Source: Bacteroidales bacterium (lineage in GTDB: Bacteria > Bacteroidota > Bacteroidia > Bacteroidales > UBA932). From it: 44,765 bases of DNA. The notes under the pieces were generated by a model. That model saw only the letters and a program-made list of their open reading frames with translations, made no database searches and had not been told where the DNA came from. Position numbers and translations under genes: made by a program. Shown here piece by piece: positions 1-44,765 of the stretch. Every line of letters begins with the position of its first letter. Position 1 is the first letter of the stretch. The stretch covers positions 1 through 44,765 of the forward strand of contig JAFZVQ010000085.1 in NCBI GenBank assembly GCA_017617715.1. Reading direction: 5' to 3'.

Positions 1-4
1 CTTG

Positions 5-373
5 ATGAGACCAAACAGATCATTTATGGACAGGCATCTTAAAGCACACATCTACGATATTTCTAGCGCCGTCGACGAAATACAGTCATTCTTTGACCAA
101 GTTCCACGTCGTTTTGATGAGTATAGCAAGAATATGATGCTTCGTCGGGCCATTGAACGCAATGTCGGCATCATTGGAGAGGCCGTAAACAAGATTATCA
201 AGAACAATCCTGAAATTGAGATATCTAACGCAAGGGCCATTATCGCTACGCGCAATCGAGTCATCCATGACTATGCTGCCGTAACGGATGACGTGATGTG
301 GAAAATCGTCATTAACGATCTTCCAAAATTGAAAGCAGAAATCGAAACTCTAATGGCAGAGGAAACTCAGTAA
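5..373 (+). CDS. HepT-like toxin (DUF86 family), partner gene cut off
   Basis: A 122-residue protein of the HepT/DUF86 family, the RNase-like toxin of MNT-HepT toxin-antitoxin pairs. The defining RX4HXY motif is visible at R83, H88 and Y90 (RNRVIHDY), in an otherwise helical protein; the length is normal for the family. I chose the ATG at 5 because a TGA at 3-5 overlaps it as TGATG, the kind of coupling expected if a MNT nucleotidyltransferase antitoxin gene ends just upstream, outside the window. A later ATG at 26 is possible. The gene is clearly more AT-rich than the rest of the window, which suggests acquisition by transfer. Family assignment is firm; toxicity and the identity of the partner are inference. 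Confidence 0.85.
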   Translation: MRPNRSFMDRHLKAHIYDISSAVDEIQSFFDQVPRRFDEYSKNMMLRRAIERNVGIIGEAVNKIIKNNPEIEISNARAIIATRNRVIHDYAAVTDDVMWKIVINDLPKLKAEIETLMAEETQ

Positions 374-439
374 TTATCAGAACCACAGTAATTCGGTAAT
401 TCCGAAATTCTTTCTACAAGCCTCAGAAACCCCTCTACA

Positions 440-466
440 CGACTGTTTCCATTTTGGAAATAGTCG
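440..466. other. hairpin downstream of hepT
   Basis: An 11-bp stem (440-450 with 456-466, one G-T pair) around the loop ATTTT. It has no T tract. It may protect or end the hepT transcript, but this is only inferred from position. Confidence 0.35.
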
Positions 467-510
467 CATCTGCTTTCAATTTTACTAATAAATGATAACA
501 AAGAAAAGCC

Positions 511-548
511 AAAACCAAGGGAAAACAAGCTTGCGTTCCCTTGGTTTT
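511..548. terminator. bidirectional rho-independent terminator
   Basis: A perfect 13-bp stem (AAAACCAAGGGAA at 511-523 with its complement at 536-548) closes a 12-nt loop between the convergent hepT and lipoprotein genes. The A-rich left arm and T-rich right arm supply U-rich ends in both directions, and the minus-strand read-out continues into TTTTCTTTG. It probably ends the minus-strand lipoprotein transcript and backs up hepT. Confidence 0.8.
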
Positions 549-588
549 GTTGATAGTTTTGCTATGTCGGATGCGAGCGGTAGCGGCG

Positions 589-1722
589 CTATTCCATTAC
601 GGGGCGGACGCTTGCGCCTGTAGAGCGGCGGTCAAAAGTGGTGCATGATAAGTCGATTAAGTCTGTGTAAGAGGTAAAATGCAGCGACCAGGGTTGGATG
701 GTAGAATTATCTGGCAGGGATGCGGACCAGTAAAGGCCGTGGTATTGCCCCACAACATTATTGGAGTAGTCCTTGTTTAACATATACCCGGCCAGCGGAA
801 GGAAAATCCATTTATCGGGAGAAGATTTTGAGGACACTTTGTATCCGCCAATGCCGTTCAGCTCGGCCCGTGTCCAGTCGCAATTGTCTTTCAACTCCCT
901 CCATTCTTCCACTGTAGGCGTTCGCCAGTTGCCGCCGCGGGCCGTTCTTGCCGCGTCGTCCTCGGGCTCCAGGACCTTTTTGCCGTCTGCTTTGCAGTAC
1001 TTGGTCAGGGTGTTGGACGCCCCGTCGAGCCACTTGTAATTGTCAATGTAATAATGGTCTTTAGCTTCCGTCTCTCCCCAGGCGAACAAGTCGCCATTTT
1101 CTTCAGGCTTGTCCGCTCCAACATTGCAGCTGGCCCAGAATACGCTCAAGCCCAAATCTACGGCGCCGTCGGCCGATACGTCGTGGACGGAAACCACGCA
1201 GGACGCCTGAGCCGACCCCGCTTTGGCGGTGATAGTGGCGCTGCCCACAGCGACACCGGTCACCGTGCCGTCTGCAACTGTTGCGACAGTTTTGTCGGAC
1301 GAAGACCATTCGATGGCGTCTGTGCTGCTGGCCGGGTCTATCGTTGCCGTCAGCTTCCTGCTCGCCCCGACTGACAGAATAAACGATTCCTTATTCAGTG
1401 TGATGGATTTGGCCGGGATTACAACCGTAACCACGCACTTGTCTGTATTGTCGTCGCAGCTTACCGATATCTCTGCGGTGCCGGCGTCAACGCCAAGCAC
1501 GATGCCCTCTTCTCCGTTTGGGGTAACGGTGGCGACCTCCGGATTTGAACTGACCCAGGTAAGCGTCTTGCCCGATGCCTTTGCGGGAGTCAGCTTTGCC
1601 GTCAAAACAGCGACTGTGCCTTTTTCCAGAGTGATTTCTGATTTGTCGAGAGCGACTTTGACTTCTTTTGTGCAGCCGGCCAGCAAGAGCAGCACCGCGA
1701 GTGCGAAGAGGATTCGTTTCAT
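589..1722 (-). CDS. Ig-like (Big2) lipoprotein with FISUMP-like C-terminal domain
   Basis: A 377-residue predicted lipoprotein: hydrophobic signal ending in LLAGC with the lipidated Cys at 17. Two bacterial Ig-like repeats of Big2 type follow (about residues 22-100 and 104-178), each with a VxLTAxxxPAxA-like strand and a WSSS/WVSS core. The rest (about 183-377) resembles the Fibrobacter succinogenes major paralogous domain/DUF1566 group, with WASCNVGA, GGNWRTPTVEEW, FLPLAGY, YWSAS and a terminal SVRPV. Proteins of this make-up are common surface proteins in Bacteroidales; the function is unknown and may be adhesion or ligand binding. It is monocistronic, facing hepT with a shared terminator between them. 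Domain names are from memory of family patterns; the lipoprotein call is solid. Confidence 0.8.
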   Translation of the reverse strand: MKRILFALAVLLLLAGCTKEVKVALDKSEITLEKGTVAVLTAKLTPAKASGKTLTWVSSNPEVATVTPNGEEGIVLGVDAGTAEISVSCDDNTDKCVVTVVIPAKSITLNKESFILSVGASRKLTATIDPASSTDAIEWSSSDKTVATVADGTVTGVAVGSATITAKAGSAQASCVVSVHDVSADGAVDLGLSVFWASCNVGADKPEENGDLFAWGETEAKDHYYIDNYKWLDGASNTLTKYCKADGKKVLEPEDDAARTARGGNWRTPTVEEWRELKDNCDWTRAELNGIGGYKVSSKSSPDKWIFLPLAGYMLNKDYSNNVVGQYHGLYWSASLPDNSTIQPWSLHFTSYTDLIDLSCTTFDRRSTGASVRPVME

Positions 1723-1875
1723 GACGGGATACGGTTATGTCGCACAAACCGGGCGGTTTGCGCGAGGTGGTTATTTAAATTGCTGATTACTAATGCGTTA
1801 ATACCCCCCCCCTGTAGAGGGATCACAGACAAGGCATGTATGATGTGCCAAAGCCATTTTAATTTCGCAGACTTC

Positions 1876-1883
1876 CAAAAATA
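1876..1883 (-). promoter_or_regulatory. possible -7 box for the Ig-like lipoprotein
   Basis: The minus strand reads TATTTTTG, matching TAnnTTTG. No TTG is seen at the expected -33 distance. It would give a leader of about 150 nt containing the C9 tract. Confidence 0.3.
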
Positions 1884-2007
1884 CGAATAATCCGGGAAAT
1901 TTGGAACGCCGGAAGCTGTTTTTGTTCCATTTCACCTTAAATCAGTGCTGTTGGGAACAAAACCATGGCATATCGTTCCAAAGCAATGCCGGTGCACCCT
2001 TTCCTTT

Positions 2008-2056
2008 CATTCCGAGTCGCACAGCGACGAAGATTCTTCGCTTCGCTCAGAATGAC
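2008..2056 (-). repeat. REP-like element (CATTCTGAGCGAAGCGAAG family)
   Basis: Read on the minus strand it begins TGTCATTCTGAGCGAAGCG and continues into GAAGAATCTTCG, ending CTCGGAATG. Its ends pair (CATTCTGAG with CTCGGAATG, one wobble), so it folds as an imperfect hairpin. The same core occurs in two copies inside the EamA gene at 42266-42325, which shows that it is a dispersed family. Confidence 0.75.
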
Positions 2057-2084
2057 AAAAAGGCCATAATGACAAAAAAATTGT

Positions 2085-2092
2085 TATCTTTG
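2085..2092 (+). promoter_or_regulatory. -7 box for the small protein-dacB unit
   Basis: TATCTTTG matches TAnnTTTG and lies 22 nt before the ATG at 2115. No clear -33 TTG is seen. Confidence 0.55.
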
Positions 2093-2114
2093 CCACGATA
2101 TAACAAAGACAGAT

Positions 2115-2390
2115 ATGAATCTTAGAGACATCAAGAAAGACATCGACTATGTGCTGAGCGCATTCATCGAAGATTGCTCGCTGGTTGCAGCTATCAACGC
2201 CAAGGTTTCAGAAGATAAGGCTTCCGAGCTGATGGAGAAGGCCGTGGACCTCTACAACGAACTCCGCGACAAGGTCAACCAGGTGGAAGGCCCTGCAGGC
2301 AAATACTACAACGCACTCCGCAAGGAGGTCCTCGAGCGCACCGACGCTCTCTACGAGGAACTCAGCGCGGCCGTCAAGGCAAAGGCTTGA
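2115..2390 (+). CDS. small helical protein, function unknown
   Basis: A 91-residue acidic/basic, cysteine-poor protein with no signal peptide, predicted to be almost entirely alpha-helical (runs such as DKASELMEKAVDLYNELRDK and LRKEVLERTDALYEEL). I do not recognise a characterised family; it resembles small conserved cytoplasmic proteins of Bacteroidales. A promoter box lies 22 nt upstream. Its stop overlaps the probable start of dacB by 4 nt (TTGA), so the two are probably translationally coupled. A role linked to cell-wall metabolism would be guilt by association only. Confidence 0.75.
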   Translation: MNLRDIKKDIDYVLSAFIEDCSLVAAINAKVSEDKASELMEKAVDLYNELRDKVNQVEGPAGKYYNALRKEVLERTDALYEELSAAVKAKA

Positions 2391-3895
2391 GTCCTTTAGG
2401 CAAGATACTCGCCCCGCTCGCCCTGCTGCTTTGCGCAGGGGTGGCGGGACGGACCACAGCGACGCAGAAGCTCCTTTCCGAATATGCCGGAAAAGAGCCT
2501 CTGCGTTCGGGTATCGTGGGCGTGCTTGCGGTGCGCGGAGCCGACACGCTCGCCCAGATGAACCGTTCGATTAAGATGGTCCCGGCATCGAACATGAAAC
2601 TCCTGACCACCGGCCTGGCCCTGCTCAACCTCGGCGCCGACTGGCAGTTCCGGACCACCCTTGCCTACAGCGGCACCATCAAGGACGGCGTGCTGGAGGG
2701 CGACCTTTACATAGTCGGCGGGGGAGACCCGACCACCGCCGCCCAGACCCCCTGCGCGGACTCCGTCGCCGTGACCTTCGCGAAATGGAAGAAAATACTC
2801 GACGATAAAGGCATCAAGGCCATCAAGGGCAGCGTCGTGGGCGATCCCCGCTTCTTCGGGCGCCCCTTCGCCGATCCCTCGTGGCAGGCGGAAGATCTGG
2901 GCTGCATCGACGGTGCAGGCCCCTCGGGGCTGAATTTCTTCGGCAATTCGCAGGTGTTCACCGTCTCTCCCGGCCCAGTGGGGAAGGCTCCGAAGATTGA
3001 GCTCCAGTATCCCGACACCCCCTGGATGAACTATGTCAACTCCGCCGTGACCTCTGCATCCGGCACTGCCAATACCATTTATTATTTAGGCACCGGCTTC
3101 GGGCCCTTCGGCGAATTCCACGGCCAGTTCCCCTCGGGGCGCCGGGAATACAAATACTACAGCACCAATTTCTTCGGCTCCTACACCTGCGCCTACTTCT
3201 TCTGTAACTACCTGATATCCTTCGGGATACCCGTGGACGGCGGATACGCGGACATTTCCCCCCAGGGCAATATCCGCACCGACCTCCTCTTCTCGGACGT
3301 GGGCAGGCGCGCCCTTCCTTCGGACGCCCTCCAGCCCCTCGGCGTCACCCTTTCCCCCCAGCTCTGGGAGATAGTGCGCGACACCAATTTCGAGAGCAAC
3401 AACTTCTACGCGGAGACCCTGTTCAACATGCTGTCGGCCAAGCGCTTCGGCAAGTCGAACCGGGACCTTTCCGACGACGCAGCGATGGAAATGCTCACCA
3501 CGATGGGCCTCCGCCCGGCCGGGGCCTGCGTGATAAGGGACGGCAGCGGCCTGTCGAGAAAGAACTACGTGTCTGCTGAATTCTTCGTGCGCTTCCTGCG
3601 CCGCATGCACGGCGGCCCCGTGCGCGACTACTTCATCGCCTCGCTCCCGGGCCCCGGCCAGGGCACGCTTAAATACCGCCTTGCGAACGTCCCCTCCGAG
3701 ATCAAGAAGCGCGTACGCATGAAGAGCGGTTCCATGAACGGAGTGCTCTGCTTCAGCGGCTATATCCTCCCCGAAGACGGCAACCGCGCCAATACGATTT
3801 ATTTTTCCATGCTCACCAACAACGTCGCCGCCCCCGCATCCACGGTGGGGCCGCTCCTTGAAGATCTGATTGTGAGCCTGGCCGGCGAGCAGTAG
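2387..3895 (+). CDS. dacB: D-Ala-D-Ala carboxypeptidase/endopeptidase, PBP4 family (peptidase S13)
   Basis: A 502-residue class C low-molecular-weight penicillin-binding protein that removes terminal D-Ala or cuts peptide cross-links in the periplasm. All three active-site motifs are visible: S68-N-M-K71 (SxxK), S337-N-N339 (SxN) and K446-S-G448 (a KSG form of KTG). The family's DGSGLSRKN block is at about 385-393. A signal peptide (LAPLALLLCAGVAG) starts right after the proposed TTG start; no earlier ATG exists, and the 4-nt TTGA overlap with the upstream stop supports this start. It converges with smpB: the two stop codons are 1 nt apart, leaving no room for a terminator. Confidence 0.93.
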   Translation: MSPLGKILAPLALLLCAGVAGRTTATQKLLSEYAGKEPLRSGIVGVLAVRGADTLAQMNRSIKMVPASNMKLLTTGLALLNLGADWQFRTTLAYSGTIKDGVLEGDLYIVGGGDPTTAAQTPCADSVAVTFAKWKKILDDKGIKAIKGSVVGDPRFFGRPFADPSWQAEDLGCIDGAGPSGLNFFGNSQVFTVSPGPVGKAPKIELQYPDTPWMNYVNSAVTSASGTANTIYYLGTGFGPFGEFHGQFPSGRREYKYYSTNFFGSYTCAYFFCNYLISFGIPVDGGYADISPQGNIRTDLLFSDVGRRALPSDALQPLGVTLSPQLWEIVRDTNFESNNFYAETLFNMLSAKRFGKSNRDLSDDAAMEMLTTMGLRPAGACVIRDGSGLSRKNYVSAEFFVRFLRRMHGGPVRDYFIASLPGPGQGTLKYRLANVPSEIKKRVRMKSGSMNGVLCFSGYILPEDGNRANTIYFSMLTNNVAAPASTVGPLLEDLIVSLAGEQ

Positions 3896-3896
3896 C

Positions 3897-4364
3897 CTAA
3901 TCCCTCTCCATCTCGCGCCGTATGTCCTTTTCGCGTATGGTGGCCCGCTTGTCGTACTCCTTCTTGCCCTTCGCCAGGGCGATGTGGAGCTTGGCGAAGC
4001 CGTTGTCGGCGATGTAGGCGCGCACGGCGATGATGCTGAGGCCCTTGGTCTTGACGGCCTGGTCGAGGTGCCGCAGCTCGCGGCGGGTCAGCAGGAGCTT
4101 GCGGTCGCGCGCGGGCTCATGGCTGCCCCACTTCGAAGCCCAGAAATAGGTGGCGATATTCATGCCCTTGACGTAGAGCTCGCCGCCCGAAAAATAGCAC
4201 CAGGCGTCCTGCAGGGAGGCTTTTCCGGCGCGAAGCGACTTGATTTCGGTGCCCACGAGCACAATGCCGGCGTCGTACTCCTCGAGGAACTCGTAGTCGT
4301 ACGAAGCGCGCTTGTTGCTCACCTGCACGCGCGGGGACTTCTTCTTTGCGCCGCCGCCGCTCAT
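3897..4364 (-). CDS. smpB: SsrA-binding protein SmpB
   Basis: A 155-residue tmRNA-binding protein needed for trans-translation, the rescue of stalled ribosomes. Family signatures are clear: [22 protein letters not shown], then GKASLQDAW near the start of the OB-like core, and the basic tail ending [22 protein letters not shown]. The frame is open further upstream, but the ATG at 4364 overlaps the metK stop as ATGA and starts right at the conserved region (MSGGGAKKK), so it is the better start. It is co-transcribed with metK and therefore under the same leader. Confidence 0.95.
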
Positions 4365-5605
4365 AAGCCGAAGGCGTTTTTGATGTCGTCCACCATGTCC
4401 AGGAGCTCCCATCCGAAGAACTGCACCTCGCGCTCCTGCCCCTGTATCTTCACCTTGGCGCGGTAGGGCTTGCGGCCCACGTGGCCGTAGGCGGCGGTGG
4501 GGGAGAAGATGGGGTTGGTGAGCCCGAAACGGCGCACTATTGCGGCCGGGCGCAGGTCGAACAACTCGCTTACTTTCTGCGCGATACAGGCGTCGCCACC
4601 GGGCACCTTAGCTGATCCGAAAGTCTCCACGAACACGCTCACAGGCTCGGCCACGCCGATGGCGTAGGCCAGCTGCACCAGCGCCTCGTCGCACACGCCC
4701 GCGGCCACCAGGTTCTTGGCTATGTGCCTGGCGGCGTAGGCGGCGCTGCGGTCCACCTTCGAGGAGTCCTTCCCGGAGAAGGCTCCGCCGCCGTGGGCTC
4801 CGCGCCCGCCGTACGTGTCTACTATTATCTTGCGCCCGGTCAGTCCGGTGTCGCCGGCGGGGCCGCCGATGACGAACTTGCCGGTGGGGTTGACGTGGAG
4901 TATCCAGTCGCCCTTGAATAGGGCTGCCGTGCGCTCGGGGAGCGAAGCTATCAGCCTCGGTATCACTATGTTGCGCACGTCGGCTTCGATCCTGGAGTGC
5001 ATGGCTTCGTCGGTGTCGAATTCGTCGTGCTGAGTGCTCAGGACTATAGTGTGGATGCGCACCGGGTGGTGGTGCGAAGAGAATTCCACGGTGAACTGGG
5101 CCTTGGCGTCCGGGCGCAGGTAGGGCATGAGCTCCGGCTCGAAGTGCCTGATGCAGGCAAGTTCCCGGAGCAGCGCGTGCGAAAGGCTGAGGGCCAGGGG
5201 CATGTAGTTTTCGGTGTCGCGGCAGGCGTATCCGAACATCATTCCCTGGTCGCCGGCGCCCTGCTCCTCGGCGGAGGCGCGCACCACGCCGCGGTTGATG
5301 TCGGCGCTCTGCTCATGGATGGTGCTGATGATGCCGCAGGAGGCGGCGTCGAAGCCATATTCGGCCTTGGTGTAGCCTATTTTCCGCAGGGTGCGGCGTA
5401 CGGTCTGGTGGATGTCCACGTAGGCGTTGTCCGAGCGTACCTCGCCGCCCACGACCACCAGTCCGGCGGTGCAGAAAGTCTCGCACGCCACCTTGGCGTC
5501 CGGGTCCTGGGAGAGGAATTCGTCGAGAATAGCGTCTGAAATCTGGTCGGCAACTTTGTCGGGATGCCCTTCGGAGACTGACTCCGATGTGAAGAGATAA
5601 TTCAT
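4361..5605 (-). CDS. metK: S-adenosylmethionine synthetase
   Basis: A 414-residue MetK, which makes S-adenosylmethionine from methionine and ATP. Diagnostic blocks include [13 protein letters not shown] at the N terminus, the methionine-loop motif [30 protein letters not shown] and [19 protein letters not shown]. All three MetK domains are present; the family is usually 380-430 residues. I start at the ATG at 5605 (MNYLFTSES); the frame is open 12 codons further, but that stretch is the leader RNA. The leader holds a probable SAM-II-type riboswitch, so expression is probably product-inhibited. The stop overlaps smpB (ATGA). Confidence 0.96.
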
Positions 5606-5655
5606 TTTAGCATTTTTTAAAGCGAGGTTGCAAGCATACAAATCTTTCCTCGCAG
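5605..5655 (-). promoter_or_regulatory. probable SAM-II-type riboswitch in the metK leader
   Basis: On the minus strand the leader has a 6-bp stem (GCGAGG from 5653 to 5648, CCTCGC from 5627 to 5622). Its loop contains GATTT (5644-5640) and TTGCAA (5633-5628), followed downstream by AAAAAAT and GCTAAAA (5611-5605). The order stem, GAUUU, UUGCAA, closing stem, AAAU, GCUAAAA is that of the SAM-II pseudoknot aptamer as I remember it, and AUUU can pair with AAAU across the stem. The last A of GCUAAAA is the A of the metK start codon, so SAM binding would bury the start. Motif matching was by eye only. Confidence 0.72.
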
Positions 5656-5666
5656 GTTATTGGGTG

Positions 5667-5674
5667 CAAAGATA
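5667..5674 (-). promoter_or_regulatory. -7 box of the metK promoter
   Basis: The minus strand reads TATCTTTG (TAnnTTTG). Transcription would start a few nt downstream, near 5662, just before the riboswitch fold. No -33 TTG is evident. Confidence 0.6.
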
Positions 5675-5707
5675 AGCAAAAAATGTTAATAAATTGTTGA
5701 ATTCTTA

Positions 5708-5739
5708 TTTGTGCGGTATCTTTTCTTGATATAACTTTG
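5708..5739 (+). promoter_or_regulatory. promoter of the first TonB-receptor unit
   Basis: TTTG at 5708-5711 and TAACTTTG at 5732-5739 are separated by 20 nt, a textbook Bacteroidota -33/-7 pair. The start would fall near 5745, giving a leader of about 35 nt that is A/T-rich and has no Shine-Dalgarno sequence. Confidence 0.8.
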
Positions 5740-5779
5740 CACCAGAAAAAAATAATATTTTTAACATTATTTTTATTTT

Positions 5780-8700
5780 ATGAAAAAATCATTCAAGGCG
5801 ATGTTGCTGTCCCTGGCAGCAATGTTTCTTGTCGTGTCCTCCTATGCGCAGGTCACGACTGCTTCCATGAGTGGTAAGGTCTCTGACACCGCAGGTCCCG
5901 TGGTCGGGGCCGCCGTGGTGGCAGTCCACCAGCCCACCGGTTCCCAGTATTACGCTGTGACCGACGCCGGCGGCCGTTACTACATCAACAACATTATGGC
6001 CGGCGGCCCTTACGTCGTCACGGTTTCCTGTCTCGGCTACACCGATTCCGTCTTCAAGGACATCCACGTGGCCCTTTCCGACAACTTCGTCATCAACGCA
6101 GACCTCAAGGAAGAGTCCCTCAGCCTGGACGCCGTGGTGGTCTCCGCTGAAGGCAACACCTCGAATATGCGTTCCGACCGCGCCGGAGCCCTCACCGCTT
6201 TGGATTCAAAGCAGATGATGAAGGTCCCCACCGTGACCCGAAGCATGAACGATATCCTCAAACAGACCCCCCAGGCATTCGTGTCCGGCACCAAGACCTT
6301 CATCGGAGGCGGTTCCTACCGTGATTCCTATGTGACCGTGGACGGTGCGGCGATGAACAACGCTTTCGGTATCGGCAGCAACCTGCCCGCCGGCGGAAGC
6401 CCCATCTCCCTGGACGCCCTCGACCAGATAGCCATAGCAATCACCCCGTTTGACGTGCGCCAGTCCGGCTTCACCGGCGGCGGTATCAACGCCGTGTCCA
6501 AGTCCGGTACCAACGAAGTCTACGCCACGGCCTACGGCTTCTTCCGCAACCAGGACATGCAGGGCTACCAGGTGGCTGACTACGACCCGATCAACAAGAC
6601 AGACAGCCGTTATATGATGTACGGCGCCTCCGTGGGCGGCCCCATCATCAAGAACAAGCTCTTCTTCTTCGTCAACGTCGAGGCCGACCGTTCCGTCAGC
6701 CCCGGCCCCACCGGCAACCTCTCCGAGCGCACCGTGGGCGCAGACGGCAAGCTCACCGACACCGGCAAGGTGTTCACCGACGGCAAGGACCGCGTGGCCT
6801 ATCCTTCCTACGTGGTCATGGACGCCCTGGCCGACTACCTGAATACCAACTACGGCTACGATCCCGGCGCCTACCTGGGCTACAATACCGAGACCCCTTC
6901 CCTGAAGATTCTCGCCCGCGTGGACTGGAACATCAACAAGAACCACAAGTTCAACGTGCGCTACAACATGGTGAACAGCAAGAACGTGGTCGCCCCTTCC
7001 ACCTCCACCACCGGATTCGGCAACTCGGGCTTCTCCACCACCAACTGCCAGTCCTGGTACGCCCAGTACTTCCAGAACGCCCGCTACTACCAGGAGCAGA
7101 ACTTCTCCTCCGTGGCGGCCGAACTCAACTCCCGCTTCCTTGACGGCAAGCTCGGCAATTCCCTCCGCGTGGCCTACTCCCACCAGTATGAGCCCCGCAG
7201 CGTGGACGGCGGCTACTTCCCGTTCGTCGACCTCGTGGTCAACGACGTCAACGGCGACGGCAAGTCCCACATCTACACCACCTTCGGCACGGAGGCCTTC
7301 TCCTACGGCAACCTCCGCGACGTGAGCACCGTCACCGCCACCGACGAGGTGACCCTGAACCTTGGCAAGCACAGCCTGCTCGGCGGCTTGTCCTTCGAGT
7401 ACGACAACACCAAGAACGGCTTCCAGCGCATGGGCGCAGGCGCCTACGTGTTCGACTTTGCCGACGAACAGGCCCTCTACGACGCCATCAAGGGCGGCAC
7501 CCTGTTTGCCAATCCCCAGCAGTTTGCCATCACCCACGGCAACAACGCCACTTTCTCCCAGGAATTCCCGCACTTCAACTTCGGCCAGCTGTCCTTCTAC
7601 CTGCAGGACAACTACAACGTGAGCGACAACTTCAAGCTTACCGCCGGCGTACGTCTCGAGGTGCCCTTCTACCCTTCGCTTGACTTCAACCGCAACACCC
7701 GCGTGGAAGAGGCGACCTTCGCTCCCACTCCCAGCAACCCCAGCGGCAAGTACAGCACGGTCGACACCCCCGCCACCAGGCTCAGCGTATCGCCCCGTCT
7801 GGGATTCAACTGGGACATCTTCGGCAACCGCAGGGTAGTGCTCCGCGGCGGCACCGGCGTGTTCGTGGGCCGTATCCCCTTCGTGTGGATCGTGGGCCAG
7901 TCGGGTGATGCCGGCGTGCTCCAGACCACCGTCACCAGGATTGGCGAAGGCATCCCGACCATCGGCAACGACCGCGACGCCATCCTCAAGCAGCTCTATC
8001 CCGACGGCTACAATGCAGTGGCTGCGGGCCGCAACCTGACTTCCATCACCCTGATGGATCCCCAGCTCAAGAACCCCACCACCTGGAAGAGCTCCCTCGC
8101 CCTGGACGTGAACCTGCCCGGCGACATCAAGGCTTCCGTGGAAGGAGTGCTTAAGGAAGACATCCACGTCGTGACCCTGACCAACATCGGTCTCCTGCCT
8201 CCGACCACCCTCACCAGCACCGGCACCGACGGCGTGTCCGCAAGGCCTTACTATGCCAACGGCCGCTACGACAGCCAGATCACCGACGCCTACCTCATCA
8301 ACAACGTGAGCGGGCTCGGCAAGGCCGGCGAGTACTATTCCGTGACCGCCAAGCTGGAAAAGAACAACTGGCACGGCCTCAGCGCCAACATCGCTTACAC
8401 CTACAGCCACGCCAAGGTCATTATCGACGGTATCGGCGACCAGCCCGGTTCCGCATGGAAGGGCATCGTGTCGCAGCGCGGCACCAACAATCCCGAGCTC
8501 GGCTATGCCAGCTACGTGATGCCGCACCGCATCATCGGCAACCTCAGCTACTCCGTGGACTATGCCAGGTTCTTCGGCACCACCGTGGCCGTTTCCTACT
8601 ACGGCGGTCCCACCGGAAGGGCCAACTGCGACTACGTCAATAACGTCTTCGCCGACGGCGCCTACAACTACAGCCTTATCGACATCCCTACCGCAGACCA

Positions 8701-9205
8701 GCTCAAGAACTGGACATTCAAGGATTACACCGACAAGGAAGGCAACGTGACCTATTCCGCCGACGCCCAGAAGGCCGACTTCGAGAAGTTCATCCAGCAG
8801 GATTCCTACCTGAGCCGGAACCGTGGCAAGGTTGCCGACCGCAACGGCCTCGTGTACCCCTGGGTCAACAAGTTCGACTTCAAGCTCAACCAGAATTTCT
8901 ACTTCTACACCGGCGCCTCAAAGCACCGCAACACCGTCCAGCTCGGGGTTGACGTCCTCAACATAGGCAACCTGTTCAACCCTTACTGGGGCAACGTCTG
9001 GAGCATCCCTTCAGGTGTAGGCGACGGATATGGCAACATCATTCCCGTCAACCTGACCAACCCCGCCGCGGTCTACACCGAGGGCGCAACTCCCGTGTTC
9101 CAGTTCCAGAAGAACGGTTCGAACATCCTCTCCGAGACCTATGCAAGGACCAAGAGCCTCTCTTCCACCTGGGAGATGATCTTCAGCCTCCGTTACATCT
9201 TCTAA
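5780..9205 (+). CDS. TonB-dependent receptor, Oar-like, with carboxypeptidase-regulatory-like domain
   Basis: A 1141-residue outer-membrane receptor. A signal peptide (1-23, ending SSYAQ) is followed by a carboxypeptidase-regulatory-like/CNA-B-type domain (about 25-110), a plug domain (about 120-235, with GGGSYRDSYVTVDGA and SGFTGGGINAVSKSGTN) and a long beta-barrel ending in an aromatic residue (FSLRYIF). The block MMYGASVGGPIIKNKLFFF is typical of Oar-like receptors rather than of SusC, and no SusD gene follows. It is the first gene of its unit, 13 nt before an OB-fold lipoprotein. Given the nucleases encoded in the next unit, I infer import of nucleic-acid fragments, but the substrate cannot be read from the receptor itself. 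Confidence 0.9.
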   Translation: MKKSFKAMLLSLAAMFLVVSSYAQVTTASMSGKVSDTAGPVVGAAVVAVHQPTGSQYYAVTDAGGRYYINNIMAGGPYVVTVSCLGYTDSVFKDIHVALSDNFVINADLKEESLSLDAVVVSAEGNTSNMRSDRAGALTALDSKQMMKVPTVTRSMNDILKQTPQAFVSGTKTFIGGGSYRDSYVTVDGAAMNNAFGIGSNLPAGGSPISLDALDQIAIAITPFDVRQSGFTGGGINAVSKSGTNEVYATAYGFFRNQDMQGYQVADYDPINKTDSRYMMYGASVGGPIIKNKLFFFVNVEADRSVSPGPTGNLSERTVGADGKLTDTGKVFTDGKDRVAYPSYVVMDALADYLNTNYGYDPGAYLGYNTETPSLKILARVDWNINKNHKFNVRYNMVNSKNVVAPSTSTTGFGNSGFSTTNCQSWYAQYFQNARYYQEQNFSSVAAELNSRFLDGKLGNSLRVAYSHQYEPRSVDGGYFPFVDLVVNDVNGDGKSHIYTTFGTEAFSYGNLRDVSTVTATDEVTLNLGKHSLLGGLSFEYDNTKNGFQRMGAGAYVFDFADEQALYDAIKGGTLFANPQQFAITHGNNATFSQEFPHFNFGQLSFYLQDNYNVSDNFKLTAGVRLEVPFYPSLDFNRNTRVEEATFAPTPSNPSGKYSTVDTPATRLSVSPRLGFNWDIFGNRRVVLRGGTGVFVGRIPFVWIVGQSGDAGVLQTTVTRIGEGIPTIGNDRDAILKQLYPDGYNAVAAGRNLTSITLMDPQLKNPTTWKSSLALDVNLPGDIKASVEGVLKEDIHVVTLTNIGLLPPTTLTSTGTDGVSARPYYANGRYDSQITDAYLINNVSGLGKAGEYYSVTAKLEKNNWHGLSANIAYTYSHAKVIIDGIGDQPGSAWKGIVSQRGTNNPELGYASYVMPHRIIGNLSYSVDYARFFGTTVAVSYYGGPTGRANCDYVNNVFADGAYNYSLIDIPTADQLKNWTFKDYTDKEGNVTYSADAQKADFEKFIQQDSYLSRNRGKVADRNGLVYPWVNKFDFKLNQNFYFYTGASKHRNTVQLGVDVLNIGNLFNPYWGNVWSIPSGVGDGYGNIIPVNLTNPAAVYTEGATPVFQFQKNGSNILSETYARTKSLSSTWEMIFSLRYIF

Positions 9206-9218
9206 CAGTTGAAAGAAT

Positions 9219-11102
9219 ATGAAACTCAATAAGATAATATTCGCAATCGCAGTGCCCGTGCTGGCCCTGCTCGCAGCCTGCCAGCCCGAAAGCGACGTGC
9301 TCTCGCAGATTTCCACCGACAAGGGCGTCTACGAAATCGGCGCCGCCGGAGGCGACATCACCGTGAAGCTCTTCTCCACCGAAGACTGGACTGCAAAAGT
9401 GGCTCCCGCCACGTCCCTGGATGAGGTCGACGGCATCACCGTCAGCCCCGCTTCCGGTTCCGCTTCCGACAAGGAGCAGACCGTGACCATCAAGGTCCCC
9501 AACAATGCCGGCTACAACCGCGCCGCCCTCGTCTCTTTCCTCGGAAGCAGGCTCAGCAGCGCCGTGACGGTGTCTCAGCCCGGAGCCGAAGGTGAAAGGG
9601 TGCTCAAGGTCACCTGCGCGGAATTCCTCGAGAAGTCCGTCGACGCCAGCGTGTTCTATGAAATCACCGGCACCGTGACCAAGATCACCGACGAGTACTA
9701 CAACGACTTCTGGATCAACGACGGCACCGTCGAAGGCGACGGCGTCTACACCTACGGCCTCTTCGAGTCCAAGGGCGCTTCCCGTATCAATTACTACATG
9801 CAGCAGATGGACATCCGCGAAGGCGATATCCTCACCATGCGTGCCACCAGGAGCGCCTACAACGGCCAGCCTCAGGCAGGCAGCGCCTACTACGTGAGCC
9901 ACGAGAAGTCCAAGACCCCGAGCATAGCCCTCGGCCTCGAGAAGTATGAAGCCGGTGCCACCGGCGAGACCTTCGAACTGCCCGTCACTTCCAACGTCGT
10001 GACCTGGACCCTCAGCGCCGACGTGGACTGGCTCAGCTTCGATCCCGCCACCGGCAACGCCTCCACGACCGTGAAGGTCACTGTGGCCGCAGGCCCTGAC
10101 GCCGAAGGTACTATTACCCTCGCAGCCGCTGGCCTCGAGTCCAAGACCTGCAAGGTGATACGTTCCGCGGTGCCCGTGCTGACCGTCAGCGAGATTCTCG
10201 GCCTCGAGAAGGGCGCCCTCCTCAGCACCAAGCCTTCGCTCGTAGTGGCCAAGACCACCAAGGGCTTCGTGATCTCAGACGGCACCAAGGCCGTGTATGT
10301 GTTCGACAACGGCGCCAATGCGGTGGCAATCGGCGACATGATCACCTTCAAGGGCTCCAAGACCGTATACAACGGTGTCCATGAGATAGAGAAGGTGAGC
10401 AACCTGGCCGTCGAGTCCAACGGCAATGCCGTCACATATCCCAACCCGAAGTATGTGGTGGACTATGCTGCCGAGTACACTGCCGAAGAGGCTGAGTTCG
10501 TCACCATCTGCGGCAAGCTCAAGGTGTCCGGCAACTATCTCAACGTCGAGCTTGAAGGCGTGGATTCTGCCTCCAAGATGGGCAGCATAGTCTATCCTGT
10601 GGACGACCTGAACGCCAAGAGCTTTGACGGCAAGGATATCATCATCAACGGCTACTTCAACGGCTGGTCCGGAGGCAATAAGTACCTCAACGTCATTGCT
10701 GTCTCCATCGCCGAATACACTCCCGGCGCCAAGGGCACCTACACCAATCCCTACAGGCCTTCCGAAATCGCTCCCATCCTCGGTGGCGGCACCAAGATAA
10801 GCGGCAATGTGTTCGTGACCGGAAAGGTGTCCAAGATAGCCAGCCAGTTCTCTTCGGGCTACGGCAACGCCCAGTTCTGGATTTCCGACGACGGCGCTTT
10901 CAAGAGCGATCCCAACCAGGATTTCGAGGCCTACAACGCGTGGTATCTCGGCAACAGGCGCTGGGTCGAAGGCGACCAGACCGTCTCCGAAGGTGACGTT
11001 GTGGTTCTCTACGGTGAGGTGACTTATTTCTCCAAGAACAGCGTCGCCGAAACCAACGGCAAGAGAGCCTATGTCCACACCATCAACGGTCAGTGGAAAT
11101 AA
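9219..11102 (+). CDS. BACON/OB-fold lipoprotein, putative nucleic-acid-binding surface protein
   Basis: A 627-residue lipoprotein (ALLAAC, lipidated Cys 21). In order: a BACON-like beta-sandwich (about 30-122, ending TVSQPG); an OB-fold-like region of DUF5689/DUF6359 type (about 130-225, FYEITGTVTKITDEYYNDFWIND); a second BACON-like domain (about 232-320, WTLSADVDWLSFDPATG); a second OB-like region (about 325-505, with GFVISDGTKAVYVF, GDMITFKGSKTVY and FVTICGKL); and a third (about 520-627, VFVTGKVSKIA, NAQFWISDDG). The repeated pattern GKV-x-I...FWI-DDG...GD-V-YGEV is the OB fold of nucleic-acid-binding domains, though such domains are not proved to bind nucleic acid here. It lies between the receptor and a strong terminator, so the two form a receptor-lipoprotein pair like SusC/SusD but unrelated in fold. 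Confidence 0.82.
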   Translation: MKLNKIIFAIAVPVLALLAACQPESDVLSQISTDKGVYEIGAAGGDITVKLFSTEDWTAKVAPATSLDEVDGITVSPASGSASDKEQTVTIKVPNNAGYNRAALVSFLGSRLSSAVTVSQPGAEGERVLKVTCAEFLEKSVDASVFYEITGTVTKITDEYYNDFWINDGTVEGDGVYTYGLFESKGASRINYYMQQMDIREGDILTMRATRSAYNGQPQAGSAYYVSHEKSKTPSIALGLEKYEAGATGETFELPVTSNVVTWTLSADVDWLSFDPATGNASTTVKVTVAAGPDAEGTITLAAAGLESKTCKVIRSAVPVLTVSEILGLEKGALLSTKPSLVVAKTTKGFVISDGTKAVYVFDNGANAVAIGDMITFKGSKTVYNGVHEIEKVSNLAVESNGNAVTYPNPKYVVDYAAEYTAEEAEFVTICGKLKVSGNYLNVELEGVDSASKMGSIVYPVDDLNAKSFDGKDIIINGYFNGWSGGNKYLNVIAVSIAEYTPGAKGTYTNPYRPSEIAPILGGGTKISGNVFVTGKVSKIASQFSSGYGNAQFWISDDGAFKSDPNQDFEAYNAWYLGNRRWVEGDQTVSEGDVVVLYGEVTYFSKNSVAETNGKRAYVHTINGQWK

Positions 11103-11123
11103 TATGTAATTCTTTCTGAATAT

Positions 11124-11160
11124 CCGCCCCGACGGCTCCAGCCGCCGGGGCGGTTTTTTT
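11124..11160 (+). terminator. strong rho-independent terminator
   Basis: A 13-bp GC-rich stem (11124-11136 with 11141-11153, one mismatch), loop TCCA and seven T residues. It lies 22 nt after the lipoprotein stop and separates the first receptor unit from the nuclease unit. Confidence 0.95.
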
Positions 11161-11171
11161 ATGCTGCGGTA

Positions 11172-11202
11172 TTGGAGTTTCGGCAAAAATAAATTACCTT
11201 TG
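11172..11202 (+). promoter_or_regulatory. promoter of the nuclease/second receptor unit
   Basis: TTG at 11172-11174 and TACCTTTG at 11195-11202, 20 nt apart, match the Bacteroidota consensus. The start would be near 11208, with a leader of about 40 nt. Confidence 0.75.
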
Positions 11203-11246
11203 AAAATTACAACAGCTGACTAATATAATTCTAATAACGCGCTATT

Positions 11247-13703
11247 ATGAAATTCAAAGTTTTACTTGCTACTTTCCTGGCTGCGGCGCTCTGTCTTGCC
11301 GCCTGCGAGGAACAGGAGGAGCTTGGCACTCCCAAGATTTCCGTCGACCCGACTGAGCTGAGCTTCACCCAGGGAGAGGGCTCACAGGAGGTGGCTCTCA
11401 CCAGCACCCGCCCCTGGTATATCAAAAGCCAGCCGGACTGGGTGGGCCTGAGCGTCTCCGAAGGGAAGGCTTCCACCAAGCCCCAGGCCATTTCCGTGTC
11501 CGTGGATGCCAACAAGGGCTATAACAGGACGGGCGAGCTCGTGCTCACCAACGGCTTCGGCGATGCCACCGTGCTGATCAAGCAGGCCGGTGCGTCCGGC
11601 GAGATCAAGACCGGCTCCGGCACCAAGGAAGATCCCTACACCGTGGCCGGAGTCGTCGCCTATGTGCAGTCCCTCGGCAAGGATGTGGCCAGCCCCGAAA
11701 AGGTCTACGTCAAGGGTATCGTGTCCAGCATCGCCAGCGACGCTGACACTTACACCGGCAGCGGCACCTTCGGCAACGCCACCTTTAAGATGTCCGACGA
11801 CGGCACCACCAACGGCGACCAGTTCTATTGCTACCGCATCCTCTACCTCGGCAACCGCAAGTTCAAAAGCGGCGAAGCCGACATAAAGGTGGGCAGCAAC
11901 GTGGTGATCCGCGGCAAGGTGGTCAACTACAGGGGCGACACCCCCGAGACTTCCCAGGGCACCGCATTCCTCTTCTCCCTTGAAGGCAAGGACGAAGGCG
12001 ACGGCGAAGTGAATGCCGGCACTCCTTCCGGAAAGGGCACCCAGGAAGATCCGTTCAACGTGGCGGCCGCCTACGATGCCGTGAAGAACCTGAAATGGAC
12101 CGACAGCAAAACCTACGAAAAGGTGGGCCCGTACTATGTGAAGGGCAAGATTTCCTCGATCGACCAGGACTACACCTACAATATCTCCGAAGGCCGCACC
12201 TACGGCAACGCCCGCTTCAACATTTCCGAAGACGGCTCCGAGACCGCTGCCCAGTTCATCCTCTACAACCTCAATTACCTTGGCGACACCAAGTTCACCT
12301 CCGGCAAGACCGACATCAAGAAGGGTGACGACGTGGTCATCTACGCCGAACTGATGAACTATCAGAACACCAAGCCCGAGAATGCCGGCGGATATCTCTA
12401 CTCCCTGAACGGCGACACCGGCAGCACGACTCCCTCCACCAGCGTCACCGGCACAATCACCGAGATTATCGCCGCTGCGGACGAGACCGGCGTGGCGGTT
12501 CCTGAAGCCATCGTGGCCGCCCTTTCTTCCCAGGGCTTCATCGCCACCGACGGCAAGAGCAACGTGTATGTGTACCTGAAGGCTGAGCCGACGGTGAAGA
12601 TAGGCGACAAGGTGAAGATAGAGGGCACCAAGACCACCTACTTTGGCCTGCCCGAAATCACCGGCCCCAAGGTTTCCACCCTTTCAAGCGGCAACGAAGT
12701 GCCCCGCACCGAGCTCAAGGACATCACCGCTTCCCTCGACGCCTACAACGCCAGCGTGGCTGAATTCATATGCGTGACCGGCAAGCTCGTGCAGGACGGC
12801 AGCTACTACAATGTCGAAGTCGGCGGAGCCGCCCGCAAGGCCACTCCGTCCAGCCTGCACTCTTCCATCGATCCCAAGGCTCTTGTGGGCCAGCAGGTCA
12901 CCATGACAGGCTACTTCAACACCATCCATTCCACCAAGAACCTGGTCCAGATCGTAGTGACCTCCATCACCCCTGCCGATCCCAACGCCAAGTACTGCAG
13001 CGTCAGCCCCACTTCCATTCCCGTGAAGGCAGATGCCGGTTCAGCCAGCTTCAAGATCACTGCCAACGCCGCCTGGACAGCCACATCCGACAACGCCGAC
13101 TTCGCGGTCTCTCCCGCCTCCGGCTCGGCCGACGCCACCGTGACCGTGACATTCCCCGCCAACCAGACTGAAGCCGCCAAGGTGGCAAATATCAAGGTGT
13201 CCTGCCCCGACGCCGGCGTTGAAGCTACGGTAGTGATCACCCAGTCGAAGCCTTCCAGCGGCGAGGCCCTCACGATATCCATCGACTTCACCAAGGAAAT
13301 GGCCGAACTGCCCCAGGCCAGCGCCAACGGCATCACCGACGGCACCTACACCTGGTCCGGCCAGACCTTCATCCTCCACGCGGCCGACAAGTTCTACCAG
13401 GCCAAGAGCGGTGATAACTTCTACCTTCTTATCGGCAAAACGAATTCCTATATCCAGCTTCCCGCAATAGAGGGCAAGTCGCTCGTGAAGGTCCAGTTCC
13501 TGACCGGCGCAGGCGCCTCCACGGCAGTCATCGAAGACATCGCGAAGGCCGACGGCACTCGCCTGAACATCAACACGAGCGCCCTCGACAAGGGTAAGGA
13601 ATACTCATGGGAAGTTCCCGGCGAGCCCGGCGCGGCATACCGTATCATGGTTTGCAACGACAAGAACGCCCAGTTCCAGAACCTCACGGTCGTTTACGAA
13701 TAG
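11247..13703 (+). CDS. multi-domain BACON/DUF6359-like OB-fold lipoprotein
   Basis: An 818-residue lipoprotein (CLAAC, Cys 20) followed by the acidic stretch EEQEE, compatible with surface export in Bacteroidota. Domains by eye: BACON-like (about 28-115); two DUF6359-type OB repeats, each opening with a GTKEDPYTVA or GTQEDPFNVA block and containing YVKGIVSSI or YVKGKISSI plus NAxFxxSxDG (about 125-250 and 258-390); a third OB-like region (about 395-570); a BACON-like domain (about 578-670, WTATSDNADFAVSPASG); and a C-terminal beta-sandwich (about 675-818) of the kind that often binds ligands. It starts the unit that also holds both nucleases, 12 nt before the endonuclease gene. Binding of nucleic acid is inferred from the fold and neighbours. 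Confidence 0.82.
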   Translation: MKFKVLLATFLAAALCLAACEEQEELGTPKISVDPTELSFTQGEGSQEVALTSTRPWYIKSQPDWVGLSVSEGKASTKPQAISVSVDANKGYNRTGELVLTNGFGDATVLIKQAGASGEIKTGSGTKEDPYTVAGVVAYVQSLGKDVASPEKVYVKGIVSSIASDADTYTGSGTFGNATFKMSDDGTTNGDQFYCYRILYLGNRKFKSGEADIKVGSNVVIRGKVVNYRGDTPETSQGTAFLFSLEGKDEGDGEVNAGTPSGKGTQEDPFNVAAAYDAVKNLKWTDSKTYEKVGPYYVKGKISSIDQDYTYNISEGRTYGNARFNISEDGSETAAQFILYNLNYLGDTKFTSGKTDIKKGDDVVIYAELMNYQNTKPENAGGYLYSLNGDTGSTTPSTSVTGTITEIIAAADETGVAVPEAIVAALSSQGFIATDGKSNVYVYLKAEPTVKIGDKVKIEGTKTTYFGLPEITGPKVSTLSSGNEVPRTELKDITASLDAYNASVAEFICVTGKLVQDGSYYNVEVGGAARKATPSSLHSSIDPKALVGQQVTMTGYFNTIHSTKNLVQIVVTSITPADPNAKYCSVSPTSIPVKADAGSASFKITANAAWTATSDNADFAVSPASGSADATVTVTFPANQTEAAKVANIKVSCPDAGVEATVVITQSKPSSGEALTISIDFTKEMAELPQASANGITDGTYTWSGQTFILHAADKFYQAKSGDNFYLLIGKTNSYIQLPAIEGKSLVKVQFLTGAGASTAVIEDIAKADGTRLNINTSALDKGKEYSWEVPGEPGAAYRIMVCNDKNAQFQNLTVVYE

Positions 13704-13715
13704 TCCTGTCCTTTT

Positions 13716-14906
13716 ATGAGACGGATTCACATTATTCCGGCGCTGCTCTCCCTGCTCTTCCTCGCTTTCGCATGCGATCCCACTGAAGAGCCGGGAGTGC
13801 AGGCGGGAATAGTTCCCCGCAGCGACGTGATCGAGGCTGACGGCGGAAGCATCTTCATGACCGTGACAGCCTCCGGAGACTGGACTATCATGCTGGAGTA
13901 TTCCGGCGGAAGCTCCGGCTGGGCCACGGCCGACCCGCCGTCCGGCACCGGGTCGCGCGCTGACGTCCGTCTTCGCTACGATGCCAACGACGACACCGAA
14001 GCCCGCAGCGTGACCGTGATCCTCAAGGCCGGCGCCGGCCCGTCCCCCCGCGCCACCGTGACCCAGAAGGGCAAAACTCCTGAAGATACGCCCCCGGCCA
14101 CTTCGGGCAATATTTCCGGCAAGGACACGGCAGAGCCGCTATGGCTTGAGCTGCCCGCCACCAAGAAGGGCGACGGCCTCACCTTCTATGTCCACGACAT
14201 GGACGGCGGCGAGTACATCGACGCCAAGACCAGCGGCGTGCGCAACTGGTCGTTTTACTGGGATTCCGAGGAGCACCTTTCCCTGTGGGTGGCCTATCCG
14301 ATGAACAACAGCCTGAAAGGCACCGGCAAGCGTACGGACGAATGGGGCTTGGATCCGCTTATCCCGGAAGACAAGCAGCCCGACCTCCGCAACAGCTCCT
14401 ACGGCGGCGGATGGACCCGAGGGCACCAGATTCCTTCCGCCGACCGCCTCAGCTACAACGCCAACGTGTCCACGTTCTACAGCACCAACATGACTCCGCA
14501 GGAATATTATTTCAACGGCGGCATCTGGGCTGACCTGGAGAACAGGGTGCGTGCCTATGCGGCCGCATCGGATACGCTTTATGTGGTGACCGGCTGCCAG
14601 TACGCCGCCTCCACCGCCTACAGTGGTTACTATTCCGGTTTCGCGGTGAAGATACCCACCCACTATTTCAAGGCTTTGCTATTCAAGGGCGTATCCACAT
14701 ACGCGCCGCGAGGCTATATGGCAGCAGGCTTCCTCCTGCCGCACGATACCCAGATCTCCAGTGGCAACTACCTCGACTACATCCTTTCGATAGACGAGCT
14801 GGAGAAGGCGACGGGCATAGATTTCTTCCCCAACTTAAAGAAGGTCCTCAGCGCTTCCGCAGCGGATGAGATAGAGGCTGAGCAACCTTCGTCCTGGTGG
14901 AAATAA
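13716..14906 (+). CDS. DNA/RNA non-specific endonuclease lipoprotein (NUC1/NucA family)
   Basis: A 396-residue lipoprotein (FLAFAC, Cys 20). A BACON-like domain (about 28-118) is joined by a proline-rich linker to a beta-beta-alpha-metal endonuclease domain (about 140-385). The catalytic block reads GGGWTRGHQIPSADR, with the general-base His at 237; the family usually has DRGH, and here Asp is replaced by Thr. The downstream TNMTPQ...FNGGIWADLEN block supplies the metal-binding Asn and Glu expected for the family. It would cut DNA and RNA outside the cytoplasm, in the periplasm or at the surface. It lies between an OB-fold lipoprotein (12 nt) and another nuclease (18 nt), strong evidence for a nucleic-acid degrading operon. 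Confidence 0.9.
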   Translation: MRRIHIIPALLSLLFLAFACDPTEEPGVQAGIVPRSDVIEADGGSIFMTVTASGDWTIMLEYSGGSSGWATADPPSGTGSRADVRLRYDANDDTEARSVTVILKAGAGPSPRATVTQKGKTPEDTPPATSGNISGKDTAEPLWLELPATKKGDGLTFYVHDMDGGEYIDAKTSGVRNWSFYWDSEEHLSLWVAYPMNNSLKGTGKRTDEWGLDPLIPEDKQPDLRNSSYGGGWTRGHQIPSADRLSYNANVSTFYSTNMTPQEYYFNGGIWADLENRVRAYAAASDTLYVVTGCQYAASTAYSGYYSGFAVKIPTHYFKALLFKGVSTYAPRGYMAAGFLLPHDTQISSGNYLDYILSIDELEKATGIDFFPNLKKVLSASAADEIEAEQPSSWWK

Positions 14907-14924
14907 CACGATAACACTGATTCA

Positions 14925-16031
14925 ATGATGAAAAGATACTTCACTGCGCTGTGCCTCATCCTGTTGGTCGTGATGACGGGATGCGGCCCGGCCAAACAGG
15001 CGGCATCAACCCCTGCGACCGCCTACAAGTCTTCCTATGTCATAGGGTTCTACAATCTTGAGAACCTCTTCGACACCTACCACGACGAGGGCAAGAACGA
15101 CTATGAGTACCTGCCCGACGGCGGCAACCAGTGGACTGAGGCCAAGTACACCAAGAAACTCGCCAACATGGCCCGTGTGATCGCGGCCATGAAGGAAGAC
15201 AACGGCGTATGGCATGCCGTGCTGGGTGTGTCCGAGGTCGAAAACAGGCATGTCCTCGAAGACCTCGTGGCCGAGCCCGCCATCGCTTCCGCAGGCTTCC
15301 AGATCGTCCACTACGACGGTCCCGACCGCCGCGGCGTGGACGTGGGCCTGCTCTACCGTCCAGAGGTTTTTAAGCTCATCACCTCCGAGAGCATTCCATT
15401 CACCTTCACTCCCTCCCGCATAGACTGGAGCCAGTGGACCCAGGAGGAGATGGACAATTTCAAGACCCGTGACGTGCTGATGTGCCGCGGCACTATCGAC
15501 GACGAGATGTTCGCCATCTTCGTGACCCACCTCCCGTCCCGTCTGGGCGGCAAGGGCGCCGACCTGCGTCCGAGGGGCGCTGAAATTATCTACCAGCGCG
15601 CCATGGAGCTGCAGAAGGAGTTCCCCGGCATCAAGATAGTGGTGATGGGGGATATGAACGACAATCCCAACGACGTGAGCATGACCGAGTTCCTCCGCGG
15701 CAAGGAATTTCGGGAAGAAGTGACCGACGAAGATTTCTTCGATCCCTTCCTGAGCATGATCAAGGCCGGTTATGCTTCCCTCTACTATCAGGGCGGCAAC
15801 AATATCTTCGACATAGTGATGGTCAACAACTCCCTGGCCAACGCGGCTCCCGGCAGCTTCGAGATTGCTCCCCTGGTGAAGAAGATCTACTACGGCCGTA
15901 TCTTCAACAAGCCTTTCATGACCAACCAGAGCGGTCAGTACAAGGGCACTCCGCTCCGCACCTTCTCCGGCGGTGCTTTCGTGGGCGGCTACTCCGACCA
16001 CTATCCCACGTATATCGTAATTCGGAAATAA
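14925..16031 (+). CDS. endonuclease/exonuclease/phosphatase family lipoprotein
   Basis: A 368-residue lipoprotein (VVMTGC, Cys 20; an ATG 3 nt later is an equal start). The whole mature part is one EEP-fold enzyme with the four expected active-site blocks: NLENLFDT (N44), SEVEN (E104), GDMNDNP (D243, N245) and SDHYP (D358, H359). EEP enzymes of this branch hydrolyse phosphodiester or phosphate-ester bonds: nucleases, or phosphatases acting on nucleotides or lipids. Next to a NUC1 nuclease and two TonB receptors, an extracytoplasmic nuclease is most likely. The stop is 1 nt before the second receptor's start, so the two are tightly coupled. Confidence 0.9.
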   Translation: MMKRYFTALCLILLVVMTGCGPAKQAASTPATAYKSSYVIGFYNLENLFDTYHDEGKNDYEYLPDGGNQWTEAKYTKKLANMARVIAAMKEDNGVWHAVLGVSEVENRHVLEDLVAEPAIASAGFQIVHYDGPDRRGVDVGLLYRPEVFKLITSESIPFTFTPSRIDWSQWTQEEMDNFKTRDVLMCRGTIDDEMFAIFVTHLPSRLGGKGADLRPRGAEIIYQRAMELQKEFPGIKIVVMGDMNDNPNDVSMTEFLRGKEFREEVTDEDFFDPFLSMIKAGYASLYYQGGNNIFDIVMVNNSLANAAPGSFEIAPLVKKIYYGRIFNKPFMTNQSGQYKGTPLRTFSGGAFVGGYSDHYPTYIVIRK

Positions 16032-16032
16032 T

Positions 16033-18906
16033 ATGAGACGTTTACTTCTGGCATTGGCTGCCATCGCCTTCTCGCTCACCCTCTCCGCCCAGGAACCCAC
16101 AGGCGGCGTGAAGGGTACGATAGTCAACCGCAACGGCCGCCAGCCCATAGAAAAGGCCCGCCTGGTGCTCCTCAAGGGAGCCGAGCAGGTGGCCGAGACC
16201 GAGTCGGCCGAAGACGGCACATTTGAGATCCAGGGCCTGCCCGACGGCATGTACACCCTGTCCATCGTGGCCCCCGACTTCCTTGACAACCTGGTGCAGG
16301 TGACTGTCAACGACGGTTATATGAAGAACATGTTCAACCTGTCGATGACCTCCGTGAACCGCGTCACCGAGCTGGACGACGACTCTTTCGCCGCCTTCGA
16401 CATGGACGACTCCGGCTACAACGACAATCCCACCATCCTCTTCGGCAGCAACGACGTGTTCAACAACATCGCCGGTTTCAATTTCTCCGCAGTGCGCTTC
16501 CGCGCCAGGGGTTATTCCTCCGAGTCGCAGGACGTGTACCTGGCCGGCGTGAAACTGAATGACGCCGTGACAGGCTACAGCCCGTTCTCCCTGTGGAGCG
16601 GCCTCAACGAAGCCATGCGTTCGAAAGAATCGGTCAGCGGCTCCGAGGTGTCCGACTACGGATTCGGCGGCTACAACGGCCTCACGAACATATTCGGAAA
16701 CGCCGCCTCGGTGCGCAAGGGCCTCCGCGGCAGCGTGATGACCAACAGCCAGCTCTACCGCCTCCGCGTCATGGGCTCATATGCCACCGGCCTGATGGAC
16801 AACGGCTGGGCCTTCGCCGCCAACGTGTCCGCCCGCCTCGGCGGCAACGACTGGATCGACGGTGTGTACTACCGTTCGTTCGCCTACTACCTGGCGGCCG
16901 ACAAGGTGTTCAACAACGTCCACAAGCTGAGCTTCGCGTTTTTCGCCACTCCCGGCGAGCGCGGCGCCCAGAACGCCTCCACGCAGGAGGTCTACGACCT
17001 GATGGGGGACAACATGTACAATTCCAACTGGGGCTACCAGAACGGCCGCGTCCGCAACGCCCGCGTGCGCAAGACGCATGAGCCCGTGACGTTCCTGAAG
17101 TACGACTTCACCCCGTCCGATGTGTTCGAGGCGTCCGCCACCGTGCTCTACCGCTTCGGCAAGAACGGCTACACCGCCCTCGACTGGTACGACGCCCAGG
17201 ATCCCCGTCCGGACTACTACCGCAACCTGCCCAGCTACTTCCATGACTCCAACTCCGACATGAACCGCAACAACCCCGTCAAGTGGGCCTGGGCCAACGA
17301 GGTCTGGAGCAACGCCAGTTACTATCCCGAGCTGACGCACATCAACTGGGACCGCCTCTACAACGTAAACCGCAACCAGGCGGACGGCAGGGCCAAGTAC
17401 ATCCAGGAGGAGCGCCACGTGGACCAGAACGACCTCAACCTTGCCGCCAGCTTCAAGTGGCGCGCAGCAGAGTTCGTGACGGTGACCGGCGGCCTCAGCG
17501 GCAGGATCAACCGCACCGAGTACTACAAGGTGGTGGCCGACCTGCTGGGCGGCGAGTACTTCCTGGATATCGACAACTTCGCCGACCGCGATTTCGCATC
17601 CCAGCCCTGGAAGGTGCAGAACGACCTTAATTACTACCTCGCCAACGGCACGGCCCGCAAGCTCAAGAAGGGCGATAAATACGGCTACGACTATCTTGCC
17701 CAGGTGCGCAGCGCAGGCGGCTGGGTGAACGGCAAGTTCGTGTTCGGCAACCTGAGCGCCAACGTGGGCGGCCGCCTCGGCTACGAGGGCTTCTGGCGCC
17801 ACGGCCTTATGCGCAAGGGCCTTTTCCCCGGCTACCCCAGCAGCCAGGAAATGGCGAAGCAGTGGGAAGCGGCGGGAATCGAGCCGTCCGATGAGAGCTC
17901 CTCATGGGCCTCCAGGAAGGCTGAGTTCCTCACCTATGCCGGCAAGCTCGGCCTGACCTACGTGATAGGCGGTACCCAGCGCGTCTATGCCAACGTGGGC
18001 TATTTCAACGACGCTCCCAAGTTCAACCAGGTGTTCCTCTCCCCGAGGACCCGCAACACCATGGTCGACGACGTGGAGCCGGTGAAGACCTTCTCCAGCG
18101 ACATCAACTGGCAGTATTCCGGCGGCGGCATCAACGTCCGCGCCACGGCTTACTACACCACCATCAAGGACCAGTCCAAGGTGATGAGCGCCTACGACGA
18201 CCTCCAGAATGCCTTCTCCAACTTCGCCATTACCGGCATCGACCAGCGCAACATGGGTATTGAGCTCGGCTTCAAGATGCCCACCTATTTCGTGGAGAAT
18301 CTTTCCGTGCAGGGTGTCCTTGCGCTCGGTAGCTATGAGTACACTTCCAATCCCGTGATGACGCAGACCGTCGACAACAGCGCCGAAGTGGTGATGCAGG
18401 ACGTGCTCGTGCCTTACTGGAGGAGCACGACCCTCGAGGACGGCACGGTGCAGAAGCATTACATTCCTTCCACGCCCCAGACTGCCGTATCCCTCGGTCT
18501 TTCCTACAACCGCAACTACTGGTTCATCGACATGGACGTCGAGTATTTCGGCCGCTCCTACCTCGACATGAATCCTCTCTACCGCACCGATTACGCAACT
18601 GCCGGCCCCGACAACAATATCACCGCCCAGGAAATCGCCTACATGACTTCCCAGGAAATGTTCAAGCCGGCATGGCTCGTCAACGCTTCCGTGGGCAAGT
18701 CCTGGTTCATCAAGCGCAAATACCAGCTCGGCTTCTCCCTGAACGCGAAGAACCTGCTCAACAACACCAATGTAAAGACCGGCGGTTACGAACAGACCCG
18801 TCTGGTGGACAACACCGTGTCCAAGGAGCGCTTCTACCGTTTCGATCCGAAGTACTTCTATATGTCGGGATTCAATTACATGTTGAACGTCTATTTCAGA
18901 TTCTAG
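16033..18906 (+). CDS. TonB-dependent receptor with carboxypeptidase-regulatory-like domain
   Basis: A 957-residue outer-membrane receptor. Signal peptide 1-19 (ending TLSAQ), carboxypeptidase-regulatory-like domain at about 24-100 (GGVKGTIVNRNGRQPIEKA), plug at about 125-235 (RFRARGYSSESQDVYLAGV and DYGFGGYNGLTNIFG), then a barrel ending in MLNVYFRF. It differs clearly in sequence from the larger receptor at 5780-9205, so this is not a recent duplication. It sits between the EEP enzyme (1 nt) and an OB-fold lipoprotein (3 nt). I infer uptake of nuclease products. It is not a SusC, since no SusD is nearby. Confidence 0.9.
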   Translation: MRRLLLALAAIAFSLTLSAQEPTGGVKGTIVNRNGRQPIEKARLVLLKGAEQVAETESAEDGTFEIQGLPDGMYTLSIVAPDFLDNLVQVTVNDGYMKNMFNLSMTSVNRVTELDDDSFAAFDMDDSGYNDNPTILFGSNDVFNNIAGFNFSAVRFRARGYSSESQDVYLAGVKLNDAVTGYSPFSLWSGLNEAMRSKESVSGSEVSDYGFGGYNGLTNIFGNAASVRKGLRGSVMTNSQLYRLRVMGSYATGLMDNGWAFAANVSARLGGNDWIDGVYYRSFAYYLAADKVFNNVHKLSFAFFATPGERGAQNASTQEVYDLMGDNMYNSNWGYQNGRVRNARVRKTHEPVTFLKYDFTPSDVFEASATVLYRFGKNGYTALDWYDAQDPRPDYYRNLPSYFHDSNSDMNRNNPVKWAWANEVWSNASYYPELTHINWDRLYNVNRNQADGRAKYIQEERHVDQNDLNLAASFKWRAAEFVTVTGGLSGRINRTEYYKVVADLLGGEYFLDIDNFADRDFASQPWKVQNDLNYYLANGTARKLKKGDKYGYDYLAQVRSAGGWVNGKFVFGNLSANVGGRLGYEGFWRHGLMRKGLFPGYPSSQEMAKQWEAAGIEPSDESSSWASRKAEFLTYAGKLGLTYVIGGTQRVYANVGYFNDAPKFNQVFLSPRTRNTMVDDVEPVKTFSSDINWQYSGGGINVRATAYYTTIKDQSKVMSAYDDLQNAFSNFAITGIDQRNMGIELGFKMPTYFVENLSVQGVLALGSYEYTSNPVMTQTVDNSAEVVMQDVLVPYWRSTTLEDGTVQKHYIPSTPQTAVSLGLSYNRNYWFIDMDVEYFGRSYLDMNPLYRTDYATAGPDNNITAQEIAYMTSQEMFKPAWLVNASVGKSWFIKRKYQLGFSLNAKNLLNNTNVKTGGYEQTRLVDNTVSKERFYRFDPKYFYMSGFNYMLNVYFRF

Positions 18907-18909
18907 CTT

Positions 18910-20073
18910 ATGAAAAAGTTAATTATCGCACTTTCAGTCGCCCTTGTGGCGCTTTCTTCCTGCCGGAGTCTGAAGGAAGAATGGGATCCGGTGTTCACTT
19001 TCGGCGCCAACGAGCCGGCCGCTGAGAAACTGTTCTCCGAAGCCGACCTCAAGGATCTCGGATTCCCGGGCACTTTCACGTCCATCAAGGATCTCAAGGC
19101 GATGTACAAGGACGGCGGCGTGGCCATCAAGACCAACACCTGGATTAAAGGACAGGTGATTTCAAGCGACGTCAACGGCAACATCTACCGTGAGCTCTAC
19201 ATCCAGGACGAGACCGGCGGCATCGACGTGAAGATAGGCAAGTCTTCCCTCTACAGCGAGTTCACCCTCGGCCAGTGGGTGTATGTCAATTGCAGCAACC
19301 TTACGCTGGGCGCCTACAACGGCATGCCCCAGCTTGGCCTCGAAGCCGACAGCACTTCCACCAACGAATATGAGACGTCCTACATAGACGTCCAGGCCAT
19401 CATCAACGAGCACGTGTTCAAAGGCGCCAAGGCCGATCCCGTTGCTCCCGTGGCAGTGGACGAGGCCCAGCTCAAGGCCGCCATCAGCGCCGGCTACACC
19501 GGAGAGCTCTGGGGCAAGCTGGTCACGATCAAAGGTCTCTTGTATGGGAAGAAGATTTTCGCCCTCGTCTATCCCAACCCCAACATGCCCCACAAGAGCG
19601 GCAATCCCGAGAACCGCGTGTTCCTTTCCGATTCCGGCACCTGGGGCATCGACACATGGGCGCTCACCAAGAACACCTACATCGACATCCTGCTGAACAC
19701 CAACGCCTGGGATTCAGCGCAGGTGGGAAGCGGCAACAAACGTTACTGCACCATCACCAAGAGCCCCAACGACTGTAAGGGCGACATGCCGGAGAGCGTG
19801 CTCAAGACCTTCGGCAGCGACGCAGGCATGCCCTATAAGCAGATTATGATCAAGTATGCCACCGCCAACTACGTGTCCCACTATTTCCGCATCGGAAAGA
19901 CAGACGTGCAGGTGCGTACCAGCGGATATGCCCGTTTCGCCGACCAGAAGCTCGACTCCCGCCTGCGCGACGGCAGCAGCACCTGCGACATCACCGGCAT
20001 ACTTTCCATCTACAACGGCGCCGCCCAGTTCACCCTGGTGGACGATCCTTCGGTGTCCGTAACCGTACATTGA
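18910..20073 (+). CDS. DUF5689-type OB-fold lipoprotein
   Basis: A 387-residue lipoprotein (VALSSC, Cys 18). Two OB-like regions are visible. The first (about 60-135) has TWIKGQVISSDVNGNIYRELYIQDETGGIDVKI, the hallmark of the DUF5689/OB-fold nucleic-acid-binding-like family; the second (about 165-260) has LVTIKGLLYGKK. A third beta-rich section closes the protein (CDITGILSIYNGAAQFTL). Together with the preceding receptor it repeats the receptor-OB lipoprotein pairing seen at 5780-11102. It follows the receptor by 3 nt. Specific binding of DNA or RNA is an inference. Confidence 0.82.
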   Translation: MKKLIIALSVALVALSSCRSLKEEWDPVFTFGANEPAAEKLFSEADLKDLGFPGTFTSIKDLKAMYKDGGVAIKTNTWIKGQVISSDVNGNIYRELYIQDETGGIDVKIGKSSLYSEFTLGQWVYVNCSNLTLGAYNGMPQLGLEADSTSTNEYETSYIDVQAIINEHVFKGAKADPVAPVAVDEAQLKAAISAGYTGELWGKLVTIKGLLYGKKIFALVYPNPNMPHKSGNPENRVFLSDSGTWGIDTWALTKNTYIDILLNTNAWDSAQVGSGNKRYCTITKSPNDCKGDMPESVLKTFGSDAGMPYKQIMIKYATANYVSHYFRIGKTDVQVRTSGYARFADQKLDSRLRDGSSTCDITGILSIYNGAAQFTLVDDPSVSVTVH

Positions 20074-20078
20074 CGTTT

Positions 20079-22076
20079 ATGAAAAAAGTATTTGTTATAA
20101 TTGCCGCCGGACTGATGACCATCGCCTGCAACCGCGAAAATATTTTCCTCCAGGAATGGGACACTCCGTACGGCATCCCTCCCTTCGACAAGATAAGCGT
20201 GTCCGACTACATGCCCGCCATCAAGGCAGGCATAGAGCAGCATGACGCCGAAATCCAGGCAATAATCGATAATGCCGAGGCTCCTACGTTCGAGAACACC
20301 ATTGCCGCCATGGACCGCAGCGGCAGGCTGCTTGCCAAAGTCACGAACGTGCTGCTCAACATTATCGAGTCCGACTACAGCGACGCCCTGAACAAGGTGG
20401 TCGAGGAAGCTACCCCCATGATAGCCGCCCACAGCGACGACATAATGATGAATCCAGGCCTCTTCGCCCGCGTGAAGGCTGTCTATGAGGCCGACCAGAG
20501 CGGCCTGGACCGCGAGGAACAGATGCTCCTGAAGAAGTTCTACGACGGATTCATCCGCAACGGCATAGGCCTGGACGAGGCTTCGCAGGCACGTATGAGG
20601 GAGATCAATTCGGAACTCTCCACGCTTGCGCTTGATTTCGCCAACAACCTGCTCGCCCAGTCGAACGCTTTCAAGGAGCAGACAGGCTTCTCGGTGGCTT
20701 CCTACTACGACAAAATGGCCTCCATAGCCGACAGGGCCGAGCGCGAGAAGGTGTTCCGCGCCTATTCCATGCGCGGGCACAACGGCGACGCCAACGACAA
20801 CCGTGAGCTGGTGCTCAGGACCATGGCCCTCCGCATCGAGAAGGCTAAGATGCTCGGTTTCGAGAATCCCGCAGCGTTCATCATAAGCGACAAGATGGCC
20901 GGGACTCCTGCCGCCGTGGATGCTTTCCTCGGCAGCATCATGGATGCCGCCATGCGCCGCGCCAAGGAGGAAGTGGCTGACATGCAGAAGCTTATGGATG
21001 AGGATGTGGCCGCAGGGCTGCTGCCTGCCGGTTCCCGTATCGAGCCTTGGGACTATCTCTACTACGCCGAGAAGGTGCGCAAGGCCCGCTACGACCTCGA
21101 CGAGGCCGAAGTGTCGGAGTACTTCAAGATGGAGAATGTGCGCGCCGGCGTATTCGCCACCGCATCAAAGCTCTACGGCATCAGCTTCGAGAAGCTGGAG
21201 GACGTGCCCGTGTACAATCCGGAGTGCGAGACCTTCAAGGTGGTCGATTCCGACGGCTCCCTGATAGGCATCATAATCACCGATTATTATCCCCGTGATT
21301 CCAAGCGCGGAGGCGCGTGGATGACCAATTTCGTGGAGCAGCGTGAAGGCGTGCGCCCCGTCATCGTGAACGTGGGCAACTTCAACAAGCCGTCCGCCGA
21401 CAAGCCGGCCCTCCTTACGATCGACCAGGTGGAGACTATGTTCCACGAGTTCGGTCATGCCCTCCACGGCCTGCTCAGCCAGTGCCGCTACCAGAGTGTG
21501 AGCGGCACCTCCGTGAAGCGTGATTTCGTGGAATTCCTTTCCCAGGTCAATGAGAACTGGGCTTTCGAGCCCGAAGTGCTCGCCACCTACGCCTTCCACT
21601 ACCAGACCGGTGAGGTCATTCCCGACGCTCTGGTGGCCAAAGTGCGTGCCGCCGCCAACTTCAACCAGGGATTCACCACCGGCGAGCTTTGCGCCGCCAG
21701 CATCCTGGACATGAAGTGGCATGAGCTGGGCAGCATCGAGGGTGTGGACGTGGATTCTTTTGAGCAGAAAGCCTGCGAGGAGATGGGCCTCGTCAAGGAG
21801 ATTATTCCGCGCTACCGCAGCACCTATTTCAACCATATCTTCGGCTCCAGCGGCTATAGCGCAGGCTATTACAGCTACCTTTGGGCCGAGGTGCTCGACA
21901 AGGATGCCTTCGAACTCTTCAAGCAGAAGGGTATATTCGACAAGGAGACTGCCATGAGCCTGCGCCGCAACGTCCTCGAGATGGGCGGCAGCGAGGAACC
22001 CATGGAGCTCTACCGCCGCTTCCGCGGCCAGGACCCCGATCCCGGAGCCCTTCTCCGTGCCCGCGGCCTGAACTAA
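20079..22076 (+). CDS. M3 family metallopeptidase lipoprotein (dipeptidyl carboxypeptidase-like)
   Basis: A 665-residue zinc peptidase of the oligopeptidase A/Dcp family. The zinc motif HEFGH is at H456-E457-H460 (MFHEFGHALHGLLS); a Glu in FVEFLSQVNENW is the expected third ligand. Unlike cytoplasmic Dcp it has a lipoprotein signal (LMTIAC, Cys 17), so it probably works in the periplasm, removing dipeptides from oligopeptides. I start at the ATG at 20079 rather than an earlier TTG because the signal peptide begins there (MKKVFVII). It follows the DUF5689 lipoprotein by 5 nt and is the first gene of the run that does not look nucleic-acid related. Confidence 0.9.
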   Translation: MKKVFVIIAAGLMTIACNRENIFLQEWDTPYGIPPFDKISVSDYMPAIKAGIEQHDAEIQAIIDNAEAPTFENTIAAMDRSGRLLAKVTNVLLNIIESDYSDALNKVVEEATPMIAAHSDDIMMNPGLFARVKAVYEADQSGLDREEQMLLKKFYDGFIRNGIGLDEASQARMREINSELSTLALDFANNLLAQSNAFKEQTGFSVASYYDKMASIADRAEREKVFRAYSMRGHNGDANDNRELVLRTMALRIEKAKMLGFENPAAFIISDKMAGTPAAVDAFLGSIMDAAMRRAKEEVADMQKLMDEDVAAGLLPAGSRIEPWDYLYYAEKVRKARYDLDEAEVSEYFKMENVRAGVFATASKLYGISFEKLEDVPVYNPECETFKVVDSDGSLIGIIITDYYPRDSKRGGAWMTNFVEQREGVRPVIVNVGNFNKPSADKPALLTIDQVETMFHEFGHALHGLLSQCRYQSVSGTSVKRDFVEFLSQVNENWAFEPEVLATYAFHYQTGEVIPDALVAKVRAAANFNQGFTTGELCAASILDMKWHELGSIEGVDVDSFEQKACEEMGLVKEIIPRYRSTYFNHIFGSSGYSAGYYSYLWAEVLDKDAFELFKQKGIFDKETAMSLRRNVLEMGGSEEPMELYRRFRGQDPDPGALLRARGLN

Positions 22077-22085
22077 CGATTAATT

Positions 22086-23606
22086 ATGAAAAGAAAAGTA
22101 CTTTTAATGATTCTTGACGGTTGGGGCGAAGGACGCCACGACCGCAGCAACGCGATTTACACCCAGGGGGCTCCTTTCATCGACAGCCTCCGCGCGAAAT
22201 ATCCCATGGCCCATCTCCACGCCTGCGGCGAATATGTGGGCCTGCCGGACGGACAGATGGGTAACAGTGAAGTCGGCCACATGAACCTCGGCGCCGGCCG
22301 CATCGTATATCAGGACCTCGTGAAGGTGAACATGGCCTGCCGCAGCCACTCCCTGATGGAAAACAAGGAGATCAAGGCGGCCTACGAAAATGTCCGCAAG
22401 AACGGCGGCAAACTGCATTTCTTCGGCCTCTGCTCCCACGGCGGAGTCCATTCTTCCCTGGAGCATCTATATGAGTTCCTCGCCGAAGCGAAAAAGGCAG
22501 GACTCCCCGAGGTCTATGTGCACTGCTTCATGGACGGCCGCGACACCGATCCCCGCAGCGGCCTGGGCTTCGTGCAGGAGCTTGAGGAGAAGATGGCCGC
22601 GACCACCGGAAAGGTGGCCACGGTCTGCGGACGCTTCTACGCCATGGACCGCGACAAGCGCTGGGGCCGTATCAAGGAGGCCTACGACATGCTGGTGGAA
22701 GGCAAGGGCGACCGCTTCGAAAGCGCCACCGAGGCAATCAAGGCATCATATGCCGCCGACGTGACCGACGAATTCATCAAACCGGTGGTGATCACGAAGG
22801 ACGGCGAGCCTCTCGCAAAGGTGGAGGCCGGCGACACCGTGATCTTCTACAACTTCCGCAACGACCGCGCCCGCGAGCTGACCAACGTGCTCACGCAGAA
22901 CGACATGCCCGAGGAAGGCATGCACATGATCCCCCTGTATTACTGCACGCTCACTCCCTACGACGCCTCCTTCAAGGGCCTGCATATCCTCTTCGACAAG
23001 GAGGAGGTCACCGACACCCTCGGCGAGACCATCTCGAAGGCCGGCCTGAGGCAGCTGCGCATTGCAGAGACGGAGAAATACGCCCATGTGACCTTCTTCT
23101 TCAACGGCGGCCGCGAGACCCCGTTCGAGGGCGAAGACCGTATCCTGGTCAATTCCCCCAAGGTGGCCACCTACGACCTGCAGCCTGAAATGAGCGCCGT
23201 CGAGGTGACGGACCGCCTGTGCGAGGCCATCCGCAGCGAGAAGAACGACCTCATCATCCTGAACTACGCCAACGGCGACATGGTGGGCCATACGGGTGTC
23301 TACAAGGCCATCTGCAATGCAGTAGGCTGCATCGACGGCTGCGTCGAGACCACCATTACCTGCGCCCTCAACCACGGCTACACGGTGCTGCTGACCGCCG
23401 ACCACGGCAACGCCGACTACGCGGTCAACGAGGACGGCAGTCCCAACACCGCCCACTCCCTTAACCTGGTGCAGTTCATAGTGATAGGCGCCGGAGACGA
23501 GGTGAAGACGGTCAAGGACGGAGCCCTCTGCAACGTGGCCCCGACTATACTTAAGCTCATGGGCATCCCGCAGCCCGAGGCCATGACGGCCGAACCGCTC
23601 ATCTGA
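22086..23606 (+). CDS. gpmI: 2,3-bisphosphoglycerate-independent phosphoglycerate mutase
   Basis: A 506-residue manganese-dependent glycolytic enzyme that interconverts 3- and 2-phosphoglycerate. The N-terminal metal block [10 protein letters not shown], the catalytic Ser at 61 ([15 protein letters not shown]), [33 protein letters not shown] and the closing TADHGNADY block are all intact, and the length is normal. It is cytoplasmic. It starts 9 nt after the M3 peptidase gene, and its TGA shares a base with the ATG of the next gene. Confidence 0.96.
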
Positions 23607-24517
23607 TGTATAAGCTCGAACCTATACTCCGCCCCATGATCTGGGGCTCCGAGCTCTGGGTGCTTTCCGGTTATCCGGAGCGCCTTTCTGTGGTTGCCGA
23701 CGGCCCCGACAAGGGACTGAATATCAATGAGCTGGTCGCCCGCGAGAAGGGCCGGCTGGTAGGGGAGGAGTGCTACCGCCGCTTCGGCGACGAGTTCCCG
23801 CTCCTCGTGAAGTTCCTCGACGTCCACGCCCCTCTCAGCATCCAGGTGCATCCTTCTGAGGAATTCGCGCAGGCCCGCCAGGGCCTCCACGGCAAGACCG
23901 AGATGTGGTATGTCATCAGGGCTGAGAAAGACGCTGAACTTATGTGCGGCTTCTCCCGGGAAATAGGCCCGGAGGAGTTCCTGCGCAGGGTGGCCGACGG
24001 CAGCATCACCGATGTGATAGCCCGCCACCATATAGAGTCCGGCGATGTGTTTTTCATCCCGACGGGGCGCGTCCACGCCCTGCTGGAAGGAAGCTACATT
24101 GCTGAAATTCAGCAGACTTCCGACTCTACCTACCGTATCTGGGACTACAACCGTCCCGGGCTGGACGGCAAGCCCCGCCCTCTCCACACCGACCTTGCCA
24201 AGGATGCCCTGGACTATAAGGTCTGCGAGAGCTACAAGACTCCGTACACGCCCCGGCGCGACGCCGAGGTGCCGCTGGTGAGCTGCCAGTATTTCACCAC
24301 TTCCGTGCTTGAGCTTTCAGCGCCTTTTGCAAAGGACCTCAGGGGGCTTGACTGTTTCCTGATAGTGATGTGCCTCGAAGGCGGAGCGGTGCTGCGTAGC
24401 GATACCGGCGAAGCGCATATCGGTGCCGACGAGTGCATACTTGTGCCCGCTTCCGCCCGGGGGATTGAATTCATCCCGGACGCAGGCGGACTGAAGGTTC
24501 TTTTGAGCCACGCTTGA
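23606..24517 (+). CDS. manA: mannose-6-phosphate isomerase, class I
   Basis: A 303-residue cupin-type zinc isomerase converting mannose 6-phosphate to fructose 6-phosphate. Zinc-ligand blocks are present: IQVHPSEEF (Gln, His), GKTEMWYV (Glu) and PTGRVHAL (His); RIWDYNR contains the usual active-site Arg. This is the short bacterial form, as in Bacillus and Bacteroides. The start overlaps the gpmI stop (TGATG), so the two sugar-phosphate enzymes are coupled. It is 4 nt from rnr. Confidence 0.92.
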   Translation: MYKLEPILRPMIWGSELWVLSGYPERLSVVADGPDKGLNINELVAREKGRLVGEECYRRFGDEFPLLVKFLDVHAPLSIQVHPSEEFAQARQGLHGKTEMWYVIRAEKDAELMCGFSREIGPEEFLRRVADGSITDVIARHHIESGDVFFIPTGRVHALLEGSYIAEIQQTSDSTYRIWDYNRPGLDGKPRPLHTDLAKDALDYKVCESYKTPYTPRRDAEVPLVSCQYFTTSVLELSAPFAKDLRGLDCFLIVMCLEGGAVLRSDTGEAHIGADECILVPASARGIEFIPDAGGLKVLLSHA

Positions 24518-24521
24518 TATT

Positions 24522-26633
24522 ATGAAGAAACGCAACAAGAAAAAGGAAGCGCGCCGCGAGGAGAAGGTCCACAGGAGCGGACGCCGCCAGTTCCCGCAGT
24601 TCGAAGGGAAGGTGCAGATGACCCGCGAGGGCTTCATCTACGTGATTATTGACGGGCAGGACAGTGACGTCTACGTGAAGGCGGGGAAGACCCGCCATGC
24701 GCTCAACGGCGACTGGGTGCGCGTGGCCGTGACAAAGTCGGGCGGCCGCGGGATGCGGCGTGAAGGCGAAGTGGTGGAGATACTCCGTCCCAGCAAGGCC
24801 CCTTTCGTGGGCTACATGCATTTCATGGGTGCTCAGGCCTGGGTGCTGATGCAGAGCAAGTTCATGCCCTACGACATCCAGGTGGACGCAGAGCTCGCCC
24901 GGAAGATGGGAGCGCAGTCCGGAATGAAGGTGGCCGCGGTCGTGGACCACTGGCTCAGGGGTGAACCCAGTCCCTGGGGGCACCTGGTGGATGTGCTCGG
25001 CACGCCCGGCGACAACGACACCGAGATGCACGCCATCCTGGCCGAGTTCAACCTGCCCTACCGTTTCGAATCCGAAGTGGCGAACGCCGCCGACCGTATT
25101 TCCGAGGAAATCACGGCCGAGGACCTGAAGGGGCGCAAGGATTTCCGGGACACCCTCACCTTCACTATCGACCCTGCCGACGCCAAGGACTTCGACGACG
25201 CCCTGTCGTTCCGCCGGCTGTCCAACGGCAACTATGAGGTGGGAGTGCATATTGCCGACGTGTCGTACTATGTCAAGCCCGGTTCCCCGGTCGACAAGGA
25301 GGCGCGCGAGAGGGGTACTTCCGTCTATCTTGTGGACCGCACGGTGCCGATGCTGCCGGAGAAGCTTTCCAACAAGCTCTGCTCCCTGCGTCCCGATGAA
25401 GACAAGCTCACCTTCTCCGCCGTGTTTGAGATAGGCCCGAAGGGAGCTGTCAAGTCCCGCTGGCTGGGCCGCACCATCATCCGCTCCGACAGCCGTATGG
25501 ACTACGACCAGGCGCAGGCGGTACTCGACAATCCGCCGGAAAAGGACAAGCTTACCCCCGTCCAGGACGCCCTGCTCACGCTCAACGGGCTGGCGAAGAT
25601 ATTCCGTGACACCCGTTTCAAGGCCGGCGCCATCAATTTCGACCGCCCTGAGATGAAGGTGGAGGTGGACGACAAGGGCAAACCCGTACGTGTGTACCAG
25701 AAGGTAGCCCGTGAGTCCAACAACCTGATCGAGGAGTTTATGCTGCTCGCCAACCGCACCGTCGCCGAATTTGTGGGCACGGGCGGCAAGATGAACGGCG
25801 TGCCCATGAAGAGCGCCAAGACCTTCGTGTACCGTATCCACGGGGAGCCTAACTACGAGAAGCTCGAGAGCCTGCGCGGGTTCGCCTCCAATTTCGGATA
25901 CCAGATGTCGGAGGCCACGAGCGGCAAGAGCGCCGCATCGTCGCTCCGGGAGCTGCTTTCTTCCTCCAAGGGCAAGCCCGAATATGAGGCGTTCCAGAAC
26001 ATTGCGCTCCGATCCATGGCCAAGGCCGTGTACAGCACAGAAAACATTGGCCACTACGGACTTGCGTTCAAGTTCTACACCCATTTCACATCCCCGATAC
26101 GCCGTTACCCCGACCTGATGGTGCACCGTCTGCTGTCGTCTTATCTTGCGGGCGGCGATTCTGCGGACCGGAAACGTTTCGACCGTGAGTGCGACCATGC
26201 CTCCGAGCGCGAACTGGTGGCCGCCGATGCCGAGCGCACCAGCGTGAAATACAAGCTGGTGGAGTTCATGCAGGACAAGATAGGCCAGGAGTTCGAAGGG
26301 GCGGTGTCCGGTATGACCGAGTGGGGAATGTATGTGGAGATAGACGAGACCCACATCGAAGGAATGGTGCCGCTGCGCGAGATCCGTTCCGATTTCTACG
26401 AATTCGACGAAAGCCACTACAGGCTGGTGGGCCGTCGCACCCGCAGGCAGTACCGTCTGGGCGACAGGGTGCGCATCAAGGTGAAAAGCGCCAACCTCGA
26501 ACAACGTTTACTTGATTACGAACTTATTGAAAATGAGGAAGATTCTCAGCCTGTCGCTGCTCCTGCCGCTCCTGCTCGCGGCCGTGGACACAAGCGCCCA
26601 GAGCCGAAAGGAAAGGCTCGAAGAGTACGTTAA
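24522..26633 (+). CDS. rnr: ribonuclease R
   Basis: A 703-residue 3'-5' exoribonuclease that degrades structured RNA. Cold-shock-like OB domains (about 25-180), the RNB catalytic domain (about 200-530) with TIDPADAKDFDDALS (D217, D223, D225, D226 equivalent to the catalytic aspartates), and an S1 domain (about 575-665: GQEFEGAVSGMTEWGMYVEI). A 35-residue basic, Ala/Pro-rich tail follows (GRGHKRPEPKGKARRVR), as in other RNase R proteins. The last 101 nt overlap the next gene's signal-peptide region in another frame. There is a 4-nt gap after manA. Confidence 0.95.
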   Translation: MKKRNKKKEARREEKVHRSGRRQFPQFEGKVQMTREGFIYVIIDGQDSDVYVKAGKTRHALNGDWVRVAVTKSGGRGMRREGEVVEILRPSKAPFVGYMHFMGAQAWVLMQSKFMPYDIQVDAELARKMGAQSGMKVAAVVDHWLRGEPSPWGHLVDVLGTPGDNDTEMHAILAEFNLPYRFESEVANAADRISEEITAEDLKGRKDFRDTLTFTIDPADAKDFDDALSFRRLSNGNYEVGVHIADVSYYVKPGSPVDKEARERGTSVYLVDRTVPMLPEKLSNKLCSLRPDEDKLTFSAVFEIGPKGAVKSRWLGRTIIRSDSRMDYDQAQAVLDNPPEKDKLTPVQDALLTLNGLAKIFRDTRFKAGAINFDRPEMKVEVDDKGKPVRVYQKVARESNNLIEEFMLLANRTVAEFVGTGGKMNGVPMKSAKTFVYRIHGEPNYEKLESLRGFASNFGYQMSEATSGKSAASSLRELLSSSKGKPEYEAFQNIALRSMAKAVYSTENIGHYGLAFKFYTHFTSPIRRYPDLMVHRLLSSYLAGGDSADRKRFDRECDHASERELVAADAERTSVKYKLVEFMQDKIGQEFEGAVSGMTEWGMYVEIDETHIEGMVPLREIRSDFYEFDESHYRLVGRRTRRQYRLGDRVRIKVKSANLEQRLLDYELIENEEDSQPVAAPAAPARGRGHKRPEPKGKARRVR

Positions 26634-27984
26634 TTATCTGGCATCCGATGAGTTGAAGGGACGTGGTGCCGCGACTGAAGGTGCCGTCAAGGCCCGTAAT
26701 TTCATTGCCGCGCGTTATCGTGAATGCGGCCTGAAACCTTTATATGAAGGGGACTTTTTCGTGCCTTTCGAGAGTAAGGGAACAAGCTACTGCAATGTGG
26801 TCGGCGTCATTGAAGGTGGGGCTTTGAAAGACGAGTATATCGTGCTGGGCGCCCACTACGACCATCTTGGCGTGAAGGACGGGAAGATGTATCCCGGAGC
26901 CGACGACAACGCCTCCGGAAGCGCTGCGCTTATCGAGATTGCCCGTGAGCTGGTGGCCCGGAAGGACCAGTTGCAGCGCAGCGTGATAATTGCCGCGTTC
27001 GATGCCGAGGAACTCGGCCTTTTCGGCAGTAATTCGCTGGCCGGTTTTTTGGACGACCTGGTGGGAATAAAGAACGTCAAGCTGATGATGAGCGTGGATA
27101 TGGTGGGCCGTTATAAGGGCCACGGCAGCCTCGTGATGGAGGGTGTCGCCACTATCCGCGACGGCCGTGTGCTGGCTTCGGAGATGGCCAGGAGCCATTC
27201 CATCAAGATCTCTCCAAAGAATTTCGAGACTTCCGTGCTCACCGCCACCGACACCCAGGCATTCGCTCTTAAGGGCGTGCCCACGCTTGCCGTATCTACA
27301 GGCATCCACGGACAGTATCACAAACCCACCGATACTCCCGACCTCATCGACTATGACGGCCTCGACAATGTGTCCGGCTATCTGGCTGATTTCGCCCTGC
27401 AGGCGGCCACGGATCCCGACTGGCAGGCCAGCGGGAAGGTGGCGAGAAAGCACAACCCGAAGCAGCCTGCGGTCGAATTCGGCGTGCTCGGCGGCGTCGG
27501 GGGCTCTTCGCTCTCATTCCCGGAGGCATACATCAGCACCAAGAGTATGACGGACTATTCCGTCGGTCTGGTGGGACGTGCCAACGTGGGGGTGTGCGGC
27601 TTCCAGCTTGAGGCTTATTATGAGAACGCCCGTTCCCGTTTCCCTTCAGTCGACAGGCCTCTGGGCCCTTCGCAGATTTATTCGCAGCAGAGTGTCACGG
27701 TGCCGGCATACCTTCTGATCCGTACCTCCAAGACCAGGGACGCCATGTTCTTAGGTGTAGGCGGCTACTACAGCTATGCCTTCACGCATTCCTTCAGCAA
27801 GGCTGATCCGGGCTGGGATGTGAATCCCCATCAGGGCGGCATCGCCACCGTGTTCGGCATCAAGGCTTCCGGCCTGCTGCTTCAGTGGTCTTTCCGTTCG
27901 CAGATCGGTTCGCTCTTCGCAGCGGACGCTCCCCAGGCCAAGATGGGATACGCAAGCTACATCACCCTCGGCTGGTTCTTCTGA
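26533..27984 (+). CDS. M28 aminopeptidase with C-terminal outer-membrane beta-barrel-like domain
   Basis: A 483-residue secreted protein. Signal peptide (LSLLLPLLLAAVDTSAQ), then a peptidase M28 domain (about 25-310) with the di-zinc ligands in AHYDHLG (H108), GADDNASG (D125), FDAEELGLFGS (catalytic and ligand Glu), SVDMVGR and GIHGQYHKPTD. Residues about 315-483 do not belong to M28: they show alternating beta strands (YSVGLVGRANVGV, FQLEAYYENA, AMFLGVGGYYSYAF, GLLLQWSFRSQIG) and end YITLGWFF, like a Bacteroidota outer-membrane beta-barrel. The ATG at 26533 is chosen because it begins the signal peptide; an upstream TTG is less likely. It overlaps rnr by 101 nt and ends in TGATG with dapF. 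Confidence 0.88.
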   Translation: MRKILSLSLLLPLLLAAVDTSAQSRKERLEEYVNYLASDELKGRGAATEGAVKARNFIAARYRECGLKPLYEGDFFVPFESKGTSYCNVVGVIEGGALKDEYIVLGAHYDHLGVKDGKMYPGADDNASGSAALIEIARELVARKDQLQRSVIIAAFDAEELGLFGSNSLAGFLDDLVGIKNVKLMMSVDMVGRYKGHGSLVMEGVATIRDGRVLASEMARSHSIKISPKNFETSVLTATDTQAFALKGVPTLAVSTGIHGQYHKPTDTPDLIDYDGLDNVSGYLADFALQAATDPDWQASGKVARKHNPKQPAVEFGVLGGVGGSSLSFPEAYISTKSMTDYSVGLVGRANVGVCGFQLEAYYENARSRFPSVDRPLGPSQIYSQQSVTVPAYLLIRTSKTRDAMFLGVGGYYSYAFTHSFSKADPGWDVNPHQGGIATVFGIKASGLLLQWSFRSQIGSLFAADAPQAKMGYASYITLGWFF

Positions 27985-28778
27985 TGAAGCTTGAATTCAC
28001 AAAGATGGAGGGGCTGGGCAACGACTATATCTATGTCGATGCCTCGCGCTTCCCTATAGACGACCCTGCCGGATTGTCACGGCGCCTGAGCGACAGGCAT
28101 TTCGGTGTAGGGGGCGACGGGCTGGTGCTGATCGGGCCTTCCGAGGTTGCGGACTTCTCCATGCGTATGTTCAATGCCGACGGCTCCGAAGGCATGATGT
28201 GCGGCAATGCTGCCCGCTGCATAGGTAAGTACGTATACGACAAGGGGTTGACCCGGAAGCTTACCATTGGCCTCCAGACGCCTTCCGGGGTGGTCAAGCT
28301 TAATTTGCACCCAGGCCCTGACTGCCTGGTGGACAGCGTCACCGTGGACATGGGTGTATTCCGTATCGTTGAGGCGGGGCGCGTCGTGGAGGCTTGCGGC
28401 AAGTCGTTCACCGGCACAGTGGTGGATGTGGGGAATCCGCATTTCGTGGTGTTCTGCGAAGATGCCGGGGCTGTGGATCCACATGAGGACGGGCCCGGAA
28501 TCGAGAAGAGTTTTCCCGGTGGCATCAACGTCGAGTTCGCCTCCGTCGTAGAGCCAGGACGCATCCGCATGCGGGTCTGGGAGCGGGGGAGCGGTGTCAC
28601 GCTCGCCTGCGGCACCGGCGCCAGCGCCACTGCCGCCGCCGCTTTCGCCCTCGGTCTCTGCGCCAGTCCCTGCCGCATCGACATGGACGGCGGCACCCTT
28701 TCCATCTCCCGCATCGGCACCTCCCTCCTCATGACCGGCCCCGCCCGCACCGTCTTCGAAGGAAATTTGGATCTTTAG
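27984..28778 (+). CDS. dapF: diaminopimelate epimerase
   Basis: A 264-residue enzyme interconverting LL- and meso-diaminopimelate for lysine and peptidoglycan synthesis. Both catalytic cysteines are present: C73 in MMCGNAARC and C209 in LACGTGASATAAAA; the N-terminal KMEGLGNDYIYVD block is typical. The frame is open upstream, but the ATG at 27984 overlaps the M28 stop (TGATG) and fits the family N terminus. Last gene of the long plus-strand run; a hairpin follows at 28817-28850. Confidence 0.96.
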   Translation: MKLEFTKMEGLGNDYIYVDASRFPIDDPAGLSRRLSDRHFGVGGDGLVLIGPSEVADFSMRMFNADGSEGMMCGNAARCIGKYVYDKGLTRKLTIGLQTPSGVVKLNLHPGPDCLVDSVTVDMGVFRIVEAGRVVEACGKSFTGTVVDVGNPHFVVFCEDAGAVDPHEDGPGIEKSFPGGINVEFASVVEPGRIRMRVWERGSGVTLACGTGASATAAAAFALGLCASPCRIDMDGGTLSISRIGTSLLMTGPARTVFEGNLDL

Positions 28779-28816
28779 CCTGTTTTCTCTAACATCCTAA
28801 TAATCAATCAATACTG

Positions 28817-28850
28817 AATCTCCATGGCGTATATTTGCGCCATGGAGGTT
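28817..28850. other. long hairpin with a promoter-like loop between convergent genes
   Basis: A perfect 10-bp DNA stem (CTCCATGGCG at 28820-28829 with its complement at 28838-28847) extends to 13 bp with one wobble in RNA. The 8-nt loop is TATATTTG, a perfect TAnnTTTG box. It has no T tract. It may end the dapF and rsgA transcripts, or the box may be a promoter with dyad symmetry around it. Confidence 0.6.
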
Positions 28851-28853
28851 GGT

Positions 28854-28881
28854 AACTTATTGATAACCAACAACTTATTGA
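28854..28881 (+). repeat. direct repeat AACTTATTGA
   Basis: Two exact copies of AACTTATTGA (28854-28863 and 28872-28881) follow the hairpin, 8 nt apart. GTTGGT and ACCAAC flank the first copy as an inverted repeat. This could be a regulator site or chance in an AT-rich spacer. Confidence 0.4.
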
Positions 28882-28920
28882 AACAGTCTTTGTGTCGTGC
28901 AACCTCTCCTCAGGTTCCTG

Positions 28921-29856
28921 TTAGCGGAACTTCTTGTCTTCTTCGAGCATGCCGAGGTAGGAATTGTAGCGCTCGGGGCTGATGAGGCCGGAGTCGACGG
29001 CGGCCTTGACGGCGCAGCCGGGCTCGTGGGTGTGTGTGCAGGGCACGAAGCGGCAGTCGTCGGCAACTCTCAGCATTTCAGGGAAATACTTCGAGATTTC
29101 CTCCTTCTCCAGGTCCACGAGCCCGAAGCCGCGGAGGCCCGGGGTGTCCACTATGAATCCGCCGCCGGAGAGGGGATACATCTCGTAGAGCGAAGTGGTG
29201 TGCTTGCCCTGGAGATGGGCTGTGCTGATGCGGCCGACCTTGGGGTCGAGCGAAGGGTCGATGGCCTTGATGATGGAACTTTTCCCGACCCCGGACTCGC
29301 CGCTCACCAGGCTGGTGCCCCGGGAGCAAAGCTCGCGCAGGCGGTCTATGCCTTCTCCCGTAAGTGCCGAACACTCAATCACTTCGTAGCCGGCGCCCCG
29401 GTAGATTTCGCAGAAGCGCTCCACCTCTTCCGGCGCCAGGTCGCGGCAAATGTCCATCTTGTTCAGCACAATTACCGCCTTCACCCCATATACCTCGCAA
29501 GTGACCAGCAGGCGGTCCAGGAAGGGGAGCTTGATCTCCGGGAAATAAAGCGTGACCACCAGCAGGGCCCTGTCCAGATTGGCGGCGATGACGTGGGACT
29601 GGCGTGAAAGGTTGGTGCTGCGGCGGATCACGTAGTTGGCCCGGGGCAGCACCGCCTTGATCACGGCGGGATGCAGCTCATCCGCCGCCGGACCGTCCAG
29701 CACGTACTCCACCCTGTCTCCCACGGCGACGGGATTGGTGGCCCCGGAGCGTTCCAGGCGCACTTTTCCCCGCAGCACGGCCGGGAACGGGGCCCACTGC
29801 GGCAGGGCGCTCAGCAGGAAATGGCTTCCGGCGTTTTTGACCACCACCGCTTCCAT
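28921..29856 (-). CDS. rsgA: ribosome small subunit biogenesis GTPase RsgA
   Basis: A 311-residue circularly permuted GTPase that checks maturation of the 30S subunit. The motif order shows the permutation: OB fold first (about 1-75), then G4 NKMD, G5 SAL, G1 GESGVGKSS (K192) and G3 DTPG. The C-terminal zinc site CRFVPCTHTHEPGC (CX4CXHX5C) is intact. The start at 29856 overlaps the stop of the upstream polyprenyl synthetase as TGATG, so both come from the promoter at 30797-30817. Confidence 0.96.
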   Translation of the reverse strand: MEAVVVKNAGSHFLLSALPQWAPFPAVLRGKVRLERSGATNPVAVGDRVEYVLDGPAADELHPAVIKAVLPRANYVIRRSTNLSRQSHVIAANLDRALLVVTLYFPEIKLPFLDRLLVTCEVYGVKAVIVLNKMDICRDLAPEEVERFCEIYRGAGYEVIECSALTGEGIDRLRELCSRGTSLVSGESGVGKSSIIKAIDPSLDPKVGRISTAHLQGKHTTSLYEMYPLSGGGFIVDTPGLRGFGLVDLEKEEISKYFPEMLRVADDCRFVPCTHTHEPGCAVKAAVDSGLISPERYNSYLGMLEEDKKFR

Positions 29857-30791
29857 CAGCGCACCCTTCCTATAAGTTTGTCGGCGAATTCCTTGAGCGG
29901 GGAAGTGTCCCTGCCGAGGCCCTCGACGGCCTTCAGGGCGTTACGGGAGAACCGGCCGATCTCGGCACGGGCGTCTTCAGGCACGCCGAGCCCATCGTAC
30001 CGGGCCTTCACCCTTGCAATCTTGTCCTTCTCCTCCTCCGCAGATGCGCATTTGCGCTTGAACACTGCCAGGAAAGCCTCCGGATCGTCCGACTTTTCAA
30101 GGGCGCGGACGGTGAGCCAGCTCTTCTTCTCGTTGAGGATGTCGCCTCCGATGGGCTTGCCGAATACCTTTTCGTCGCCGTAGGCGTCCAACAGGTCGTC
30201 AGCCACCTGGAAAGCCATACCGAGCTCATAGCCATAGCGATAAAGAGCCTCGCATTCGGCCTCGGGAGCCCCGGCCACCAGCGCGCCCATCTTGGCGGCG
30301 CAGGCAATCAGCACAGCCGTCTTCAGCCCTATCATCTTCTCGTAACCGGCCATGGGCACGGAGTCGAGCGACTCGAAATCCATGTCGTACTGCTGCCCCT
30401 CGCAGACCTCGGAAGCAGTCTTTGAAAACAGATCCAGGGCCTTTTCCAGGCACGCTGCCGGCACTTTGGCGATATGCATGTACGCCTCGATGAGCATCTG
30501 GTCGCCACTCAGGATGGCGGTGGTCTCGTCCCATTTGGTCCACACCGTGGGCACGCCCCGGCGCAACGGGGAACGGTCCATTATATCGTCGTGGATAAGG
30601 GAAAAAGTGTGGAACAGCTCGATGCCGGCCGCAGCCTCGAGAACTTCCCGGGAGGGCTCCTTGCAGTAGAGCCCGTGGACGGTCAGGCAAAGGGTCGGGC
30701 GGATGCGCTTGCCGCCGATGTCCATCATATAACGAAGAGGGTCGTAAAGACCGGCAGGTTCGGCAGGAAATTTGATAACATCTTCAATCAT
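29856..30791 (-). CDS. polyprenyl diphosphate synthase (trans-isoprenyl, IspA/IspB family)
   Basis: A 311-residue all-helical prenyltransferase joining isopentenyl diphosphate to allylic diphosphates. Both aspartate-rich motifs are present: D68-D-I-M-D72 (first) and D198-D-L-L-D (second), plus GGKRIRP near the N terminus. In Bacteroidales, proteins of this kind make farnesyl or geranylgeranyl diphosphate or longer chains; chain length cannot be read with confidence. I start at the ATG at 30791 instead of the GTG at 30797, because the GTG lies in the promoter box. Transcription probably starts at or within a few nt of the ATG. Confidence 0.92.
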   Translation of the reverse strand: MIEDVIKFPAEPAGLYDPLRYMMDIGGKRIRPTLCLTVHGLYCKEPSREVLEAAAGIELFHTFSLIHDDIMDRSPLRRGVPTVWTKWDETTAILSGDQMLIEAYMHIAKVPAACLEKALDLFSKTASEVCEGQQYDMDFESLDSVPMAGYEKMIGLKTAVLIACAAKMGALVAGAPEAECEALYRYGYELGMAFQVADDLLDAYGDEKVFGKPIGGDILNEKKSWLTVRALEKSDDPEAFLAVFKRKCASAEEEKDKIARVKARYDGLGVPEDARAEIGRFSRNALKAVEGLGRDTSPLKEFADKLIGRVR

Positions 30792-30796
30792 ACCCA

Positions 30797-30817
30797 CAAA
30801 TATAATAATTATATTTG
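30797..30817. promoter_or_regulatory. palindromic bidirectional promoter
   Basis: CAAATATAAT-A-ATTATATTTG is a perfect 21-nt palindrome made of two back-to-back TATATTTG boxes (minus 30804-30797; plus 30810-30817). The start codons lie 5 nt (polyprenyl synthase, 30791) and 4 nt (rdgB, 30822) beyond its ends, so both mRNAs should be leaderless or nearly so. Confidence 0.75.
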
Positions 30818-30821
30818 CAGA

Positions 30822-31442
30822 ATGAAACTCGTATTCGCTACAGGCAACAAGGGCAAACTCCGCGAAGCCCGGGAGATACTGGAAGACCTGGCCGAGGTGG
30901 TGTCCCCGGCAGATTTGGGAATCTTAGAAGATGTGGCCGAGACAGGCAGCACGCTGAAAGAGAACTCGATACTCAAGGCTGAAGGCTACCGGAAGCTCTG
31001 CGGCATGGACTGTTTCGCCGACGACACCGGCCTCGAAGTGGACGCCCTCGGCGGCGCGCCCGGCATCCACGCTGCGCGCTATGCCCAGGACATCGCCCGC
31101 CGCGACGGCCGCCCGCTTCCCCCGGACCATGATTTCAGCGCCAACATCGACGCCCTGCTCAGCGAACTCGCAAAACACCCCGGAGCGCCGCGCACGGCCC
31201 GTTTCCGCAGCGTCGTGACCCTGCTTCTGGACGGCGAAATGCATTTCTTCGAAGGCACTCTCGAAGGCCGTATCGCCGAATCCCGCAGCGGCTCCGGCGG
31301 CTTCGGCTACGACCCCGTGTTCATCGCCGACGCCTACCCCGACCGCAGCGTCGCCGAACTCCCCGAAGAAGTGAAAAACGCCATCTCGCACCGCGGCAAG
31401 GCCCTTCGCGCCATGGCTGAATGGATAAAGAAGAATATATGA
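30822..31442 (+). CDS. rdgB: XTP/dITP diphosphatase (non-canonical purine NTP pyrophosphatase, RdgB/HAM1)
   Basis: A 206-residue enzyme that removes ITP, dITP and XTP from the nucleotide pool. The N-terminal substrate block FATGNKGKLREA, the TLKENSILKA and FADDTGLEVDAL blocks, GFGYDPVF and SHRGKAL are all present. The frame is open far upstream, but the ATG at 30822 fits the family and lies 4 nt from the promoter box. It ends in an ATGA overlap with the S41 protease gene. Confidence 0.96.
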   Translation: MKLVFATGNKGKLREAREILEDLAEVVSPADLGILEDVAETGSTLKENSILKAEGYRKLCGMDCFADDTGLEVDALGGAPGIHAARYAQDIARRDGRPLPPDHDFSANIDALLSELAKHPGAPRTARFRSVVTLLLDGEMHFFEGTLEGRIAESRSGSGGFGYDPVFIADAYPDRSVAELPEEVKNAISHRGKALRAMAEWIKKNI

Positions 31443-33061
31443 GAAAGACCATAATATGCATAGTGCTGCTCGCGGCCGCCATCCAGGCCGGAGCGCAGTC
31501 CAAGAGCTTCAAGCTCGGCAAGTGGACAGAAATCCACAGCGCCATCCTCAAGGAACTCAACCGCTCCTATGTGGACTCCCTCCCCGTGGACCGCATCGAA
31601 CGCGCCGGCATCGACGCCATGCTCTCCAACCTCGACCCCTACACCGTCTATGTGCCTGAGGAAGAGAACGAAGACCTCCGCATGATGATAAACAAGAGCT
31701 ACGGAGGCATAGGCGCCATCATCTACAAGCCCGACCTCCAGGGCAACGTGATAATCAACGAACCCTACAAGGATTCGCCCGCCGATGGAGCCGGTCTTCG
31801 CGCCGGCGACGAAATAATGGCCATCGACGGCGAGAGCGTGAAGGGCTTCAACAGCTCCGAGTGCAGCGAAAAGATGCGCGGCACCCCCGGCACCAAGGTC
31901 GTTTTCAAGGTGAAAAAGGTCCACACCGGCGAAATCAAGGACATCAAGATAACCCGCCGCACCATCCACCTGCCCGATATCCAGTATGCCGGCATGGTGG
32001 CCCCGCACACCGGCTACATACTCCAGACCGGCTTCACGGAAGGCGTAGGCGAGCAGATGCGCAAGACCATTGAGGAGATGCGCAAAGGCGGCCAGCTCGA
32101 CACCCTCGTACTCGACCTGCGCGGCAACGGCGGCGGCCTGCTGTCCGAGGCCGTGGATATAGTGTCCATCTTCGTTCCGAAGGGCTCCGTAGTAGTGACC
32201 GCGAAGGGCCGCGAGTCCGGCAGTTCATACACCAGCCGCACCACGATGGCCCCGCTTGACACCGAACTGCCCCTGATAGTGCTGGTGGATTCCGGCTCCG
32301 CGTCGGCGTCCGAAATAGTGTCCGGCGCGCTGCAGGACCTCGACAGGGCAGTCATCATAGGCACCCGCACCTTCGGCAAGGGCCTGGTGCAGAGCATACG
32401 CCCGCTTCCGTACGGCGGTCAGCTCAAGCTCACGACGGCAAAATACTACACTCCCAGCGGCCGCTGCGTGCAGGCTATCGATTACTCCCACCGCAACGAG
32501 GACGGCAGCGTGGGGCACATCCCCGATTCGCTGACCCACGAATTCAAGACCAGCCTCGGCCGCACCGTACGAGACGGCGGCGGCATCACCCCGGACATAG
32601 AAGTCAAAGCCAGGGATTACAGCCGCCTCACCTATTCCCTCGTGCTTAACGGGGTGGTGGAGCAATATGCCCTCGAATACGTCCGGAAGCACGTCACCAT
32701 ACCTCCCACCGACGATTTCTCCCTGTCGGAGGCCGACTACGACGACTTCATCGAGTTCGCGAAAGGCAAGGAATTCGACTACCGCTCCAGCGCCAAGACC
32801 TACTTCGACCTCGTGCGCAAGGAACTTGTGCGCGACGGCCTCGAGGAGGCCATGTCCAATGAACTGGACGCCCTCGGGAAGGTCCTGGATATGGAAAAGG
32901 AAGAGTTCCTGCGCCTGAAGAAAGACGAGATAGTGCCCTTCATAGAAGAGGAAATAGTGGTGCGCTACTATTTCCAGCCCGACGGCGTGAAGCTCCGCCT
33001 CCGCTACGACACCCAGCTCCGCGACGCCCTCCGCCGCGCAAAGGATTTCAAATTCGAATAA
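31439..33061 (+). CDS. S41 family carboxyl-terminal processing protease (CtpA/Prc type)
   Basis: A 540-residue secreted serine protease. Signal peptide (MRKTIICIVLLAAAIQAGAQ), PDZ domain (about 80-165, with GGIGAIIYKPDLQGNVIIN and LRAGDEIMAIDGESV), and the S41 catalytic domain with the Ser/Lys dyad: S289 in SGSASASE and K314 in TFGKG, 25 residues apart as in other CtpA enzymes. A charged helical C-terminal extension (about 400-540) is typical of the Bacteroidota members. It acts in the periplasm on C-terminal tails. The start overlaps rdgB (ATGA) and the stop overlaps the U32 gene (TAATG). Confidence 0.94.
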   Translation: MRKTIICIVLLAAAIQAGAQSKSFKLGKWTEIHSAILKELNRSYVDSLPVDRIERAGIDAMLSNLDPYTVYVPEEENEDLRMMINKSYGGIGAIIYKPDLQGNVIINEPYKDSPADGAGLRAGDEIMAIDGESVKGFNSSECSEKMRGTPGTKVVFKVKKVHTGEIKDIKITRRTIHLPDIQYAGMVAPHTGYILQTGFTEGVGEQMRKTIEEMRKGGQLDTLVLDLRGNGGGLLSEAVDIVSIFVPKGSVVVTAKGRESGSSYTSRTTMAPLDTELPLIVLVDSGSASASEIVSGALQDLDRAVIIGTRTFGKGLVQSIRPLPYGGQLKLTTAKYYTPSGRCVQAIDYSHRNEDGSVGHIPDSLTHEFKTSLGRTVRDGGGITPDIEVKARDYSRLTYSLVLNGVVEQYALEYVRKHVTIPPTDDFSLSEADYDDFIEFAKGKEFDYRSSAKTYFDLVRKELVRDGLEEAMSNELDALGKVLDMEKEEFLRLKKDEIVPFIEEEIVVRYYFQPDGVKLRLRYDTQLRDALRRAKDFKFE

Positions 33062-34314
33062 TGGAGAGGAAAGACATCGAGATAATGGCGCCGGCCGGGA
33101 ACTTCGAATGCCTGCACGCTGCGCTGCAGGCAGGGGCCGATTCGGTGTACTTCGGAGTGGGGCGCCTCAACATGCGCTCCCATAGCGCCAACAACTTCGC
33201 CCCTGAAGACCTGCAGGAAGTGGTGCGCCTGTGCCACGAAGCCTCCGCAAAGGCGTACCTGACCCTGAACATTATCCTCTACCAGGAAGACCTAGTGCCG
33301 GCCCGGGAGGCTCTCGACGCGGCCCTGGCCGCCGGAGTGGATGCCGTGATAGCTTCCGACATAGCCGTGATCGACTACGCCCGGAGCATAGGCATGGAGG
33401 TGCATGCCTCCACCCAGCTCAACGTCTCCAACATTGAGTCGCTGCGCTTCTGGTCCCGCTGGGCCGACGTGGTGGTGCTTGCCCGTGAGCTCAACCTGGA
33501 CCAGGTGAAGGAAATTTCAGGGGCGGTGGAAAGGGAAGGCATCTGCGGCCCGTCCGGCAAGCCCGTGCGTATAGAAATGTTCGCCCACGGCGCCCTCTGC
33601 ATGGCCGTCAGCGGGAAGTGCTACCTCAGCCTCCATGCCTATGGCGAATCCGCCAACAGGGGTGCCTGCATGCAGGTGTGCCGCAGGGGCTACGAGGTGC
33701 GCGACCTCGAAACCGGCTACACCCTGGACATCGACAACAAGTACATAATGTCCCCCAAGGACCTGTGCACCATAGAGTTCCTGCCGCGCATCATCGACAG
33801 CGGCGTGCGGGTGCTGAAGATAGAGGGCCGGGCCAGGAGCGCCGACTACGTGAAGCGCTGCGTGTCCTGCTACCGCAGTGCGGCCGACGCCGTGGCCGAC
33901 GGCACGTTCACCCCTGAGCTTGCCGCCTCTCTCAAGGAGAGCCTCGCCGAGGTGTTCAACCGTGGCTTCTGGGACGGCTATTACCAGGGCGCGAAGCTGG
34001 GGCAGTGGAGCGAAATATACGGCTCCCAGGCCACCAGGCGCAAGGTCTACTGCGGGAAGATAAGCAACTGGTTCGACCGCATAGGCGTGGCTGAAATCAC
34101 GGTTGAGGCTACCGACCTGCATAAAGGCGACGAACTGGTGGTAATAGGTTCCACCAGCGGAGTCACCCAGGCAAGGGTTGAAGACATGCGGGTGAACATG
34201 GAGCCCTGCGAACTTGCCCCCAAGGGAGTACGCTGCTCCGTCGCCATCCCCGCAGGCCCTTCCGGGGAGCACGTGCGCAGGGGCGACAAAGTCTATCTCT
34301 GGGTGGAAGCCTAA
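33061..34314 (+). CDS. U32 family protein (TrhP/YegQ-like tRNA hydroxylation protein)
   Basis: A 417-residue member of the U32 peptidase family. It opens with IMAPAGNFECLHAALQAGADSVYFG and carries the cysteine-rich signature FAHGALCMAVSGKCYLS...NRGACMQVCRR. Members of this length are mostly RNA hydroxylation factors (TrhP acts on tRNA U34) or collagenase-like peptidases; the cysteine set fits an iron-sulphur RNA-modifying protein better. The exact substrate is not decidable by eye. The start overlaps the S41 stop. Its own stop overlaps that of the convergent deaminase by 4 nt. Confidence 0.85.
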   Translation: MERKDIEIMAPAGNFECLHAALQAGADSVYFGVGRLNMRSHSANNFAPEDLQEVVRLCHEASAKAYLTLNIILYQEDLVPAREALDAALAAGVDAVIASDIAVIDYARSIGMEVHASTQLNVSNIESLRFWSRWADVVVLARELNLDQVKEISGAVEREGICGPSGKPVRIEMFAHGALCMAVSGKCYLSLHAYGESANRGACMQVCRRGYEVRDLETGYTLDIDNKYIMSPKDLCTIEFLPRIIDSGVRVLKIEGRARSADYVKRCVSCYRSAADAVADGTFTPELAASLKESLAEVFNRGFWDGYYQGAKLGQWSEIYGSQATRRKVYCGKISNWFDRIGVAEITVEATDLHKGDELVVIGSTSGVTQARVEDMRVNMEPCELAPKGVRCSVAIPAGPSGEHVRRGDKVYLWVEA

Positions 34315-34769
34315 TAATTCTCGTGCTGCATCGACATGTAGTCGCGGAAGAGCTTCAGGCACTCATCGCGGTCGAGCTCGGTCATGTAGCCCTCGAGCTT
34401 GTCGCGACCGCCGAAAATCTTGTCGAATTTGTCGTCGCGGAAGCCGATCAGGCCGTTGTCGGCTATGGTGCAGCCGTAGTATATCTTACTGATATTTGCC
34501 CACATACATGCGCAGAGACACATGTGGCAGGGCTCGCCGGTGGTGTAGAGCTCGCAGCCGCTGAGGTCGAAGGTGCCCAGGCGGCGGCCGGCGTCGCGTA
34601 TGGCGGACACCTCGCCGTGGCATGTGGCGTCGTGGTCGCGCAGCACGCAGTTGTGGCCGCGGCCCACTATTTCCCCGTCTTTGACTATCACGGTGCCGAA
34701 CGGCCCTCCGTGTCCTTGCTCGATGCCTTCACGCGCTTCGCGTATGGCAAGTTCCATATATCTATTCAT
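34311..34769 (-). CDS. guanine deaminase-like nucleoside/purine deaminase
   Basis: A 152-residue zinc enzyme of the cytidine/deoxycytidylate deaminase superfamily. The zinc site is H51-G-E53 and P80-C81-H-M-C84. The C-terminal part (YYGCTIADNGLIGFRDDKFDKIFGG) resembles the domain-swapped tail of bacterial GuaD, which converts guanine to xanthine. The usual HAE is HGE here. I start at the ATG at 34769; an ATG four codons later is possible. A -7 box lies 7 nt upstream, so the mRNA is nearly leaderless. It is downstream of pbpC on the same strand, with a 16-nt gap. The stop overlaps U32. Confidence 0.85.
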   Translation of the reverse strand: MNRYMELAIREAREGIEQGHGGPFGTVIVKDGEIVGRGHNCVLRDHDATCHGEVSAIRDAGRRLGTFDLSGCELYTTGEPCHMCLCACMWANISKIYYGCTIADNGLIGFRDDKFDKIFGGRDKLEGYMTELDRDECLKLFRDYMSMQHENY

Positions 34770-34776
34770 ATAGTTG

Positions 34777-34784
34777 CAAATATA
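34777..34784 (-). promoter_or_regulatory. -7 box for the deaminase gene
   Basis: TATATTTG on the minus strand lies in the 16-nt gap after pbpC. Transcription would start 0-3 nt before the ATG. No -33 element is visible. Confidence 0.5.
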
Positions 34785-34785
34785 G

Positions 34786-37047
34786 TTATTTTGCTGTAAA
34801 TGCCACACTTCGGTTGGCTCCTCCCTCGTCCATGACCACGAGCAGGTGCTCTCCCGGGGCGGGATGGATGAGCAGGTCGTGCTCGCCGGTGGTCTGGCCC
34901 AGGTACTGGTCGTCCAGGTGCCAGTAGAGCACGGCCCTTGGGTCCCTGTGGGCCGCGCGCACCACGACACCCTGCTCGCGCCCGGTCAGGTCCACCGTGG
35001 TCACTACGGTGACGCCCGGATGGGGGTACAGGATCTCAATGGGATTGCGGGTGTCGGAGGCGGCGTCGAAATCGGGGTGCTTGGGCGGCAACGGCCTGTA
35101 GTCCAGGTGGTTCTTCATGTAGTACCACTCCATCGCGGGCGGCAGCACGAACCATACTATCTCCACCATCTTCTCCACCGGGTAGCAGCTGCTGTTCACC
35201 AGGTAGCGCTGCTCGGCGTCGAGGTGGACCACCCTGTGGAAACGGCACTCGTCGGGGCGCCTTTCTATGTCCGGCACCCACACCGTGTCGCGCTCCGGGC
35301 ACACCCTGGACGCAGGCAGGCCGCTGCGGGCGCACACTTCCACCGGCACGAGGTCGTCCATCGGCTTGCTGAACCAGCGGGACGCCGGAAGGGCGGAGAA
35401 CACGTTGAACATCACCGGGGAAGCGTAGCTGACGCCGGTCATCTGCGCCCGCCCCTCGCCGTCGCTGTTGCCCACCCAGACGCCCACCACGTAGTCGCGG
35501 TTCACGCCCACGCTCCATGCGTCGCGGTTGCCCCAGCTGGTGCCGGTCTTCCATGCGATGCGTCCCGATGAGCTGAAGCCCATCCAGGACGCTTCCTCTT
35601 CGGGCCGGTTGGCCTTTGACAGCGCCTCGAAAGTGAGCCAGCAGGCCCCGCGCCCGAGGGGTATCTTCTTCGTGTCCACGGCGTCGGAGGTGAGGGATGC
35701 GGCCATTTCCCGGTAGGCTCCCACCAGGTTCTCGAGGGTGATTTCGGCACCGCCGAGGATCAGCGAGAGGCCGTAGTGGTCGGCGTCCTTGTCGATGGAG
35801 CTGAAGCCCATTTCATGCAGCAGGTCAAGGAATTGCGGCGCTCCGTACTGCTCCAGCATGCGCACGGAGGGCACGTTGAGCGAACGCTGTATCACTTCGT
35901 CGGCTCTCACGGCTCCGTCGAAGGTGCGCAGGTAGTTGTGCGGCGAAAAGTTGTCGTGGTGGTAGGGGGTGTCCTTGACCAGCGAGCCCGGAAGTATCTG
36001 CCCGCTCTGGATCATGGCCGCGTAGAGCAGGGGCTTGAGGGTGCTGCCGCTGGATCGGCGGGCGGGAATCATGTCCACGTCAGCGCCGCGCAGGCCCCGG
36101 GCCAGGCCGCGGGTGTTGCCGTAATAGGCCAGTATTTCGCCGGTGCGGACGCTGCGCACGAGTATGCCCATATTGTCCACGAGGTTGCCGTGGTAGATGT
36201 CGAAGTAATTGCCGGCCAGCGCGTTGACGCGGTCCTGCAGCACGGGGTCGATGGAGCAGGAGTAGGCTTTGTCGCCCCCTTCGGCACGCAGGCGCTCCAG
36301 CAGGTGGTAGGCCTTGTCGGGCATGGGCAGGGGCCTGTCGGGCAGCGGCTCGTCCTTGCCCAGCTCGCACTCCACTTCGTCTATGGTGCCCTCGGCGCAG
36401 AGCTTGTCGAGCAGGAAATTGCGTTTCTCCAGCAGGCGCTCGCGGTTGCGGCCCGGGTGGATCAGCGCGGGGGCGTTGGGGAGCACGGCGAGAGTGGCGC
36501 TTTCGGCCCAGGACAGGTTGTCGGCGGAACGCCCGAAATAGCGCCATGCGGCAGCGTCAAGCCCCACGACGTTTCCTCCGAAAGGGGCGTTGGATGCATA
36601 CATGAGCAGTATTTCGCGTTTCGGGCACCGCAGTTCAAGGCGTGTGGCCATGACCGCCTCCAGCAGTTTTTCCGGTATGTTCCTCGGGGCGTCGGGGCGG
36701 CTGAGGCGTATGACCTGCATCGTGATGGTGCTGGCGCCGCTGACCACCCGCCCGTTACTGGAATTCTGCCGCAGCGCCCTGCCGATGGAGAGGAAATCGA
36801 TGCCCGGATGCCAGCGGAAACGCTTGTCTTCGTAGCAGATGATGCATTTGGCGAACTTCTCCGGCACTTCCGCCGCGGGCGGGAAGCGCCACTGCCCGTC
36901 GGCTGCGATGCGGGCGCCCAGGAGAGTCCCGTCGGACGCGGTCAGGGTCGCGCTCACGGGTGCGCGAAACATTTTCCACGGCAGGCAGAAAATATATAAG
37001 AGCACCAGGGGGCTCAATATCAAAATAATTTTCTTATATTTGGACAT
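34786..37047 (-). CDS. pbpC: penicillin-binding protein 1C
   Basis: A 753-residue bifunctional peptidoglycan synthase. An N-terminal membrane anchor (IILILSPLVLLYIFCLPW) precedes a GT51 glycosyltransferase domain with catalytic E73 in YEDKRF, a transpeptidase domain with S335-T-L-K338, S389-L-N391 and K500-T-G502, and a PBP1C-type C-terminal domain (from about 600). All active-site motifs are intact. The ATG at 37047 is preferred over a TTG three codons earlier. It diverges from an alpha-2-macroglobulin gene, a partnership known from many Gram-negative bacteria in which PBP1C is thought to repair wall damage. Confidence 0.95.
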   Translation of the reverse strand: MSKYKKIILILSPLVLLYIFCLPWKMFRAPVSATLTASDGTLLGARIAADGQWRFPPAAEVPEKFAKCIICYEDKRFRWHPGIDFLSIGRALRQNSSNGRVVSGASTITMQVIRLSRPDAPRNIPEKLLEAVMATRLELRCPKREILLMYASNAPFGGNVVGLDAAAWRYFGRSADNLSWAESATLAVLPNAPALIHPGRNRERLLEKRNFLLDKLCAEGTIDEVECELGKDEPLPDRPLPMPDKAYHLLERLRAEGGDKAYSCSIDPVLQDRVNALAGNYFDIYHGNLVDNMGILVRSVRTGEILAYYGNTRGLARGLRGADVDMIPARRSSGSTLKPLLYAAMIQSGQILPGSLVKDTPYHHDNFSPHNYLRTFDGAVRADEVIQRSLNVPSVRMLEQYGAPQFLDLLHEMGFSSIDKDADHYGLSLILGGAEITLENLVGAYREMAASLTSDAVDTKKIPLGRGACWLTFEALSKANRPEEEASWMGFSSSGRIAWKTGTSWGNRDAWSVGVNRDYVVGVWVGNSDGEGRAQMTGVSYASPVMFNVFSALPASRWFSKPMDDLVPVEVCARSGLPASRVCPERDTVWVPDIERRPDECRFHRVVHLDAEQRYLVNSSCYPVEKMVEIVWFVLPPAMEWYYMKNHLDYRPLPPKHPDFDAASDTRNPIEILYPHPGVTVVTTVDLTGREQGVVVRAAHRDPRAVLYWHLDDQYLGQTTGEHDLLIHPAPGEHLLVVMDEGGANRSVAFTAK
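37035..37042 (+). promoter_or_regulatory. -7 box of the alpha-2-macroglobulin gene
   Basis: TATATTTG lies inside the first codons of pbpC. The start would be near 37047, giving a leader of about 24 nt. Confidence 0.6.
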
Positions 37048-37063
37048 CTGGAACAAAAATAAC

Positions 37064-37071
37064 CAAATATA
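37064..37071 (-). promoter_or_regulatory. -7 box of pbpC
   Basis: TATATTTG on the minus strand ends on the first base of the alpha-2-macroglobulin ATG. The start would be near 37059, about 10 nt before the pbpC ATG. It faces the opposite box, so the 5' ends overlap. Confidence 0.6.
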
Positions 37072-40000
37072 TGAAACTGTCCAAACTATTATTCAGCGCA
37101 CTGGCCATAGCGATGGCCTGCGCAGCCTGCGACCAGACCAACCAGGGGAATGTTTCCCAACCCGGCGAGCCCCAGGCTCCCGATGCGCCCGCCCAGGTCG
37201 TGTCGGTTGATACGTCCTACGAAGCCTATGAAGGCGACGAAGTGTCCGAGGCTCCCGAGGCTCCCGAGGCTCCCCAGATCCGTCTCGTCAGCAAGGGCTC
37301 CATACTCCCGTCCACCGGGAAGATGGACCTGCTTTTCAGCTCCTACGGCTATGCGAAGGCCCGTTTCCGCGTGCGTAAGATATTCACCAGCAATATCCTG
37401 CAGTTCCTGCAGTTCGACTCCTACGAGGCCCGCTACAACCTCTCCAGGGTGGCCCGCGTCGTGGCCGATACGACCGTGGTGCTCGGCAGCACGGACGCTC
37501 CCCATCTCCGCACCGTACGCAACTACGCCCTCAGCATGGACGAACTCATCAAGCCTGAGCCGGGAGCCATATATTTCGTGGAAATCCGCGGCCTCGAGCC
37601 TCTCGAGGAAGAGGATTTCTGGGACAGCGATTCCTACTTCGGCGACTACGACACATACGAGGAGCGCAGCACCTACCTGCTTGCCAGCGACGTGGCCCTC
37701 ATCGCCAAGTCCGGCGACAAGAATGTCGAGGTCTTCGCCTGCGACATCCTTTCCGGCGCCCCTCTCAAGGGCGTGAAGGTGAAGCTCTACGACGACGTGC
37801 TCCAGGAGCTCGGCAAGGGCGTGACCGACAAGGACGGCCACATCTCCTTCCCCGGCACCCCGTCCGGCACCTATATCATGGCTTCCTCCGACAAAGGCGC
37901 CGCATACCTTGCGCTCAAATATGAAAAGTCCCTGTCCACCAGTAACTTCGACGTCAGCGGCACCACCGCTTCCGGCGGCCTGAAGACCTACATCTTCGGC
38001 GAGCGCGGAGTCTGGCGTCCCGGCGACACCCTCCACGTCAGCGCCATCACCATGTCCGAGGGCTCCGAACTTCCCATCGGACACCCCGTGGTGGCCGAGC
38101 TTTACAACCCTGACGGCCAGGTCACCCGCACCGTCACGGTCAAGAACGACGGCAGCCACATCTACCATTTCCCCTTCACCACCGATGCCGACGCTCCCAC
38201 CGGCCAGTGGCGCGTGGGCGTGAAGATCGGCGCCCAGACCTTCTACAAGCAGCTCAAGATAGAGACCGTCAAGCCCAACAAGCTCGACATAGACCTGAGC
38301 TTCGACGGCGAATGGCTCGTGCCCAAGAGCTCCTGCCTCGGCACCGTCTCGGTGAACTGGCTCTACGGCGCCCCCGGCAGCGGCCTGAAGGTCAACGGCG
38401 ACGTGGAACTGACCAATGCCAAGACCGCATTCAAGGGCTACGAAGGCTATGACTTCAAGGACGAGTCCCGCGGCTTCGAGTCCCAGTCCAGGTACTACAG
38501 CGACATGCGCACCGACGAGAACGGCAAGCTGCAGGTCAGCGCCAACATGGACCTCCGCGGCGAGGGCGTGCCCGGCATGCTCAACATAGCATTCACCATG
38601 CGCGCCTACGAGCCCAGCGGCGAATTCAGCTCGTCCTGGTTCAGCTTCAAGATGTCCCCGTTCGACGCCTACGTCGGCCTCAAGACCACCCAGAACACCA
38701 CCCAGTGGGGCGAGGAATACATCAAGTCCGGCGCTCCCCATAAATTCGACGTCGTGACCGTCGGCCCTGACGGCAAGCCCGTCACCGTGTCCGACCTCCA
38801 CGTGGAAATCTGCCACGTGGACTGGAGCTGGTGGTGGAACTCCGCCTCCCAGATGGCGAATTACATGTCCGGCAAGAGCAAGGAAGTCTTCTTCGACAAG
38901 CACATCTCGTCCATTTCAGGCTCCGGCAGCTTCACCTACGACTGGAAGAACGCCCCGGACGGCCTGTATTTCATCCGCGTGAGCGACGAAGCCGGCGGGC
39001 ACTCCACCTCCATGCTCTGCGAGGTGTATGAGAACTACAGCGGCGGCTCCGGAGAGCACTCCGACGCGGCCGCGCGCCTTGCCATCTCCTCGAATAAAGA
39101 CAGCTACAACGTGGGCGAGACCGCCAAGCTCGTGATCCCTTCCGCCCCCGGCAACAAGGCTCTCCTCTCGCTGGAGAAGGGCGGCCGCATACTCCGCACC
39201 GAATGGGTTGAATGCAAGGGCGAAAGCACCGAGATACAGGTGCCCGTGACCTCCGACATGCTCCCCAACGTCTATGCGTTCGTGACTCTCGTGCAGCCGC
39301 ATGCCGGCACTCTCAACGACGCTCCCATACGTCTCTATGGCGTCCAGAACCTCAACGTGGCCGATGCCGCGTCCCATCTGGATCCCCAGATCGACATCCC
39401 TTCCGAGGTCAAGCCTGAGACCACGCTCAAGTTCAAGGTCAAGGAAAAGAACGGCAAGGCCATGAGCTACGTCGTGGCCCTCGTGGACGAAGGACTCCTC
39501 GGCCTGACCTCATTCAAGACTCCGGATGCATGGAAAGCTTTCTACGCCAAGGAAGCCCTCCTCGTCCGCACCTGGGACCTCTACGACGACGTGATCGGTG
39601 CCTACGGCGGCAAGATTGAGCAGCTGTTCGCAATCGGTGGTGACGAAGAGGCCGTGGTCAACATCAAGCCCCAGAATGCCCAGCGCTTCAAACCGGTGGT
39701 GGCATATTTCGGTCCCTTCACCCTGAAGGCGGGCAAGTCCGGCAGCCACAGCTTCGAGGTGCCCCAGTATATAGGTTCCCTGCGGGCCATGGTCATTGCC
39801 ACCGACGGCAAGGCCCAGGGCAGCAATTCAGCCAACGTGGCCGTGACCAAGCCCGTGATGGTGCAGGCCACCCTGCCGCGCGCCATGAACATCGGCGAGA
39901 CGGTCAAGGTGCCCGTGACCCTCATCACCCTTAAAGACAAGGTGGGTTCGGTCAAGCTCAGCCTCAAGACCGACGATCTGGTCGAAGTGGTCGGCCCCGC

Positions 40001-41642
40001 CTCCAAGACCGTGCAATGCGACAAGGCCGGCCAGGAAATCGAATATTTCGAGATCAAGGTCAAGGACGCCACCGGCATAGCCCACGTCAGCGCCACGGCC
40101 GAGTCTTCCGGCGACAAGTCCACCAGCGCCATTGAAATCGACGTGCTCAACCCCAATCCTGAAGTGACCAAGGGCAGCACCCTCCTGCTTGCGGCAGGCG
40201 CCTCCAAGGAGCTTTCAGCCGACCTGTTCGGCACTCCCGGCACCAATTCCGCCGTGCTCGAGCTCTCGACAATCCCCGCAATCGACCTGCAGTCCCGCCT
40301 GAAATACCTTATCAAGTATCCTTACGGATGCCTCGAACAGACGGTTTCCGCCGCGTTCCCGCAGCTCTACCTGGATAAGGTGATGACATGCGACGAGAGC
40401 CTTCGCACCCGCACCCGCATGAATGTCGAAGGTGCCATCCGCAGGCTCCAGAACTATCGCAAGAGCGACGGCTCGCTGACCTACTGGCCCGGCTCCAGCT
40501 ACTCTTCGCTGTTCGGCAGCGCCTACGCCCTCCACTTCCTCAAGGAGGCTGAGGATGCCGGATACGCCGTGCCTGTGGACCTGAAGAAGGAACTCATCTC
40601 CTGGCTCAGCAGGCAGGTCACCAGCACCAAGGAAGAGAGCACTGCCAAGGCTTACGGCGTGTATGCGCTGGCAGCCGCCGGCAAGCCGCAGCGCAGCGCC
40701 ATGAACATGCTTCGCGAAAAGGTGAAGAAGCTGCCTGCGAGCGCAGCCTGGCTGCTTGCCGCTTCCTATGCCGTGGACGGCAAGAAGAGCGTCGCACGCG
40801 AACTGGCCGCTTCCCTCAAGTATGAAGACTCCATCTATGAGGCCTACGGCAGCGCCGACCGCAACAGGGCCGTTGCCCTGAAGACCATGCTCCTGCTCGA
40901 CCGCAAGGAGGATGCCTTCAAACTCGCCGAGGCAGTGGCCGCCCGTCTCAACGACAAGTCGGTCTACATGAGCACCCAGTCCACCGCATGGAGCCTCTAC
41001 GCCATCTGCGACTACGCCCGCGCCAATGCCGGCGGCATCCAGGCCACCTGCACTGCCGGCGGCAAGACCTTCAAGGTCAGCGGCAGCAAGTGCTTCGAGA
41101 CCCTTACCCTGCCTGTCAAGGACGGCGACAAGAAGCTTTCAGTGAAGATAGACAACGCTTCCAAGGGTAATCTCTACGCAGTAGCCTCCGTGACCGGAAT
41201 ACCTCCGGCATCCCAGGAGAAGGCCGTCAGCAACAAGCTCAAGATGACCGTCAGCTACGTCGACCTGGACCGCAACCCCGTGAAGGTCGACACCCTCTCG
41301 CGCGGCAGGTCGATACGCGTCCTCGTCACCGTGACCAACACCGGTTCGGCCCGTGTAAAGGACATCGCCCTCAACCATAAGTTCCCTTCAGGCTGGGAGA
41401 TACAGAACGAACGTCTCTATTCCCAGTCCGCATCCTATCCCAGCGGCGTGGACTATCAGGATATCCGCGACGACAGGGTGTACAGCTTCTTCGACCTTCC
41501 TGCCGGCGGCAGCGTGACCATCGACACCAAGATCATTGCAACGTATCCGGGCCGCTTCTATCTGCCGGCCGTGAGCTGCTCCGCCATGTACGATGCGACC
41601 TGTGCCGCACTCGTGCCCGGACGCTGGGTTGAGGTTAAGTAA
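37071..41642 (+). CDS. alpha-2-macroglobulin family lipoprotein with thioester motif
   Basis: A 1523-residue lipoprotein (MACAAC, Cys 20) of the bacterial alpha-2-macroglobulin family, which traps proteases in the periplasm. MG domains fill the first part; an EAPEAPEAPQ stretch follows the signal. The block TYIFGERGVWRPGDTLHVSA (MG3/4 region), a bait region near 800-900 and the thioester site C1087-L-E-Q1090 (YPYGCLEQTVSAAFPQLYL) are visible, followed by the alpha-helical TED-like domain and a C-terminal MG/receptor-like end. The intact CLEQ predicts covalent trapping. It is divergent from pbpC, its usual partner, and 2 nt before the EamA gene. Confidence 0.95.
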   Translation: MKLSKLLFSALAIAMACAACDQTNQGNVSQPGEPQAPDAPAQVVSVDTSYEAYEGDEVSEAPEAPEAPQIRLVSKGSILPSTGKMDLLFSSYGYAKARFRVRKIFTSNILQFLQFDSYEARYNLSRVARVVADTTVVLGSTDAPHLRTVRNYALSMDELIKPEPGAIYFVEIRGLEPLEEEDFWDSDSYFGDYDTYEERSTYLLASDVALIAKSGDKNVEVFACDILSGAPLKGVKVKLYDDVLQELGKGVTDKDGHISFPGTPSGTYIMASSDKGAAYLALKYEKSLSTSNFDVSGTTASGGLKTYIFGERGVWRPGDTLHVSAITMSEGSELPIGHPVVAELYNPDGQVTRTVTVKNDGSHIYHFPFTTDADAPTGQWRVGVKIGAQTFYKQLKIETVKPNKLDIDLSFDGEWLVPKSSCLGTVSVNWLYGAPGSGLKVNGDVELTNAKTAFKGYEGYDFKDESRGFESQSRYYSDMRTDENGKLQVSANMDLRGEGVPGMLNIAFTMRAYEPSGEFSSSWFSFKMSPFDAYVGLKTTQNTTQWGEEYIKSGAPHKFDVVTVGPDGKPVTVSDLHVEICHVDWSWWWNSASQMANYMSGKSKEVFFDKHISSISGSGSFTYDWKNAPDGLYFIRVSDEAGGHSTSMLCEVYENYSGGSGEHSDAAARLAISSNKDSYNVGETAKLVIPSAPGNKALLSLEKGGRILRTEWVECKGESTEIQVPVTSDMLPNVYAFVTLVQPHAGTLNDAPIRLYGVQNLNVADAASHLDPQIDIPSEVKPETTLKFKVKEKNGKAMSYVVALVDEGLLGLTSFKTPDAWKAFYAKEALLVRTWDLYDDVIGAYGGKIEQLFAIGGDEEAVVNIKPQNAQRFKPVVAYFGPFTLKAGKSGSHSFEVPQYIGSLRAMVIATDGKAQGSNSANVAVTKPVMVQATLPRAMNIGETVKVPVTLITLKDKVGSVKLSLKTDDLVEVVGPASKTVQCDKAGQEIEYFEIKVKDATGIAHVSATAESSGDKSTSAIEIDVLNPNPEVTKGSTLLLAAGASKELSADLFGTPGTNSAVLELSTIPAIDLQSRLKYLIKYPYGCLEQTVSAAFPQLYLDKVMTCDESLRTRTRMNVEGAIRRLQNYRKSDGSLTYWPGSSYSSLFGSAYALHFLKEAEDAGYAVPVDLKKELISWLSRQVTSTKEESTAKAYGVYALAAAGKPQRSAMNMLREKVKKLPASAAWLLAASYAVDGKKSVARELAASLKYEDSIYEAYGSADRNRAVALKTMLLLDRKEDAFKLAEAVAARLNDKSVYMSTQSTAWSLYAICDYARANAGGIQATCTAGGKTFKVSGSKCFETLTLPVKDGDKKLSVKIDNASKGNLYAVASVTGIPPASQEKAVSNKLKMTVSYVDLDRNPVKVDTLSRGRSIRVLVTVTNTGSARVKDIALNHKFPSGWEIQNERLYSQSASYPSGVDYQDIRDDRVYSFFDLPAGGSVTIDTKIIATYPGRFYLPAVSCSAMYDATCAALVPGRWVEVK

Positions 41643-41644
41643 AG

Positions 41645-42607
41645 ATGTGGCTTTTCCTGGCGGTCCTGTCCGCCATATTGCTCGGCCTCTATGATGTGGC
41701 CAAGAAACAGGCGCTACGGAAGAACGGCGTGCTCGCCGTTCTTCTCGTGGCGACTGCTTTTTCCACCCTCTTCGTTTCGCCGTTCCTGAGGATCGGTCCT
41801 TTGACGGACCATCTGCAGCTGCTGCTGAAGGCGGTGATGGTCACTGCGTCCTGGGTGTCCGGGCTTGCGGCGCTGAAGCTGCTGCCGCTGACCACCGTAA
41901 GCACTTTCAAGGGTTCGCGGCCGGTCTTCGTGGTGCTGTTTTCAGTGCTGCTTTTCGGGGAGAGGCTCAACTGGATGCAGTGGCTGGGTGTCGCCGTGGT
42001 GCTGGGCGCCTTGTTCCTGCTGGGGCACACCAGCCGCAAGGACGCTTCCGCAGAGGTGCGCCGTTCGGGCTTCATCTTCCTTGGGATCTCCATCCTGACC
42101 GGAGTAGCCAGCGCGCTGTACGACAAGCACATAATGTCCTCGCTGGAGCCCCTTTTCGTGCAGAGCTGGACCAACCTTTTCATAACCCTCCTCCTCGCCC
42201 TCAGCATCCTCGTCAAGCGCTCTTTCAGATCCTTCGGCCAAAGGCCTCAGGATGACAATAAAGACTGTCATTCTGAGCGCAGCGAAGAATCTCTCTCTTG
42301 TCATTCTGAGCGCAGCGAAGAATCTTCCAGCGAAGAATCTTCCATCGAAGAATCTTCCCCCTTCCGCTGGGACTGGACCCTCCTCCTTGTGGCGGTGCTC
42401 ATCACCGGCGCCGACATGCTCTACTTCTTCGCCCTTAACGAGCCGGACGCCATGCTGAGCATAATCTCCACTGTGCGCCGCACGTCGATAATCGTGACCT
42501 TCATCTGCGGAGCAGTGCTCTTCAAGGAAGGGAATATCAAGGAGAAGAGCCTGAACCTGCTCCTGATGGCTGCAGGCCTTGCCTTGCTCCTCTTTGGCAG
42601 TGCCTGA
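41645..42607 (+). CDS. EamA-family (DMT superfamily) transporter containing an in-frame REP-like insertion
   Basis: A 320-residue inner-membrane protein with two EamA repeats and about ten predicted helices; substrate unknown (metabolite export is common for the family). Helices run from MWLFLAVLSAILLGLYD to LNLLLMAAGLALLLFG. Between predicted helices 7 and 8 (about residues 194-238) a hydrophilic stretch reads DCHSERSEESLSCHSERSEE and then SEESS-type repeats. This is the translation of REP-like DNA, and no EamA function is known for it. The frame stays open throughout. It follows alpha-2-macroglobulin by 2 nt and is probably co-transcribed. Confidence 0.88.
   Translation: MWLFLAVLSAILLGLYDVAKKQALRKNGVLAVLLVATAFSTLFVSPFLRIGPLTDHLQLLLKAVMVTASWVSGLAALKLLPLTTVSTFKGSRPVFVVLFSVLLFGERLNWMQWLGVAVVLGALFLLGHTSRKDASAEVRRSGFIFLGISILTGVASALYDKHIMSSLEPLFVQSWTNLFITLLLALSILVKRSFRSFGQRPQDDNKDCHSERSEESLSCHSERSEESSSEESSIEESSPFRWDWTLLLVAVLITGADMLYFFALNEPDAMLSIISTVRRTSIIVTFICGAVLFKEGNIKEKSLNLLLMAAGLALLLFGSA
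42227..42358 (+). repeat. REP-like element and 15-bp tandem repeats inside the transporter gene
   Basis: Two 27-nt copies of TGTCATTCTGAGCGCAGCG continuing AAGAATCT (42266-42292, 42299-42325) are followed by three tandem 15-mers (A)GCGAAGAATCTTCC (42314-42328, 42329-42343, 42344-42358, the last with one change). Upstream, CTCAGGATGACA pairs with TGTCATTCTGAG (one wobble). A relative lies at 2008-2056. Confidence 0.9.
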
Positions 42608-42623
42608 TTTTTTATTATATTTG
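42593..42623 (+). promoter_or_regulatory. promoter of the SGNH hydrolase gene
   Basis: TTTG at 42593-42596 and TATATTTG at 42616-42623 are 19 nt apart, a consensus Bacteroidota promoter. The first box lies in the end of the EamA gene. The leader is about 25 nt. Confidence 0.8.
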
Positions 42624-42654
42624 TGAACCGATCATACACTAAAATCATAACGAT

Positions 42655-43830
42655 ATGAAGAAATTATTCTATGCATCTTTAGCCCTGCTCATCGTCTGCT
42701 CCTGCGCTCCGAAGCTCTACAATGTGACGAAGTCCTACGATGAGAAGCATTTCGCCCAGCTTCAGGCGGTCATCGACAACCCCACCACCCCCAAGGGCAC
42801 CAACTACAGCTTCACCGAGGCTTGCGACATAGGCCTCGTGGGCAAGATGTTCTACGACACCCCCAACCCCTACCAGCGTATCGACACCTTGAAATACAAG
42901 GGCATGAACAAGGGTGAGAATTTCCAGGCCCGCAACAGCGCCGGCCTCGCCGTGGTGTTCAGCACCAATTCCACCGCCATCACCGTCCAGACCAAGTGGG
43001 GACAGAAATACGTGGCCGTGAACACCATGCCCCTTGCCTATGGCGGCTATGACCTCTATATCAAGGACAAGAAGGGTCAGTGGGTATGGGCCGCCGCAGC
43101 CGCACCCAAGCCCGGCAAAGAAGAAGACAACATAGTGCTTATCAGCAACATGGCTCCCGGCGAGAAGGAGTGCATACTCTATATGCCTATGTACAGCGAG
43201 GTGCGGTCCTGCAAGATCGGCGTCACCGTCGGATCCTACATCAAGAAGCTGGAGGGCCAGTTCCGCAACAAGATAGTGTTCCACGGCTCTTCATTCACCC
43301 AGGGCATCAGCATCAGCCGTGCCGGTATGAGCTACCCTATGCAGTTCATGCGCAGCACAGGCATGCAGGTGCTTGCTTTCGGTATGAGCGGCAACTGCAA
43401 GATGCAGCCTTATTTCGCCGCAGTGCTCGAGGATGTCGAGGCCGACGCCTATGTGTTCGACGCTTTCTCGAATCCCGACTACAAGATGATCCAGGAGCGC
43501 CTGCAGCCGTTCATCGACCGCATGATTGCCGCACATCCCGGCAAGCCCCTCATTTTCCAGCAGACCATCTATCGTGAGTCCCGCAATTTCAGCCTCACGA
43601 AGAACGCCGCCGAGCAGGCCAAGATGGACATGGCCAGCACCATGTTCGACCAGCTGCTCAAGGATCCCAAGTATGCCGACGTCTATTTCATCCAGACGAA
43701 TGCTTGCGAGAAAGACCGCCACGAGTATTCCGTGGACGGCACACATCCCGACGACCACGGCTACTATCTCTGGAGCAAATCCATCGAGAAGCCTATCCTG
43801 ACCATCCTTGCCAAGTATGGCATCAAGTAG
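42655..43830 (+). CDS. SGNH/GDSL hydrolase lipoprotein with N-terminal beta-sandwich domain
   Basis: A 391-residue lipoprotein (LIVCSC, Cys 17). The N-terminal half (about 50-200) is a beta-sandwich of the SGNH_N type. The C-terminal half (about 203-391) is an SGNH hydrolase with a GSS nucleophile block (FHGSSFTQG, S213 in the Ser position of GDS), a block with Gly and Asn (GMSGNCKM) and the Asp/His block DGTHPDDHG. It is probably an esterase or deacetylase acting in the periplasm or at the surface, perhaps on acetylated glycans; the substrate is unknown. It has its own promoter and overlaps the next gene by 14 nt. Confidence 0.85.
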   Translation: MKKLFYASLALLIVCSCAPKLYNVTKSYDEKHFAQLQAVIDNPTTPKGTNYSFTEACDIGLVGKMFYDTPNPYQRIDTLKYKGMNKGENFQARNSAGLAVVFSTNSTAITVQTKWGQKYVAVNTMPLAYGGYDLYIKDKKGQWVWAAAAAPKPGKEEDNIVLISNMAPGEKECILYMPMYSEVRSCKIGVTVGSYIKKLEGQFRNKIVFHGSSFTQGISISRAGMSYPMQFMRSTGMQVLAFGMSGNCKMQPYFAAVLEDVEADAYVFDAFSNPDYKMIQERLQPFIDRMIAAHPGKPLIFQQTIYRESRNFSLTKNAAEQAKMDMASTMFDQLLKDPKYADVYFIQTNACEKDRHEYSVDGTHPDDHGYYLWSKSIEKPILTILAKYGIK

Positions 43831-44563
43831 GGTTCGTTTGCTTCTACTGGCTCTGGTTGCGGGAGCGTCGCTGCTTGCGTGCTCCCGCAATCTTTCGCCT
43901 GTAGTGGGGGTGAGCTGCTCGAGGAGCGGCTCCGGCAGCACGCTTCTGCCCACCACCTACACCGATGCGCTTTCCAGCGCCGGTGCTGTGCCGCTGGTGA
44001 TTCCGACCGTCCGCACCGAAGCGGAGGCGCAGGCTGTCGTGGCCGCGCTGGACGGGATCGTGTTTTCGGGCGGGGAGGATGTGGATCCGGCGTGGTATGG
44101 AGAGGAGGTTTGGAATGAGACTGTAGAAGTCGATGCGGTGCGGGACTCCAGCGACGTGCTCCTTGCCCGTGCCGCGCTCGCCGCCGGCAAGCCCGTCCTG
44201 GCAATCTGCCGCGGCTCCCAGCTGCTGAATGTAGTCCTTGGCGGCAGCCTGTTCCAGGATATCCCGTCCCAGCTGCCTTCAAATATCGGCCACAGCGGCA
44301 CTGTTCATAAGATCGGGCTCTCCGGAGAGAGCTTCCTTTCCCGCATCTACGGTCCTGATTCCCTGCTGGTCAACTCGTTCCACCACCAGGCCGTCAAGAA
44401 TCCCGCCCCCGGCATCACCGTCATCGCCCGTTCTTCCGACGGCATAGTCGAGGCCTGGGAGACCGACCACATCTGGGCCGTCCAGTTCCATCCCGAAAAA
44501 CTCCTCCGCTCCGGCGACTCCCGTTGGCTCGCCCTCTTCCACGAGTTTATAGCATCTATTTAG
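43817..44563 (+). CDS. gamma-glutamyl-gamma-aminobutyrate hydrolase-like (peptidase C26) lipoprotein
   Basis: A 248-residue class I glutamine-amidotransferase-fold hydrolase. The triad is visible: C131 in AICRGSQLLN, and H225 with E227 in QFHPEK. FSGGEDVDPAWYG is the family's oxyanion/substrate block. Unlike the cytoplasmic PuuD enzymes, it begins with a lipoprotein signal (LVAGASLLAC, Cys 22), so it should act in the periplasm on gamma-glutamyl compounds. The ATG at 43817 is preferred to a TTG 9 nt upstream. It overlaps the SGNH gene by 14 nt and so is co-expressed. Confidence 0.88.
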   Translation: MASSRVRLLLLALVAGASLLACSRNLSPVVGVSCSRSGSGSTLLPTTYTDALSSAGAVPLVIPTVRTEAEAQAVVAALDGIVFSGGEDVDPAWYGEEVWNETVEVDAVRDSSDVLLARAALAAGKPVLAICRGSQLLNVVLGGSLFQDIPSQLPSNIGHSGTVHKIGLSGESFLSRIYGPDSLLVNSFHHQAVKNPAPGITVIARSSDGIVEAWETDHIWAVQFHPEKLLRSGDSRWLALFHEFIASI

Positions 44564-44765
44564 CGTAAAAAATAACCCAGACAAATAGTAGATCTTCCCC
44601 AAAGAGCTCCCGACCTTACCCAAAACCCTCCCAGCACTTAGCCGGAGGAGAGGCAACACCGCAAAACTTCCGCTTCGCTCCATCCCTCCCACGCCTGACG
44701 GCGCGGGCCCCTCCCGTTCAAGTGGCCACGGGCGGCCACTGTTTTGCGGTTGTTGCCTCTCCTCC
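44564..44765. other. 202-nt non-coding end of the window
   Basis: No gene or promoter box stands out. The last 122 nt are a long inverted-repeat element (next entry). Confidence 0.6.
44644..44765. repeat. long inverted-repeat element with nested hairpins
   Basis: A left arm (44644-44667, starting GGAGGAGAGGCAACACCGC) is complementary to a right arm (44741-44765) except for one extra base. Between them lie a 7-bp hairpin AGTGGCC/GGCCACT (44721-44740), which abuts the right arm, and a 4-bp hairpin CGCC-TGAC-GGCG (44692-44703). The right arm reaches the last base, so the true end is unknown. It looks like a dispersed palindromic repeat or MITE-like element. Confidence 0.75.

Follow-up and report, generated by a model that had tools for sequence, protein, structure and literature searches.

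Seven adjacent genes, all on the + strand, fill positions 5780..20073 of the window, by which we mean the whole 44,765-nucleotide stretch of Bacteroidales DNA that was analyzed (contig JAFZVQ010000085.1). An ORF check of the window found every one of the seven in the place and orientation that a preliminary description, made from the letters alone, had given it, and the intergenic gaps are, in order, 13, 144, 12, 18, 1 and 3 bases. The run begins with R1 (P0001, 5780..9205), which encodes an Oar-like outer-membrane receptor of 1141 aa, and goes on through OB1 (P0002, 9219..11102, 627 aa) and OB2 (P0003, 11247..13703, 818 aa), the nuclease genes NUC1 (P0004, 13716..14906) and EEP (P0005, 14925..16031), a divergent TonB-type receptor of 957 aa, R2 (P0006, 16033..18906), and finally D (P0007, 18910..20073), a DUF5689 (OB-type) protein of 387 aa. 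P0002, P0003, P0004, P0005 and P0007 have a lipobox-like cysteine by pattern match, which makes them predicted lipoproteins, and their mature forms are acidic (pI 4.75-5.36). The same-strand run extends past 20073, where the frame of an M3 (Dcp-type) peptidase (20070..22076, +) overlaps D by 4 bases (an alternative start would be the ATG 9 bases further in). The peptidase and D may be co-transcribed, and many genus members have such a peptidase close to the operon; here it is treated as flank and not assigned to the system.

The locus is in two parts: a core made of EEP, R2 and D, and an extension made of R1, OB1, OB2 and NUC1, the latter set (R1, two BACON/OB lipoproteins and NUC1) being found in most sampled members of the genus. 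Both nuclease active sites had been described as intact, and so they are. In NUC1, Pfam gives a BACON domain and the DNA/RNA non-specific endonuclease domain Endonuclease_NS (1.3e-36; 126.7 bits against a curated cut-off of 23), and the residues of the RGH...N...N...E set (R235-G236-H237, N258, N267 and E275) are invariant across 18 aligned sequences. EEP matches Exo_endo_phos_3 at 5.6e-87 (292.1 bits against a cut-off of 27), with a catalytic set (N44, E46, E104, D139, H202, D243, N245, D296 and S357-D358-H359) that is invariant across 25 sequences. Our own OB profile (which includes BACON) had hinted that OB and NUC1 are fused in some members of the genus, an idea that was dropped; Pfam gives only BACON plus Endonuclease_NS for these proteins, with an additional F5/8 C match, below cut-off, in one genus member.

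What kind of receptor is R2? Pfam finds an N-terminal CarboxypepD_reg domain (7.6e-10), and a signal peptide and a C-terminal aromatic residue can be made out by eye. Within its family, Pfam recognizes the Plug in 7 of 22 members and the barrel in 2 of 22, and neither in P0006 itself. The most telling relative is a receptor of Riemerella anatipestifer, to which P0006 aligns over nearly its whole length with 29% identity (E 9e-103). When the Riemerella genome was searched with P0006, that receptor came out on top at 2.3e-87, the runner-up standing at 6.5e-16, and the reverse search of the window's genome matched P0006 alone (in two pieces). In a tree of 99 receptors, the Riemerella protein and the window's R2 fall together in a group of 94 members (support 0.903) that excludes three R2 paralogues. 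The Riemerella genes read recA-dinB-sdhB-sdhA-cyt b-comEC-145aa-542aa-EEP-R2-DUF5689 (names assigned by eye, except comEC, EEP and DUF5689), and because this order fits the tags from RS04870 to RS04920, which rise by five at each gene, we place the receptor, from gene order and domains, as RA0C_RS04915, its EEP neighbor as RA0C_RS04910 and its DUF5689 neighbor as RA0C_RS04920; the tag positions published for recA and comEC agree (PMC8459023). Judged by sequence, then, R2 is the orthologue of the transformation receptor RA0C_RS04915. Among solved structures searched by sequence, no full-length match was found for R2, D or EEP. Searches with R2 confirmed no relatives on viral contigs; a viral-contig search with EEP gave four distant matches.

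The Riemerella genes come with a phenotype. Markerless deletion of RS04915, the counterpart of R2, is reported to abolish natural transformation, as is markerless deletion of RS04920, the counterpart of D; RS04910, the EEP gene, is not reported as required and appears in the main text once, as an unaffected upstream gene (PMC8459023). Mutants in tonBA and tonBB were lowered in transformation, and tonBB was linked to iron by the authors (PMC8383284); the TonB dependence of Riemerella transformation may be indirect. Could the effect of the receptor and its lipoprotein itself be purely indirect, as it would be if, say, they helped to assemble the envelope or to display another DNA binder? The authors of the genetic screen, who call the machinery unique, present DNA transport as their own speculation and their model as speculative (PMC8459023), which leaves room for that idea; it would leave the recurring nuclease neighbors described below unexplained, and we think it quite unlikely.

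Conserved co-occurrence of these families had been put forward as a check on the preliminary description, and it was looked for widely. Outside the genus and Riemerella we drew on 74 loci: 28 strong class matches (the window excluded), one weak class match (L123) and 26 plus 19 loci from the order, of which the 26 were fetched by rank and the 19 picked from the remainder across E-values, these order loci covering a part of the 99 genomes, among 197 sampled in the order, that have R2 at E 1e-50 or better. Genus loci were chosen for having an EEP match, genomes G002, G010, G018, G021 and G024 (no close EEP match) being left out, and family names within loci refer to profiles built from matches unless Pfam is cited. 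Of 73 loci sampled beyond the genus and Riemerella, 71 have D immediately downstream of R2 and 54 have an EEP nuclease within 4 kb of it, with 8 of the 19 EEP misses being loci that have at most 1.5 kb of flank. (L123 later grouped with paralogues in the tree; without it, the counts are 71/72 for D and 54/72 for EEP.) Wide flanks (4 kb or more on each side) are available for 44 R2 loci; of these, 5 have Endonuclease_NS and 7 have Endonuclease_1 inside 6 kb, one or another of the three nuclease families is present in 36, and none of the three in 8. Individual loci can be vivid: Aureibacter reads R2-D-D-Endonuclease_1-EEP-EEP, Flammeovirga has a DUF5689+Endonuclease_1 fusion near R2, and Bacteroides finegoldii has Endonuclease_NS, R2, D and EEP in a single run. 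Such recurrence goes far beyond what chance would give.

This linkage bears on a simple alternative, that the nucleases act extracellularly, on biofilm DNA or neutrophil traps, while the receptors import iron, vitamins or something else. Surface nuclease lipoproteins are common, after all, and BACON domains are regarded as adhesive. That R2 and D recur beside unrelated nuclease families, and that DUF5689 is even fused to a nuclease, is hard to square with so loose an association, as is the transformation phenotype of the R2-D counterparts (PMC8459023), and we regard this alternative as very unlikely.

D itself deserves a closer look. Three of the lipoproteins had been called OB-fold proteins, and the call holds best, by sequence comparison, for P0007, which matches DUF5689 at 6.8e-43; among 26 aligned members of its family, P0007 and the Riemerella protein included, DUF5689 is found in all 26 and PF01336 in 7, P0007 itself reaching PF01336 only at E 0.018. 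D is directly 3' of R2 in the window, as in Riemerella, and its alignment with the Riemerella counterpart spans 158 residues only. Two more distant DUF5689 proteins of the window's genome adjoin SusD genes, for which reason DUF5689 alone was dropped as a marker of DNA. These paralogues and the BACON domains of the locus would fit a variant polysaccharide utilization locus (PUL), one whose substrate is another phosphodiester polymer or a glycan. Against it stand the seven proteins themselves, in which Pfam finds no SusD at E <= 1 (as the preliminary description had said) and no glycosidase, lyase or other carbohydrate-active enzyme, and the company that R2 and D keep elsewhere, which is Endonuclease_NS, Endonuclease_1 and EEP nucleases. 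Such a variant strikes us as extremely improbable.

For P0002 and P0003, the OB assignment is weak and rests more on their family members than on the window's own proteins. Pfam finds BACON in both, as repeats in OB1 and as domains in OB2. OB1 has an OB-like stretch (355-441) that resembles the leader region of ExeM/NucH nucleases, and OB2 has weak OB-like stretches; the leader-region match is weak in each (E 0.0011 for P0002, 0.01 for P0003), and PF01336 gives E 0.11 for P0003 and no match for P0002. Across 20 aligned members of the OB1/OB2 family, these two included, PF01336 is matched at E <= 0.05 in 12 (best 4.1e-25) and the ExeM/NucH model in 7, and a profile comparison of this family with D is weak, at 43% probability.

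The two TonB receptors, listed together in the preliminary description, proved to be unequal: R2 belongs to the conserved core, and the Oar-like R1 does not. R1 has an OMP_b-brl_4 barrel (1.6e-53) and CarboxypepD_reg by Pfam, and 11 of the 12 other genus loci that leave 10 kb or more of room have it upstream, in the same orientation. Outside the genus, R1 loci numbering 29 were examined with flanks of 1.5 kb; D, EEP or NUC1 stands beside R1 in none, and R1 was dropped as a core member on that ground, though an R2-like receptor frame adjoins it in 4 of the 29 (L195, L203, L204 and L206; E 3e-44 to 2e-81, clipped by locus ends). We propose that R1 is a second, genus-specific receptor.

What might such a set of genes do? 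Our best reading, to which we would give a probability of roughly three in four, is that the locus is an outer-membrane DNA-acquisition system that captures DNA at the surface, cuts it and imports it by a TonB-type route. The BACON/OB lipoproteins OB1 and OB2, together with D, would be anchored in the outer membrane and would bind extracellular DNA; the lipoprotein nucleases NUC1 and EEP would nick or shorten what is bound; and R2, working with D, would use energy from TonB to move DNA, whole or in fragments, through its barrel to the periplasm. R1, with OB1 and OB2, might serve as the second receptor, perhaps for the products of cutting. In the periplasm, the DNA would meet one of two fates, digestion for nutrition or transfer to the competence channel of the inner membrane. 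Nucleic-acid capture, cutting and import were what the preliminary description had proposed, and the match to the Riemerella trio and the unrelated nucleases that recur beside R2 and D support it; its choice of DNA or RNA as substrate can be sharpened to DNA as most likely, because transformation is a DNA phenotype, with RNA less likely. As a whole that interpretation is partly supported, its second receptor having a role that we infer and its nutritional purpose being one of two possibilities.

Several observations count against the DNA-acquisition reading and should be kept in view. The acidic pI of the mature lipoproteins is unlike that of expected DNA binders, and DUF5689, with paralogues beside SusD genes, is not DNA-specific. 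To these may be added the weak Pfam evidence for plug and barrel in R2, the eight wide-flank loci without any of the three nuclease families, the short alignment of D, the 43% comparison of OB1/OB2 with D, the Riemerella EEP gene (which shows no lipobox and is not reported as needed for transformation) and a TonB effect that is possibly indirect.

Food or genes? Uptake for nutrition (phosphorus, nucleobases or carbon) and uptake for transformation are equally concrete possibilities, and each has a narrower form of the DNA-acquisition reading to go with it. In one, the locus is a dedicated machine for natural transformation, in which R2 and D supply ComEC with long imported DNA and the nucleases do no more than trim it, the comparison here being EndA, the entry nuclease of the pneumococcus. 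Both counterparts are, as we have seen, essential for transformation in Riemerella; ComEC was detected in 24 of 25 genomes, the window's included; a multi-HhH protein, probably anchored in a membrane and similar in kind to what has been described for RA0C_RS02645, is encoded in the window's genome; and no secretin turned up in 25 genomes, the window's own and those of its relatives (the control was positive in 6 of 14, and the window's assembly is 76.6% complete). The co-occurrence with ComEC was dropped as support for transformation, ComEC being detected in 191 of 197 sampled order genomes and R2 being present in all 6 of the rest, which points away from transformation. (Given 99/197, six of six has p about 0.015, by hand arithmetic uncorrected for relatedness, with two of the six sharing a genus; the six are 87-99% complete, and some absences may be assembly gaps.) The window's ComEC, moreover, is 351 aa long, with a Competence domain and no DUF4131 match, and across 16 genomes of the genus ComEC frames measure 351-406 aa in 15 and are split in two in the remaining one. 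Two nucleases adjoining an importer would tend to destroy donor DNA, we infer, and Flavobacterium johnsoniae, said to hold all the homologues, was yet non-transformable under the conditions tried (PMC8459023). A dedicated transformation machine seems to us unlikely.

In the other narrower form, the purpose is purely nutritional: oligonucleotides or nucleotides would be taken up after surface digestion, and transformation in Riemerella would merely borrow the pore. Three unrelated nuclease families beside R2 and D, and R2 in genomes with no detectable ComEC, speak for it, and Lutibacter, also of the Bacteroidota, incorporated DNA carbon in sediment microcosms (PMC8289736). It sits less well with the strict need for both counterparts in Riemerella transformation (PMC8459023), and a Pfam scan of 17 window proteins recognized no nucleotidase, nucleoside transporter or phosphate-uptake gene. 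We hold the nutritional form to be possible, if tentative. The same 17 proteins include a Ham1-type NTP pyrophosphatase and an EamA-type transporter, both of which look like housekeeping.

The locus bears on the question of how DNA crosses the outer membrane of Bacteroidota that have no type IV pilus secretin. It ties the Riemerella transformation machinery to nucleases through a linkage conserved across the order, names the partners, and hints at a single pore for both DNA feeding and gene exchange. This is relevant to the turnover of DNA in microbial communities and to horizontal gene flow within them. Put most broadly, R2 and D could be a TonB-energized outer-membrane DNA importer across the Bacteroidota, one that works without pilus or secretin and serves both nutrition and transformation, and the window's lineage could have expanded it, by adding another receptor and a pair of lipoprotein nucleases, into a full DNA-utilization locus; on this larger claim, our own judgment is evenly balanced.

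The locus has something in common with several known systems. Like the SusC/SusD PULs, it combines receptor, lipoproteins and enzymes within one operon, with nucleases in place of SusD and carbohydrate-active enzymes. Candidatus Izemoplasmatales have no outer membrane, and no TonB-type receptor is therefore expected in them. Their DNA-degradation loci nonetheless resemble this one in grouping several extracellular nucleases with processing and transport genes, an organization undescribed in other microorganisms to the knowledge of the authors who reported it (PMC8289736). The type IV pilus-secretin uptake of other Gram-negative bacteria may be likened to it by analogy, as the outer-membrane step of DNA uptake, the proposal here being a receptor barrel where those bacteria have a secretin. 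With the ExeM/NucH extracellular nucleases, it shares the pairing of an OB-type domain with a nuclease close by (members of the OB1/OB2 family match the ExeM model), although OB part and nuclease are separate proteins in the window. Lastly, there is Riemerella, whose homologues are stated to be widespread in the phylum Bacteroidetes, that of RS04915 being stated also to have been detected in Flavobacteriaceae alone (PMC8459023). Profiles of NUC1, R1 and OB have no match in the 19.5 kb read there, and the EEP gene is divergent in orientation and has no lipobox by pattern match, whereas the window's EEP is a same-strand predicted lipoprotein. At RA0C_RS04915-RA0C_RS04920, all the same, R2 finds its reciprocal best match, D stands in the same place behind it, and EEP is next door.

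The window is the whole of contig C47 of a draft genome (2.3 Mb, 86 contigs, 76.6% complete), and the seven adjacent same-strand genes described for 5780-20073 are present there as open reading frames, with intergenic gaps of 13, 144, 12, 18, 1 and 3 bases. These are R1, a receptor whose barrel we take to be Oar-like; OB1 and OB2, lipoproteins with BACON repeats; NUC1, which joins BACON to Endonuclease_NS; EEP, an Exo_endo_phos_3 protein; R2, a second receptor; and D, a DUF5689 lipoprotein. Five of the seven proteins matched the lipobox pattern. Both nucleases had been said to keep their active sites, and their catalytic residues are indeed intact and invariant across aligned relatives; NUC1 also aligned with the solved nucleases 2o3b and 1zm8 and with mitochondrial EXOG through RGH and the N...E region. 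An M3 peptidase frame, overlapping D by 4 bases, continues the strand run. Downstream (20070-34314), peptidase-type genes (M3, M28, S41 and U32) lie amid housekeeping genes, including gpmI-type and RNase R-type proteins (both named by eye), and at 34786-41642 a bifunctional transglycosylase/transpeptidase with BiPBP_C (minus strand) stands beside a bacterial alpha-2-macroglobulin (plus strand), a familiar pairing.

Are there really three OB-fold lipoproteins here, as the preliminary description held? For D the assignment appears firm: DUF5689 matched all 26 aligned members of its family (its own protein, P0007, included) and the OB-fold family PF01336 matched 7 of them. OB1 and OB2 have weak matches of their own (E 0.0011 and 0.01 to the leader region of ExeM/NucH), and the full count of three is likely because members of their family match PF01336 (12 of 20 aligned, best 4.1e-25) and ExeM/NucH (7 of 20). 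When 14 control genomes were searched for DUF5689, matches appeared in Bacteroides ihuae and Bacillus subtilis, both above the cut-off; the latter, we suspect, is the OB-bearing nuclease YhcR. Within the window's genome, distant proteins with DUF5689 and BACON stand beside SusD (L124 8197-17706 on C60; L125 8486-12892 on C78), the former also adjoining a TonB-type receptor, and DUF5689 therefore serves other receptor systems too.

That these families keep company across Bacteroidota is borne out. With the window counted, 29 of 149 genomes of the class have R2 at E 3e-79 or better (next best, 1.4e-24), and 99 of 197 genomes of the order have it at 1e-50 or better. We drew a sample of 74 R2 loci from beyond the genus and Riemerella. 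In 73 of them the flank is long enough for D to be seen, and 71 of these have D immediately downstream in the same orientation; an EEP gene occurs no more than 4 kb from R2 in 54 of the 73 (upstream and divergent in 45, upstream and co-oriented in 3, elsewhere in 6). Within the genus (21 genomes and 22 loci, window included), R2 is at the locus in 18 genomes; all 18 have a co-oriented EEP ahead of it, 17 have D behind it, and 17 have NUC1 no more than 8 kb away. This spread was partly anticipated, since PMC8459023 calls homologues widespread in the phylum, though it reports the receptor's homologue only from Flavobacteriaceae. One R2 frame (L156 6030-8750, genome G203) is interrupted by a single in-frame TAA.

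R1 behaves as a separable module. Of 12 other genus loci that leave 10 kb or more of room, 11 carry it upstream in the same orientation, and D, EEP and NUC1 were not found within the 1.5-kb flanks of 29 R1 loci outside the genus. In 4 of these 29 (L195, L203, L204 and L206), an R2-profile frame cut by the locus end (E 3e-44 to 2e-81) adjoins R1; that is, the two receptor types may pair outside the genus too. Within it, EEP adjoins the peptidase gene in G001, G008 and G015, with R2-D absent between, and G019 has a 542-aa R2 frame at the locus, D being absent. R1 and NUC1 are kept in G008, G019 and G015 (there on a separate contig), and the contig of G001 ends short of where R1 could be seen. 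We regard these loci (L090-L094) as naturally occurring variants in which the R1 and R2 modules are separated.

What, then, is the substrate? Of the R2 loci from beyond the genus and Riemerella, 44 are flanked by 4 kb or more on each side; in these, EEP lies within 4 kb in 35, and Endonuclease_NS and Endonuclease_1 lie within 6 kb in 5 and 7; at least one of the three occurs in 36, and at these distances none was found in the other 8. Aureibacter tunicatorum has R2-D-D-Endonuclease_1-EEP-EEP (the last by annotation), and Prevotella sp. oral taxon 299 has R2-D-OB and then Endonuclease_NS. A single run in Bacteroides finegoldii (L214, a 27-kb record named "plasmid 46" that may be a piece of chromosome) holds fimbrillin plus Endonuclease_NS, a fimbrillin-like gene, R2, D and EEP. 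In Flammeovirga kamogawensis, the order is EEP-EEP-R2-DUF5689/DUF6359, followed by a DUF5689-Endonuclease_1 fusion (L213 11666-13858, p1) near the R2-type receptor. Because unrelated nuclease families surround one receptor pair, and because a nuclease is fused to the lipoprotein domain, the predicted substrate is nucleic acid; the neighbors and the fusion would otherwise be hard to explain.

A related pair has a phenotype. According to PMC8459023, a screen in Riemerella anatipestifer identified two genes as essential for natural transformation, RA0C_RS04915, which encodes an outer-membrane protein with CarboxypepD_reg, and RA0C_RS04920, a DUF5689 gene; markerless deletion of either left the bacterium not transformable. 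We located the comEC locus of strain CCUG25054 (not ATCC 11845) through a published primer and searched that genome with P0006, the R2 protein, whose best match (2.3e-87, residues 37-957) was far ahead of the runner-up (6.5e-16). The contig reads recA, dinB, sdhB, sdhA, cyt b (these five named by eye), comEC, 145-aa, 542-aa, a divergent EEP nuclease, receptor and DUF5689 protein (comEC, EEP and DUF5689 confirmed by Pfam). These eleven genes equal in number the tags RS04870-RS04920 in steps of five, and recA and comEC sit where PMC8459023 places them. From gene order and domains, we infer that the receptor is RA0C_RS04915 and the DUF5689 gene RA0C_RS04920.

Pairwise, R2, EEP and D match their Riemerella counterparts at E 9e-103, 1e-53 and 2e-11 (31% over 158 residues), respectively, and in the reverse search, P0006 was the sole match in the window's genome, in two pieces. 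Of 99 receptors placed in a tree, with one of two weak matches as its root, 94 form a single group (support 0.903) that holds both R2 proteins; three paralogues (support 0.999) and the two weak matches lie outside. Paralogous R2-like genes outside the main group occur at L161 (10620-14687), L123 and L216, and in L161 and L216, a DUF5689-profile gene follows.

Is the DNA, then, for transformation or for food? A dedicated transformation machine and a purely nutritional system are both narrower versions of capture, cutting and TonB-type import of DNA, and so their odds overlap with those of that best reading. DNA uptake by R2-D may serve transformation: besides the Riemerella phenotype (PMC8459023), ComEC occurs in 24 of 25 genomes (the window's and relatives), a secretin was found in none of these 25, and the window's genome has a candidate counterpart of the transformation gene RA0C_RS02645, resembling it in kind (L217 1078-2004, minus strand, C52), with at least two helix-hairpin-helix repeats and a likely N-terminal membrane anchor. 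It may also serve another use: ComEC was not detected in 6 of 197 genomes of the order, all 6 with R2, and ComEC of the window's genome (L154 4028-5083, minus strand, C64) has 351 aa, a Competence domain and no DUF4131 match vs. 586 aa with DUF4131 in Riemerella. Among 16 genus genomes, ComEC is a frame of 351-406 aa in 15 and is split into two pieces in one, against 461-712 aa in the other families where it was matched (8 in all); a few short forms, such as the 370 aa of G245, occur in further members of the order, and the genus form is either a lineage-wide shortening or decay.

We conclude that R2-D is a putative outer-membrane DNA-uptake unit with cargo going to transformation or utilization, and that the window's operon, given two predicted lipoprotein nucleases and a second receptor, probably leans to utilization. 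Also on the side of a use other than transformation, Flavobacterium johnsoniae is said to have the homologues and yet could not be transformed in the conditions used (PMC8459023). In marine sediment, Lutibacter, also of the Bacteroidota, incorporated carbon derived from DNA (PMC8289736).
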